Shown here: piece by piece, positions 1-64,000 of the stretch
Layout of the letters: each line of letters starts with the position of its first letter
Numbering within the stretch: position 1 is the stretch's first letter
Origin: Sphaerolaimus hirsutus
Lineage: Eukaryota; Nematoda; Chromadorea; Monhysterida; Sphaerolaimidae
Assembly: GCA_964036195.1 (NCBI GenBank)
Contig: OZ038459.1
Coordinates: 11,653,206 to 11,717,205 of the forward strand
Length of the DNA stretch: 64,000 nt
Reading direction: 5' to 3'
Notes under the pieces: model-generated
The model's input: the letters and a program-made list of their open reading frames with translations, nothing else
What the model was told of the DNA's origin: nothing
Database searches by the model: none
Translations under genes and position numbers: made by a program

Positions 1-209
1 AGTGTGAAATAAATTAAATACTCACTCACCCAGCACCAAAAATAAATGATGGAATGAATCACTGGGTCAAAATCGCAAATATATGGCCAGGGTTCAAGTC
101 TTACGCAGTGTACCGCAAAGTATGTGCAGAATCCTACCATAATTTATAAAATTTTGTAAAAAATTTGTAATTAATTATTCCATAGTAAAAACGAAAATTT
201 TATGACGTG

Positions 210-329
210 TCACCAAATGTCAACGGGTTCCGGGTCCCGATTCAAAGCTTGCCGGCAAATAAATGAACGAACGTCATACAAACGCGAGTTTTGAATCGGG
301 ACACGGAACCAGTTGACATTTGTTGGTGA
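210..329. repeat. TIR/fold-back element
   Basis: Two arms of about 37 bp (210-246 and 290-329) are imperfect inverted copies starting TCACCAAATGTCAAC, with a short A-rich loop. It looks like a small non-autonomous element. No clear target duplication was found and no coding content is visible. Confidence 0.6.
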
Positions 330-628
330 TGTCAACTAGCGTGCGAGGGGCCCTTGCAACAAAAACACATGTCAGAAATGTGCATGTAAAATACAAGTGC
401 ATGGTTCTACTCTATTGAGAAACACATCTGATTATTGGTTTTGCTAACTTGTATTTCAAATGCACGCTAAAAGGTATTTAAAAAAAAACAACAACAAAAA
501 ATGCGCATAGGGTGATGGAAATTGGGCGCGGGGGGCTAAAAAACTGCTTACCTACCACACAAGCACAAACACACAAATCGGCAACACTTCACGAATGCAA
601 CTGCGCTCAAAAAAAGCGAACACAAAAA

Positions 629-895
629 TAGGGTTCAAACAGGATCCAGATTCTTAATCCTAAGTTATTTCGGGATTTTGTGGCCCCAACTCCTATTCCG
701 GAAATCTCAATCCCGAGAATTTTGAAATAACGATCTCAAATATTTGTACTGGGGATTGTGAACCAGTGATGTCATTACTTTTTATAACACAACCCCAATA
801 TCGGTCAATGAAAAATATCATTCCTGATAGCGATCCCGATGGCAATTCTGACTCAGAAATAACAAAATCCCCATCCCGATCCCATTTGAACCCTA
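629..895. repeat. MITE-like element with TIR TAGGGTTCAAA
   Basis: The left end TAGGGTTCAAACAGGATC and the inverted right end GATCCCATTTGAACCCTA give about 18-bp imperfect TIRs. The interior is full of degenerate GATCCCGAT motifs. Two overlapping open frames (one per strand) are by-products of this repeat. Confidence 0.55.
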
Positions 896-994
896 AAAAT
901 CTGACAAAAACTTCAAAAAAACTCAAAAATCTCACTACGCAGCCCAGCTACTGTCTGCCAAAAAAGTCCGCCAACCGCGGCCTACACGAACAGC

Positions 995-3900
995 TCACAG
1001 TGGCCCTGAAATGTATATTGTGTTGCGTATCACATCTTTACAGCATATACGCGAGTTTCACGTTGGAAATATCCATAGAATGAATTTTTGTGTCAAATTT
1101 CCGTTTTGTTTCCACCTTTCCGCAGGAAAATTTTTTCCTTTCCGTTTTCCCCAGCTGAAAATGTTATACCTTTCCGTAAAGTGAAAATTTTTACCTTTCC
1201 ATTTTCCATAAAAAAATTTTTGACACACTAATCACCAGTTTCAAACTCATTGGTCGCGTTCACATGGCCGCCGGTACCCGCCTGAGCGTCAGTGTAGTAG
1301 TACCGCGGAACATTCTGTGAGCAGTCCCAAACTCTGTAAAATTCCCTGCAAAATGTCAAATATCTGTCAAGTGTCAATTATCGTACAAAATTCGTTTGCC
1401 ATTTTGCAATGCATTTTACACAACTTTTGACACTTGACAAATATTTGACATTTTACAGGGAATTTTACAGAGTTTGGGGTTGATACCTGGGTGGGGCGAC
1501 TCATGCTAGCCCCGGCAACACTCGAGGAGCGCATCACATAGCGCGTCTTAGTGGTCCCGGTGCCGGTGCCGGCGCCGGGGCCAAATGAATGCATGCTGTG
1601 CGCCTCCGCCTGACTTTGGGACAAATCGATCAGGTCGCCTATTGGGGGTGGTATATATTTGACTTGTAAAAAATCACCAATTCCACGTATGTTTACCGTA
1701 TTCACTTAAATACAAGAGTGTCATTTTGATTTTGTTGTCCGGCTTTTTATCTGCCATTCTATTTGGGGGAATAGAGAAAATAGTGCACAAAACAAATACT
1801 AACCCTGAATCTGCCTCACGGTGGAAAAAATGGTTTTCTGGTCTTTGAAAATTGTTTTCTGGTCTTTGGAAATAGCTTTCTGGTCTTTGGCGATTATATC
1901 CAAAGCAGCCTTTAAATCCGCCAATTCAATTTGCGAGTGTACTTCTTGTGCTAATTTCACAAGTAAATGTAAAAATTAAAATTTGACAACAAAAAAATTT
2001 CACTATATTTGGAAATTCTCATGTTACCAACTCTTAACATTTACACCGACTTGTGAAATTAGTACCTGGGGGTCTGTCGTACAGGACCGTCTCATTATAC
2101 GTGATTTCACTGCGCGGGGTGCTGCAGGCGTACACAGGGCCCCTCATAGGGACATTCGGTCTTTGGGGGCCAGCGGGGTGTACCTGGGGGTAAAACAAAA
2201 ATAAGTTACCAAAATCGAAAACTTTCAAATGTCAATCAAATCCCACAGTAGGCAGCTGATCCCAAAAAATGTCAATTCCAAATGCATGAACTCTGCCATA
2301 TATCGAAAAAAAACAATCTACCTGGGTAACCTGAGTACCAGCCGCGTAAGCACCAGTAGCGTGAGCGCCGACCGCGTGAGCACCAGCCGCGAGAGCGCCG
2401 GCCAGATGAGCGCCGGCCAGTTGAGCACCGGCCAGCTGAGCACCGCCCGCGTGAGCGCTGGCCGGCTGAGCGCCGCCGCCCTGGAGAGCAGTCCCAGGCC
2501 CTGTAAAACCCCTGTAAAATGTCAAATGTCACGCAAAATGTTAATTGTCATGCAAAATACGTTTGCCATTTTGCAGGGCATTTTCCATGACTTTCGACAC
2601 TTTCCGTGACATTTGACATTTTACAGGTCTTTTTACATGGTCTGGGATTGAGACCTGACCCCCACCCCCCTGAGCGGAGCCGACTGGGGGGTTTTCGCCG
2701 GGGTAAATCTTGCGGCGCAAATACTGCGTTGTTAAAATTTTTGTTTTTTAAACTTTGTTAAAAATTGTAAATTTTTGAAAATTTAATTTGTACTCACAGC
2801 AAACAAAACCTGGGCCAAATAAACAACCCCCAGCATGAACAAATTGACACCACCTTGAAATGCGCTGTCAAATGTTTTGTACTCCCAGTTTTCCGCGTAG
2901 TACTCAACGCGGTACAGTGATGCCTCAATTTGCTCCAATTTTTCGAGAATGAGGTCCAACTGCAAAAAAACGACTAAATTTTAAATTATGTAATTATGTC
3001 AACTAGAGATAGTTTGCATTTTTTATATCTAATGTATTTTAGTACATGAACACTAGGTATTTTGCAATGTTTTACGTGCAAGTGTATAATTTCACATATT
3101 TTTTGATTCAAGGAGTTTGTAAAATTGATTTTTTCCATCTCTAGTTGTTTATTGAGTGATCTATTCTATATGCTAATGCATATACCTTTTCCAGCACATC
3201 ATTATCCACCAAATCATCAACCGCTGTAGGAGTGGCGCCAACACTTTCCAAAATCAATTTTGCACTTTGCCTACGCACCACTGATGCAACGTGTACAGTA
3301 TCAGTGGGGGTAGAAGGTGCACTCGATGGAGCAGCTGTAGTTGATGGAATGGCATTAGAATGTTCCGCCATCAATGTAGCCGAGGTGGTGGGTGGCGTGC
3401 TATAACACAGAGTGCCAAAACATCTCAATTGTTATTCACTGTGTGACCCATAACAGAAAATCAACACAGATCAACTCACACTTTTGTGGATGGTGAGTAC
3501 AGATTTGGTACAAATCGGCGGCAAAGTGTGTCAAAGTATTCCTTTTCCTCCAAAACAATGTTTACACACTTGAAAAACTCTTTTGATGTGTTTGCAGGGG
3601 GTGTTGGGGTTGGCGAGGAGGTGGGAGCCAAGGTGGGGTCTGGGGTGGTGAGAGCTGAGGTGGGGTCCGGGGTGGTGGGGTCCGGGGTGGTGGGGGGTGA
3701 GGTGGTGGGGGGTGGGGTGGTTGAGAAGGGTTTTGGAGTTGCAGGAGAAGTGCGATTTGGGGGTGACGGCGAGATCTAAAAAGGGGATTAAAATTGAATT
3801 TTCACTATTTTTCTATTTTCCATTTTGAAAACACACCCAAATCATTTTTGGTTTGCATGGTTCCGGAGTAGGGCAGGCGGGGGTAGGAGGGCAAGGGCAT

Positions 3901-5042
3901 TTAATAGCACACAAATTACATTTGCATCCAAATGCCTCCACTTTGCACCATTTTTCACCACCTTGTGGTGTTCTGTACGCAACCATCAAAGTAGCGTTGA
4001 CCGGTGTTTTGGACTCAGTGCTAGTTGTAGTTACTGACATGGCAGTGGTAGTAGAAAAAGTGGTAGTAGTTGGGGTGGGGGTATTAATGTCAGTTAGGGG
4101 TCGCAAGCCCTTTAACTCACCACTCAGCGCAGGTGGCTGCGTTATGAAAAAAGTATTTACTATATATCTTCAAAGTTTTGTAAAAATTTTGAAAAAATTT
4201 TTGAAAAAAAACCCAAACCATATCACAAAATGTGAATTTACAATTTGGCCCCGTTCCCTGAAACCCCCCATTCAGTGATCCTGACACCGATCCCGAAAAG
4301 TCTTTAACCCCAACCCCACAGACCCGACCCCATTAAAATTTCATCACAGCTATCATTTTTCGAAATTTTTGAAAAAGAAAAAGTTTTTTAAACAACCAAC
4401 CGCCTGAGTGGTGCTCTGCATGAATTTGCGCGTGTCTGCAGGGCTATCGGTTAGGCGCCGGGTTGTGCTACTTGGAATTCTGGTGCGCGCGGATGTTCGC
4501 CCCTTAATAAGTGTTATTTCTATTTCAAAAATTAAAATACATGTGATAAATTTTTAAAATTTGAAGAAAAAAAAACAAACCGAAATTTCACACTGATAAT
4601 TCTTGAAATTCGGGAATTTGTCGCGCACCGCGATGCACAGGGCGCGAAATGGAGCAGTGACAATCACATCAGTAATGGAATTGTCAATTCCATATCTGCG
4701 TGAAACATTGAAATAAAAATATCATCTATACATAAATAATTCCCCTGGTGTTATTATTTCGTCAGACATTTTCCGGGGGTCCTATTCGAGGGGTTTATCA
4801 AAATTTTCAGGCATTTTTGCATGAACTCAATTCAAGTGGGGGACTATTCTATCAATTACGGTATCCAGTAAATCAAAAATCGAATAAAATCTACAAAAAA
4901 CTCACGCGGACAAATCGGAGCGCGGCATAACTTTGCAATTTGCAACCACGCCGGTACAGGTGCACAAATGACGGTCGCAGGGGGGCACGGCTAGCACCCT
5001 GGAGACCGCGAAGCAGAACAGGGCGGCGCGAAACAAAAACAT
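995..5042 (-). CDS. Gene A: predicted secreted/type I membrane protein, 14 exons, 694 aa
   Basis: Exons chained by splice signals and phase: 4906-5042, 4581-4695, 4401-4502, 3837-4136, 3480-3775, 3186-3399, 2798-2959, 2655-2723, 2322-2480, 2066-2183, 1804-1950, 1487-1662, 1236-1314, 995-1005. All are GT-AG and every phase agrees. The start has a signal peptide (MFLFRAALFCFAVSRVLA), then a C-x4-C-x-C-x6-C cluster (C22, C27, C29, C36) resembling an LRR N-terminal cap. Next come Thr/Pro-rich mucin-like stretches (about 119-317) with a Cys-rich patch, one membrane segment (about 426-442) followed by YLRRK, and a long cytoplasmic tail. The tail has an AGAQL-type pentapeptide repeat (about 466-518) and a coiled-coil-like KDQK repeat (about 565-605). 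It may be a cell-surface receptor or adhesion protein; the family is not recognised. Introns 8, 10 and 12 are TIR elements. An acceptor directly before the ATG implies an upstream exon. The last 11-nt exon is the weakest call. Confidence 0.8.
1315..1486 (-). mobile_element. Family A introner = intron 12 of gene A
   Basis: In gene orientation the exon ends ..CACCCAG, then comes GTATCAACCCCAAACTCTG. The other end is the inverted sequence CAGAGTTTGGGACTGCTCACAG, followed by the next exon AATGTTCCGCGG. The TIRs thus begin at the donor GT and finish at the acceptor AG, and CAG is present on both sides. Removal joins two open exons in phase 0. Length 172 nt. Confidence 0.85.
1951..2065 (-). mobile_element. 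Second type of TIR intron = intron 10 of gene A
   Basis: The 115-nt intron reads GTACTAATTTCACAAGT at its 5' end and ACTTGTGAAATTAG at its 3' end. The 14-bp CTAATTTCACAAGT is therefore a terminal inverted repeat abutting both splice sites. Its sequence is unrelated to family A. Splicing keeps phase 1 between exons 10 and 11. Confidence 0.65.
2322..2480 (-). repeat. Coding tandem repeat in exon 9 of gene A
   Basis: A degenerate 15-bp unit encodes the pentapeptide pattern A-G-A-(Q/H)-(L/A), about nine times, in the predicted cytoplasmic tail. The stretch is much richer in GC than its surroundings. It is bounded upstream by a family A introner and downstream by an ordinary intron. Confidence 0.7.
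2481..2654 (-). mobile_element. Family A introner = intron 8 of gene A
   Basis: The donor side reads GGTCAG/GTCTCAATCCCAGACC and the acceptor side GGCCTGGGACTGCTCTCCAG/GGCGGC. The two ends are inverted copies (TCCCAGACC versus GGCCTGGGA) and CAG flanks both sides. The 174-nt intron is the whole element. Exons 8 and 9 join in phase 0. Confidence 0.85.
3000..3147. repeat. Small TIR element inside intron 6 of gene A
   Basis: Ends CAACTAGAGATAG and CATCTCTAGTTG are inverted. This 148-bp element lies within the 226-nt intron 2960-3185, not flush with its splice sites, so it is an ordinary intronic insertion. Confidence 0.55.
4740..4862. repeat. Degenerate family B element in intron 1 of gene A
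   Basis: Intron 4696-4905 contains the family B words TTATTATTTCGTCAG and CCTATTCGAGGGG and finishes with ATTACGGTA. The copy is short and decayed. Confidence 0.45.
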
Positions 5043-5329
5043 CCTGAAAATGTACCATATTGAATATTGTTCAAAACTACTTTTTACCGTGCCTGCTGTG
5101 ATTGTGATTTAATTCATTGGCATTCTTTTTGCGACTTTTTGATAATGTGCCAAAAATTTGATAAGCCTATTAGTATACGAAAACTGAGAAATTGTTTGCC
5201 CTCCATGATTAAGGCTAAAAAACCCTACATATTTTGATAAAGGACCAGAAATATTTTTGGTAATTTTGGGGAGCCTCAAGACCAACTACAGGTGGAAAGG
5301 TAGCTAACGTGAAAATTGACATGGGATGT

Positions 5330-5790
5330 GATCCCAAACCCTGTAAAATGCCTTGTAAAATGCAAAATGTCATGTAAAATGTCAAAAGTCATGTAAAACA
5401 TCATGAAGCTTGGTAAACAAAATTTGCGTGACAATTGAGAACTTGAATTTTATTTAGCATTTTACAGAACATTTTACAAGATTTTCGGGCCGATTCCTGG
5501 GGTATTCGATATCAATTAAAATTGTCGATTCACTGTAGGTCGATTTGAGCGACAAAATTTATTAGATATCGAATACCGCGGGAATCGGCCCGAAAATCTT
5601 GTAAAATGTCAACTTTCATGCAAAGTGTCACCTGCCACATGACGAACGAGCTTTGCTTGAGAGATGACAAATTGCATGAAAGTTGACATTTTACAAGAAT
5701 TTCGGACCGATTCCCGCGGTATTCGATATCGAATAAATTTTGTCGGCCTACAGAGAATCGACAATTTTTAATCAATAGACCCATATAACG
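5330..5790. repeat. Composite family A element plus inverted ATTCGATATC units
   Basis: 5337-5510 has a family A left end (ATCCCAAACCCTGTAAAATG) and an inverted right end (CATTTTACAAGATTTTCGGG). Beyond it, copies of CGGRCCGATTCC with GGTATTCGATATCGA recur in alternating orientation at about 5487, 5581 and 5702. The block lies between gene A and its possible upstream exon. Confidence 0.5.
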
Positions 5791-5839
5791 ATGACAACTT
5801 TTCACCAGAAATAAATCAAAAAACCGACCTTATCTTTAC

Positions 5840-5933
5840 CAAAACTTCTTTTCTTTGCCCTCAAAATGCTCTTCTGGTAGCGCCGGATCTCGAATTTTTA
5901 GAAAATTACAAAATTGGTGGCGACGATGCTGTG
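5840..5933 (-). CDS. Possible upstream exon of gene A
   Basis: This stretch is open between an acceptor (CTATAG) and a strong donor (GTAAAG). It encodes a charged peptide containing IRDPALPEEHFEGKEKKF. Entry phase is 1 and exit phase is 2. The exit matches the acceptor directly before the gene A ATG (CAG/G ATG), where the join would read W-M. It could be a coding N-terminal extension, a 5'-UTR exon that is open by chance, or part of another gene. If it is coding, the gene A signal peptide would become internal, which argues for a non-coding role. Confidence 0.3.
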
Positions 5934-6390
5934 CTATAGATCTGTTGAATAGAGAAATAAGGGGTTTTGTAGAATTTGATAGAAATTTGTTGTTTAAATA
6001 AAACAGGAAATGACCAATATGGGAGGGGGGGTTGAAAAATAAAAATGAAAACAAACGTAATAATTTGGTTGAAATGTGAATCAAAACATAACATAAAAAT
6101 AGTGGTAAAACAAAAAAACAGCCGCGGGCAGGAAAAGCGCTCGAAATGTGTTGTGATAAGAACATAGCGTCATTTTGACCTTTTTGAATTTTTGCGTACC
6201 ACACTCGTACCAAAAAGAAATGTTTTGTCTTTTCGCAGGAGAGTACACTTGATTCAAACTGGTGATTGAAATAAAAATAGCCTTGATATTCAGGGACGGT
6301 CCGAAATGGATTTATTACGTATTCTTCATCGAAAATGTCCTTTATAATTGCATATTCGTCAGAATGGGGGTTTCATGGGACACCAGAATT

Positions 6391-6515
6391 AGTATGGAAA
6401 CCTACCATAACCCATATGAATAAAATTGTGTGTAAATTTTCACTCTTACAATGTTATAATTGATTATGAAATTTTATTCACAAAATTATGGTAGGATTCT
6501 GCACATACTTTGTAA
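6391..6515. repeat. Family C MITE (CCTACCATAA ends)
   Basis: Inverted ends GAAACCTACCATAACCCAT and ATTATGGTAGGATTC are followed by GCACATACTTTGTAAA. The same sequence occurs at 31056-31236, and partly at about 113-190 and 20190-20275, so it is a dispersed family of 120-180 bp. Confidence 0.6.
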
Positions 6516-6666
6516 ATTTGCAGAATGTAAACATAAAAGATTAGATTCCAGGGGGGTTTAGGTATGTAGGTGTGTAAATGCATGTGATAATTGCAAGCAA
6601 AATAAAAAAGATAACAAAAAAGTGTTTTTATTGCTTGTAAAGACTTCGTATTGGAGTCTGAGTTGT

Positions 6667-6672
6667 TTTATT
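6667..6672 (-). promoter_or_regulatory. Poly(A) signal candidate of gene B
   Basis: TTTATT on the plus strand is AATAAA on the minus strand, about 95 nt after the gene B stop. Another lies about 40 nt further on. Confidence 0.45.
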
Positions 6673-6766
6673 CGAATGCTATACCGTATTCCAGCCGAAT
6701 AAAAAGTTCAAAAATTTACGGTGTTACATTTGCATGTATATTTCAATATATATTATCACACAAATT

Positions 6767-8608
6767 TTATCCTGGTCTGGCACGGCGGATAAAAAAGTTT
6801 AACCACACCAACAGAAAATGTAACATCAGTGCGTGTTCAGCAGAATTGTTCTGAAAAAACGCCGTATGAATAATAGTGCGTAGTCTCATTGTACCATGCG
6901 CGTTCAAAAGATTTAATTTTATGTATTTATGAAGGACGACAGAATTTGGCAGTATAAAATTATCAATAATAGTCTTAATAATATTGTTGGGGAAACCATC
7001 CATCATAAATAAATTTTCAAAAATCACTTCTCTTATGGCTCTATTTGTGTTGAAGGCGTATATGACATCATATACATAGTTTTGGTTCATCAAAGTCTGC
7101 ATATTTCCATTCAAAGCCAACATTTTGCCTACACCAATCATAGAAATGTACATGGCTACCGTATTACTAACAGCCATCTGAAATTTAACTTTTTTATGTT
7201 TTAGATTTGGAATTTAAAAAGGGTATATATACTCACATAAATACTCAAAATTGCAGCGTCATCCAAAATTAACTGACTTGACATATTTTGGTTCCAAAAA
7301 GGGAACCTTGCAATTACACCAGTTTACACCCCCCCAAACCCTGTAAAATGACCTGTAAAATGTCAAACGCTGTGCAAGTACCAAAGTTATTGAAAATACC
7401 CTATAAAATGGTATCAAAATAAAAATTTTATTCCACAATATTTGACATTTACAGGTCATTTTACAGGGTTTGGGGGGGTGTACCAGATCTTATTAATTGA
7501 CCCAAATTTCTGAAATGTTAAAGCAAACATTCTGATATAAATATTTGATTAAGTTATGCAAATATTACCTATATTGATTTAAAGTGATAAATTCCCTCAC
7601 ATCCATTCCATTTAAATATGGATGTTCACCAATATTTATGACATTGTTTGTGTCAATTGCCGGTGCAGTCATTTGATATATTGTTTGAAAACAATTTGAT
7701 CTTCTGTAAAATCAATTTTTTTACAAAATAAATTTTTACCCACAATAGCATTTGAACAAACGTGGTTACTGGTAAAACTGCATTCAATTGGGGTTGCTGA
7801 TAGATAAACGGTGGAGCATTTACATTCAGGTGCCTTGATGAAGAAGTAGAGCATTGCCTGTTAAAAGTAAAATATAATGTGTCCATTAATATATGAAACA
7901 CTTATTACATAGAAAACATACTGTTGCAATTGCCTTATTTGTGGTGTATTCATATTATTTTGAATTCTCTGTTGTGGTGTGTGGGAAATTTGTTGTGCTT
8001 GTGATGTATGTGGGATTGTACCTTGCCCTACATTATTCGTTTGAACAGGCAATGTTGACGACATTCGTGTTGTATTTGGGGGCTGAAAAACATGAAAATT
8101 TATACCACAACATAGCTTTTTGGTGTAAAATTCATTTTAACCTGATTTTGCAGAGCATTGGGTTCAACTTGTGTAATATGTGGTCCATTTCCGACAACAT
8201 TGTGATTTTGTTGGTTACTTTCACTAACACTTTGTTCATCACCAACAACTACACACAAATTTGGAACTCGATTTCTTTGTGCAGAAGGGCGCCCATCACC
8301 TACTGCACCAACATTATGAGCAGTATTTGAAGTAGAGGGTACATTTGGATCATTTGTTAATATTTCTTCAATCTGATCTGATATGGAAATATATTTTTTG
8401 TAAAATAAAAAATCATGGAAAATATATTTACCAAACCTGCATTCAGTGATTGAAAAAAATCGGTCAGGTCATCAGTGGGCCTAAAATGGTATATTTAACC
8501 TAAGAAAAATACAAATTTATTCAAGTAAACATTTTTATCTTACCTCAATACGCAGTGACACATAGAAAATAAAACTTGCAAACATATTGAATATTGAAAA
8601 AAATTCAT
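6767..8608 (-). CDS. Gene B: unrecognised 411-aa protein, 8 exons
   Basis: Exons: 8544-8608, 8437-8480, 8142-8377, 7922-8082, 7744-7857, 7569-7703, 7237-7306, 6767-7177, all GT-AG with consistent phases. The start MNFFQYSICLQVLFSMCHC resembles a short signal peptide. Residues about 40-200 are N/Q/T/P-rich and probably disordered. The last exon (136 codons) is more ordered, with hydrophobic helices near MAVSNTVAMYISMIGVGKML and near the end HFLLVWLNFFIRR. No known domain was recognised. Most introns are very short (59-64 nt, one of 40 nt); the 262-nt one has swallowed a family A element. AATAAA signals follow the stop on the minus strand near 6672. It diverges from gene C. Confidence 0.7.
7320..7483. 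mobile_element. Family A element inside intron 6 of gene B
   Basis: Inverted ends GTACACCCCCCCAAACCCTG and CAGGGTTTGGGGGGGTGTA are flanked by CTG on both sides, the same target as the introners. Here the best exon chain (7569-7703 to 7237-7306) skips the 26-nt segment 7484-7509 and uses an acceptor 13 nt beyond the element. The element is therefore nested in a larger intron rather than equal to it. Confidence 0.65.
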
Positions 8609-9264
8609 TTTTTATTTTTATTGAAAAATATAAGATATGTAAGTCGAATGAATATCTCCCCAACTTATCTACATGATCGCTAAAGACATAAAAAATTGAA
8701 TAACATTAAAAAGTTCTAAAATTTTATTATAGAATCCGTACCTTTCGCTTTTGTCTCGGTTTTGAATTAGCAGTGTGAAAAACGCCATAGTGTTGGATAA
8801 TGGCAAAATAGTCAACTGAACAAAAATAATAGTACAAAAGAGAAGTAAATATAAATATTTGGCGTTTGCGCCTTTGTCCAACACTATGGCGTTTTTCACA
8901 CTGCTAATACATAACTGCTAAATATGGGTACAGGTGACACTAACGCATGCCACTTTTAGCGTTCAATTGTTAGCTGGAAATAGTAAACAAACAGAATTGG
9001 TGACAGGTAGGTGACAGGAACGGGGACAGTAAAAACTTTATGCTAAAACAAACAAATCAGTTATCCAAAGATTTGAATTATTTTGATACGAAAATGTAAA
9101 TGTATTTAATTACAGTGTTTAATTTTTATAGGGTAATAAATTAAAATTATTATAAAAATAAAATTTAATAGAAAAAATCATAAAACAGTGTTCAATTCGA
9201 TATTTAAGGGGTGAGATTTTTAGATATGTAAAACTATTTGTGAAAAACTGGATAAAAATACAAA
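8609..9264. promoter_or_regulatory. Divergent spacer between genes B and C
   Basis: The 656 bp between two head-to-head start codons should hold both promoters. It is AT-rich, carries the 141-bp MITE 8767-8907, and shows no convincing TATA element at a fixed distance from either start. Confidence 0.4.
8767..8907. repeat. 141-bp MITE with 31-bp perfect TIRs
   Basis: TTAGCAGTGTGAAAAACGCC and the following 11 bases occur perfectly inverted at the other end. The interior is AT-rich and non-coding. The minus-strand open frame here is a by-product. Confidence 0.75.
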
Positions 9265-11859
9265 ATGGCAAGTTACATGGCGGATAACCTTTCTGTCTTC
9301 AACACCGAGACTGAGTTAGCTATTTATACATGCAAAATGTTCTATTTACCTGTAAAATGTAATATGTCATGCAAAGTGTTAATAGTTATATAAAACAATT
9401 TATTACTTTGATCAATAATTTCAGGGTGTTTAAAAAACACCCTTCCAAAAATTATACTACCGGTCCGGTAGCTGTCCATGTATTTTGAGTATTTTTATTG
9501 AGTATTATTAAATACTTCTGAGTACAGATAAGAATAAAGATCTTTGTGTCTAGATGCACAGTTGAAACAACACATTCACGGGTTCATCATCACATTTCAG
9601 ACATGAACGAAAGTGCACAGGTACGCTAGAGAGGGCGGTAGATACAGCACCAGAAGTTGCGTCAGAATCCACGCCAGGGTCGGTGGCGGATTCCACAACG
9701 GTGGCCACGTCAGAATTTGCTCCGTGGACCGCAACAGAGTACACAACTTGGGTCGTGCCAGAGTCCATGCTGAACACATCACCGGACACCGCACCTGGTA
9801 CCGCACTGGACACCGCGCCGGACAGCACCCTGGACACCGCGCGGGACACCGCGCCGGACACCGCGCCGGACACCGCGCCGGACACTGCGCCGGACACTGC
9901 GCCGGACACCGCGCCGGACACCGCGCTGGACATCGCGCTGGACACCGCGCCGGACACCGCACCGGACACCGCGCCGGACACCGCGCTGGACACCGCGCTG
10001 GACACCGCGCAGGACACAGCGCAGGACACCGCGCCGGACACCGTGCCGGACACCTCGGCGGACACCGCGATGAGTCCAGTGCTGGAGGGCGTGCCCGAGT
10101 CAATGGCGATGGTCAAGACTGAGCCTGTGTTGGAAACTGCGCCAGATACGTTGGTGAGTGCCACGGGGGAGTCCATGCCGAATACGGAGTCAGAGTACAT
10201 GCAGTACATCGCACCAGGTGTCAGTCCCAATCCCTGCAAAGTGTATAGTGTATTATCAATTGTAAAGTAAAAATTGAATAAAAATAGAAAATTGAGTTTA
10301 CATTTAACTTGACATTATACATTACACTTTACAGGGTTTGGGACTGCCCCCAGATGGTATGGAGGATATTTATAGAGACAATACACAACCGTTTATCACG
10401 TATGGAAATACAGTGTCAGAGTGCTCGCAAGAGTTCTCAGACGGAATGTCTGAGTGCTCGCCTGAAAAAATTGATGAAAATCAAAAATGTGGGTGTTTTG
10501 ATGGAAAAATGGAAAATAGAAATGCACCCCTGGATGATGATGCAAACAGTTGGATCAGTGGAGTCCTGGAGTCAGACACACAGGACAGTGATTATGTCAT
10601 GTCTGAAGAGAGTGAAAGTGAAGACAGTGAAGCTGAAAGTGAACAGGGAGTGGAAAATGTGGATTACGTGAAAATAAAAATGAGGAGATCGTTCAAAATC
10701 TTAAATAAAATTTACGACAATTTTGGATTGTTTTTGGAAAATTTGGAGAAAGATAAAAAGGTTATTTGATTTTCTTACAGTCCTCACTAGGTAGGTTGAA
10801 CCCGTAATATTTATGTTTCGAGCCAAGTCGGTGTTTGGTAAAATACAGGTGTTTTTGCCCAGAGAATTTGAGGTAAATACTCAAGTTTATCTCAGGGAAA
10901 AAATACTCAACGTTGCACCATATTATATACTCAAGGTGAACGACATAAATACCTTGAATTGGTATCATATTTTTGATAAGGGGCTTCTTAGAAGCCCCTG
11001 AAATGATGGTAGAAACATGTAAAAAACCAATTATCTCAGGCGCTCACCGCAATGGAATTGTGTCGTGGCGAATATTTGCCATTGGATCTAAAAATGGAAA
11101 TTGCTGATAAATGTCGTATCAAAATGGTCGAATGCATCACTCATATAAAAAATACAGCTATGACGGACATTTTGGCAGCAATGTACACTGGGGATAGGCT
11201 ATGTGACATGGAATCTGTCAGGAAAAATCTAATAACTGAAGTAAGAATATTTAATAATTAATATTTTAGGTATATATATATATTCCATTACTCAGCATGC
11301 AAACTTGGAAAAATGGACAAAAAATAGATTGCATGAAATGCAACAGAGAATAGATTTTTTCAATGAGAACATTGGTACTTTGGTCAAAGTAAATGTTGTG
11401 CTAAGATACGGAAATGAAATTCTGCAAAACCGCAACTTTCCAATTTGGAGGCTAAGTGGGGATGTCAGTGAAGATTCTCTGTGCACAGAAGGGCATGCAA
11501 ATGAATGTGAACCCATTAAATATATTTTGGCGAAATGTAAAAAATACAAAAAGGATCATATAAGGCATTTTGAAAACGGAACATTGGAGTGTACAGAGTG
11601 TGCTACAAATGCTAAGGGTTACAAGGGCAGGCGCTGTGAAGTGTTGAAAGAAAGTTAGTAATAAAATTTGAATTGAAATTGAAATATATATATATATTTA
11701 ATGTACCCTATAGTTGAAAGGACAGCCACGGACGAAATAGACGAACACAAACAACTTGTGGTCGTTGGATACTTTGATTGCAGTGTCTGTGAATGTAATG
11801 ATAAGAGTGACACTTATTTGACATCCAGTTCTGATGAAGATAGTATGGAGGAGGGATGA
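9265..11859 (+). CDS. Gene C: repeat-containing, probably intracellular protein, 6 exons, 600 aa
   Basis: Exons: 9265-9338 (least certain), 9601-10217, 10354-10760, 11040-11240, 11296-11653, 11714-11859, with all phases matching. There is no signal peptide. Residues about 87-180 are a DTAP tetrapeptide array encoded by a 12-bp unit. Exon 3 is very acidic (EESESEDSEAESEQ). Exons 4-6 look globular, with many charged residues and several Cys (for example LECTECATNAKGYKGRRCEV), and the protein ends in another acidic tail. The family is not recognised; the acidic tracts suggest a nuclear or cytoplasmic role. Intron 2 is a family A introner. An alternative reading would use the small open frame 10813-11001 inside intron 3. 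AATAAA lies 86 nt past the stop. Confidence 0.7.
9788..10065 (+). repeat. Coding 12-bp tandem repeat (DTAP) in gene C
   Basis: About 22 copies of GACACCGCGCCG with variants (GCGCTG, GCGCAG). The array is open in all frames, so long overlapping open frames appear on both strands. The DTAP frame is the one that splices in phase to the flanking exons. Confidence 0.85.
10218..10353 (+). mobile_element. Family A introner = intron 2 of gene C
   Basis: The exon ends GCACCAG, the element starts GTGTCAGTCCCAATCCCTGC and finishes CAGGGTTTGGGACTGCCCCCAG, and the next exon starts ATGGTATGGAGG. The TIRs are flush with GT and AG, and CCAG is on both sides. The 136-nt removal joins phase 1 to phase 1 to give ..YIAP-DGMEDIY.. 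Confidence 0.9.
10978..11000. repeat. Short perfect palindrome in intron 3 of gene C
   Basis: AGGGGCTTCTTAGAAGCCCCT can fold into a strong hairpin. In an animal intron this is not a terminator; its role is unknown. Confidence 0.5.
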
Positions 11860-11935
11860 AATTTCGGTGATTTGGCATGATACATCAACGGGGTATTTTT
11901 TGTCAATGATTGCTTCTACCTATCTATACGGTGAT

Positions 11936-11950
11936 TTTATTACAAATAAA
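11936..11950. promoter_or_regulatory. Back-to-back poly(A) signals of convergent genes C and G
   Basis: A minus-strand AATAAA (11936-11941) and a plus-strand AATAAA (11945-11950) are 3 bp apart, between the stop of gene C (11859) and the stop of gene G (12087). The two transcripts probably overlap at their 3' ends. Confidence 0.5.
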
Positions 11951-12086
11951 ATACATTGCCACTCATTTGATTGAAAAGGTATTTTTCACAAAAAAACAAA
12001 ATAAGTTTAGGTATTGCAAGCCAGAGTTTTATACTCTAGCTTCAAAAATAGAGAACATTGTATTTCTACGCGTGATTTCTCACACT

Positions 12087-12344
12087 TCACATTTTGTTTC
12101 GGTAAATAGACTCAATTTTAGGCCCTTTATGAGGAACATAGCGAAATGTTGCTTTTGCGGGTTCAGCTAGCATTTCTGAGTGAATTTTGGCGACTGCATC
12201 AACAACTGTCAAATTCACGTGATTTAGGCATGGCCACCAACACGTATAGCAGTTGTTTACGCAGTAGACAAAACACAAAGAAATATAAATTAATATAGCT
12301 AGTCCTAATAGTATAATATTATAGATATTAAATGTAGCTGATAG
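12087..12344 (-). CDS. Gene G: last exon of a single-pass membrane protein
   Basis: An acceptor (GATACAG) is followed by 85 codons and a TGA. The peptide holds a membrane segment (IYNIILLGLAILIYISLCFV) and then a Cys/Trp-rich juxtamembrane motif (CVNNCYTCWWPC). A soluble tail of about 50 residues ends near GPKIESIYRNKM. The layout suggests the cytoplasmic end of a type I receptor-like protein. A weak upstream exon candidate lies at about 12420-12443 (phase-compatible). The rest of the gene is not found; the upstream 2.4 kb is a fold-back element block, so the gene may be split by long introns or be broken. Confidence 0.6.
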   Translation of the reverse strand, partial: LSATFNIYNIILLGLAILIYISLCFVYCVNNCYTCWWPCLNHVNLTVVDAVAKIHSEMLAEPAKATFRYVPHKGPKIESIYRNKM

Positions 12345-12563
12345 CTGTATCAATTAGAATTAATTAATTATTAGATTAATTTTTAGAATTTTGAATTCTG
12401 CCAAATAAAATTAGTTCACAGACGACATCCGCATTTGAGGCTAGAGCTGCGTAAATAGGATTGAAATAGGTGCCAGTGAAAAAAACAAATTGAAAAAATT
12501 TGGTGGTACCTCGTTTTTGAAAAAAACGCAAAATCGGGTACTCTTTCTCTGGTACCCACTACT

Positions 12564-12879
12564 ACCCTCCAAAAGAATATGCATCAGCGCATGTAACCAT
12601 CGTGCAGAAATTTTGCACATGCAAATTTTGTGATAATAAACAAAATTAATATGCAAACAAACCATACACACAAATTATTGACTTTTGTCTGTATTTTGGG
12701 GCTATTTACAGCAGCCCCTATAAAAGACTGGTCCCCGGTGAAAAATATTTTTTTTCAAAAGTCAATAATTTGTGTGTATGGTTTGTTTGCATATTAATTT
12801 TGTTTATTATCACAAAATTTGCATGTGCAAAATTTCTGCACGATGGTTACATGCGCTGATGCATATTCTTTTGGAGGGT
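12564..12879. repeat. Perfect 124-bp inverted repeat (family G)
   Basis: Arms 12564-12687 and 12756-12879 are identical as reverse complements over all 124 positions, around a 68-nt loop that contains GGCTATTTACAGCAGCCCC and GGTCCCCGGTG. Related, more diverged sequence is at 14625-14915 and 18520-18790. Confidence 0.9.
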
Positions 12880-14910
12880 GTGTAGCAATTTTTATAGATT
12901 TGTCACAAATTTTGGCATGTGTTTACTCCTTCATTTACTGAGTACGCATGCCAAATTTCAGCTCAGAGCAGTTAGTGGTTCTTATTTTTTAGTGCTTTTA
13001 TTTTTGTCATACACTGTATTTTTGTATAGTGATTGAACTCCCAATGGGACTGTGATGAAACAACTGAAGTTAGCGACCTCTGCCACCGATTCTGGCAACT
13101 CCAAGACCATAATGAGCGACGGTCTCTAGAGTGGTGAGATTTTCTTGTTGTAGCCAAAAGTCCACTTTTCAGCAGCCAGTTATGTCTATTTCATTGTTGC
13201 CTGTTGGAAAAGGGGTTCAAAGTTGTTTCAGGTACTTTATTTTGATCAGATCAGAGGTTTTAGATCAGATACAGCATAAAAATACAAAAGCGCAAAGTTA
13301 GCAAGCTTCCTAGTCAAAGTTTCTATTGCTAACTTATTTTATTTGCAAGGTCAATTCCAGACTCGGGGTCAAAAGACTGAAGTAAAAACTTCCAAAGTTG
13401 CAGAAACATGGAAATTTGTATAAAAAACGTAGCTACAGTACTTTCCTAAATACAATGCACAAATAAAACACATTTAGCCTAAACAGTTGGCTTATGCAGA
13501 GTGCATGTACATTCGAACAATTATGGTAAAGAAATACAGCGTACAAATTGGGCAAAAGAAAACAATTAATCTTGCGGGGAGCCAGATCGGCAAACTTGGG
13601 CGAGTTGTTAATCTGTCAGAAATTTGTCAGAAAACATTGACACACTTTGGAAACTAATTTGATAGAGTTGGAAACTAGAAATAGCGTTGTAAATTGTTCC
13701 TAATGATATAGGTAGAGCAGGGTATGTATTAAATATAATTATCACTTCATGGAAACGTATAATTAATAAATGAGCAAGTTGGGACTTATTTGAGGTAAAT
13801 GGGTATCATAGTCAAATTAGGTTTGAAATTCTGTATATAAATATATTAAATGAGCAGGGTTTATAATAAGATATTTACTTGCCTTAAATATCTAAAGTGG
13901 TGCAAAGTTGAACGTATATGCCTATGTGAAGGGCTACGTAAATACATGCTAGTAGAACCGCACATTAGTTGACTAAACATTTGACCTTTCCAATTTACAT
14001 GTAAACTGCATAAATGTATATATTAAACTGATCAGAAATTTACGGTGAATCGAATGAGCCTAAATTTATGTCCATAAACCTAAATACAACATAATTGACT
14101 TTTTAACTTAAATATCCTGCACAATTCTCCAAATAACCTATAAAACACTTTATGAATCAAATATTCTCCATGGATAAATAATATAGCGCATGAAAACCGA
14201 ATATTAGTTGTGGTTAAATAATATAGTGCAAATTAGAAATAGCTTGTGCGGATAAATCACACAGTGCATGAAATAAATATGGACAAACTACTCCTATTAA
14301 TCAACTCTCTGTATTCTCTGTCTATCCCTTCCACTACGGTCAACACAGGGACCGCTCCCTGGTCAGAACAGAAAAGTCCCCAACACAGTTCAAACATCCC
14401 CGGTGACAAATTTTTTCAGTACCACAAATTATTGTGTCACACCATGTCTGAACGAACGGTGTAAGGGACCAACATTTTTGTTTACTGAGAAAAACATTTT
14501 CTCACCATGGATGTTTGGACTGTGTCAGGGACCTTTCTGTACTCACCAGGGACTGATCACCAGTGGGATTTTGTTCACTATACAAAAATACAGTGATTGA
14601 CAAAAATAAAAGCATTGAAAAATAAGAACCGCTAACTGCTCTGAGCTGAAATTTGGCATGCGTACTCAGTAAATGAAGGAGTAAACACATGCCAAAATTG
14701 AGACAAATCAAAAAACTTCTATACACACTCCCAAAGAATATGCGTCAGCTGTGTAACCATGTTGCAGAAATTTTGCATGTGCAAATTTTGTGATGATTAA
14801 TGTAATTAATATGCAAACAACCCATACACACCAATTATTGATACTTGAAAAAATTATTTTTCACCAGGGACCAGTCTTTTATAGGGGCTGCTGTAAAAAG
14901 CCCCAACATA
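12688..14910. mobile_element. 2.2-kb family G element with arms of about 350 bp
   Basis: The left arm (about 12688-13045) reappears inverted at about 14575-14910: both include the CTTTTATAGGGGCTGCTG region, GCATGTGCAAAATTTCTGC, GGCATGTGTTTACTCCTTCA, and CAGTGATTGACAAAAATAAA. The interior 13046-14574 has no convincing gene. 14270-14580 repeats diverged copies of the GGGAC..CACCA modules seen at 18230-18480. Confidence 0.55.
13046..14270. other. Interior of the family G block, no gene seen
   Basis: AT-rich sequence with frequent stops in six frames, no splice-bounded open segment and no strong repeat to other parts of the window. Confidence 0.5.
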
Positions 14911-15285
14911 CAGACAAAAGAATATATGACCAAAAAGAAAACAAACAAAACATATTTTTTCACATGGATGTTTTCACAGACATCAATCGGAGAAGAGTTT
15001 TACTCGGGAGTAGGGTTTTTTAGAGGGAGCAAGTATTTTTTATTTTTTCTACACTCAACTAACATGGGGGAGTTAGAGAGGGATAAATTGGAGTAAATAC
15101 AGTAGCTCTATCAATTTTGGCAAAGAGAGATGTAAGTTACAACTTCTTTGCACTGTCTGCAAGTACCACGCAGGAATTGTGCACAAAATTAACCAACCAA
15201 GGACTAATCAATCTCAATCACATTTTACTCAAGCAAGGAATTACTCAATGAGAAGGGATTTATTCAAGGGGTTTTATTCAAGGTG

Positions 15286-15437
15286 AGTGACGTAAAAGCG
15301 CCTGGCGCTAGCGCCAAAGCAAAAAGCACCATGGCACTTTTGGTGCTTGGCGCCTTTTTGCTGTGGCACCATTGGCGCTTGGCGCTGTGTTACAAAAAAG
15401 CGCCATGGTGCTTTTGGCGCTTGGCGCTGTTGCAAAG
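15286..15437. repeat. GCGCC-rich palindromic element
   Basis: Alternating GGCGCTTGGCGC and GCGCCATGGTGC words start after GTGACGTAAAAGCGCC. It is related to the hAT-like elements at 35630-36705 and 42317-42486, and a partial piece recurs at 15826-15890. Confidence 0.55.
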
Positions 15438-16140
15438 TCCAATGAGCAGAGAGAACTTTGCTTGACTAGGTTGACTTCTGTTTCCAATTGCCAAGAGAGA
15501 ATTTACATATTTAGATATTTATTCAGTTAGACACAGTAGAATAGTCAAAATAGTAATACAGGATACAACAGTTTACTCGTTTACAGCCAATAACATAAGA
15601 TTACAGAAGATATTAGAAGATAATTCATCTACCTAAGCTTTGCCCTACTCAATATATCTTGAAACAACAAAGTTACCGGTACAACATTACATTTACCTAG
15701 AACACAAAAGCCTAAACCAATGCATGAAATCAAAACTTGTGAGAATTATGTTTCAACTGATAACCAGTACTCAGCAAAATAATGTACACAGAAACAAAGT
15801 TTTATGTGATGGTTTCCCATCACAACAGCGCTGTGATGCCGTGGCGCCATTGGCGCTTGATGCTAGCATTTTAAAAAGCGCCAAATAAGCGCCAAGGAGT
15901 TCAAAAAAATATCACAAAAAGATTTTGTGTGCATGATTTTCAGAAGTAAATGTGTTACTGTAAGTGTATTCAGGAAGAACAAACCCTCTACTGCTTATTT
16001 TGTATACATGTTCATGCAATTGCGAGGATATTCAACACTTTCCCAAATAATGGGCAGATGAGAGATGTTCAAATGCATGGTGTTGCGTTGTGTTGAAAAT
16101 CAAGCTTTATTGTCGATATTATATGTTAATGTGCAATGTA
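15438..16140. other. Unassigned stretch
   Basis: Apart from the partial GCGCC piece (15826-15890) nothing is recognised. Open frames here have poor codon character. Confidence 0.4.
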
Positions 16141-16680
16141 CCCGCTGCCACTCCCAGACCCTGTAACAGACCCTGTAAAGTGTAAAAGACCCTGTAAAAA
16201 GTCAGGTGCATGGTTGGCAAAATCTCTGGCAAAATAAAAAATAAATAAAAAATAAAATGGAAAATTGAAGAATAAAATAAAATGAAACAAGAATAAAATT
16301 AAAATAAAATACAATTTTCATACAATTTATATACAAATAATTCTTATACAACCAACCAAGGTCAGGTGACATGTAAAAACCATGTTAAGTGTTAAATGTC
16401 ATGTAAAAGACCTTGTAAAGTGTCATGTAAAAGACCTTGTAAAGTGTCATGTAAAAGACCTTGTAAAGTGTCATGTGTATGCAAATCTTATTTTATCATA
16501 TCCAAATCTCATTTTATCATATCCAAACTGTGTGTTCTTGTATCCAAATCTTATGTAAGAGTAAGATTTGGATACAAAAACATACGTTTTGTATACTATA
16601 TAATCAGATTAAGATACACATGACACTTTAAAGGGTCTTTTACATTACATTTGACACTAAACAGAGTTTTTATGTGATAC
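16141..16680. mobile_element. Family A2 element with a palindromic core
   Basis: The left end is CCACTCCCAGACCCTGTAA and the right part has inverted CACTTTAAAGGGTCTTTTAC. The core carries inverted copies of TATCCAAATCTTATG. A 152-bp hAT-like element (16209-16360) is inserted in its left half. Confidence 0.6.
16209..16360. mobile_element. 152-bp hAT-like MITE with perfect 8-bp TSD
   Basis: GTCAGGTG occurs at 16201-16208 and at 16361-16368. The element begins CATGGTTGGCAAAATC and ends ACAACCAACCAAG, with an A/T-rich AATAAAAT interior. It is a short relative of the 1.1-kb copies at 19035-20121 and 54948-56013. Confidence 0.8.
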
Positions 16681-17019
16681 ATGACATTATCTATACAAAT
16701 CTAAGCACTTTTCTCCACAATGGCGTTCCATTGTCAACCGGAACTCTCAGCTGTAAAATAACATCACAAAAATAAGAAAACTTGACTTGATTAGGCATAA
16801 TCTTGCTTTTGGCACTGGCGCTATTGGTATTCAAAGTGGAATTTTTTGAGGGCTCAATTGAGTAGCTGTTTCAATTTTGACAATGAAACATGTAGGTTAC
16901 AAGTTTTCTGCACTTTGTAAAAGTACCATGCAGAAACCATGTGCCTATCATGTTGGAGCAGAGTAAAACACACCTAGTAAAACTAGAAAGGGCATAGACC
17001 ACATGCTTGGGGCATTCCC

Positions 17020-17372
17020 AGACCCTATAAAAGTCCCTGTTAAGTGTCAAAGACCCTGTAAAATGTCATGTGTCATGTAAAAGACCCTGTAAAATGTCAT
17101 GTGTCATGTAAAAGACCCTGTCAATTGTCAAATGTCATGTAAAAGACCCTGTAAAGTGTCACGTGTTTCCAAATCTTATGTTTTTGTATCCAAATCTTAT
17201 GTTTTTTGTATCCAAATCTTATGTAAATTATAAGATTTGGATACAAAAACATAAGATTTGGATATTATAAAATAAAATTTGGATACACATAACACTTTAC
17301 AGGGTATTTTACATTACACATGACATTTTACAGGGTCTTTGACACTTTTCAAGGTTTTTTACAGGGTCTAGG
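17020..17372. mobile_element. Family A2 element
   Basis: Ends ATTCCCAGACCCTATAAAAG and TTTTACAGGGTCTAGGAGT are inverted. The core carries TATCCAAATCTTATG repeats, inverted as CATAAGATTTGGATA. No exons are visible on either side. Confidence 0.7.
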
Positions 17373-18150
17373 AGTAGTGGCTGATAATCGGAACATAAAT
17401 ATGGAAGCTCCAGGTGATTCTGATTATTTTAAGTGTTTATTGGTGAAAATCGGTTGAGAAATAGCTGAGATATTGAGTTCTGAAATTGCATGCATTTTCA
17501 TTCAACTGGAGCAAATCAGCATATGAAATTTACACATCACTAATCCGACCACAAAAATTGAATCTGCACGCTGTCCTGATCATTTTAATTGTTGACCGCT
17601 CATAAACAGCCCATAAATGACCAACTTATTAAGCTTCAAAAGCAATGTCCAGATAAGGCATACAAAATGAACACCTTTGTATAGACGCCCTAATCTCAGG
17701 AGTGGGGGATTATTTGAGCAAACAAAAATATTTGGTCACAACACAAATGAAATTTAATGTACATAATTATTTACTGCAGATTTCAAAACAACATTCAAAT
17801 CACTGCAATACAACATGACCTCAGATGATCACCAAAACATCCATCACAGTTCCCACGTTTCTTGCACATCACCCTGATTTGCATATTAATTTTACCTTGA
17901 TAGCAATGATGTTGATAAAAGTGTTGAATACTATCAGCACATTGCCAACACACTGGCTTACACTAGCCAAAGTTACATGATCACAACTGAAAGCAGCGTT
18001 GAGCTATAGCACCATGTGTACATCAGTACAAAATGACCGAAATTGTAACACCCACAGTTCCGCAGTGGATGGAGCTGAGGGGTGAAATTTTGGGTAAAAA
18101 CTCAAAACACCTTATATGTTTACGTGTTGAAATTTTATGACAGTAGCTCG
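17373..18150. other. Unassigned stretch
   Basis: No open segment bounded by good splice sites and no recognised repeat. Confidence 0.4.
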
Positions 18151-18224
18151 CCCCTAGCGCGAATGGCGAGCACTGTCCAGGTACTTTTCAGCCCGTTCTC
18201 TGTTTTCTTCTCTGATTACTAAAA

Positions 18225-18792
18225 AATTATGTTTATTAAAAAAAAAATTTCTCGCCGGGGTCGTTTGGCCCCGACTGGGGACAATTACCACAAAGTCCCA
18301 AAAAGTACCATAAATTTTTGTGTGGTACCGGGGCCGAACGACCCCGGTCGGGGACCAAAATTCGTTGTATACTGAAAAAAAAACGTTCCTCACCGGGGAC
18401 GTTTGGCCCCGGTCGGGGCCATTTCAATATTGCTGGGGACCGGACCCCGGCAGAATTTCATGCACTATAAAAAAATAAATTAATCAACGAAAATTAAAGT
18501 GTAAATAAAAAAATACTCAGTAACTGCTCTGAGCTAAAATTTGGCATGCGTACTCACTCGACAAAGGAGTACACGCATGCCAAATTTGAGAAAAATCAAA
18601 AAAAATTATAGACCCCCCAAACAAAATTTGCATCGCCGTGTTTGACCGTCATGCAGAAATTTTGTGCATGCAAATTTGGTGTTAATTAACCTAATTAACA
18701 CACAAAGAACCCATGCACACCAATTTTTGTTTTTTGAAAAATTTTATTTTTTGCCGGGGACCGGTCCCCGGCCGGGGCCTGTGTAAATAGCC
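18225..18792. repeat. Family G copy with CCGGGG modules
   Basis: Three tandem, partly inverted modules carry CGGGG, CGTTTGGCCCC and GGGGAC motifs (18240-18450). They are followed by sequence related to the 12.6/14.7-kb arms and the terminus GGGGCCTGTGTAAATAGCC. The open frames read here come from the modules. Confidence 0.55.
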
Positions 18793-19283
18793 TATTAATA
18801 TGATGAAAAGTGCGGGGAAAATGGGCAACTCAACAGCTATCGATTGCAATCGAATTCAATGAACTCAACCGAACTGTTGGTAGAAAAATAGAAGCCGACA
18901 GATTTGCACCCGCCGATGAATAAACTTATCACCGCATTTGAAAAAGCCCAGTGCGACATTCCAAACTAAGGTGCTTCGGGTGGGTCTATGGAAGAAATTG
19001 AAGCAATACTAAACGCATCAGAAGGTTACTTGGGCAGGGTTGGCAAAATCTCAGAAAAGAATAAAAATAAAATAAAAATAAAATGGAAAATTGAAGAATA
19101 AAATAAAATAAAATAAAATGGAAAATTTCAAAATAAAAATAAAAATTGTATAAAAATTCGAATTTTTGTAAAAATTTTGTAAAATTGTATACAAATTCAT
19201 ATTTTTGTAAAAATGGTATTAAAATTCATAATTTTTGTAAAAAATTTTTCTGTTGTTTATTGTTCAACCTGTTTGTTCGCGGA

Positions 19284-19706
19284 GCTGGGGCAGTCCCAAG
19301 CCATATAAAGTGTCAAAATGTCATAAAATGAAATGGAAAGTGTCAATTGTCATGACAAATGTTGAGTAAAGTGTCAATTGTCATGACAAATATAAATTAA
19401 AGTGGAAACTGTAAAGCAAATTGTATCCAAATCTTTTCTTTTGTATCCAAATCTTGTTGTCGTTTTTGTAGCCATATCTTATGTGAACATTTGGATACAA
19501 AAACATAAGAGTTGGATACCAAAACATAAGGTTTGGATACAAAAACATAAAATTCAGATACACAATTTACACTTTGCATGACATTTTTCATGACAATCAT
19601 ACTTTGCTTGACATTTCAGATGTCAATTGACTCTTTACTTTACATTTGTCATGACAATTGACACTTTGCATGACGTTTTACAAATGTGCCAAGCACACTC
19701 CAGTAA
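19284..19706. mobile_element. Family A2 segment inside the hAT-like element
   Basis: The left end is CTGGGGCAGTCCCAAGCC and the right end is GCACACTCCAG. The core has TATCCAAATCTTATG inverted repeats and many GTCAATTGTCATGACAAATG words. The same segment lies inverted at 55313-55756 in copy 2, so it was captured before the hAT element spread. Confidence 0.65.
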
Positions 19707-19981
19707 TCTTTCTACTGAAAATGCAAACCATTCTTATCGATAATTGTAACTTTACACTTGCAGCTAGCTAACAATACCTATTGCATGCAACTTTTGCAGA
19801 GTAATAGAAAAATTTGTCATGCGTTTTTCATGTTTAGGTCTAATTATCACATTTTTCTGGCCTTGCATGCAAGATTCTGATTTTTTGTAAAATTTCTGTA
19901 AAATTTTTGTAAAATTTTTGTAAAATGGTCCCATTTTATCATTTTTTATTTATTTTGGAATAAAATAAAATAGAATGAAAC

Positions 19982-20030
19982 GGCTATTTACACAGGTCCC
20001 GGCCGGGGACCGGGACCTGTGTAAATAGCC
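19982..20030. mobile_element. 49-bp palindromic element with perfect 9-bp TSD
   Basis: GGCTATTTACACAGGTCCC, an 11-nt centre, then its exact reverse complement. GAATGAAAC is on both sides (19973-19981 and 20031-20039). The ends match the terminus of the family G copy at 18792. Copy 2 of the host element lacks it, so it is a clean insertion. A 9-bp TSD fits Mutator-like transposition. Confidence 0.85.
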
Positions 20031-20407
20031 GAATGAAACAAGAATAAAATAAAAATAAAATACATTTTTATACAATTTTTATACAATTTGTATACAAATG
20101 ATTTTTATAAAACCAACCCTGTACCTGGGCAATATTGGCGATCTTGGCATATTTGGAAAATAAGTATACTCAGTGAACATCACACTTAAATAGTATGGAA
20201 ACCTACCATAGCCCATCTGAATAATGAATAGAAAATTACACAGTTTTTCATCACTTGCAAATACAAAAATCACTTTCACATTACAGATAAATACAGAAAA
20301 TAAAAGAACAGATGAAAAGAATAAAAATATCGTCGAAATGATATCAATAAGTATCTTTGAGGTGCATTGAGTGGGTAAAGGCAGCAGCTGTAAAAGATCG
20401 TGTCATG

Positions 20408-20911
20408 CATAGGTAGCTGTTAAAACGTATTTACGTTTACTCGATAAATATGGATACTCGTGTACTGCGTAAATACATTTACGTTTCCTACCGAAAAAAT
20501 ACCAGTACTCATTTACTCGCATACTTTTTGAAAGTACACAAGTACAGAAAACGTACTTCAAACAGGTTTTTATAGGCTTTTTCAAGGCATAAAGGAAACA
20601 AAGGGAGAGAAAAGCTCAAAATAGGGACAAAATATCCAAAATAGTACAAAAGTAGACAAAAACACCATAACCAGTGAATTTGATGGTGAAAAAGTCCGAA
20701 AATTAGTGATTTTGAGCGAAAATTGGGGCAAAATTTCTCGAAAATACCCACTTTTACGTTTTCCGGGCACAAAAGTAATTTACAAACGTTTACTCATGAG
20801 TAAAAGTACAAAATAAATACTTAATGTTTTCTGTACTCAACTGTGAATAAAAAATAAATACTTTACGTTTACGTTTACTTTCAAAAAAGTTCAGTACTTT
20901 TAACAACTCTG
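20408..20911. mobile_element. Family E hAT-like element with perfect 8-bp TSD
   Basis: GTGTCATG occurs at 20400-20407 and 20912-20919. The ends are ..CTGTTAAAACGTATTTACG and GTTCAGTACTTTTAACAACTCTG. The interior has many degenerate TTTACGTTTACT words. Non-coding, 504 bp. Confidence 0.8.
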
Positions 20912-21018
20912 GTGTCATGTAGGTGAACATGGTGAGCGGCTTGCATAATTTACTAGTTATAAATGTGGCACACAATCAGATCACAAATGATTATGCAGAT
21001 GAATGAAGCAATGGCTCT

Positions 21019-21211
21019 GCCCACACTAGTTTTCACACGAAATTTCGAAAACTCATAAAGGAGCTTTGAACGTGTTTGAGTTTTCCACGATGAGTCATTT
21101 TTAATCTCCGTCAACTGTATTCGACGGCCACCTTATTGTAGAAAACTCAAATGCGTTCTGAGCTGATTTGTGAGTTTTCGGAATTTCGTGTGAAAGCTTA
21201 TGTGTGTAGGC
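21019..21211. repeat. Family I inverted-repeat element
   Basis: Ends GCCCACACTAGTTTTCACAC and GTGTGTAGGC, with nested inverted GAAAACTCA words. The core TCAACTGTATTCGACGG matches the element at 63177-63365. Confidence 0.65.
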
Positions 21212-22018
21212 ACAATGGGACAAAACTAGTTAATCAGAATAACTCACCGGCGACATAACGATGGTAGATTGGCAGCGCGCCCCCGGGCATGGCGACTACT
21301 GAATCTCGCTGGACACCTGCCGATCAGATTATCAACTATGCTGTATTCATCACCGCTTTGAGAATGAGCATTAGAAAGAAATATTTAGACCGCAGCCATT
21401 TTCAGTAAGATTTTCAGTCTCGTTGAACCGCGTTGATCTAAAATCGCGTCGCGCTGCACGCAATCAAAAAAATATTGACCACCGAGAAGTGAGAAAGTCG
21501 AAAATGTGCATTAGATGAATTAGTAATGGAGGTGATAAATGTGGGAAAATGCTGCCCACAGAAATAATAAAAAGACTCATGTTTTACTCGCTTCTATGTG
21601 AACACCTATTCCAAGCCAAAATTGGCTATGAAAACAGCCAAACCAAATTGTTTATTATTGCAAGTTCTTCAAAATGCCATCTGTAAAACACATTTTGTTA
21701 ATACCGTATTCCATCGGGTTATCCCGACTCCCAAGTGCCGGGTTGGGTGGTTTTTATTTCTACTGTTGTAAGTAAAGGAACTGTAAGAAAACCTTTCTGA
21801 CAAATTTTTTTTTAAATTGGTTGTAATTCAGATGTTATCAAGTGACGAACATGACAAATTAACAGCTGCAGGCCGGCAACTGAAAATACCCCGCGGACTG
21901 AACAGTTTACATGCGTACATATTTACCTAGGTACTTATATTTAATCTTACGCAACAATACTTACTTTGGTTTGTCTTAGCTTGTCACTGACTTGCTTTAC
22001 GCACATACATGTTATAAA
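21212..22018. other. Unassigned stretch
   Basis: No clear exon or repeat family. A short GC-rich part (21240-21480) has broken frames only. Confidence 0.35.
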
Positions 22019-22493
22019 CTAGCAGGATTCTCTCCGACCTTCGGTCGGGTTTTGTGGTTCTCTACAATTAATACCATTGGAGAAAATATGATACTTTAGT
22101 TAAGTTTGCCCACATGCTAGGCATGTGTTTTGAAATGCAGTATGTAATGTAGCAACAATAACAAGACCAATACCAAAGATGCAATGTTTTAGAATGGATT
22201 TTTGTAAACTTGGTTGGTAAAATGTAAAACTGTTAACTGTAGAATGGTTGGGCATGAAACTCGGTAGTAAAATGTGGACAGTTTGCGATTTGGTATGATG
22301 GTGTGCAGTGTGCATTCTGTGTGGTATAGGTTTTGTGATATGATAGTGTGGTTTTTGCAAGGTGTCAAACTTTGTTGTAATCTTCAATTGGTTACATTTG
22401 TGCTTTGCTGTTCTTTTTGTGTTTGTAAATCCTTGTGGTATTAATTGTAGAGAACCACAAAACCCAACTGAAGGTTGGAGAGAATCCTGCTAT
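22019..22493. mobile_element. Helitron/Helentron-like ends in inverted arrangement
   Basis: Read on the minus strand, the left end has the stem-loop CCGACCGAAGGTCGG (22034-22048), 11 nt, then CTAG (22019-22022) followed by T, the layout of a Helitron 3' end. The right end has the related CCAACTGAAGGTTGG, 11 nt, then CTAT (22490-22493). About 54 bp at the two ends are inverted copies. Confidence 0.6.
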
Positions 22494-22539
22494 AGGTACC
22501 CACTACTCAGATGCTTGCAAAAACTGACACCCCAATGGG

Positions 22540-23045
22540 GGCCCCCCTCCAAATGGCACCCCCCGGGGAACCCCCCAAAAGTGGCACCCCCTGGGAACCG
22601 CCCAAAAATGAGACCCCCTAGGGCCCCACAAATATGGCACCCCCTGAGGACCACCGAAAAATGGCACCCCTTAGGGACCCCCCAAAAATGGCACCCCCTT
22701 GGGACCCCCCAAAATAGCACCCCCTGGGGACCCCCCAAACATGGCACCCCCTAGGAACCCCCACAAAAATGGCACCCCCTGGGGACCCACCCAAAGTTGG
22801 CTCCCCCTGGGGACTCTCCAAAAATGGCACCCCCTGGGGACCACCCCAAAATGGCACCCCCTTAGGACCCCCCTGCAAAAAAAAATATAGCACCCCCCTG
22901 AGGACCACCAAAAAATGGCACCCCTGGGGACCACCCAAAAAATGGCACCCTATGTGGACCCCCTTGAAATGGCACCCCCATATGTACCTCCAGAAAATGG
23001 CACCCCGTGGAGACCCCCCAAAAATGGCACCCCATGGGGACCCCC
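22540..23045. repeat. Minisatellite of about 30 bp (GGCACCCCCTGGGGACC)
   Basis: About 17 imperfect copies of a unit around CCCCAAAAATGGCACCCCCT. The overlapping Pro/Gly-rich open frames on both strands come from this array. Confidence 0.85.
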
Positions 23046-23455
23046 TCTAAATCCTGTAAACACAGCCCCTAGTTTGAAAACTCCTGTAAACTCAGCCCCT
23101 AATTTGGAAACTCCTATAAACTCAGCCCCTAACTTGCAAACTCTCGTAAACTCAGCCCCTAACTTGCAAACTCCCATAAACTCAGCCACTTATTTGTAAG
23201 CTCCCATAAACTCAGCCTCTAATTTGAAAACTCCCATAAACTCAGCCCCCAATTTTGGAAACTCCTGTAAACTCAACCCATAATTTGGAAACTGCTGTAA
23301 ACTCAGCCCTAATTTGGATACTCCAATAAACTCAGCCCCTAATTTAGAAACTCCCATAAACTCAGCCCCTAATTTGGAAACTCCCTTAAAATCAGCCCCT
23401 AATTTGGAAACTCCCATAAACTCAGCCCCTTATTTGGAAACTCCCGTAAACTCAT
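23046..23455. repeat. 30-bp minisatellite (ACTCAGCCCCTAATTTGG)
   Basis: About 14 copies of a 30-bp unit CTCCCATAAACTCAGCCCCT + AATTTGGAAA. It resumes on the far side of the 116-bp array at 25826. Confidence 0.85.
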
Positions 23456-23462
23456 TTTCAGG

Positions 23463-25825
23463 TTTATGGTAATGTAGTGTGAAAATGGTATGAATATTTC
23501 AAAAAATCACTATCATCAATCCACAAATGCATCAATTCACAATTTTCAATTTTTTAGCCCCAAGGGTTAGACTTAAAAGGTTATGGTAATGTAGAGTAGA
23601 AATGGAGTGCACATCTCAAATCACTGCAATAAAAAACCCACAAACGCATCATTTCACAAATTGAAAGTTTTTGTGCCCAGGGGTTCATTATCAGGGTTTT
23701 AGTCAAATGGTGTCAAAATGGAGTGCATATTTGAAATCGCTACAATCAGAAACCCACAAACACATCATTTTATGATTTGAAAATTTTTGGCCCTGGGGGT
23801 TCATTTTCAGGGTTATGGTAATGTAGTGTCAAAATGAAGTGCATATTTCAAATCAAGGCAATCAAAAAGCCACAAATGCATCATTTCACAATTTCTAATT
23901 TATTAGCCCCATGGGTTCAATTTAAGGCTTACAGTAATGTAGAGTTGAAATTGAGTCATTTCAAATCAGTGCAATAAGAAACCTGCAAAATGCATCATTT
24001 TACAATTAGAAATTTTTGGGTCTAGGGGTTCAATTTCAGAGATTTAGTAATGTAGTGTCAAAATGGAGTGCATATTTGAAATCGCTACAATCAGAAACCC
24101 ACAAATGCATCATTTTATGATTTGAAAGTTTTTGGCTTAGGGGGTTCATTTTTATGGTTATGGTAATGTAGTGTCAAAATGAAGTGCATATTTCAAATGA
24201 GTGCAATCAGAAACCTGAAAATGAATGATTTCACAAATTGAAAGTTTTTGGCTCCAGAGGTTCATTTTCAGGGTTATGGTTATGTAGTTTTCAGGGTTAT
24301 GTAGTGTCAAAATGGATTGCATATTTCAAATCAGTGCAATTAGAAACCCACATCGAATCATTTCACAATTTCTAATTTTTTAAGCCCTGGGCATATTTGA
24401 AATAGCTACACTCTGAAACCCACAAATCCATCATTTTATGGTTTGAAAGTTTTTGGCCCAGGGGGTTCATTTTTAGGGTTATGGTAATGTAGTGTCAAAA
24501 TGAAGTGCATATTTCAAATGAGTGCTATCAGAAACCCGAAAATGCATCATTTCTCAAATTGAAAGTTTTTGGCCCAGGGGGTTCATTTTTAGGGTTATGG
24601 TAATGTAGTGTCAAAATGAAGTGCATATTTCAAATGAGTGCTATCAGAAACCCAAAAATGCATCATTTCTCAAATTGAAAGTATTTGGCCCCATGGGTTC
24701 ATTTTTAGGGTTATGGTAATGTAGTGTCAAAACGGAGTGCATATATCAAATTGGTGCAATCATAGACCCAAATTTGAAATCAGTGCAATCAGAAACCCAA
24801 AAATGAATGATTTCCTTATGGAAAGTTTTTGGCTCCAGAGGTTCATTTTCAGGGTTATGGTTATGTAGTTTTCAGGGTTATGTAGTGTCAAAACGGAGTG
24901 CATATTTCAAATCAGTGCAATTAGAAACCCACATTGAATCATTTCACAATTTCTAATTTTTTAAGCCCTGGGCATATTTGAAATCACTACACTCAGAAAC
25001 TCACAAATCCATCATTTTATGATTTGAAAGTTTTTGGCCCAGGGGGTTCATTTTAGGGTTATGGTAATGTAATGTCAATATGAAGTGCATATTTCAGATG
25101 AGTGCAATCAGAAACCCGAAAATGCATCATTTCTCAAATTGAAAGTATTTAACCCCATGGGTCCATTTTGAGGGTTATGGTAATGTAGTGTCAAAATGGA
25201 GTGCATATATCAAATCAGTGCAATCAGAAACCCAAATTTGAAATCAGTGCAATCAGAAACCAAAAATGCATCATTTCACAAATTGAAATTTTTTGGCCCC
25301 AGTGGTTCATTTTCAGGGTTATGGTAATGTAGTGTCAAAATGAAGTGCATATTTCAAATGAGTGCAATCAGAAACCTGAAAATGCATCATTTCTCAAATT
25401 GAAAGTATTTGGCCCCATGGGTTCATTTTTCAGGTTATGGTAATGTAGTGTCAATGGAGTGCATATATCAAATCAGTGCAATCAGAAACCTAAATTTGAA
25501 ATCAGTGCAACCAGAAACCCAAAAATGCATCATTTCACAAATTGAAAGTTTTTGGCCCCAGTGGTTCATTTTCAGGGTTATGGTAATGTAGTGTCAAAAT
25601 GGAGTGCATTATATATCAAATCAGTGCAATTAGAAACCCACAATGCATCATTTCACAATTTGATAATTTTGGCCCCATTTTGGGTTCAATTTCAGGGTTA
25701 TCGTAATGTACTGTCAGAATGGAGTGCATATTTCAAATCATTGTAATCAGTAACCCACAAATGCATTATATCACAATTTATATTTTTTAGCCCCGGGGGC
25801 CTCACTTAAGGATTATGGTAATGTT
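23463..25825. repeat. Satellite array, unit of about 116 bp, about 20 copies
   Basis: The unit includes GGGTTATGGTAATGTAGTGT, CAAAATGGAGTGCATATTTC and AATCAGTGCAATCAGAAACC. Some units are duplicated internally or truncated. One lone unit occurs inverted at 53466-53555. Confidence 0.9.
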
Positions 25826-26030
25826 ATTGTTAACTCCCATAAACTCAGCCCCTAATTTGGCAAACACCCATCAACTCAACTCCCATAAACTCAGCCTCTA
25901 ATTTTTAAACTTGTGTCAACAGCCCCTTATCTTTAAACTTCTGTCAACTCAACCCTAATTTATCAACACCCAGCAACTCAACCCTGAATTGTAAACTCAG
26001 CCCCTAAAAACTCAAGTCAACCCCCTATAC
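25826..26030. repeat. Degenerate 30-bp minisatellite, right flank
   Basis: About 6 decayed copies of CTCCCATAAACTCAGCCCCT, matching the array to the left of the 116-bp satellite. Confidence 0.7.
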
Positions 26031-27270
26031 ATGTGCAATTGCATTCTTGGGAAGCAACTTTGCCATCTACTAACCCTGTTTGTCAAGATTGTGGATCGTG
26101 TTTGTAAAGGGCATTTGTACTAATAAATAGTGACTGCATTGTGTGCAAAAACACACACGAATCGGGCACAATGAGGCCTGTGATTGTGCCTCCTATCTTT
26201 TGCATTGAAGCATGCTTAGCGTGCAGTTCTTTCGCAATTGTATAGGTGGAGATACGTGCCAATGCAACACTTAAGCTGCGATTTCAGCTCAACTACGTAA
26301 AATTCTAGCGTAAGACTTTATCACAGAATTTATTACATAAAAGTGGATGATACATGTCTCCAAGTTGTCATGTGTGAAGTACTGATCCATCTCTTTATCA
26401 TGTCCAAAACTGAGCGTCACAGTTGTTAAAATGTATTTACATTTACTTGAAAAATACTTGAAAAAGTAGCTGTACTCACCTTTATGCATACATTTGAAAA
26501 GTACATGTGTACAGAAAAAGTATTTCAGAAATTTCAAATTGCAATTGTTTGTTGCTAAGATAAAGAAACCTTGAAGAAATCATATCATTTTTCTTAGAAA
26601 TACTGAATACCTGATCATAAAAAACGACAACTACCTATTATGACTTACAGTGTAAAAATCGCTTTCACATGTAAAAGTAGTCTCTTTTACATTTTCCATG
26701 CAAAGAACCCAATTTTATATACCGTATTACCTCGAAATACCCCCAGGGGGTTTATTATTTCGCCAGCAAAATTTGAGGGGAGGGGGGAAATTCGAGGGGG
26801 GGGGGGGTTAATTCGAGGGGGGGGGGTGTTAATTCGAGGGGGCGTCTATTATTTCGCCAGAAATTTTCAGAAATTCCCCATACGCAGACGTAGAATAATC
26901 GAACAATTACATAGATGTATATGTGTTTATAGGCATATATAACTGTATATACACATAAGCCCTTCCCTAACGTCACTTGATCATCACTTTTAACGTGTGT
27001 TATGCAGTGTACAGATCACAAACTGCGGTATTTGTCATGCACGTTCTCTTTACACTCAATTTTGGGGGGGTATTTCGAGGGGGGGGAGGGTTTATTATTT
27101 CCTCAGTCGAATGTTATTATTATTATTATTATTGTGAATATGAGATGTAGGGCCATATCCATTGCTGGATTCCGCCCCTCTCTCACCTACTTCCGCCAAG
27201 GCTAGCTGAGGGGGATCAGCCTCACCCTGGCACATACAACGCCGCTTAGTACACAAACTTCTCAGTCGGT

Positions 27271-30200
27271 TTATCGATCTGTTATTTGCACCACACATTC
27301 ACGTATCATCCTATCTATACCCTTTCTGTGGGCATGGCATAGTTTAGCTCCAAGGGGATTTACCCTCCAGTCACATGGTATTGAGCATCGGATATTCTTT
27401 AGATTTTCACGCTCCGTTTTATTAACTTGGCACATATAGAGAATATGATGCAAATTTGCAACTATTTTTACATTGCTGCTGGAGCAGCGCTTGCAGACTT
27501 TTCTTTTGGCACCACTCCTTGTCCGAAGGGCATTGTATCTTGCAGCTAGCCAGTTCAGCTCATTGTAGTAAATATTTTTGATTTCTACTTGATCTAGCAC
27601 ACCACCTCTGTTAGTAACTGCTGTTTCTTTCATAAGTCTATTACGGGAAGATATCATCCTCTGACGGAGTATATAGGTTTTTATATCGGATCCTCTTAGG
27701 TTTTGGATAACCGTATTTATCTGGGATGACTCAATGCATTGATTGACCAGTGTCTTGTTGCTATTATCGATTTTCAATCGTGAGTTACCAGAGATGAGCT
27801 TGTCGGTTTCATGAGCTCTCACAAGCCATCTGGTCCTACAGGCTCGTTGCATGTAATTGTCATTTGTCATTATTAATTGGTTATATTTATCAGATGGTAA
27901 TATGCCATTTATATCATACAGCAGAGAGCTGCTGCTACAGCTAACAGGAAGTCTAGCTGCTTTTTTCATTGTTTGTACATACATCTTGTCCATCTCCACC
28001 AATTGGCTTTTGTCTAATCCAGTTATCTCTACCCCATACATTGATCCGGGTTCCACGTAGGCCTTCCATGTGATATTGGCCGTGTGGAGGGGTGTAATTG
28101 TCCCTTTGGCGGCATTTAAGGCTAGTGTACGTAACCTTTTCATTTTGGTTATGACATTAGTTTTGTGTGCCTTAAACGGATCTGCACCGGTGTTTATTAG
28201 CACCCCCAAGTACCTTATCTGATCTGTTTCTTTTATTATTTCCCTCTTGCGGTTTTTGAGACCCCCTATATCAATATACCATTCTTTTTTTGCGATTTTA
28301 CAATCGCCCCATCGTAGCACTTCACTTTTTGATGAGTTTATACTCACGCTCCATTTCCAGGCCCATGAGCTGAACACACTCATAAGATGTTCAAGTTCGC
28401 TATCTCTTGATGCCATAATAACAATGTCATCAGCAAAGAAGAGTGCTGGTATTTTCTCATTTCCCAGACCACATTTAGCTCCCATTTTTGTTTTTAATAG
28501 TTCAGTAGCCAGATCGTGTATATATATAGCATAAAGTGTTGGGCTCAGTGCACACCCCTGCGCCACACCTATTGGGTAGGCCAGCGTGTCACTTTCATAA
28601 CCCCCATATGTCATTACCGCTTTTGTCTTTATGTATACATTCGCTATTGCTGTAACCAGGATGCTTGGTATCCCCATCATCGTCATTTTCTTCCATAGTT
28701 TTTCTCTATCCACACGATCGAATGCTTTGACTGCGTCTATGAAACAGGTAACAAATGGATTACCATTCACTTGTGCATAATTGTAGCACGTCTTCAATAT
28801 CTGCACATTATCAAGTGTTCATCTACCCGGGCGGAACCCCCCTTGCATCTCTGTCAAGGCGTCATTTTCTTCAAGCCATCTTATTAGCCTCCGATTTAGT
28901 ACTGACATATATACCTTTTTGATGTTACACGATAATCCCAGTGTGCGGTAATTTTTCAAGTTTCCTTTATCACCTTTTTTATGTAAAAGTATCATTTTAC
29001 ATATAGCTGCTTCATCTGGTATTTGGTCACCCTTGAGCCAATTATTATAAATAGTGCAGAGGGTTATTTGATAGTCTTCTTCTAGTAGTTTGAGATGTTC
29101 ATGAAAAACACCTGTTGTACCTGCTGATTTATTATTCTTCAAATTAACAATTGCTTTCTCAATTTCTATAAGTGTAATTGGTTCAGTAAGTTTTTGCGTT
29201 GCTCTTACTGGTGCTTCAATCTTCGGTATCACCCCTGTCTCTGATAAATCACACCCTGGATTTGGCGTAATAACTACCTGCCATGCTTTGTCCATCTCCG
29301 CTTTCATTGTATTCATGGATGCAGCTGGTTCACCATCCTCAGTATAGATTGTGTGTACAATGTCTCTATCTCCACCACATATTTTGTTTACTTTTTTGAA
29401 TATCTCCTGCATCTGGTAATTCCCGCCTTGTTTAACAAGTCGTTCTATATGTAGTTGTTTTTCTTCTCTGTCCAGAGTCTTTTTCATGTTTCGTAGATTC
29501 CTCCGTTCCAATTTCAGATCACTGTTCAGCAGTTCCAGCATGCACTTGTCTTGCACATTTTCTTGTGTCTTCAATTTCCGCCTAAGTTTGGCTATTTTGC
29601 GGCATTGTTTCTTTATGTGTTTTGGTACTGATCTCATGAGCTCATTTTTTACTGGCACCACTGAGGCTACCCTAATTGCATTAATAACCTCTGAGTAGGT
29701 CGTTGGGTGGCTTTTTGCTAATTCTCTTTGGAAGTCTATCTCATCCTCCATTTTTTTTGGACGAAGTATTTTTCTGCATGTCTGTTTTAGGCTAACCGCA
29801 TAGCTAAACTTCATATATATCGCGTTGTGATCAGACTGTAGACTACTGTATGTATCACATTCGTCTATAACCCCTTTACTCATACACAGCGAACCATCTG
29901 TAAAACACAGATCAAGGATAGATTTGGCATTAACTCTTTTGAAGGTCCAGAGACCATCCATGTCACGATTTGCCGGTGACATCCCTGTGGTGCACATAAA
30001 AGCACGGACAAGTTTGCCGTTTGTATTTATGCACGGATCATTTGCTTCAATTCCCAATTCATCATTCCCAATGTGACCATTAAAGTCACCGATAACTAAA
30101 GTATTCTCGTATATTCTCCTATTGGATTCTATCATCTGAGTTAAGGCATCTAGTATATCACTATTCAGTTTCAGTACACTATTTGATTTTTTTATTTTAC

Positions 30201-31146
30201 TATTATTTTCTAAATACACTACGATTATATTGAGATTTGTACACCCAGTATTTATATTGTGTGAAGAACGCTTCATAGTACAATCCGAGGTACTGTCTTG
30301 TAAACCAGGATGATCGGTTACTTTTACACTAAGAACATTGTTTGACAAGTGATCAGCAACCCTGTTCAAAGTGTATTTTATCCCCTTTCGGATGTACATT
30401 GAGAGACCTCCTGTTTTCAGCGAGCTTTTGAATTTGTGTACCCCCGTATAACCACCTATACAAGCACATTCGGAGGCATTTTCATATTGTGTTTCGGTGA
30501 AACACAGTATTTCTGCACCGCTCTTTTTAACCGTCTCTAACAGGCAAGTCGCCTGGTTTTTGAGACATCTCACATTTTGGTATAATATAGACATTGCTAA
30601 AAGCGTGGAAATACTGCTTGCCAAGTGCTGTGCCACGCCACCCCCCGAAGCATTTACTGGGGTAAAGAGTGACATAAATAGTAGCACCTGTAACCATTTT
30701 ACCAACATCGATGATTTGTAGTCATGTTTCTTCAAATTTTTTGAGATATCACATGATTTTTCTATTTTCTTATGTGAATAAACTTTCTGCCAATTTGGCA
30801 AAAATCCAATAGATAGCTGTTGTGTCATCAAAATATTTCTTACCCCCTTCAGACATTGAATTACCACGTTTCCATGACTAATCACACCAACAAGTGTAAA
30901 TATATTTAGGTACAACAGGTATCCCAGTAGTGAAGCCACACTGTCAAATAATAACTGTGTTTCATTTTTCCATATTCTGTTTTCTGTAATTTCCATTTTC
31001 CATTCCACAATGATTTCTGGTTCCAATTCCAACTCTAGTTTTGTGTTAACTCGATGGACTGTAAAGTATGTACAGAATCCTACCATAATTTTATGAATAA
31101 CATCTTGTGTTAAATTATGTAGATAATTATGCCATAGTAAAAACAA
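27271..31146 (-). pseudogene. LINE endonuclease-reverse transcriptase ORF with one in-frame TGA
   Basis: A single frame of about 1,290 codons. An apurinic-type endonuclease domain begins near residue 186 (SILYQNVR) with TETQ, the GDFNGHIG motif and SDHNAIY. The reverse transcriptase follows, with KKGDKGNLKNYR, QGGFRPGR, CFIDAVKAFD, GVAQGCALSP and the catalytic FADD. Near the end lies a Cys/His motif (CKRC..HHILYMC) common in LINE C-termini. The only break is a TGA at 28819-28821, directly after FRPGR and before TLDN, where relatives normally have a sense codon. A C-to-T change from CGA is the simplest explanation. FADD rather than YADD is seen in Jockey/I/R1-type clades; I cannot assign the clade. 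Confidence 0.85.
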
Positions 31147-31236
31147 AATATTATGATGAAAAAACTGTATACTTTTTGGTTCATTATTCAGATTGGTTAT
31201 GATAGGTTTCCATACTAAGTGTGATGTCTGCTGAGT
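31056..31236. repeat. Family C MITE near the LINE 5' end
   Basis: It contains GAATCCTACCATAATTTTAT and inverted GATAGGTTTCCATACTA at its ends. It matches 6391-6515 inverted. Because it overlaps the start of the LINE frame, the true LINE start codon may lie further in, nearer the endonuclease domain. Confidence 0.6.
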
Positions 31237-31277
31237 ATGAATATTTTGTATTTTTCCAAGTGTGCAACTGTTGTCAA

Positions 31278-31655
31278 TTACCGTTGAGACATGACTTTCA
31301 CATAATACTTGAATACAGTTGTATTTTTTTCATTTTCAATTGATGTATTTTGCCGTGGCACGACCACGTTGGTGCTGTGTGCAGACCCCATTTGAGAATG
31401 GGGATGGGAAATCATAGGAATGCACTTTATTTGCCACGGCAAAAGTGGATCCATTGTGTTTTGGTACCTCGCTGTACCTTCAATGTGCCGGGCCGAAGCC
31501 CTAACGATGCAAGTCATCGATTTTTGGCACTGTTCCAGAATCATCGACTCCCTCAGAAACCGTGTAAAACACAGTTTGCATGTCGGGAGTGACGTTGGAA
31601 CTTGCCCTTGAGGCTGGAGGATCAAAAGGAAACCAACAAAACCCACAAAAAGCAC
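31278..31655 (-). other. Open segment upstream of the LINE frame, unclear
   Basis: A 125-codon open frame with several Cys on the minus strand and another open frame on the plus strand. It might be LINE 5' sequence, a captured host exon or chance. No domain recognised. Confidence 0.3.
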
Positions 31656-32615
31656 ACCCGTCGACAGCTTTGCACCGGAAAATAATCGACGCAGGAAAAT
31701 AATCTAGATCGATTTTTTCCTTTTTCCGGGGGGGGGGTATTTCGATGTTAGGGGGGGGGTATTTCGAGGGGGGGGGGTTAATTCAAGGGGGGGGGGGGAG
31801 TAATTCGAGGTAATACGGTATTCTATGAAGAAAAGTACTTGCTTTTACATTCTCCATTGAAAAAGTACTCACTTTTACATTTTCATGGAAGAAAAAGTAT
31901 TTTACTCACATGTGCTCATTAGTATGGGTAAAAAAGTATTTTTCATTTTCTATACTCAGGACAGGGGAGAGTAAAAAAATATTTACATATACCTACATAT
32001 AATTTGAAAAGTTCAGTAATTTGAACAACTCTGCTCAGCGTGAACGTTTAACTTTTTCTGGATGGATCGAATTTTTTATAATTTTATGTCGAAAGTTAGG
32101 TAATTAATTAGATTTTTATGCCACAGCATTTCCGGTTAAATTCCTTATTTCAGCGGCATTGCATAAAGAAAGACACCAACAAATAAAACTGCCATGCACC
32201 CACGCTATGGAGGCAAATAGGTATGCAAAATGCAAATAGTGAGGAGTAGCGGGTGGCAGAAAACGCAACGCTGCAACATATTTTGTTACGACACTTTTGG
32301 TCAACAAAATGAACGCCTAAGGCTTATTGGAAAACTGCCCGCGATGATATAATGATTACTGGCGCACACCATGGCTTGGATACTCATTCTGGTTAAATTT
32401 TAATAGTTTAACATTCGTATTTTACTTAGGTACATGGGTATACGGCGTACACACATACGGCGTATTATATTTTACTACACCTGATGGGAATATAATCCCA
32501 GTATAGATACTCCGATGTACACATGATGAGGTTACGTAAATAAAAAGGTTGGCTTATCACACAGCCCGTGTGAATCTTTTTCGCAGATGCAAAGTTGTGC
32601 AGTAAATTAGCAATA

Positions 32616-32714
32616 CCGTATTTCTTCTAATAGGCACCCTTCTATTTCGTCAACTATTTTCTATTGGAGACGCCGTTCTATTGGAGACCTGCCCTTCTAT
32701 TAGAAGAAATACGG
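32616..32714. mobile_element. 99-bp family B2 MITE (TA-flanked)
   Basis: CCGTATTTCTTCTAATAGG and the inverted CTATTAGAAGAAATACGG form the ends, with TA on both sides. Confidence 0.8.
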
Positions 32715-32891
32715 TAATTATGAAGTGGAATAGGTGTGTATAATAATAGAAACGAAACCAAAAACATTTTTTATATAGTAATATATGTAGGTATGATGAA
32801 TGTCTTCCTACAATACCTAAATACGTAAACACATACCAGAACACGAACGATAATCCCAACGCCCAAATACCCATTCCATCCAACCATCTAC

Positions 32892-33837
32892 TCCGCCCAA
32901 GATATGCGCGGCGGCCTGAGCCAGAACGTTCGCCTTCATTGCGTCCACCTTGTCCCTGTCCGGCATGATGCCCAAGCTGTCCAGCACGTCGGCCTGCTGC
33001 CACACGAGGTTGTCTATCTGCGACGCGTCCATCGAAGTCTGGTGCTGGCGCTTGGCAGCGTGGTGCGTGTGCGGCTGGCGCGCGTGCGTGCTCGGAGTGG
33101 AGTGTCTGCACGCGAACCGATTGAGGTCCGTTTGGACCGTGTTGACCAGCTGCGGGAAACACAGCGAGTGATCTGAATGGACGCACCTACCCCTCCCTCC
33201 GACGGGCGGCGGCGCGGGCGGCCTGGCCCTGACCGCGGCGCCAGCCGCCGGTGGTCTGGCGTGCACGCAAGCTATCGCTTCCGCCTCGGGCACCATGCCG
33301 ATCATGAACGGCCCCATGGAGGACGCTTTACGCAGCGCGGCCGGCACCGCGTGGCCCGCCGACGTGCCAGATGAGGCGTGCGACAGTTTGGCCAGCATTT
33401 CATCTGGCTGCATTGAGCGAGTGGACTGTGGCGTACCGTTCATTGTGAAACAGTGCCAAACCGACTGGTTCCTGTAAGTGTAATTCGCTATCGCTTCCAG
33501 CTTTGTTCAACGCCTCCGCCCGGCCATAGCCCAGCGCGGCCGCCTGCACGGCAGCGAGCACGTCGGCCTGCGTCTGCGCGCGCCGCCTGAGTCGCTGCTG
33601 TCGGCGTCCTTGTCGATGCCGCGGCAGGCGCAGCAGTTCGGCTTGGGCGCCCAGGTCGGGCGGCGTGGCTGCCACGAAGTGCTGCCAGGCGCGAGCGAAC
33701 CCGGACGAGCCCATGGCTTGATTTGCGGCCGCCCCCGGCGCCGGTGTTTGCACAGCGGCGGCTGTCGTCGGTCGACTGGAGATGATTAAATCACGCACGA
33801 CGCCACCGAGATGCGGCGAGCGTGTATCCGCGTGCCG
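32892..33837 (-). CDS. Gene E: partial gene, two exons, function unknown
   Basis: Exon 33512-33837 starts after an acceptor with a pyrimidine tract (TTTTACGCAG) in phase 0. Exon 32892-33471 follows a 40-nt intron (GTTGAAC...CTTACAG), joined in phase 2. About 302 codons, very GC-rich against AT-rich surroundings. The peptide is rich in Ala, Gln and His with helical stretches (for example RRAQTQADVLAAVQAAALGY and DNLVWQQADVLDSLGI). No signal peptide or known domain. The upstream frame stays open to 34008, so the first exon may be longer. The downstream donor is uncertain (GTAGAT at 32890 is weak). Antisense frames are open too but less protein-like. Confidence 0.5.
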
Positions 33838-34009
33838 CTGCGTAAAAGCAGCCGTGCAGTGTAGGTGGTGCGCGGCCGGTGGTGGCCGAACTTGGCTGGA
33901 TTCGCTCACGGCGGCGCTCGTTACACCACGCTCCAGCGGGCCGATGTTCACAGCGAGTGTAGTAAGTAATAAATTGTTTCTGCCGCTCTCGGCTCGGCGG
34001 CTTCTCAAT

Positions 34010-35620
34010 CAACCGTCGGGCAGTTCGACGCTGCGGCGCACTGCAATTTTGCGTAAACGAGTGTGGAGCGTCGTAAAAACGGCCGCCGGTGCGCCAGCGA
34101 GACACGCAAATAAGAAAATACCAAAGACAAGCATTGCTAAGTGAAAACTGGCAATGTGTGCTTAAAAATGTGAATGATGATAAATCAAATAAATAACTCT
34201 CGCATTTAGAGCAGAAGTTCGGACGTAGATTGCGCAAAGGTAGAAAAAATGCCGAAAACAGGAGGCAATCCATTTCCATCACATTTGATTTCTCATAGGA
34301 TTCGATTACAGTCACAACAAAAGCTAAAACAAGGACACGCTTTTGAACTCAGACCAGCTTCCCCCGCAAAAAAAACAATCCAAACCAAACAGCAGACAGC
34401 AAGTAGTGATGTTAAAGGCACCTGAAAAAGTGGCACACCACAGCACCGGAACCTCTCTAATTGCATGAAAAGGGCACCAAGCACTCTGAATGAATCATTG
34501 CTAGTGAAAAATGGTGATTATGAGAAAACATAATTGAATATAATCACAGGAAATCTCCGAAAAATTTAATTAATCTCTCTTTAAATACCTGGAAAAAATA
34601 TATAAAATATAAACATTATATTTTTATATTTTCTGGCATTTTTAAAAATCCCAGAAATGCTCCCAAGAAGAAAATATAATTTGCGTTCTAAATTCTTGAG
34701 AGAGAGAATTCAATATATATAAATCGAAAAATATACATATAATGTATTACCTTCAAGAGTAGGCATACACTCCAATAACAGGTACCCTTTGATAGGAGGT
34801 GCAACTTGAAATTTTTGAAATTGAATGTAATGAAAAAATAACAGTCATTCATCCAATAAATAACCACAACTGGCAGCATGGCAGAAATGTGTAAAATCAT
34901 GAAAACAGTGGGCAAATGTGCCTGACCATGACGAAAATCATGCCGAAGGGCACCCAGACAACCCTATGAAAAATTATATTATGCCTGCTTGCCTGGTTCA
35001 CCATTTTGTAACATTGCAATTTGATTGAATGAATTCAGTTGTTGTTCACTGTTGGTTAGACATTTGCAAAATCTGGTGAAAAATAAGCATCCCTCTAGTA
35101 AGAGGAACCCTTCAATTGTAGGTGCAATCAAAAGTGACAAAATCAATCAGTATACTATAAATACTCTATTAGTATGTGACCCCCTCCAACAAGCGACCCC
35201 CCCAATAGTGTGACCCCTTTGGGCACGTTGTGTGAGTATAATGCGACCCCCTCCAATATCGCGACCCCCGACCCCCGACCTTGTTGCCCAGCACAGGGCA
35301 CCGCACCGTTCACATCACTAACAACGAGCAGAGAAAAACCATTGTTTTCACTCCTGATGAACAAGCAGTCAACCTAAGTTAGCACTGGCGGTGCGGCGGC
35401 CTGGCAGTCGATTTGATACTTATCATCCGTGCATAGGGCTGACAGCCGATCACGGTGCCCCGCGGACATAAAAAATTGAAGGGACTGGAGTTTAAAGGGG
35501 GTCCATATGACTTTCGTGTCATCCATTGCCATTCTGTTGTACGTTGGCTGATTTTGATTCCGTTCGATTATGATTTTGATTCCGTTCGAGTATAGTTCGA
35601 GATGACACAAAAATCTGGTG
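34010..35620. other. Unassigned stretch
   Basis: AT-rich, no splice-bounded open segment and no recognised repeat family except scattered CGACCCCC words near 35180-35280. Confidence 0.4.
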
Positions 35621-35629
35621 GACCCCCAC

Positions 35630-36705
35630 CAGTGATGGAAAAGCGCCAGGAATAATGGCGCCTGGCGCCAAACGGCGCCAGAGAAAATGGCGCCAAGCGC
35701 CAATGGCGCTACGGCGCCATCTAAAAAATGGCGCCGGGCGCCAAAGGGCGCCAGGAAAAATGGCGCCAGGCGCCAAAATGGCGCCAAGGATAAAAGTCAT
35801 AATTTTAGCATGTATATCATAACAGAATCTTTTTTGGAACGGCAATATGTTACCGTATTTCCTCCAAGTACCACTTGAATTAACCCCCCTTCGAAAGACC
35901 CCAAGGTCTCGGCTAGCTGGGAAAAAAATAACCCCCACTCGACACCCCCCCATCCGTAATAAGGTAAAAACATTATTTTTGCAATGAACATGATGTTTTA
36001 ATGGCTGCCAATTTCCATTGCAGCTATACCGTATTTTCTCGAAATACCCATACGGGGTTTATTTTTCAGAGTGCAATGTAACAGTTCTAGGGGGTATTTC
36101 GAGGGGAGTGGGGTTTATTCGAGGGGTGGTTGTATTGGCCCTACACACACTAGTTTTCACCGTGACACGTGTGAAAACTGAAATGGCCGCATGGCGACAT
36201 TCAAGCTACTCTTATTGTATGCTTTATGTGTTTTAGTTTTCAAATTTTCAAATTTTAACTTTTATCAATTTAAATTTAAATTTAATTGGAATTAAATCGT
36301 TCAACAGTGTTCATTTATTTGCATTTTAAATTTTTCAGTTTTCACACGAAGTCATGGCGAAAACTAGTGTGTGTAGGCACATTATATCCCCAGAAATTTT
36401 CGAGACAGATCATAGTAAAGATGGGCTTTTACATCCCCAAAACTGGTAATAAAAGTGAGAAAACAGGATATATTTAGATCAATGTAGATGGCTACGCAAA
36501 CTAGTCTTGTGTGGCTGTGATGCATGTTGGGTTGATGTTTGTGATGCATAAATATTGATGTACCTTTATTCCAGAAGGGGGGGGGGGTATTTCGGGTGTT
36601 TTTAACTCAGCTCGAAAAAACGTGGGGGTATTTCAAGGGAGGTTAATACGAGGGGGGTATTTCGAGGACATATGGTACCAGCGCCATGGCGCCATTCCAT
36701 CACTA
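35630..36705. mobile_element. hAT-like GCGCC element with perfect 8-bp TSD and insertions
   Basis: ACCCCCAC flanks it at 35622-35629 and 36706-36713. Ends are CAGTGATGGAAAAGCGCC and GGCGCCATTCCATCACTA. Inside lie a GCGCC palindrome (35638-35790), family B fragments (35850-35960; 36029-36674) and a family I type inverted repeat (36135-36395). Without these it would resemble the 170-bp copy at 42317-42486. Confidence 0.8.
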
Positions 36706-36916
36706 ACCCCCACACTAAAATGGCACACTCGATTTTTTATTAAGCCCGCGGCACACGCCAACAATGCGTCTTCTCTCATATACGATTACAAAAACTGATG
36801 CACACTACCTAGTGATGTATCTTTCGACTTCACCAAATTGCAAATTATATTTTGTTTACCTGTTACTTCTAATTAATTCATAGTGGAGTGAGTGTTATTC
36901 AAGAACACATTATGGT

Positions 36917-37087
36917 ACCGTATTTCTTCTAATAGAAGAGCGCCGTACTATTTTTTCGTCAACTTTCGTATACTGGAAGTGCCGTTTTACTGGAGGCTGC
37001 CGTTCTATTTATTTCGTGAGTGCAAAAAAGTGCAAAAACCTACCATTCTATTAAAGGTATGATGCTGTTCTATTAGAAGAAATACGG
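36917..37087. mobile_element. Family B2 element (TA-flanked)
   Basis: CCGTATTTCTTCTAATAG and the inverted CTATTAGAAGAAATACGG, flanked by TA. 171 bp, non-coding. Confidence 0.8.
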
Positions 37088-37099
37088 TAGTTGGATACC

Positions 37100-37210
37100 G
37101 TATTACCTCGAAATACCCTCCGGGGTTTTAATTTTTCATAGTGCAAATTTTTAGGGGGTTAAACGAGGGTTTTTTTTGAGGGGGCGGTCACTATTTCGTC
37201 AGAGATTTTG
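37100..37210. repeat. Truncated family B element
   Basis: It starts CCGTATTACCTCGAAATACC after TA. No right terminus was found. Confidence 0.6.
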
Positions 37211-37312
37211 TGTACACTGCATACATGCAAACATTTGACAAGTGTTTCGGGAATGCCAGCTTAGGTATTCAGCCACACTGACATTATATTTGACTTATCC
37301 CGGCCGAAATAA

Positions 37313-37495
37313 TGGCAGAGGCAGAAGTAAAGGGGCAAAGCGCCATCGGCGGATATGGATTAACGCATCCTTTTATCACGGTCTACTTTTAGAGGCGGTT
37401 GAAAGACGTCGCAGGTGCAATTCAATACTGTGCGCATCGTGCTGCAGCCGCACTTTAGGAATTAGGTCTCTAGCGTGCCTGTGCACGATAATGAC
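37313..37495. other. GC-rich segment with short coding-like frames on both strands
   Basis: Plus strand: ATG at 37313 opens MAEAEVKGQSAIGGYGLTHP.. up to a GT at 37381. Minus strand: ATG near 37495 opens MEPRTAVIIVHRHARDLIPK.. and closes at a TGA. Both look protein-like and cannot be separated by eye. Confidence 0.25.
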
Positions 37496-37863
37496 CGCCG
37501 TGCGTGGCTCCATTGTCACCTACTCTAAACTTAACTGTCTGAGGGAACCAGAAACCACACGATCCATTATGTATTACTTTTACTATTTTACAAGTGAATA
37601 CCTATGTCTGCATAGGAGGTACTTGTACATAAAAAACCTATAGAACAGTACAGTAGCAAAATTTCGAATAGGATACAATAAATAGGAATCTACATCTACA
37701 CGATTATTTCGTATTCATGCACACTGGTTAGCGACACAGACAGGTGTTCAGAGGTAACAAATTAACAATCTATAATAGCTATAGAAAAATAATTGCAGAT
37801 ACGAATCGTTTCATATTTTCGAACCGTAAAATACCTGATTGATAGGCGACAATACCTAACAAG

Positions 37864-37958
37864 TAAAGAAACTACGTTTGACATTTTACAGAGACTTTTA
37901 CTAGACTTTTGACACTTCGCAAGACATTTGACATTTTACAGGATCAGGGATTGGCACC
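37864..37958. repeat. Right-hand half of a family A element
   Basis: CATTTGACATTTTACAGGATCAGGGATTGGCACCAG matches family A right ends (shown here as pieces: TTGACATTTTACAGGATC, then AGGGATTGGCACCAG). The left half is missing. Confidence 0.55.
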
Positions 37959-38836
37959 AGTCCAAACCCTTACCTCTCATCTCACTAACTACAGTTTCTT
38001 TATTTAATACAGATAAATAACCATTTAAAAACCAAATGTAAATATTTACGTTTTACAGACACGACACTGCACCTGCGCCAATTTCTTCACCAACCTTCAC
38101 CAAAAATACTAGCAATTTACAAACAGGTTGCCTACAATATATGCAACGGTGTCACTGACAACTCTACATGACGCATGGTTACATTCACATGTAAAACACA
38201 GTGCCTGATCGAGCTACTGATGACGTCAATAAACATCGAAGAAAAACCGAAGCTGTCATGTTCATGTGCAAAATGTATACGCTTATATTTGGCACAAGCG
38301 AATAACACATTCAGATAATTGTATTAAAAATGAATACACAGGTTGTAGTATTTGTTTTAAAATGAAATACAGGCAAACAGGTACGAAATATTGTTGCAAA
38401 AAGTTAGTGCTGATAGTTTTAGATATTTATGTCAGTATTATTAGTAGTTATTACTACTGGTTATGTTACGAATAGTTTATTGGCAGCTATTAACAACAGC
38501 GTGATGTAGCCTCAGCGCTCGACAGATAATACACAAAAGTATACAAATAGACAAAATGACATTGCAATAAGTATTATCTTGGATTTATGTTCATAACAAA
38601 TGCTAATTAGACGCAATTGCCGTGTCTAATGTCGTGTCTATTTATCAGGCCGCTGGCCAGCTGATCAATGAATAATTGATGGATACACTGCATCATCAAA
38701 TGAATAAACAAATAAGCGAGCACCAGAGGACAATGGATAAACACGTGCGAATAGGTAGGTACATTTATGTTATGTCAGATGGCAAGAGTTTTATTCGAAA
38801 AGTGCACATATCCCCAAATTTCCCAAACACACCTAC

Positions 38837-38950
38837 CTGTAACGAGCTTGACACCTCTATCTCCTTTCCCTCTCAACACGATCACAGCCAAATCGGGGTC
38901 ATCGTAGAAATCTGTGGGGGGCCGGCGGAACACCGCCGCAGTTTGTGCCG
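38837..38950 (-). CDS. Isolated internal exon candidate
   Basis: A good acceptor (CTGCCTACAG) and a strong donor (ACAG/GTAGGT) bound 38 codons that read VFRRPPTDFYDDPDLAVIVL followed by RGKGDRGVKLVTG. Entry and exit are both phase 1. Codon content is convincing, but no phase-compatible neighbours could be fixed. Candidates are the GC-rich segments near 37.4 and 39.4 kb. Confidence 0.4.
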
Positions 38951-39129
38951 CTGTAGGCAGCGCCAGGGGTCACGCTGGATGGGTGGGTGTCGCTTGTGCC
39001 TCATGGTGATGCGAGTGGATTCAGGTCAATGGGTGTTATGGGCAGACTCAATTGCCCCAACAGTTATGTCGGGCAGCCCGCCATGCCGGGCAAAAATTCA
39101 TCGATCTGCCAGATAAGTATTGATATAAA

Positions 39130-39280
39130 AACTGTATTTCCTCGAAATAACCCCGGGTGTGATTGATAGTTTCAGAGTGAGAATTTGGGGGGAGGGGGTT
39201 AAAACGAGCGGGGGGATTTCGAGAGGGGGGGGGGGGTTAAAACGATCGGAATAGATTTCGAGGGGGGGGGGCTTATAAAA
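39130..39280. repeat. Truncated family B element
   Basis: TATTTCCTCGAAATAACCCC followed by runs of G with TTTCGAG and AAAACGA words. No full termini. Confidence 0.5.
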
Positions 39281-39331
39281 AGTTTAAGCACTTAGGCATT
39301 ATAGGCAGAAATTTCTACCCATCCATCGACC

Positions 39332-39532
39332 ATGAGCAAAAGCAGCACCCAGCCAACAGCGAGACCCGTCTTTACCGGTGCGGTCCGTTTTTTAGCGCCT
39401 ATCGCGTTGTGCACGGGCACCCTGTTCGACCTGCCCGGCGCCGGCTCCACCAACGTGATGGCCCTCACTCGTTTCATTGACATCGCTGCGACAGCCATTT
39501 TCGAGAGTCGTCGTGGTCGATTTGCGGTTTGA
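39332..39532. other. GC-rich open segment, strand unclear
   Basis: Both strands are open (plus: MSKSSTQPTARPVFTGAVRF..; minus: MAVAAMSMKRVRAITLVEPA..). It may be an exon, but no decisive splice pair was found. Confidence 0.25.
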
Positions 39533-40508
39533 TTGGGTAGTCAGTCCAACACACTTGATAATGATAGAAATTTAGATAGAAAAAATGGCTATATGGAGGG
39601 TAGGTAAAGAATATGGAGGGTGTTATGGTGAAGTAGATAAAGGAATATCAAGCTTAGCACCAAGCTTATCAATGTCAACAACAAATGCAACTGTTTGCTT
39701 AATGCCAGATTTTGATTAAAATGAGCGCGCATGTGAAGAAGGATAAGTAGAGTAGGGCACATATTTACGCTGAGTAACTGGCTCCATTTTATGAACATAC
39801 ATAAATAGTTACAGTACCACCACCCGCGATTCCACAGCGAAACAAAACTAGGGTGATACATAAAAAATGATAAAACAACCTGAGGTCTGCCGAAAGATCA
39901 TTAAGCCACCGGCTGGCGCTGCTTATCGGGAACTGCTCGCATACAATAATTATTAGAGTGCGCAATTTCCACGGAAAACTTTTCACTCTTTTCAAGGTTT
40001 CCAATCAATCCTCAGAAGAAAAATTTCTATGTTTCTTTCGGTCTGCAATGAAACTTATGCCGGCCGCGCGGACCTCTGACATTGTTTTTATGATACGGAT
40101 GTGCCCATGGCGAGGCAAATTAGCCGTCGCCGCGCGAAAAAACAAGGAAGTACAAACAAGGGGCTTGGGAAAACCTGCGGCGCACCTGCGCTTGGAACAG
40201 ATATGATACGTGAGAGCCAAACGGCTGAATTCTTCCAGTCACAACGAGTGTTGGAAGAGTCGATTTTTCTGATAAAATACGACCGTGTGCGAAAATGAAA
40301 CAGTTTTACATACCGTATTTCGTCGAAATACTCCCAGGGGATGTTTTTTTTCAGGGTGCAAATTTTGAGGGGGTTTATCGAGGGGGTTATTATTTCGCCA
40401 GAATTTTTTGAACGCCCTGTTTGTCACGTAGGCATTTGTAGATAATTGCTTCAATAACTGGCATAACTGGCATTGTATAAGCGTATAAGCGTATAAGCTA
40501 CCTATATA

Positions 40509-40944
40509 CCGTATTACCTCGAATTATCCCCCCCCTTGAATTAACCCCCCCCCCCCCCTCGAATTAACCCCCCCTCAAAAAGGGCTGGGGAAATAATAAA
40601 CCCCCCCCCCCTCGAAATACCCCCCCCCCTTCGGAATGATGTACGTCATGTACATAATAAATACGTCATGTATGCAATGTACATGATGTATATTACCGTT
40701 TATTTGTATTGCAGCTACACATGGACATGTTTGTGTAGCTAATCTACTAAATATATCTTGTTTGGACACACTTATTACCTGTTTTGGGCATGCAAATGCC
40801 TACTATTTACTACAATACTTACGAAAATTTCTGACGAAATAATAAGACCCCCCCTCGAATAAACCCCCCCCCTCGAATTAACCCCCCCTCAAATTTTGCT
40901 GGCGAAATAATAAACCCCCATGGGGGTATTTCGAGGTAATACGG
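40509..40944. mobile_element. Family B element, full copy
   Basis: CCGTATTACCTCGAATTATC and the inverted TTTCGAGGTAATACGG, flanked by TA. The core is CCCC-rich on this strand, i.e. inverted relative to 45320-45747, with which it shares the AATGTACATGATGTATAT region. Confidence 0.8.
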
Positions 40945-41715
40945 TAGACTTAAATATATATGTAAGTAAATATGTAGATTTTCTATCGTAACTCAGTCAT
41001 TCATTGCTTTTAACGTGTATTTTGCATTTAACAGAACTCAATGTGCCGTTTTTGGCAACTACTTTCCTTTACACTCATTTTGGTGGGGGTATTTCGAGGG
41101 GGGGATATTTTCAGAATGCTGATTTTGAGGGTGGAATCGGCGGTGGGGTATTTCGAGGGGCGGTATTTTGAGGAAATACGGTATTTAGAAATCGGTATAT
41201 TTTTAAGAGCACTTCATTCCAGACTCCAGAGTGTAGATGGGAGAGCATGCAGTGCAGTGTACCCTGCATATGGCACATGGCATCGCCGTGCAAGTCATGG
41301 CTCCATGTAATTCCTCCGTCGCAGTTTAAAGATTATCTAAGTAAAAAACTCGGACCAAACGTATGTTAGCATACATAAAAGAACGCTGTCTGCCTGTATC
41401 GCAAAACAAATGAACACGACTTCGATTGAAGGTGATTTTTTATGTGAGAGTGCATGTGTCTGTGCACGTTTTTCAAAACACATAGTGTTCCTACCTAAAA
41501 CTGCAGCTGTTCGACAAACGGTAGCGGCAATTACGCTTTGAAAAAGTATCAAACCTCGGTTAACAAGCGGTCTGCATGGAAAAAAATATGTATGCGAATG
41601 GCAGCAGCTAATGGCGACCAAATAGCCATCCGAAGGTCTCAAACACAATTATGACAGGCCAATCAAAGAAAGATCGCACAGCCGGAAAAAATCGCCCATG
41701 CGGTCGTGTGCGCAG

Positions 41716-42212
41716 CACAGTTGTTAAAATGTACCTTGTAAAGTTACTCCAAAAATACACGTACGCGAGTACACGGTAAATACATTTACATATACTTAAA
41801 AAGTAGTGTACTCACTTTTAAGCGTAATTTTAAAAGTTACGCGTACAGAGAAACCGTATTTTTAGTTGCTAGAATGACATTTTTTTGTTGCTAAAATATA
41901 AACTTTGAAGAAATCATATCATTTTTCTAAAAAAATACTAAATTATCACTAAAAACGACATCAATAGGTCTTCCAGTGTAAAACTCACTCTCACATGTTA
42001 AATGACTTGACATGTGAAAAGTAGTAACTTTTACGTTTTCCAGGGGAAAAGTACTCGCTTTTACATTTTCCTGGGAAAAAAGTATTTTACTCACATTTGA
42101 GCATGAGTACGAGTAAAAAAAGTATTTTACATTGTCTATACTTTGTGGTGAGTATAAAAAATACTTACATTTACATATACTTTAAAAAAGTTCAGTAATT
42201 CTAACAACTTTG
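41716..42212. mobile_element. Family E hAT-like element
   Basis: CACAGTTGTTAAAATG to TTCTAACAACTTTG. Flanks GTGCGCAG and GTGCGATG match at 6 of 8. Confidence 0.7.
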
Positions 42213-42316
42213 GTGCGATGTGCGACGCAGCGCGGCGAAGTTCATATGATTGCGCGAGCGCGGCTAACATCCAGTTAATTCATGCGCCGCTCGTTAGGCA
42301 GTACATGCCACACAAC

Positions 42317-42486
42317 TAGTGATGGAAAAGCGCCATGGGGCTAGCGCCAAAAAAAAATCGCCATGGCGCGTTTGGCGCTTGGGGCTATATTGCTGTGGCG
42401 CCCTTGGCGCTTGGCGCCACACACATGAAAAGCGCCATCGCGCTTTTGGCGCCAATGCCAAAGTCCTGGCGCTTTTTCCATCACTA
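42317..42486. mobile_element. 170-bp hAT-like GCGCC MITE
   Basis: TAGTGATGGAAAAGCGCCA and its inverse TGGCGCTTTTTCCATCACTA. Flanks CACACAAC and CGCACAAC (7 of 8). The body is made of GCGCCATGGCGC-type palindromes. Confidence 0.8.
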
Positions 42487-43346
42487 CGCACAACATCACA
42501 TCACGCCGATACACATTCGGTTTGTGTATTTACATATGTTTATACACCACTGCACACATAATGGCCAGAATGGAATTATGGGAAATTTAGATGCGAATGT
42601 TTTCGAAAAGCGCGCAGACTTTTCTTCGGTATTGCAGCGACACAGGTGCAAAAAATAACGAAGGTTTCACTAATTGTACATACTAAAATGTCTATTTTGC
42701 ATCAGTTATTATTTTTAATGTTTCGATAAAGGCATTTAATCGATCTTACCAAGCCAAAGCGTACATTTAACATTCGCAAGTTGGCGTGATTTACGACGAA
42801 AGGTGGGCACATAACCCGTGGCAAGTCTTTACGATGTCAATTTGTCAAATTGTGAAAACCAGACAAGTGGTTAGACTTCCCTTCAAAGATGTGCCTTTTA
42901 AAGTTAAAATGACAAGAGAATTGCCAATGCGGAATGAATATCTGGCAGTTTGGTCTGCAAAGTGATTTGCACTTGCAAACTTACGAAGTACTAATCATTT
43001 GCATTATCTTACTTTTTCGCTCAGTTTGCAAGTGGAAATGAATCTACATAGGTACACGTCTTGCGTGTGCCCTGAGATCCAATTTGAATCAATGTGAATT
43101 GATACTTAACTGCGCAAGGAATTGCCCCCTAGCACTTCGGGCAGGTATTTATGCAGTCTGCAGCAATTGTACGCAAATGGTGGGAAGTAACCACTCACGG
43201 ATCACTGCCAGTTGAGAGCTACTAATTGCTGCGAAGGTAGTCAGAAACCGTCCTTTTATGTGAGCACTATTTTACTGTCGCTGCGATTCAGCAACTCGCG
43301 AGTCGCGACAGTCTATGCTCACCCAAGCAAGCTGTAAGCATAACTA

Positions 43347-43681
43347 CCGTATTTACTCGAATGACCCCCCCCCCAAGACATTTTTTAGTCTGACATTTTT
43401 GAGGGGGGCCTATTTGAGGGGGAATTATTCTGGGAGGGAATCATTGTTTCAATCAAAAATTTCAAGCATGTTTCTGTCAACTGAGTTCATGAATTATGCT
43501 TTATTAACCACATAACATGCCATTTTTGTTCAGATTCCTAATTCCTATACACAATAAGTTTATAATATGCTTAAAGGGGGGAGTTATTCGCCGAGCAATA
43601 TTTTTTCCTCAGTCGTCTAATAGGGGGAAATATTTGAGGGAGGGGACTATTCAAGAGGGGGGAAAATTCGAGTAAATACGG
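43347..43681. mobile_element. Family B3 element, full copy
   Basis: CCGTATTTACTCGAATGACC and inverted GAGTAAATACGG ends with TA on both sides. G-rich ATTCGAGG/TATTTGAGG core. Confidence 0.8.
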
Positions 43682-44337
43682 TATGTATATTGTGTTAAAA
43701 AATCAGTAAGAGATGAATACTTTTTGAAAAGATATAGATTTACAGTGATTTCAGACAATTCTTCGTTGTAAATGATGCTGAAAGATAAGCTCATTTCCAC
43801 CTGAATTTATTGAGATGCAATACCACCTTGTCGGATTTTTTTGTAACAATTGTCAAATGCCAAACGGAATGTAAAGTGCCGAATTATGGAGCACGTAAAT
43901 ATAAATACATTAGCATAGCATCCGGTAGTTGTTTGGGAGAGAAAGACTGAGACCTAGATGCGTTAAAAAAAAACGAACTTAAAATTTCGGATCGCAGACA
44001 AGAGCGACTACGGACAAATACGAGTGGGTGGTCCTTTCTACTGTTCTTGCTAAGTTCAATTGAAAGCACTCATAACGCAGTCGCCTCCCAAGTCCCAACC
44101 CCAACTGCGGAACATTAGCGTCTGGCACATTGCCAATCATTTTGACAACATTTTGGAATAGTCAAGTCAGGTACCACACCACGCCGTACTAGCAATCATT
44201 TTTGGAAGCTAATATCACTACACGATTGCTCGTGCGGCGATAAGACTTCCCCATTCCGATCAATTTAGTGAGTGAAATATTCTCCATTCTAAAATTGGTG
44301 ATCTTTTGTAATCTTACATTTTGATAATCTAATAAGC

Positions 44338-44622
44338 CTAATAGCCTAATGATAAATATATAAATATAAATACCAACCTTTGTAAAAATCGGATAAAATT
44401 GTTTTGCCTTAAAAAAGAAAAAGCACTGTTTGTTGCACTTTTTTCATCTCGTATGGTAAATTGAAAGCCACAGCAAAAAAGGAAAGTATAAATACCGCCG
44501 ATCATGTCGCCAATGATGGAAACGCAGATATATAGTTCCCGCTGCGGCGACCGCGGTGCAACACTGGTAACCAGCCGCGCGCGCGTGTTTGTGCCGCGGC
44601 GGCGCCGCCGCTCGACGCCCAT
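44338..44622 (-). CDS. Possible small membrane protein ORF, 94 aa
   Basis: It opens with a true ATG, an Arg-rich start (MGVERRRRRGTNTRAR) and then a hydrophobic stretch (LYICVSIIGDMIGGIYTFLF). The first half is GC-rich and the second AT-rich, so the coding part may end at a donor before the stop. An adjacent open segment at about 44699-44752 has splice-like edges. No family recognised. Confidence 0.3.
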   Translation of the reverse strand: MGVERRRRRGTNTRARLVTSVAPRSPQRELYICVSIIGDMIGGIYTFLFCCGFQFTIRDEKSATNSAFSFLRQNNFIRFLQRLVFIFIYLSLGY

Positions 44623-45054
44623 GATCGATGAGGGTCATTTTTGACTTAACCGCCGCGCCGAACAAGTTGCAGCCGCGCAGTTGCGACCCTCGTCCTACTT
44701 GTCCGTGCTCAAGTGCGAAATGTGCGCCTGGGATTTCGTGCTGCATGATTTGCTGCACTCTTACTTGCGCCAGCGCTACTTAGTATATTCAGAATACCTA
44801 TATGGATGTAAATCATTTATATTAAAATCGTTCTGAAAGTAGTTATGATTCACAAACTGAGCAAGCCGGATTCACACACCGATGCATGGTGTGTTGATAA
44901 AAGGAGGGAAATACGTGACGCCAGCGGTCAATTGTCACACTGAACAAATAGAGTACGGTGGCCACGCTAAAGTGAACGAGCTCCAGCCCCGCAGCAGAGG
45001 GGAGTGGCACAAGTGACTCTGACTCACAACAAAGGCCGACTATCAGCATTCTGC

Positions 45055-45967
45055 CACAGTTGTAAAAATGTATTTACATTTACTCAAAAATAAATTTTGT
45101 ACTTACATGTACGCGTACTTTTGAAAAGTACACGAGTACAGAAAATGTATTTTTTGTTGCTAAAAAGAAGAAATTGCCTATATCATTTTCCTATAAAAGT
45201 ATGTACTAAATAATCATTCAAAATTGGCACCTGTTTTGTCCTCCAGTGTAAAAATCACGTACATGTAAAAAGTAGTAGATTTCACTTTTCCATTAAAGAG
45301 TACCAACTTTTACATATTACCGTATTACCTCGAAATACCCCCATGGGGGTTTATTATTTCGCCAGCAAAATTTGAGGGGGGGTTAATTCGAGGGGGGGTT
45401 TATTCGAGGGGGGGGTTTATTATTTCGTCAGAAATTTTCGTAAGGATCGTAGTAAATAGTAGGCATTTGCGTACCCAAAATAGGTAATAAATGTGTCTAA
45501 ACAGGATATATTTGGACATAAAAACGTAACACAAACTAGTCTATGTGTAGCTGCAATGCAAATTAACAGTGATATACATCATGTACATTGCGTACATGAC
45601 GTATTTATTATGTACATGACGTACATCATTCCGAAGGGGGGGGGGTATTTCGAGGGGGGGGTTTATTATTTCCCCAGCCCATTTTGAGGGGGGGTTAATT
45701 CGAGGGGGGGGTTAATTCAAGGGGGGGGATAATTCGAGGTAATACGGTATATGAAGAAAAGTATTTGCTGTTACATTTTCCACGGAAAAAGTACTCGATT
45801 TTACATTTTCCAGGGAAAAAAGTATTTTACTCGCATGTACTCATGAGTACGGGTAAAAAAATCTAGGTATTTTACATTTTCTGTACTTGAGGAAGAGCCA
45901 AAAATCATTTCAAATTACATACCTATACATATACTTTGAAAAATGTTCAGTAGTCTGAACAACTCTA
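45055..45967. mobile_element. Family E hAT-like element with perfect 8-bp TSD
   Basis: CATTCTGC at 45047-45054 and 45968-45975. Ends CACAGTTGTAAAAATG and GAACAACTCTA. A family B element is inserted at 45320-45747. Confidence 0.85.
45320..45747. mobile_element. Family B element nested in family E
   Basis: CCGTATTACCTCGAAATACC to GGTAATACGG, TA-flanked, G-rich core. Confidence 0.85.
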
Positions 45968-46494
45968 CATTCTGCTTTGGCTACAGCACTTTTTTAGCCA
46001 TGCTACCTGACATGTCTCTACAATTATCAAATTCGATAATTTTCCATACGAAGTTACAGAAAGTTTTGTAAGTGAGAGAATAAGAATAGAATGTGAATAG
46101 GTAGGTAGGTTAAAATACACAAATATTATCGATGGGACCAAATTTCATCAACAATACGTACATAACAAGTCCACAGGACAGGTAAGCGATAATGGCGCCC
46201 CATACAAATGCAGATTAATCTTCTATATTCAAACACTCTAAAGATTTGATTTTTAATAAACAAACAATGTCTGAAGTAGATAATTTGAATTCCTGTCCGA
46301 AATTTTCCAGCAAACATGTTTTATTCACAAAGCTTTAAATCTTAATTTTCGTCAAAATCTTAAAATCAATTAGAGATGGAATTTTTGCTTTCTGAGAGCT
46401 CGTGTACTACTTATGTTCCTGTACAAGAAGTGTTTGTACCAACTGCAAAAGAAAGATCTACTCATTTTCATCTACCATATTAATTCTCCTGGGG

Positions 46495-47499
46495 CTGGTC
46501 CCATCCAGACCCTGTAAAAACTCTGTAAACAGTTAAAAGTCGTGTAAAAAACCCTGTATTTGGATTGTTCAGTGAACTACGTATTCCAAATCTGATCTGA
46601 TAGCTGTGTGATAACAGCCACCGAGAGAACACTATGGAGTACTAACCAACAAAAACCACTCAACCCTCAACTTCAACACACTGTCAAATGTCAGAAGTCG
46701 TGCAAAATAACCTGTAAAATGTGAAATGACATGCAAAATACCATGTAAAATGTAAAGTGTCATGTAGAAATTTTAGGCAAAAAAAGAAATGACAAAAAAG
46801 AAAAAACTGAAAGGATGAGATAGTTACGTTAGAAATTGACTGAGGCATTGATAACAATATTGTGTTGGATCAATGGATTGTGAATGCTCGAGGAAGAACG
46901 ATTGTTGGCTTTGCGCCAAATCCTATATGATACATAGGTATGTATTTAAATGTGCCGTATCCAAATGCAACGTTTCAAATAGAATCAAATCGAGTGTTAT
47001 GGGTTTTTATCTGCACACATTAACTGTAATAGGTAAGAGGGCTATTAATCTGCACACAGCAAAGCTGAGTGGCCAAATTTACTATCAGCGACAAAGCACT
47101 GTGAAGTTTTTGCATTGCACATCATTTTCGATTTGAACCGTTCCATTTGGATACTAAATACATAAATACTACACATTGAAATACATCATTAGAATTTGAC
47201 AAAATGCCAATAATCCATTCACGATTCACACTTGGATCCACACGTTAAACACGACATTAGGTATCCATGTTCGAGTCCATCTCTCTCGGATTTCGTCGTT
47301 TCCAGTAACTTTTTATTTATTTTTTATTGTTTTTTTTTTTTACTTTTAACACGGTTTTAGTCATTTTACAGGTTTTTACACGACTTTGGACACTTGGCAT
47401 GACATTTGACATTTCTCAGGGCCTTTTACATAACTCTTGACATTTTACAGGGAATTTGACATTTTACAGGGTTTTTACTGGGTCTGGAACTGGGACCAG
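46495..47499. mobile_element. 1.0-kb family A element (longest copy)
   Basis: CTGGTCCCATCCAGACCCTG at the left, CTGGGTCTGGAACTGGGACCAG-type inverse at the right. Internal subterminal repeats are of the kind CATTTTACAGGG. The interior 46790-47330 holds one small Cys-containing open frame (46873-47136) without similarity to a transposase. Its ends also offer GT (46498) and AG (47498-47499). Confidence 0.65.
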
Positions 47500-47725
47500 A
47501 GTGTTTGAATTGTGAATAACATGAACACTGTGAGGTAAATTGACCAGTGGTATTTACCCGCTTCTCTCCATATGCTGTAATGCTAGCTGTAATTAGATTC
47601 AAACGGGTGCCACGCCACGCAAGCAATACCACCATATGAACAGAAACACGCCCGACCAATATTACAAATTATCTGCGCAAATAAAATGAAATCATCCACC
47701 CGAAAAAGTTCCGAACCCGGCTAAC

Positions 47726-48212
47726 TTTTCGCGCCGCGCCGGTCCGACGTTCCTGGCGCAGTGGAGGCGGCGACTTGGCTCGTCCCCGGCTGTCTGCCTG
47801 CATAGGCGGCGGCGAAGGCGGCCAGGGGGCACTCCCAGACCCTGTGAAAGACCCTGTAAAGTGTAAAAGACCCTGTAAAATGACATGTGTCATGTAAGAG
47901 ACCCTGTAAAGTGTCATGTGTATCCAAATCTTATTTATCGTATCCTAATCTTGTGTCATTGTATCCAACTCTTACTTTTCGATATAAGATTTGGATACAA
48001 AAAGATAAGATTTGGATACGATAAAATAAAACTTGGATACACATGACACTTAGGTAACAGGTTTTTTTACACTTTACAGCGTCTCTCACATGACACATGA
48101 CATTTTACAGGGTCTTTGACACTTTACAGGGTTTTTTTACAGGGTCTGGGAGTGGCACCAGGTGTGCAGCGGCCGCAGACGACGACTTGGCGCCCAGCGA
48201 CGCGCGGAACAT
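47726..48212 (-). CDS. Two-exon candidate interrupted by a family A element
   Basis: Exon 48159-48212 begins MFRASLGAKSSSAAAAHL; exon 47726-47831 continues CPLAAFAAAYAGRQPGTSQV.. in the same phase. Both are GC-rich islands in AT-rich DNA, separated only by the element 47832-48158. The frame then exits at a weak donor (GTTAGC). The opposite strand is also open in places, so strand and coding status are uncertain. Confidence 0.35.
47832..48158 (-). mobile_element. Family A2 element acting as a probable intron
   Basis: On the minus strand, CACCTG/GTGCCACTCCCAGACC at one end and GGTCTGGGAG/TGCCCCCTG at the other. CCTG lies on both sides of the element. The donor GT is the element start; the acceptor AG is 9 nt inside the far TIR, so the last bases become exon. 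The core has inverted TATCCAAATCTTA repeats. Confidence 0.6.
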
Positions 48213-48540
48213 CGCCCGCAGTAGTTTAGGTTATTTACAATTGGTAGGTAGATGGTTTGTCTCCGATGTAGGCGACTTGGCAGACTGCCAGAATGCACTT
48301 TTAGAAGTTTATTCCTTATTCTGTGCGGTATCAATTTCCAAGTGAGGGTTTCTTATCTGCGAGCGAAAGTCGATTTGAATTGAAATGGTTGAAACCGGCG
48401 CAGTCGAGCACATTATCGCTTAGCTAAGTGCGCAAAACGTGAGTGCAGGCTTCCACTGGGACAAATTCTATACCAGGGACGAGATTAAATAACCCCGACA
48501 AGTTTGTTGTCCATTATTAATTTTATCTTAAATTAGTGCC

Positions 48541-48733
48541 ATGTCGTCATTCAGGGCCCGATTGTTAGACCGGGTTGAAGTTCAAATGCTATCACGCACG
48601 ATTACTTTACTACCGTATCCGAACAAAGGCTTTTGGGGCAAATTCAATTCGTACCCAGCAGGTAAAGTGTTTTGCAGTCTCTGTTGGTGTTTTTTACACT
48701 TTACGGTTCATTTCGTTTACTTCAGCGCTTTAG
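48541..48733 (+). CDS. Possible first exon of a gene
   Basis: ATG at 48541 (context GTGCC-ATG) opens 40 codons (MSSFRARLLDRVEVQMLSRT.. then PYPNKGFWGKFNSYPAG) and ends at the good donor GTAAAG (48662). A 64-nt intron ending TTTACTTCAG would lead to a stop after one codon (48726-48733). It may instead continue to a distant exon such as 54219-54370, which is phase-compatible. Not recognised. Confidence 0.35.
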
Positions 48734-49154
48734 CCTGACGTCAACTTGTCGCCGAGTTATTCACGCAGTGCCGGGTGGGCGGGCCAGCGGAAGTAGACTT
48801 TCCTTTAACTGACACGGAAAAAGCTTCTTAAGTGTTACTCAAAACGTGGCTGCTGCCTATTGTATGTTAAATGCCTGTGCAAACTGCAGTTATTTTTGCA
48901 TGCATACCCACTGTACTATACGTTGACAGTTTCATGTTTCACTGCGCATTACGTTATTCCGATTTGCCGCAACAGTGGATGTGCATTTTTCAGATCCGAT
49001 GGCCTTTGTGCACTGTGCAAGCTCAGCTCGTGAATTGATTTACGCAGGCAAATCGAAAGCTTTGATTTTCTACTAATCGTTTTGGTTGATGTCGTGTAAA
49101 TTCATGCATGCATCTGCCTAAATATAATTATCAGGTGAAAATACCAACTAGGTA

Positions 49155-50318
49155 CTGTATTTCCTCGAAATACCACCTGGGGCCAGATTTAATTCTCCCT
49201 ACCGGTACAGATTTGTAGGGTAGGGCGTACGCCCGATAGATTTTTTAAAGTTCAGCTGCATCGACGCACATGCACCGAGAGCAAAGCGGTTTGTAAAATA
49301 TACGAAACCATCCCTTAAGGTCGCCGATATTGCAATATGACCTATATCAATTCGATTTTATCACGGAAATCATGATTTCGTCATTTCTTGGCTGTCGGCC
49401 AATTCGTTTTTTTTTATTTTGTCGGGCGAGTTACTCGCATAAGTCGCGGTTTTGTGTAGTCAGGTGGTCACGTTTTTAGTGTTCACTGTCTGCAACCGAA
49501 ACCATGAGGGCAGCGACAAGAACGAAATGCATGCATGACTGTACAAAAGCGCGACTTATGCGAGTAACCCGCCCGACAAAATAAAATAAAAAACGAATTG
49601 GCAGACGGTCAAGAAATGACGAAATCGTGATTTCCGAGCCAAAATCGAAGCGATATACGTTATATTGCAATATCGGCGACCTTAAGGGATAGTATCGTGT
49701 ATTTTACAAACCGCATTGCTCTCGGTGCATGTGCGTCGATGCGGCTGAACTTTAAAAAATCTATCGGGCGTACGCCCTACCCTACAAATCTGTAGGGAGA
49801 ATTAAATCTGGCCCCAGGGGTTTATTTTTCAGACTGGAAATTTTTGGGTCTGTGCCTGTCGACATGTAAACCGTTTGGCATCTAGACAACGGATTAGGGG
49901 TTTCCAAGGTTTTGAACCTCGCAAGGGCTTCATAGATAGCAAATCTGAAATAGATAGCTGAAAGTTATATTGGGGGTCGCTGGGGCTAAAATATATATGG
50001 TATACCTATATGGCAAAATTTACAAAATTGAGCATGATTTAGCGATTTTTAGTGAAAATCGGGAAAATTTGCTCAAAGTATTCTCCACATAGATACCTAG
50101 ATAGTTGAGTGATTTGTGGGGGTATCAGGGGATAGTAGCCTCGGGATAGCTAGCTAGCTGAGCAGCCGCCTCCCCCATAGGACCCCCGAACGGGTCTAGA
50201 TGCCAAGCAAGCCTTCGCCATTCCGAAGGGGGTTACCTATTTTTCCTCAGCTCGAAAACATCTAGGTGTATTTCGAGGGGCTGGGGTTAATTCAAGCGGG
50301 TACTTCGAGAAAATACGG
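49155..50318. mobile_element. Family B element carrying a fold-back insertion
   Basis: The left end CTGTATTTCCTCGAAATACC after TA and the right end CGAGAAAATACGG before TA embrace the inverted repeat at 49187-49817 and further sequence. Confidence 0.5.
49187..49817. repeat. Fold-back element with arms of about 275 bp
   Basis: CTGGGGCCAGATTTAATTCT at the left and its inverse at the right. The arms stay about 95% alike through GGGCGTACGCCC, TGCATCGACGCACATGCACC, CTTAAGGTCGCCGATATTGC and GACTTATGCGAGTAAC, with a loop near 49465-49535. Confidence 0.8.
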
Positions 50319-50358
50319 TAGGTTTAAGGCTCTTCCGGGCTTAATTTACGCGCGTAAA

Positions 50359-50586
50359 ATGATTTGCACGCTAAATATGCGCGCGTGCTTTATTCTGTCC
50401 TCCATTATTATTACTGCACTCCATCAGCAAAAAAATAATGAGTCTGGGTGGTCTGGGCAATTCCCACTGGGCATCAAAGGCGCTTTCGCACGATCAGTGA
50501 ACTCTAATTGGGAATTGAGAGATATTTATTTCACGTGTAAAAATATGGAAGGTGTGGTGCAATATGCGAAACTGCATGGGTTGTAA
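50359..50586 (+). CDS. Candidate small secreted protein, 75 aa, single exon
   Basis: A true ATG, a signal-peptide-like start (MICTLNMRACFILSSIIITA), then a hydrophilic body with one further Cys (SGQFPLGIKGAFARSVNSNW..) and a TAA stop. Base composition and amino-acid mix are gene-like, but there is no homologue I recognise and no second copy. It follows directly after a family B end. Confidence 0.35.
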   Translation: MICTLNMRACFILSSIIITALHQQKNNESGWSGQFPLGIKGAFARSVNSNWELRDIYFTCKNMEGVVQYAKLHGL

Positions 50587-50589
50587 ATA

Positions 50590-51370
50590 AAGTACAACGA
50601 TGGAGTAATTGTTTCACCTCGTGTTGAGAACCGACGTGATTAATTACCATAAACCTAGCGTGCTAACAAGTATTTACTATTCCGATGTTTTCTTGACCTG
50701 CTTTGCCTTTGGATGGCTGCCACGCGGTTAACGATGGAAAACAAATTTTTTTAGAATTTTAGAATTTTTATTTTACCTCTGGAAAAACACGTAAAAATAC
50801 GAAAAAATACAAAAAAAATCGATTTTTTTCGTATTTTTTTTGCCGAAAATGCATATAAGATGCGGAAACACAATTTAGAACATCAATTTTACGTGGATCT
50901 ATTCGTAGCGGGTGGCAGAAACGATGACAGACAGCTTATCACTAAGCTACAGCATAAATATGGATAGGTATATTTACATGCAAACAACATTGAACCGTGA
51001 CCGGTTGCATTTTGAAACAGCTGTTCATGATGGCTAATGAATTTTTATGTAAGATTCTCATAACATGCTTCTGCTGTTAAATCTAATCTAATTCTAAAAG
51101 TTGACAAGTCCACTAAATGCGATTTTGAGTAAATCGCATTTTAAGTTTCAGACCCAATTCCAGGCCCGTGGTGCGTGTCCAATTTGGCTCTCTCATGTTT
51201 TCCATTAAGTTCCATATGTTGACAATAAAGTGTCAAATTTTCAATGTGAAAAATGGGGTGTCCATAAAATTCCATTCGGTCAGAGCAAAACTGTTTTTGG
51301 GAGGGAAATGGACTTGTCGCCTTCTTGCACGCGAGAACATTTTTGTTCCCGCCCGCGTTGGTTCTGCCTT
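50590..51370. other. Unassigned stretch
   Basis: AT-rich with a TTTTTTCGTATTTTT inverted word near 50800-50840. No exon recognised. Confidence 0.4.
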
Positions 51371-51371
51371 A

Positions 51372-52114
51372 TGCTGCGATTACAGCTTGCACAGCAAAAA
51401 ATGGGTTCGTGAAGTGTGTGGAAGTGCGCTCTGTGAAGACACTTCCACTCACTTCCACACACTTCACGAAGTTTTCGGTGAAGTGTCTTCCACTCACTTC
51501 ACCTAGCTTCACGAAAACCGAAATTCATGAAGTGCACTTCACGAACCTTTGCAGCATACTTTGCATGGTTCGTGAAGTGCCGTGAAGCGTCTGGAATGCA
51601 GTGAAGTGTCTTCACGCCGACATTGCGCATCTGCGTGAAGTCACTTCAGGACGCTTCACCGCGCATCACACACCCATTTTTTGCTGTGTTGGGCGTAAAA
51701 TTGACCGGGCGTAAAATTGATTTTTGGGCGTAAAATTAATTACAGGTGAATGGATAAAGATATGACATTGTAATTTCAGTCAAAGAAAGCGCACATGCAG
51801 ATGTTGCTTGTGTCCAAAGCTCATCATTTTATTTAAATTGTACTAGAAGTTATGAATTTTGGCGCAAATTTTTTTAATTTTACGCCCTAATTTTGCGCAA
51901 CCTACAGCGCATAATTGAAAAAATTGTGCTAAGATTCATAATTCCAGTACAATTGAAAAAAACTCATGAGCTTAGGACACAAGAAACGTCTGCATCTAAG
52001 CTTTCTTTGACTAAAATAACAATGTCATATCTACATCCATTCATCTGTAATTTATTTTAAGCCCAAAATCAATTTTATGCTGGGTCAATTTTACGCCGAG
52101 CTGTAATCGCAGCA
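51372..52114. mobile_element. Harbinger-like TIR element (TTA target)
   Basis: TGCTGCGATTACAGCT and its exact inverse, flanked by TTA on both sides. The interior has GGGCGTAAAATTGA and TTTACGCC words. The inner terminal motif GATTACAGCT resembles the ends of 61963-62388. Another element is nested at 51390-51688. Confidence 0.7.
51390..51688. mobile_element. 299-bp nested element full of GTGAAGTG/CACTTCAC
   Basis: 17-bp TIRs CACAGCAAAAAATGGGT. Between them about a dozen GTGAAGTG or CACTTCAC words, in both orientations, some in larger palindromes (GTGAAGTGTCTTCCACTCAC). Confidence 0.75.
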
Positions 52115-52584
52115 TTATGGAAAATTTATGCACTTGTCGACTTTTAGAAATCGGTGCCCATAGTGGACTTATCACATTGTATGCTGTATCCGGTTCCAGA
52201 ATAAGAATGCGCCAAACACTGGCAGGTCACTCTAAAATGTTATTAATCGTTTAACTGGTAAAGTCTTATCTAAATTTATTATGCAGAGTAGTGTATTTGT
52301 AGCTGTCATGTAAAGTCGGCAGACGTATCGCCCTACAAACATTTGCGTCAATCGCTCCAGTGGAGAGTGCATGACGGCATTAGGAATTGTGACGCAATAT
52401 TTTAACGATTGGAATAGATCGGGTCACGTATGAAAACTTATCGGCCCTTATCCCAGTTACCAGTTGCGTATTATACAAATGAGAGTGAAAAGTCAAAGTT
52501 AGCTAAAAATCGTTAAAATTTGCTTCGCTTTGCCAATTTCCACCTTCATAATCGCTATTTTTGTTTATATACATGCTATATAGC

Positions 52585-52930
52585 TATTGTGAGCCTATCT
52601 TCTTCTTCTTATCTTTCTTCTTAATCTTCTTCTTTCTTATCTTATCTTAATACTTATAGGGGCGGAAGGCTTGGGCCGCTGCCAAAAAATCCAACACACA
52701 CAAGCTGACTTAGGGAGTTGCCAGAGAACTTGGACAACCCCCCATCCTATGCACCGGGGGCCACTGGTCGGGAACACCCCCTACATAAAAATACAATCCC
52801 AATATAGGAGGTAGAACCCTATATTGAGTCTAGGTGCAGACCCAAGTGGGTCTGACTTGAGCTCTGGCTGTCTAGGGAGCTGGTTTTATACTGGGTGGGT
52901 GACAGAGGTTAGAGCAGTTACACTAACACA
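52585..52930 (-). mobile_element. Probable 5'-truncated LINE 3' end
   Basis: Read on the minus strand, a non-coding segment ends ..CTTCCGCCCCTATAAGTATT and then a microsatellite tail AAGATAAGATAAGAAAGAAG. The arrangement (3' UTR plus simple repeat) is typical of a dead LINE copy. Confidence 0.45.
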
Positions 52931-52974
52931 GTGGGCGGAGCCTGCAAGCAAGCTGCTTTCAGGGGGCAGACCCA

Positions 52975-53163
52975 GATTCTGTTAACTGCAAAGTAAGATG
53001 TCAAATGTCATGCAGTGTCAATTATCATGACAAATGCAAAGTAAAGTGTCAATTGTCACGCAAATTTCAGTAATAAAATATTCTTTTATTGATTGACATG
53101 ACATTTGACATTTGAGATTTGACATTTTACTTTACACTGTACATGGTCTGGAATTGGCACCAG
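52975..53163. mobile_element. Family A element with a satellite grown from its right end
   Basis: Left AACTGCAAAGTAAGATGTC, right TTTACTTTACACTGTACATG followed by GTCTGGAATTGGCACCAG, the family A terminus. Confidence 0.6.
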
Positions 53164-53465
53164 CTGGCTCTGTTTGGACATGTTTGCTGTGGTCTGGAAT
53201 TGGCACCAGCTGGCTCTGTTTGGACATGTTTGCTGTGGTCTGGAATTGGCACCAGCAGGCTCTGTTTGGACATGTTTGCTGTGGTCTGGAATTGGCTCTA
53301 GCTGGCTCTGTTTGGACAGGTTTGCTGTGGTCTGGAATTGGCTCTAGCTGGCTCTGTTTGGACATGTTTGCTGTGGTCTGGAATTGGCTCTAGCTGGCTC
53401 TGTTTGGACATGTTTGCTGTGGTCTGGAATTGGCACCAGCTGGCTCTGTTTGGACATGTTTGGAC
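53149..53465. repeat. 46-bp minisatellite, about 7 copies
   Basis: Unit CTGGAATTGGCACCAGCTGG + CTCTGTTTGGACATGTTTGC + TGTGGT. Each unit contains the family A terminus GGTCTGGAATTGGCACCAG. The Cys/Trp-rich open frames here are artefacts of the array. Confidence 0.9.
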
Positions 53466-53591
53466 TGATTTCAAATATGCACTCCATTTTGACACTAAAT
53501 TACCATAACCCTTGAATAGTACCCCCAGGGCTCAAAAAATTTAAATGATGAAATGATGGGCCCGACCGAAGGTCGGCGCGAGGACTGCTAG
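53466..53591. mobile_element. Helitron-like 3' end with one 116-bp satellite unit
   Basis: An inverted single unit of the 23.5-25.8 kb satellite leads into the stem-loop CCGACCGAAGGTCGG (53562-53576), 11 nt, and CTAG (53588-53591) followed by T. The same order as at 22.0 kb. Confidence 0.6.
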
Positions 53592-54000
53592 TTTTATTCA
53601 TATTAATAGCGGATTTCGAAATTTTGGCCGGCTGCCAAGTTCTCTTCTGTTGGAACGGAGCCAACGAATGAAAAATAAAATAAAAACAAAAACGGTAGTT
53701 TGAACGGTAAAACGGTAGTTTGAACAGTCAAATTCTTTACGAGCAACGTTGAAAATGTAGATAACTAGGGCGTGGCACGCACGGACGCAGTGAAACGTCC
53801 ATTTTTCTTTTAATATGATTTTCTTTTTCAATTTCTAGCGTCCGCGTGGGACACAAGTTTCGTTGTTCGCTCTATTCACGAGCGAACTCTAACTCTCCGA
53901 TTTTGTAGGATGGAATGTCCGCCGACTTTACCTAATCATTCATGTCGCAAACTGGGAACAACCCACTGTTTAGACTTTGTCGCAAAGCTCATGCATGTTA

Positions 54001-54138
54001 CCGTATTTCTACTGATACAACAGCGACGAAAATATAACGGCAGCCCCCAATAGAACGGCAGCCTCAAGTAGAAAGCGGCAGGTAAAAAAGTAGACGAAAA
54101 AAAAACAGAACCGCGCTCGTCTATTAGTAGAATAACGG
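54001..54138. mobile_element. Family B2 element (TA-flanked)
   Basis: CCGTATTTCTACTGATAC and the inverted ATTAGTAGAATAACGG with TA on both sides. 138 bp. Confidence 0.75.
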
Positions 54139-54218
54139 TAATACTTTTCATCACAAATAAATAAAACGACACCTATCTACGAGTGTATGCTAACAAAAAA
54201 GTCTGAAGCGTTGTTCAA

Positions 54219-54370
54219 GTGCCGGCCGAATTAGGCCGTGTGGCTGCGTTGCGCAGCAGAGTCTTTTGTACTGGCGGCCTCGTAAATACGCACTGCGCCG
54301 CGCTGCGGGGATTCGCTCGCATGTGCCGCTGCGCATTTGATCTGACACCCGTCAAATTTTCCGCACGCAA
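54219..54370 (+). CDS. Weak exon candidate, GC-rich
   Basis: After an AAG acceptor the frame reads PAELGRVAALRSRVFCTGGL.. to FSARK at a GTAAAT donor, entry phase 1, exit phase 0. GC-rich island in AT-rich DNA. The donor abuts a family B insertion. Confidence 0.2.
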
Positions 54371-54378
54371 AGTAAATA

Positions 54379-54803
54379 CCGTATATCCTCGAAATACCCC
54401 CCTTCTCGAAATACCCGCCCTCAAAATGGGCACTATGAACTTATAAACCCCCCTCGAAATACCCCCCCCCCCAATTTACTGTATAGAGAATGTAATGTGG
54501 TTTGTGATCCAGGAAACGCAGAACACGATGACAGGAATGTTAAAAACGATGACGGTGTTAAATAGAACCGGTTATATACTGTCAACGTACATATAAATAT
54601 AAGTTCATAGAGTGTTATAAATGGCGGTTTTTATTGCATTTTTCGACGTTTGTGTAAGTTTCAAACAACAATTTAGAATGGGATTTCAAAAAAATTCTGG
54701 CGAAATAATAAACCCCGCTCGAAATACCCCCCCCCCCCCAAAAAAAAAAAAAATTTCCACTCTGAAAAATAAACCCCCCCGGGGGTAATTCGAGGAAATA
54801 CGG
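54379..54803. mobile_element. Family B element, full copy
   Basis: CCGTATATCCTCGAAATACC to TTCGAGGAAATACGG, TA on both sides, C-rich on this strand. Confidence 0.8.
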
Positions 54804-54947
54804 TACACATATAGCGATGGATTCTGTTTAGGTACATTGGATCTAAGTTCGCACGCTTGTCTACATATATCAGCACAAATGTGAAATATATTGGGGCGGG
54901 GTCGGTCGAACAAGCATGTGGCAATGAAAAAAGAAGCTCCTCGAGAC

Positions 54948-56013
54948 CAGGGTTGGTTTTATAAAAATTCATTTTAGTAAAATTGTATAAAAATTGTATA
55001 AAAATTTTATTTTATTTTTATTTTATTCTTGTTTCATTTTATTTTATTTTATTTTATTCCATAAAGTCATTAATAAAATAAAATGACACATTTTACAAAA
55101 ATTTTACAAAAATTGTACAGAAATTTTACAAAAAATCAGAAACATGCATGCAAGGCCAGAAAAATGTTATAATTAGACCTATATATGAAAAACCTGTGAC
55201 AAATTTTTCCCTTACTTTTCAAAAGTTGCATGCAGTATGTATTGTCAGCTAGCTGCAAGTGTCAAGTTACAATTATTGATGAGAATGGTTTGCATTTTCA
55301 GTAGAAGGACTACTGGAGTGTGCTGGGCACATTTGTAAAATGTCAAGCAAAGTGTCAATTGTCATGACAAATGTAAAGTAAAGTATCAATTGTCATGCAA
55401 AATGTCAAGCGTCATGTAAAATTTCAAGCAAAGTGGCAATTGTCATGACAAATGTCATGCAAAGTGTAAATTGTGTATCCAAATCTTGTGTTTTTGTATC
55501 CATAGTTGTTTTATATCCAAATCTTGTGTTTTTGTATCCAAATGTTCACATAAGATTTGGAGTCAACAACAACATAATTTGGATACAAAACATAAGATTT
55601 CGAAATAAAACATGAGATTTGAACACAATTTGCTTGACAATTGATACTTTAATTTTCATGTCATGACAATTTACACTTTACTTTACATTTGTCATGACAA
55701 TTGACACTTTGCATGACATTTTACATGACATTTGACACTTTACAATGCTTGGGACTGCCCCCAGATTCATGAATAAACAGGTAGAGACTCAAGCGATGAG
55801 ACAAAATTTTACAAAAAATATTAATTTTTATGTAATTTTACAAAAATACAAATTTTTATACAATTTTACAAAAATTTTACAAAAATTCGAATTTTTATAC
55901 AATTTTTATTTTTATTCTTAAATTTTCCATTTTATTTTATTTTATTTTATTCTTGAATATTCCATTTTTTTTATATTTTATTTTTATTTTTTTCTGAGAT
56001 TTTGCCAACCCTG
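54948..56013. mobile_element. 1.07-kb hAT-like element, copy 2 (inverted), perfect 8-bp TSD
   Basis: CTCGAGAC at 54940-54947 and 56014-56021. Ends CAGGGTTGGTTTTATAAA and GAGATTTTGCCAACCCTG. It matches copy 1 (19035-20121) in reverse, including the A2 segment 55313-55756. Confidence 0.9.
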
Positions 56014-56282
56014 CTCGAGACCAAGGGTAGACGCATATTTTCTTTTGATAGTTATTCAATTTGTTAGATGTTCCGGGTCGGCCGGGTAGACATTTGGAAA
56101 CTGAGTTCAGGGTTGAAAAAACGTGTTTTAAACAGTGTTGTTTAAATTACTGAATCTCTAACACCCATCAAACATACCTAATTTATTTTATGATATGAAG
56201 TGCACGGTGATCTTTTATGATGCCACGGTAAGTTACTCCGAAATCGGCTGGAACGAATACACAACAAACTATCGTAAATATA

Positions 56283-56525
56283 CCGTACTTAATCGAATAA
56301 TTCCCCCGGGGGATTATATTTTCGTCAGACTTTTTTGAGGGGTCTATTCGAGGAGGGAAGTATTCAAGGGAAATATTCCACAAATATGCTTTATAAAAAC
56401 ACTAACATACCTTTTTTGTACAAATTGGACATAACAAATTGATCCTTAAGGAGGGAATTATTCGAGGGGGAGTTATTTTCACAGGGGAGAATGTTTCAAG
56501 AGGGGAATTATTCGAGTAAATACGG
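56283..56525. mobile_element. Family B3 element, full copy
   Basis: CCGTACTTAATCGAATAATT and GAGTAAATACGG with TA on both sides. 243 bp. Confidence 0.8.
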
Positions 56526-56710
56526 TAATTCTGAAATGTAAATGGTAATTTTTCACGAAAAATCAACACTATTGTTCACTCGCATGTCACTCAAAAGTAG
56601 CGCCGTCGTGCCAGCGTCAACCATTAAATACAACGCGATCTATTTACAGTACGATTCGATCGTCGGCCGCCGCTCTAGACGAGCGCGGCAAGGCGGCATA
56701 TTAGGGTCAC

Positions 56711-59700
56711 CTTCTCCGGCTGGCCCTGGCGTCGATGGCGCGCAGGTGCGACACGAGCCGGTTGCTGAAGCCGTGCTGCCGCAGCGCCGACAGGGTGGAC
56801 TCGCGCCGCTTTTGCAGGAAGAACTGCACAGGGCAGAGGGATGATGCTTTGCAATACTCGTGGGATTTTTTCGTTGACCATCGACCAGTGGTCAACAAAA
56901 ACTGAAGAACTGAATAAGGTAAATTGTATTTTTCTAGCTTTGACGACAAATCAACGGTCAAAAGTCACCGAAAGATTTATCATTTTCATCATTTTAAGTA
57001 ACTTTATTCAAAATTCATGTTTAAAAGTAAAGTTTGAATGCAATGATCGACGTAAAATTTTTAACATGAGTTGTTAAAAGTACTGAACTTTTCTGAAAAT
57101 AAACGTTAAGTATTTATTTTTACTCACCACTGAGTACAGAAAACGTTAAGTAATTTTTTTACTTTTACTCATGAGTAAACGTGAGTAAATTACTTTTGTT
57201 CTCGGAAAGCGAAAAAGTGGCAATTTTTGAGAAATTTTGCCCAATTTTCAGTCAAAATAACAAATTCCCAAAAGTTTTCACCCATAAGTTCACTAGTTAA
57301 TGCGTATTTGCCCATTTTTAAGCTATTTTGGATGTTTTTCGTAAAAAAAATAAGTTTTTTCGCCATTTTCCCTTTCAAAAACTACGCGAGTAAGTGTGTA
57401 ATGGTATTTTGTTTTGGTATCCAAAATAAATTTCGAACAGAAACACTGTCCGCAAGTAAATACAATTCATACCTCATAACGTCTGTCCCCCATTGACTGG
57501 TTCTTGATCGTAGCCTCGGTGCGGTCATCCGACCATTTTTCGCTATTGAGATCCAACTTCAAAGTGCCATAGACTTGGTGACATCCTAGAAATAGAAATG
57601 GAGCAATATTTACACAATGAGCCAGTAAAATTAAAACCTGGGGAAGTTAGATCAGGGGCCAGTTCCGCAAATTGAGAAGTGAAATGGCAAAAGCGGAGTG
57701 AAATGGCAAGAAAATTGGCAAAAGCGAACTAAAAAAAGAAAAGTTTGCGGAACTGGCACCTGCTCAACAAGTTTTTTTTATGCCAGCTCGATTCGTAAAT
57801 AAATTTACTCGTTAAGTTTCAGACAGTGCGCAAAAACATGTCGATCCCATTAATCTGTCAAAAAACATGTCGATCTCGCACACACTTACCAATGTATTTA
57901 GGCGGGTTCTGTTTGACCAACTTATACATGGGCAACTGCGTTAAGACGTCCTGTGGCAAACCATCCCGCCAGTCGTTGGTGACGATTTTCTCCAGATATT
58001 GCTGGTCGGTGACATTCTGCCTTACTGACTGGTCGAAAATGTACATGTGCATGAATATGCCCAATCGTTCGGAATCCCAGCCCTGCGTGTTTTAATACGG
58101 TTTTAATCCTTCTAATGGCTAGACATGTTCAGGGGGAAGTTCAAGGCTGACAGATTTGTGGCATACCGCATTACCTCGAAATACCCCCAGGGGGTTTATT
58201 ATTTCGCCAGCAAAATTTGAGGGGGGGGGATAATTCGAGGGGGGGGTTTATTCGAGGGGGGGGGTCTGGTATTTAGCCAGAAATTTTCGGAAATTCCCCA
58301 TACGCAGACGTAGAAAAATCGAACAATCAGATAGATTTATATGTGTTTATAGGCATATATTACTGTATATACACAAAAACCCTTCCCTAACGTCACTTAA
58401 TCATCAGTTTTAACGTGTGTTCTGCATAGTACAGATCACAAACTGCGGTATTTGTCATGTACGTTCACGTTACACTCAATTTTAGGGGGGTATTTCGAGG
58501 GGGGTCTATTATTTCCTCAGCAGAAATTTAGGGGGGGTATTTCGAGGGGGGTTTTTTCAAGGGGGGGGATAATTCGAGGTAATACGGTAGTCAGAATTCT
58601 GTGCCAGCTTCCAAATTAGTGACACAATTCTAAAACCGCAATCGGCAATCTAATTTTCTAAATCGGTGGTATGGATTTGTCTTGAAACTTTTACAAAATT
58701 CCAAAATTTGCTATTATTTACATATTTATTACAATGAGACGTCTCAAAGGAATCTAGACAACACTAAAAGACTTTCCAAATATTCGAACGCACTTTGGCA
58801 TCCATGAGCGTCTTCAAACTGTCCTTATTGAAGCCTTGCTCCTTGAGATTCTGGATGAAGTCGGTCTCGGGCGGCATGCAAAAATAGATGGCGATGTCCT
58901 TGTGGTAGCCCTTCTGGATGCGCTTGTTGCAGCCGAGCGTCCGGTCGCCCTGGATGATTTGGATGCGCGCCACCGTTCTCACCTCCTTCTGGCGGATTGT
59001 CTTGCACCCGTCGCAATACACGCTGCGACGAGATATTCAAACACGCTGGCGGATACATATGCACACAATTTATTAAGAAGAAAAATATTTAAATGAAAAA
59101 GGCGGAGTCTCGTACAAGTGACAAATGTTTAGCGCCTGCAATCATTTTTGGAAAAAAATGTTCGTTAATGATGACGTAATGATGGAGTGATTGATTACGA
59201 AAAATGCATAGCATGCGGTCAGCGGAGTATACCGTATTTCTTCTGATAGAGAATTCACCACCAATTAGGATGAATATTAGAAGTTAGAAGGTAGCGAGAA
59301 ACGGTGCGATTTGTCGCTGAACAAACCAGGAGCCGTAGCCGCCGCAGCCAGTCTCCGGATCGGGGTCGAAGCACCGCTCGGGCGACTCGTTGGTGTCGGG
59401 CGAATAGCGCAGCTCCACGTACATCTCCAGCTCGGCGCTGCGCCGCACACGCGCAAATACACAAGAAATTCACTCAAATCACATTGTAGGTAAAAGGTGA
59501 CTGAACCAACGAGATGTCCCTGAGCACGGCCACGTTGCCCTTGATGAAGTAGCAGCCGCTGTGCCGCGAGTCCTCCACCACGGGCGACTTGTCCGAGTGC
59601 GGGAACACTATGAGCTCGTGCGGCGCCTGCGTCTGGTACTGCTCGTGGTAGGAGCGCGCGCACGGCTCGTGCCGCACCACCTGCGAGATGGACCCTGTCT

Positions 59701-60660
59701 GTTCCCGTTACCGTGCATTGGCGTTCCAGTGCCAGCCCAGACCCTATGCCCTTTAAAATGTCAAGTGTCGTGCAAAGTGACAAAAGCCATGTGAAATGCC
59801 CGGTAAAATGGCAAACGTATGTCCATTTTACACAACTTTTAACACTTTGCATAACATTTGACATCTAACAGGGCATTTTACGGGACGGGACTGCCCCCAG
59901 TCTGTCCTACGCCGCCACGTGCATGTCGAAATATTACTTACACAGGCACTTAACCGGTCTGCCACTTAAATGGTCTCGAAATTGTATTTTTTTGTAAAAT
60001 GGGACGGTTAAGAGATTTTGCTCGGCATTGGCATCAAGTTGATATTTTTTCTGGATTAAAAAATCTTGTTTTGTATATTGATCGGACGTCATGCCTGTCA
60101 CTTGATATGTCATGCACGAATTCGGACGACGTGGGGAACCCAATCAGTTGAGAGCAAAAGTCTTTTGAATTTTCTACCGAAATTTATGCATAAACCAACT
60201 ATACTCCAGTTACTTTACACCCTGCACGCGTGGTTCCCGCTGGAAGCGTGCCAACGATTTTTGCGCATGCGATTTTCATAAAAAAAGTTGAAAAGGTCAT
60301 CGCTGTTATACCGCTATACTTTAACACATTCACAACAATGATTTTCTTTATCTTTTACACAAAAATCGCGTGCTTCATCATTGGCACGCTTCCAACGTGA
60401 GACATAAATGAGTGCGAGGGCAGAGTATCATGTCCGCCGAGTATACCAGTTAAGTAGACTCCAGACTTTCGTCAGTTTTCTACGTGGCTTAGGTTCCTCA
60501 ACAGAAGTATCAGCATTCAACTCACATTCAACTGCATTCTCTGATTAGATGCTCTAAAATTGGGCTGCACAAATGTACCCCGTCCGGCGGTGCCGTCGTT
60601 CAAGCTGTGCACCAGCGTCAGGCACAATGACGCGCCCAGCAGTAGCGATAAAATAGACAT
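56711..60660 (-). CDS. Gene D: predicted secreted protein, 8 exons, at least 402 aa, 3' end open
   Basis: Exons: 60579-60660, 59942-60094, 59502-59694, 59327-59437, 58773-59022, 57890-58082, 57473-57585, 56711-56823, all phase-consistent with GT-AG. The start MSILSLLLGASLCLTLVHS is a clear signal peptide. The body holds a Cys-rich part with GCGGYGSCVYCDGC (C at regular spacing), a run YFCMPPETDFIQNLKEQGFN, and WDSERLGIFMHMYIFDQSV. A basic end follows (FFLQKRRESTLSALRQHGF). NQS near the end is a possible glycosylation site. No known family is recognised; it looks like an extracellular, disulphide-bonded protein. The donors after exons 4 and 5 (GTTTGT, GTCTTT) are weak. The last donor (AAG/GTGACC, phase 2) shows that the gene continues; a phase-compatible segment is 44699-44752. 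Confidence 0.75.
57057..57480. mobile_element. Family E element in intron 7 of gene D
   Basis: It starts AGTTGTTAAAAGTACTGAAC and matches 20408-20911 in reverse. Its far end is decayed and runs close to the exon 57473-57585. Confidence 0.6.
58166..58587. mobile_element. Family B element in intron 5 of gene D
   Basis: CCGCATTACCTCGAAATACC to GGTAATACGG, TA on both sides. It is the best match to the LINE-split copy at 26722-31818, sharing TCAGTTTTAACGTGTGTTCT-like and AAACTGCGGTATTTGTCATG sequence. Confidence 0.85.
59730..59900. mobile_element. Family A element inside intron 2 of gene D
   Basis: TGCCAGCCCAGACCCTATGC to GGGACGGGACTGCCCCCAG, with CCAG on both sides. Splicing uses sites outside the element (donor 59941, acceptor 59695), so here it is a passenger. 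Confidence 0.7.
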
Positions 60661-60799
60661 TGTGCCCGCGTCTTTTGATACGGTAGTTTAGACCAGAAAG
60701 CAATTGTGAATAAATGTGTACCAAATCTCGGCCGGATTGTGTTTACCGTGGTCGTCCTTGGTTTTTACCAGTGCGTCTGCGGGCGTGTTGGCATCTTTA

Positions 60800-60916
60800 G
60801 TGACGGAAAAGCGCCATGGCGCTAGCGCTAGCGCCAGCGCCCAAGAAGGAATACAGCTTTTAGCGCATTTCGCACCGTGGCCTGGCATTGACTTAGCGCT
60901 TTTTACATCTCTAGTC
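60800..60916. repeat. GCGCC MITE, decayed
   Basis: TAGTGACGGAAAAGCGCCAT at the left and AGCGCTTTTTACATCTCTA at the right, 21 bp longer core than a perfect palindrome. No clear TSD. Confidence 0.5.
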
Positions 60917-61031
60917 AGATGTGTCCGCTTGAGAGCGCCAAACCACTTTTTGTATTTGTTTGATGATGTCACGAGGATGTTTCGGAAATCGCATTGAAAA
61001 TTTGACGCATAAATATTATTTTATGTGCCTA

Positions 61032-61467
61032 CCGTATATCCTCGAATAAGTCCCCCGGGGAGTTATTGTTTCGTCAGAGTTTTTGAGGGGGGAGTTATTC
61101 AAGGGTGGGGAGTTATTCAAGGGTGGGGAGTTATTCAAGGGAGGGAGTTATTTTTTCCTCATAATATTCAGGAAAACCTGCAGGTAGATAGGTGTGTATA
61201 CACTGCGTAATACACACACTGTGCATCTGCTTTCGCTGCCGTATGCTAACATCCTTTGTATTTTTTGTCTCACACACTGCACTGTATTTGCATTTCGTTT
61301 TTTTCACTTGTTCCAGTATCCTCTCCACTCATCACAGAGGGGGGAGTTATTCAAGGGTGGGGAGTTATTCAAGGGAGGGAGTTATTTTTTCGTAAGTGTT
61401 TTTGAGGGGGGAGTTATTCAAGGGTGGGGAGTTATTCAAGGGGGGGGTCTTATTCAAGGATATACGG
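61032..61467. mobile_element. Family B3 element, full copy
   Basis: CCGTATATCCTCGAATAAGT to CAAGGATATACGG, TA on both sides. Core of GGGGAGTTATTCAAGGGTG tandem units. Confidence 0.8.
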
Positions 61468-61962
61468 TATTTTACCTATCGTATTTTTACTGATAGATGG
61501 ACTATCTTCTAGACCGTCGTCAGGTTTCCCCTCCCCTTACATTTGAAGGTAACTCAATACTACCGATTTACTCGAATAATTCCAATCTCTTGAATAATCC
61601 CCCCTCTAGGAGGTGGTAGACGGGTGGGGAAAAATATACCCCACCCTGAATAATCCCCCACGAATAAAACACCGAAATAAAAAAGTGAAACTCAAGCTTC
61701 GTTTCCCCAAAAAAATTCAAAAGTCAAATTACCATTTTTAAAGTACATTCAAAATACGTTTCACAAATAGCAACTCAAAACACAGAAGGTGTTCATACCA
61801 AAGAACTTGCCCATCATTAGTGAAAAAACATGCCATCTTTCTATAGGAGATGCAGTGTTTACTTGATGGATTACAGTAAAAAAAGCGTTCCTCGCGGCGT
61901 CTCGACAAGACGTCACGGTGCTATCAAATTGATCAATCTAACGCAATCAAATCTGTTTTTAA

Positions 61963-62388
61963 AGCCGGAATTACAGCTCAGCGGCGTTTGACGTGAAATG
62001 ATGACGTCGTAAAATTGATTACATCAAAATAGACAAAGGTACAGCATTGAAATTTCAGAATTAGATGGTTCTAGTAATTGTGTGTAATGTCCCAAAAAAA
62101 ATTTACCAAATAATCATTATTTAAGTAGTTATTAATTAAACGTCAAAATTTTTTGGTGACGTTAAATGTTTGACGTGAAATGTTGACGTAGGATGTTCCA
62201 ATTTTGACGTTAAATTAATAACTTATTAAATAATAACTATTTTCTTAAATTTTTTTTAGGACATTACACACAATTACTAGAACTATCAAATTCTGAAATT
62301 TCAACACTGTACCTATCTCTATTTTGATGTAATCAATTTTACGACGTCATCATTTCACGTCAAACGCCGCTGAGCTGTAATTCCGGCT
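61963..62388. mobile_element. Fold-back element with TAA target duplication
   Basis: The first 71 bp (AGCCGGAATTACAGCTCAGC..) are perfectly inverted at the other end, and the arms continue imperfectly to the centre. TAA lies on both sides. The arms contain TGACGTGAAATGATGACGTC words. Harbinger-like by target. Confidence 0.85.
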
Positions 62389-62480
62389 TAAGGAGTACTC
62401 GGCATGTTTATTGACATCGCCTTCTTTACAAGAGATCCGGAAACGTGTGTACGCCAAAAGCTAGTCAAACGGCGTGAATA

Positions 62481-62899
62481 CCGTATTACCTTGAAATACC
62501 CCCATGGGGGTTTATTATTTCGCCAGCAAAATTTGAGGGGGGTTATTTCGAGGGGGGGTATTCGAGGTTTTTTTTATTATTTCATCAGAAATTTTCGTGA
62601 AATTCATAGTAAAGAATACGCTTTTTCATACACAAAAACGGTAATAAACGTGAGAAATTTGGTCATATTTGGGCTATAGGTGTACATCTGTACACAAATG
62701 AGCGTAAAAGTATCACTGCAATCCAAATTAGTAGTAATAGATACATCATGTACATTGCATACACGATGTCCATCATTCAGGAGGGGGGTATTTCGAGGGG
62801 GAGTTTATTATTTCCCCAGCCCATTTTGAGGGGGTTTAATTCGAGGGGGGGGGGGGGGTTAATTCAAGGGGGGGGGGGGGGTAATTCGAGGTAATACGG
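62481..62899. mobile_element. Family B element, full copy
   Basis: CCGTATTACCTTGAAATACC to GAGGTAATACGG, TA on both sides, with long G runs (up to 14). Confidence 0.85.
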
Positions 62900-63176
62900 T
62901 AGGTATGAATTTTCTAAGGCGAACATTCATGGACTTCGCATTTTTTGCAGTTGTATTTTTAAGTAGGTACCTAGTTATGGTGCAGATTAGCCAACGTCTG
63001 GGGGTCTAAAACGGCATCAGCTACGTTTGCGGGACGATATTGACCGATGTGGTAAATGCAAAAATGTGTAAGCCAGGACTTTTGATTCAGACACAAAGTA
63101 CCACAGGTATTAGCGCCAAATGGGATACAACTTTACAATCAAAATAAAGATTGAAGCATTAGCAGTAATGCGTGTG

Positions 63177-63365
63177 CACACGCTAAACGTCAAACTGTGT
63201 GCTGGTAAACTCATAAATCGGCTTTGAACGCATTTGAGTTTACTGGAATGAGTTATTCTTGATACCCATCAACTGCAGTTGACAGACACCTCATTTCGGT
63301 AAACTCACATGCATTCAAAGCCGATTTATGAGTTTACCAGCACACAGTTTGCAGCCTAGCGTGTG
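63177..63365. repeat. Family I inverted-repeat element
   Basis: Ends CACACGCTA/TAGCGTGTG, then about 30 bp of inverted GTGTGCTGGTAAACTCATAA. The core ATCAACTGCAGTTGACAG is close to the core at 21019-21211. Confidence 0.75.
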
Positions 63366-63571
63366 TACCCCCACTTCGTCATAAATTTGGCGGGGCTACT
63401 TCGAGGAGGGCTTATTCGAGGGCGGTTTATTATTTCGGCATAAATTTTCGTGAAATTCATAGTAAAAATACGCTTTATATACCCAAACCAGTAAATAATG
63501 TGTCCAAACAGGATTGTGTGTAGCTGCGATGCAAACTGGCAGCAATATATACATCGTGTAGATTCATATTA

Positions 63572-63730
63572 CCGTATTACCTCGAATTAACCCCCCCCCT
63601 TGAATTACCCCCCCCCCTCGAAATACCCCCCCCCCCTAAAATTTGGCTGAGGAAATAATAAATCCCACCCCTCGAAATACCCCCCTCAAAACTCTCACTC
63701 TGAAAAAATAAACCCCCTGGGGGTATTTTA
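63572..63730. repeat. Truncated family B element
   Basis: It starts CCGTATTACCTCGAATTAAC after TA, then C-rich units up to CCCCCTGGGGGTATTTT. The right terminus is missing. Confidence 0.6.
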
Positions 63731-64000
63731 TGTATGTTGAATGCGATAAGTGAATTCATCCACGCCTGAGTGTGTAAATGCAATAAATTGATCATGAGTT
63801 GGATGAAAATTCTCAGGAAAAATAACACCAATTTTGTAGCAACTTCAATCATTTATCTACCTATTATGAATACTAATTAAAATGATTGCGCTGGATAGTG
63901 GGTATTGCTTGTGAAAGGGGTATAAAATATTCAGAGGAATATTACAGTGGACTAGAGCAGCGAAATCGACAGCCGTCGAATATCGATTCATAGCCTTTGC

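Follow-up and report, generated by a model that had tools for sequence, protein, structure and literature searches.

Can a transposon provide an intron with its borders, and which of the two splice sites would it then bring along? The question is raised by intron 12 of a gene, here gene A, in the nematode Sphaerolaimus hirsutus, within a stretch of 64,000 nucleotides (contig OZ038459.1, positions 11,653,206 to 11,717,205) that was analysed as a whole and is called the window below. The window is eukaryotic because it holds intron-containing genes (Table 1) and a LINE-type reverse transcriptase, the latter encoded with its endonuclease at 27271-31329 (minus strand) as two neighbouring open frames whose coordinates make them a single frame interrupted by one stop. 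An initial annotation had read intron 12 as exactly one transposon-like element whose terminal inverted repeats (TIRs) run from GT to AG and which carries its own splice sites in the manner of introners, transposons that create introns.

The position given for intron 12 is correct: with the exons joined by script on the minus strand, its GT-AG borders read cag|GTATCA at the donor and CTGCTCACAG|aat at the acceptor. Removal in phase 0 leaves an open frame, as had been claimed, and flush-spliced gene A runs for 685 aa without a stop. The annotated 3-bp target duplication (TSD) is likewise borne out, with CAG on both sides of the element, E1. The element is indeed flush at the borders, but the intron consists of 169 bp of element plus one 3-bp copy of the TSD. 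The inverted arms are real, the first and last 60 bases being identical at 53/60 positions, but they do not reach from GT to AG, since pairing starts only at base 9 inward and the terminal 8 bases of the two ends agree at 3/8. Because the second CAG copy holds the acceptor AG, the element carries the donor only, and the claim that it carries both splice sites is ruled out. As for the introner reading itself, the borders of three copies (E1, E2 and E3) coincide with splice sites, and the two genes concerned lie on opposite strands; we infer from sequence that all three are spliced at these sites and that the introns were gained by insertion, and the reading is well supported for each of them.

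Table 1. Genes, introns and element copies, numbered from the first base of the window.
Feature	Position	Strand	Description
Gene A	1228-5042	minus	13 exons, 685 aa, no internal stop, 12/12 introns GT-AG
Gene A, intron 12	1315-1486	minus	E1 plus one TSD copy (1315-1317)
Element E1, TSD excluded	1318-1486	minus	169 bp; first stem 52 pairs (predicted)
E1 ends	1486 and 1318	minus	donor end GTATCAAC... at 1486; other end TGAGCAGT... at 1318
TSD copy CAG (sense strand)	1487-1489	minus	last codon of exon 12
TSD copy CAG (sense strand)	1315-1317	minus	source of acceptor AG
Gene A, intron 8	2481-2654	minus	E2 (2484-2654, 171 bp) plus TSD CAG; phase 0
Gene D	6767-8375	minus	seven coding pieces, one open frame with N1 removed exactly; 5' end undefined in model
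N1	7323-7483	minus	target CTG on gene D sense strand; exonic or within longer GT-AG intron
Gene C	9623-11658	plus	four exons modelled; 5' end left undefined in model
Gene C, first modelled intron	10218-10353	plus	E3 (10218-10350, 133 bp) plus TSD CAG; phase 1
N2	47826-48158	minus	333 bp; TSD CAG on plus strand; GC-rich flanks
N3	52963-53160	minus	198 bp; TSD CAG on plus strand; adjoins 46-bp tandem repeat
Gene B	56707-60660	minus	7 exons, 342 aa, six GT-AG introns
Gene B, intron 1	59695-60578	minus	contains N4
N4	59730-59897	plus	168 bp; TSD CAG on plus strand; in gene B intron 1, antisense to gene B

Element copies and their target sites

Seven complete copies of the element family were found in the window; their borders were set by eye, in sight of the flanking repeat, before tabulation. 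They have the features of a MITE: a length of 133-333 bp, inverted ends, several copies and a TSD in each. With borders placed in this way, a direct 3-base repeat, CAG or CTG, flanks 7/7 copies, and in the three flush introns the duplicated triplet is always CAG. Judged from triplet frequency, one such pair would arise by chance with a probability of about 0.0004, CWG making up 2.7% of the triplets in the window. The 60-base arms are identical at 42-53 positions. Pairwise identity among the seven is 0.58-0.79 over aligned bases, and thus the copies are well diverged; E1, E2 and E3 can be aligned end to end at 0.67-0.79.

The duplication was also examined in a way that depends less on the eye, with a model of the element interior only and a fixed outward offset of 8 bases. 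Among its 39 hits, 14 that started past model position 6 were dropped; of the 25 end hits that remained, 14 have CAG or CTG where the offset puts it, three of these positives being internal CTGTAAA or CTGTTAA repeats. For the seven complete copies the figure is 9/13 listed ends, and the misses (the left end of E2, both ends of N1 and the left end of N4) fall where the end length differs from 8. Further loci, near 5332, 16146, 17009-17380, 19287, 37955, 46497-47499 and 55764, have recognisable ends without a clean direct duplication by eye, and were rejected as complete copies because they are decayed, rearranged or one-ended. Positions 24001-31999 and 50001-52000 were covered by repeat and profile scans, the other stretches by eye as well. 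A search of Rfam gave no match, and the longer TIR core had no exact match in viral_contigs; one exact match to the TIR core there (L001) has no partner end and was set aside as evidence.

Read inward from the duplication, the ends are of two kinds, sorted by eye into B (GTATCAAC, GTCTCAAT, GTGTCAGT, GTACACCC, GTGCCACT, GTGCCAAT and, in N4, TGCCAGCC, where one base of the GT end is apparently missing) and A (TGAGCAGT, GAGAGCAG, GGGGCAGT, TTTACACC, GGGGCACT, GGGGCAGA and again GGGGCAGT). GT opens 6/7 B ends and 0/7 A ends (Fisher 0.005, a descriptive value only, because the sorting was done by eye). The terminal 8 bases, compared end with end, agree at 3/8 in E2 as they do in E1, and at 6/8 in E3, with one base of the longer A end of E2 omitted. 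With every target oriented as CAG, four copies (E1, E2, E3, N4) start with the B end and three (N1, N2, N3) with the A end; insertion thus follows no fixed orientation. All three flush introns are in the spliceable orientation.

Other repeats lie among and beside these copies. Within the set of 27 modelled introns, terminal inverted repeats far above 200 shuffles occur in E1, E2, E3, the N1 stretch and intron 10 of gene A (A10; 1951-2065, minus strand). The A10 repeat, CTAATTTCACAAGT, is unrelated in sequence to the element family and scores 37 against a shuffle maximum of 18; it is flush at the acceptor, starts 3 bases inside the donor and has no clear target duplication by eye. Its core has no second copy in the window at up to one mismatch, and A10 may possibly represent a second introner family. 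A segment of about 0.9 kb is present twice, in inverted orientation, at 19029-19927 and 55089-56019 (pieces of 322 and 184 bases are 91 and 93% alike), and each copy contains a longer relative of the element; because both relatives sit in copies of one segment, they are probably not independent insertions. Beside N3, the unit of a 46-bp tandem repeat (53098-53529) includes the outer bases of end B (TCTGGAATTGGCACCAG), as if this end had been captured into a satellite. Another repeat, with many copies throughout the window (for example 45321-45748, 40511-40945 and 62480-62903), has G-rich TTCGAGGGGGGG stretches and is bounded by TACCGTAT and ATACGGTA, octamers with 21 and 14 exact plus-strand occurrences. 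At 12564-12687 and 12756-12879, a perfectly complementary inverted repeat of 124 bp encloses a 68-bp loop.

A probable donor from the element and acceptor from the target

The reading that we consider highly probable is that a non-autonomous DNA transposon, a MITE of 133-333 bp that is nearly all inverted repeat, makes introns by inserting at CWG (CAG or CTG) with duplication of the three bases. Its end B starts with GT and its end A does not. Where the sense strand of the target reads CAG and end B comes to lie upstream, the product would be CAG|GT......CAG|, in which the exon would retain its CAG, the donor would come from end B and the acceptor from the second CAG. With this layout, splicing in any phase would give back, base for base, the mRNA that existed before insertion.

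An open frame alone says little about which splice sites are used, since frame-keeping GT-AG pairs are many: 37, 38 and 419 in the blocks around E1, E2 and E3, the first being the exon 12-13 block. The flush pairs stand out because, at three separate sites, they take away the element and exactly one copy of the target. Complete copies in coding sequence number 3/7 by the flush models and 4/7 if N1 is counted, and the four gene models make up 9.1% of the window and 207 of its 1730 CWG sites; under an even spread over CWG sites P is 0.04 for three or 0.005 for four, values that are rough because they count four modelled genes only, with further genes, for example near 32800-34000, outside the count. 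In gene B, 0/6 introns are flush with a copy of the family. N2 was rejected as a coding case: its joined flanks are open for 57-115 aa in all six frames.

The alternative that survives best, though we hold it to be unlikely, is that these are real introners spliced at inner TTTACAG or GTAAAA sites, so that transcripts would retain short remnants of the element. Such sites do lie in the arms, where the repeat CTGTAAAATG supplies GTAAAA donors on the left and TTTACAG acceptors on the right. In E1 a GTAAAA at 1468 or 1456 keeps the frame with the flush acceptor, and by eye the better pyrimidine tracts belong to TTTACAG sites that precede the flush acceptors by 19-20 bases. Against inner splicing, a join between the flush donor and the outermost TTTACAG is out of frame in each of E1, E2 and E3 (remnants of 19, 20 and 19 bases), and most of the inner sites are buried in a predicted stem.

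That stem is prominent in RNA folds. For E1, a first stem of 52 uninterrupted pairs is predicted, with 8 free bases at each end, and compared with 100 mononucleotide shuffles the folds have z values of -21.6 (E1), -11.4 (E2), -6.4 (E3) and -16.9 (N1). Folded with 25-base flanks, the GTAAAA and TTTACAG/TTTGCAG decoys are predicted to be almost fully paired in E1 and N1. The hairpin might therefore help by burying decoys in the stem and leaving the end sites free; we keep this role conditional because in the predicted folds the last G of one decoy acceptor in E2 is mostly unpaired and the flush donor of E1, with its flanks, is mostly paired to the downstream exon.

It is also conceivable that the transposons entered pre-existing introns and that later erosion produced borders that merely look flush. 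Insertion into introns does occur in this genome, since N4 lies inside a larger intron of gene B and N1 possibly inside a longer one of gene D. Yet E1, E2 and E3 have no intron sequence beyond element and duplication, and in 3/3 the upstream exon ends in the duplicated CAG; we regard this history as highly improbable for the flush copies.

Least probable of all is that the exon calls are wrong and the elements sit in non-coding DNA with frames open by chance: many frame-keeping alternatives exist and the proteins lack curated matches, yet gene A joins 13 exons in one frame, with 12 GT-AG introns, a stop and a signal peptide as judged by eye, three further gene models are consistent, and GC content steps at both borders of E1 (0.60/0.63 outside, 0.34 inside) and of E2 (0.80/0.70 outside, 0.42 inside). 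In E3 the step is present at the left border only, the right border running from 0.32 to 0.35, and the left border of N1 has none. Against Pfam, neither gene A nor gene B reached the curated cut-off (gene A had two weak matches below it), and the same holds for three pieces of gene C and for the final exon of gene D; NCBIfam had no match for the longer protein of gene D, and gene B drew four matches from the Protein Data Bank, all only at E 0.45-0.99. The first modelled exon of gene C (9694-10149, plus strand) is mostly a 12-bp tandem repeat encoding Ala-Pro-Asp-Thr-like units.

Copy N1 and the CTG target

The preferred reading of a CWG target with a donor from end B raises a further possibility where the sense-strand triplet is CTG. 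Exact removal of N1, which leaves the seven pieces of gene D in one frame, would amount to GT-TG splicing because its sense-strand target is CTG. N1 was dismissed as proof of this, as GT-AG routes fit too: three with one intron and 43 with two keep the frame, and three other acceptors are available for intron 4. By the simplest of them, intron 4 would run from 7568 to 7307 (minus strand) and end in GCAAG, at a cost of 39 bases or 13 residues. Across 7307-7568, N1 thus lies either within an exon or in an intron with a weak GCAAG acceptor, and it has a good acceptor, TTTCAG, and an open stretch of 13 residues on its flanks.

That copies at CTG in the spliceable orientation, such as N1, are removed exactly as GT-TG introns, their 3' end set by the hairpin and by the TTTACAG that N1 has 21 bases upstream, seems to us very unlikely. 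In humans, TG acceptors are described as alternatives near an AG only, within 28 nt, in the available text of one report (PMC2374985). If GT-TG removal did occur, the family would be a natural experiment on the next-to-last base of the intron, because its transposase accepts both CAG and CTG: CAG copies would yield GT-AG introns and CTG copies GT-TG introns.

Relation to described introners and transposons

Introners have been proposed to explain bursts of intron gain, and a 2016 study on Micromonas and Aureococcus is said to have described introners with TSD and TIR. A 2025 paper reportedly traces introns to horizontally transmitted transposons, and it may already cover a CWG introner. Judged by its sequence, E1 is an introner whose principle is known; its family could be matched, by published description, to none yet described. 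As far as the accessible parts of one survey report, introners occur in only two groups among animals and land plants, both of them animals, and most introner families leave mRNA length unchanged (PMC9860276).

A close parallel is found in Chrysochromulina sp., where, in the passages available, introners bring the 5' splice site with them and draw on a 4-bp TSD for the 3' site (PMC9860276). Common to both systems is one splice site in the element and the other from the duplication, whereas the Chrysochromulina duplications are of 4 bp and come with no inverted-repeat evidence in those passages, in contrast to the 3-bp CWG duplications and near full-length inverted repeats seen here (PMC9860276). 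Introners of Micromonas pusilla, Aureococcus and Symbiodinium share with ours a MITE-like build, TIRs, TSDs and flush introns; as excerpted, however, they differ both in their target and in how the splice sites are arranged: in Symbiodinium, for example, a 4-bp TSD provides the 5' site, and Aureococcus elements carry both sites (PMC9860276, PMC7789003). Amoebophrya introner elements resemble it in having inverted and direct repeats at intron borders and a predicted hairpin, which has been proposed to draw the exon borders together. They were, on the same partial account, defined among non-canonical introns with no family-specific repeat detected, whereas here three flush GT-AG introns share one family repeat (PMC7789003).

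With regard to the source of the transposase, the NuwaI group of PHIS (PIF/Harbinger-like) transposons is described, in the text available, as having a 3-bp 5'-CWG-3' target duplication and as occurring mainly in animals (PMC4482050). The 3-bp CWG duplication is shared by 7/7 complete copies as delimited by eye. A Pfam scan of seven of the 31 listed open reading frames of the window found neither of the two proteins expected of an autonomous NuwaI partner, a DDE transposase and a Myb/SANT protein. A transposase from the CWG-cutting, NuwaI-like group would fit the target, and it stays no more than a lead, no transposase having been found in the frames scanned. The one match listed for joint mentions of introner and Harbinger is a fungal paper, and no introner work is among the matches listed for NuwaI terms.

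Although the class of mechanism is already known, the CWG target lends itself to a clean test, across the genome, of what is required at a 3' splice site. Where the target triplet is itself the exon consensus, a single GT at one end would suffice to turn a transposon into an intron maker. As both CAG and CTG can serve as targets, counting exonic copies throughout the genome by orientation and by middle base would gauge directly how strictly selection and the spliceosome demand AG.
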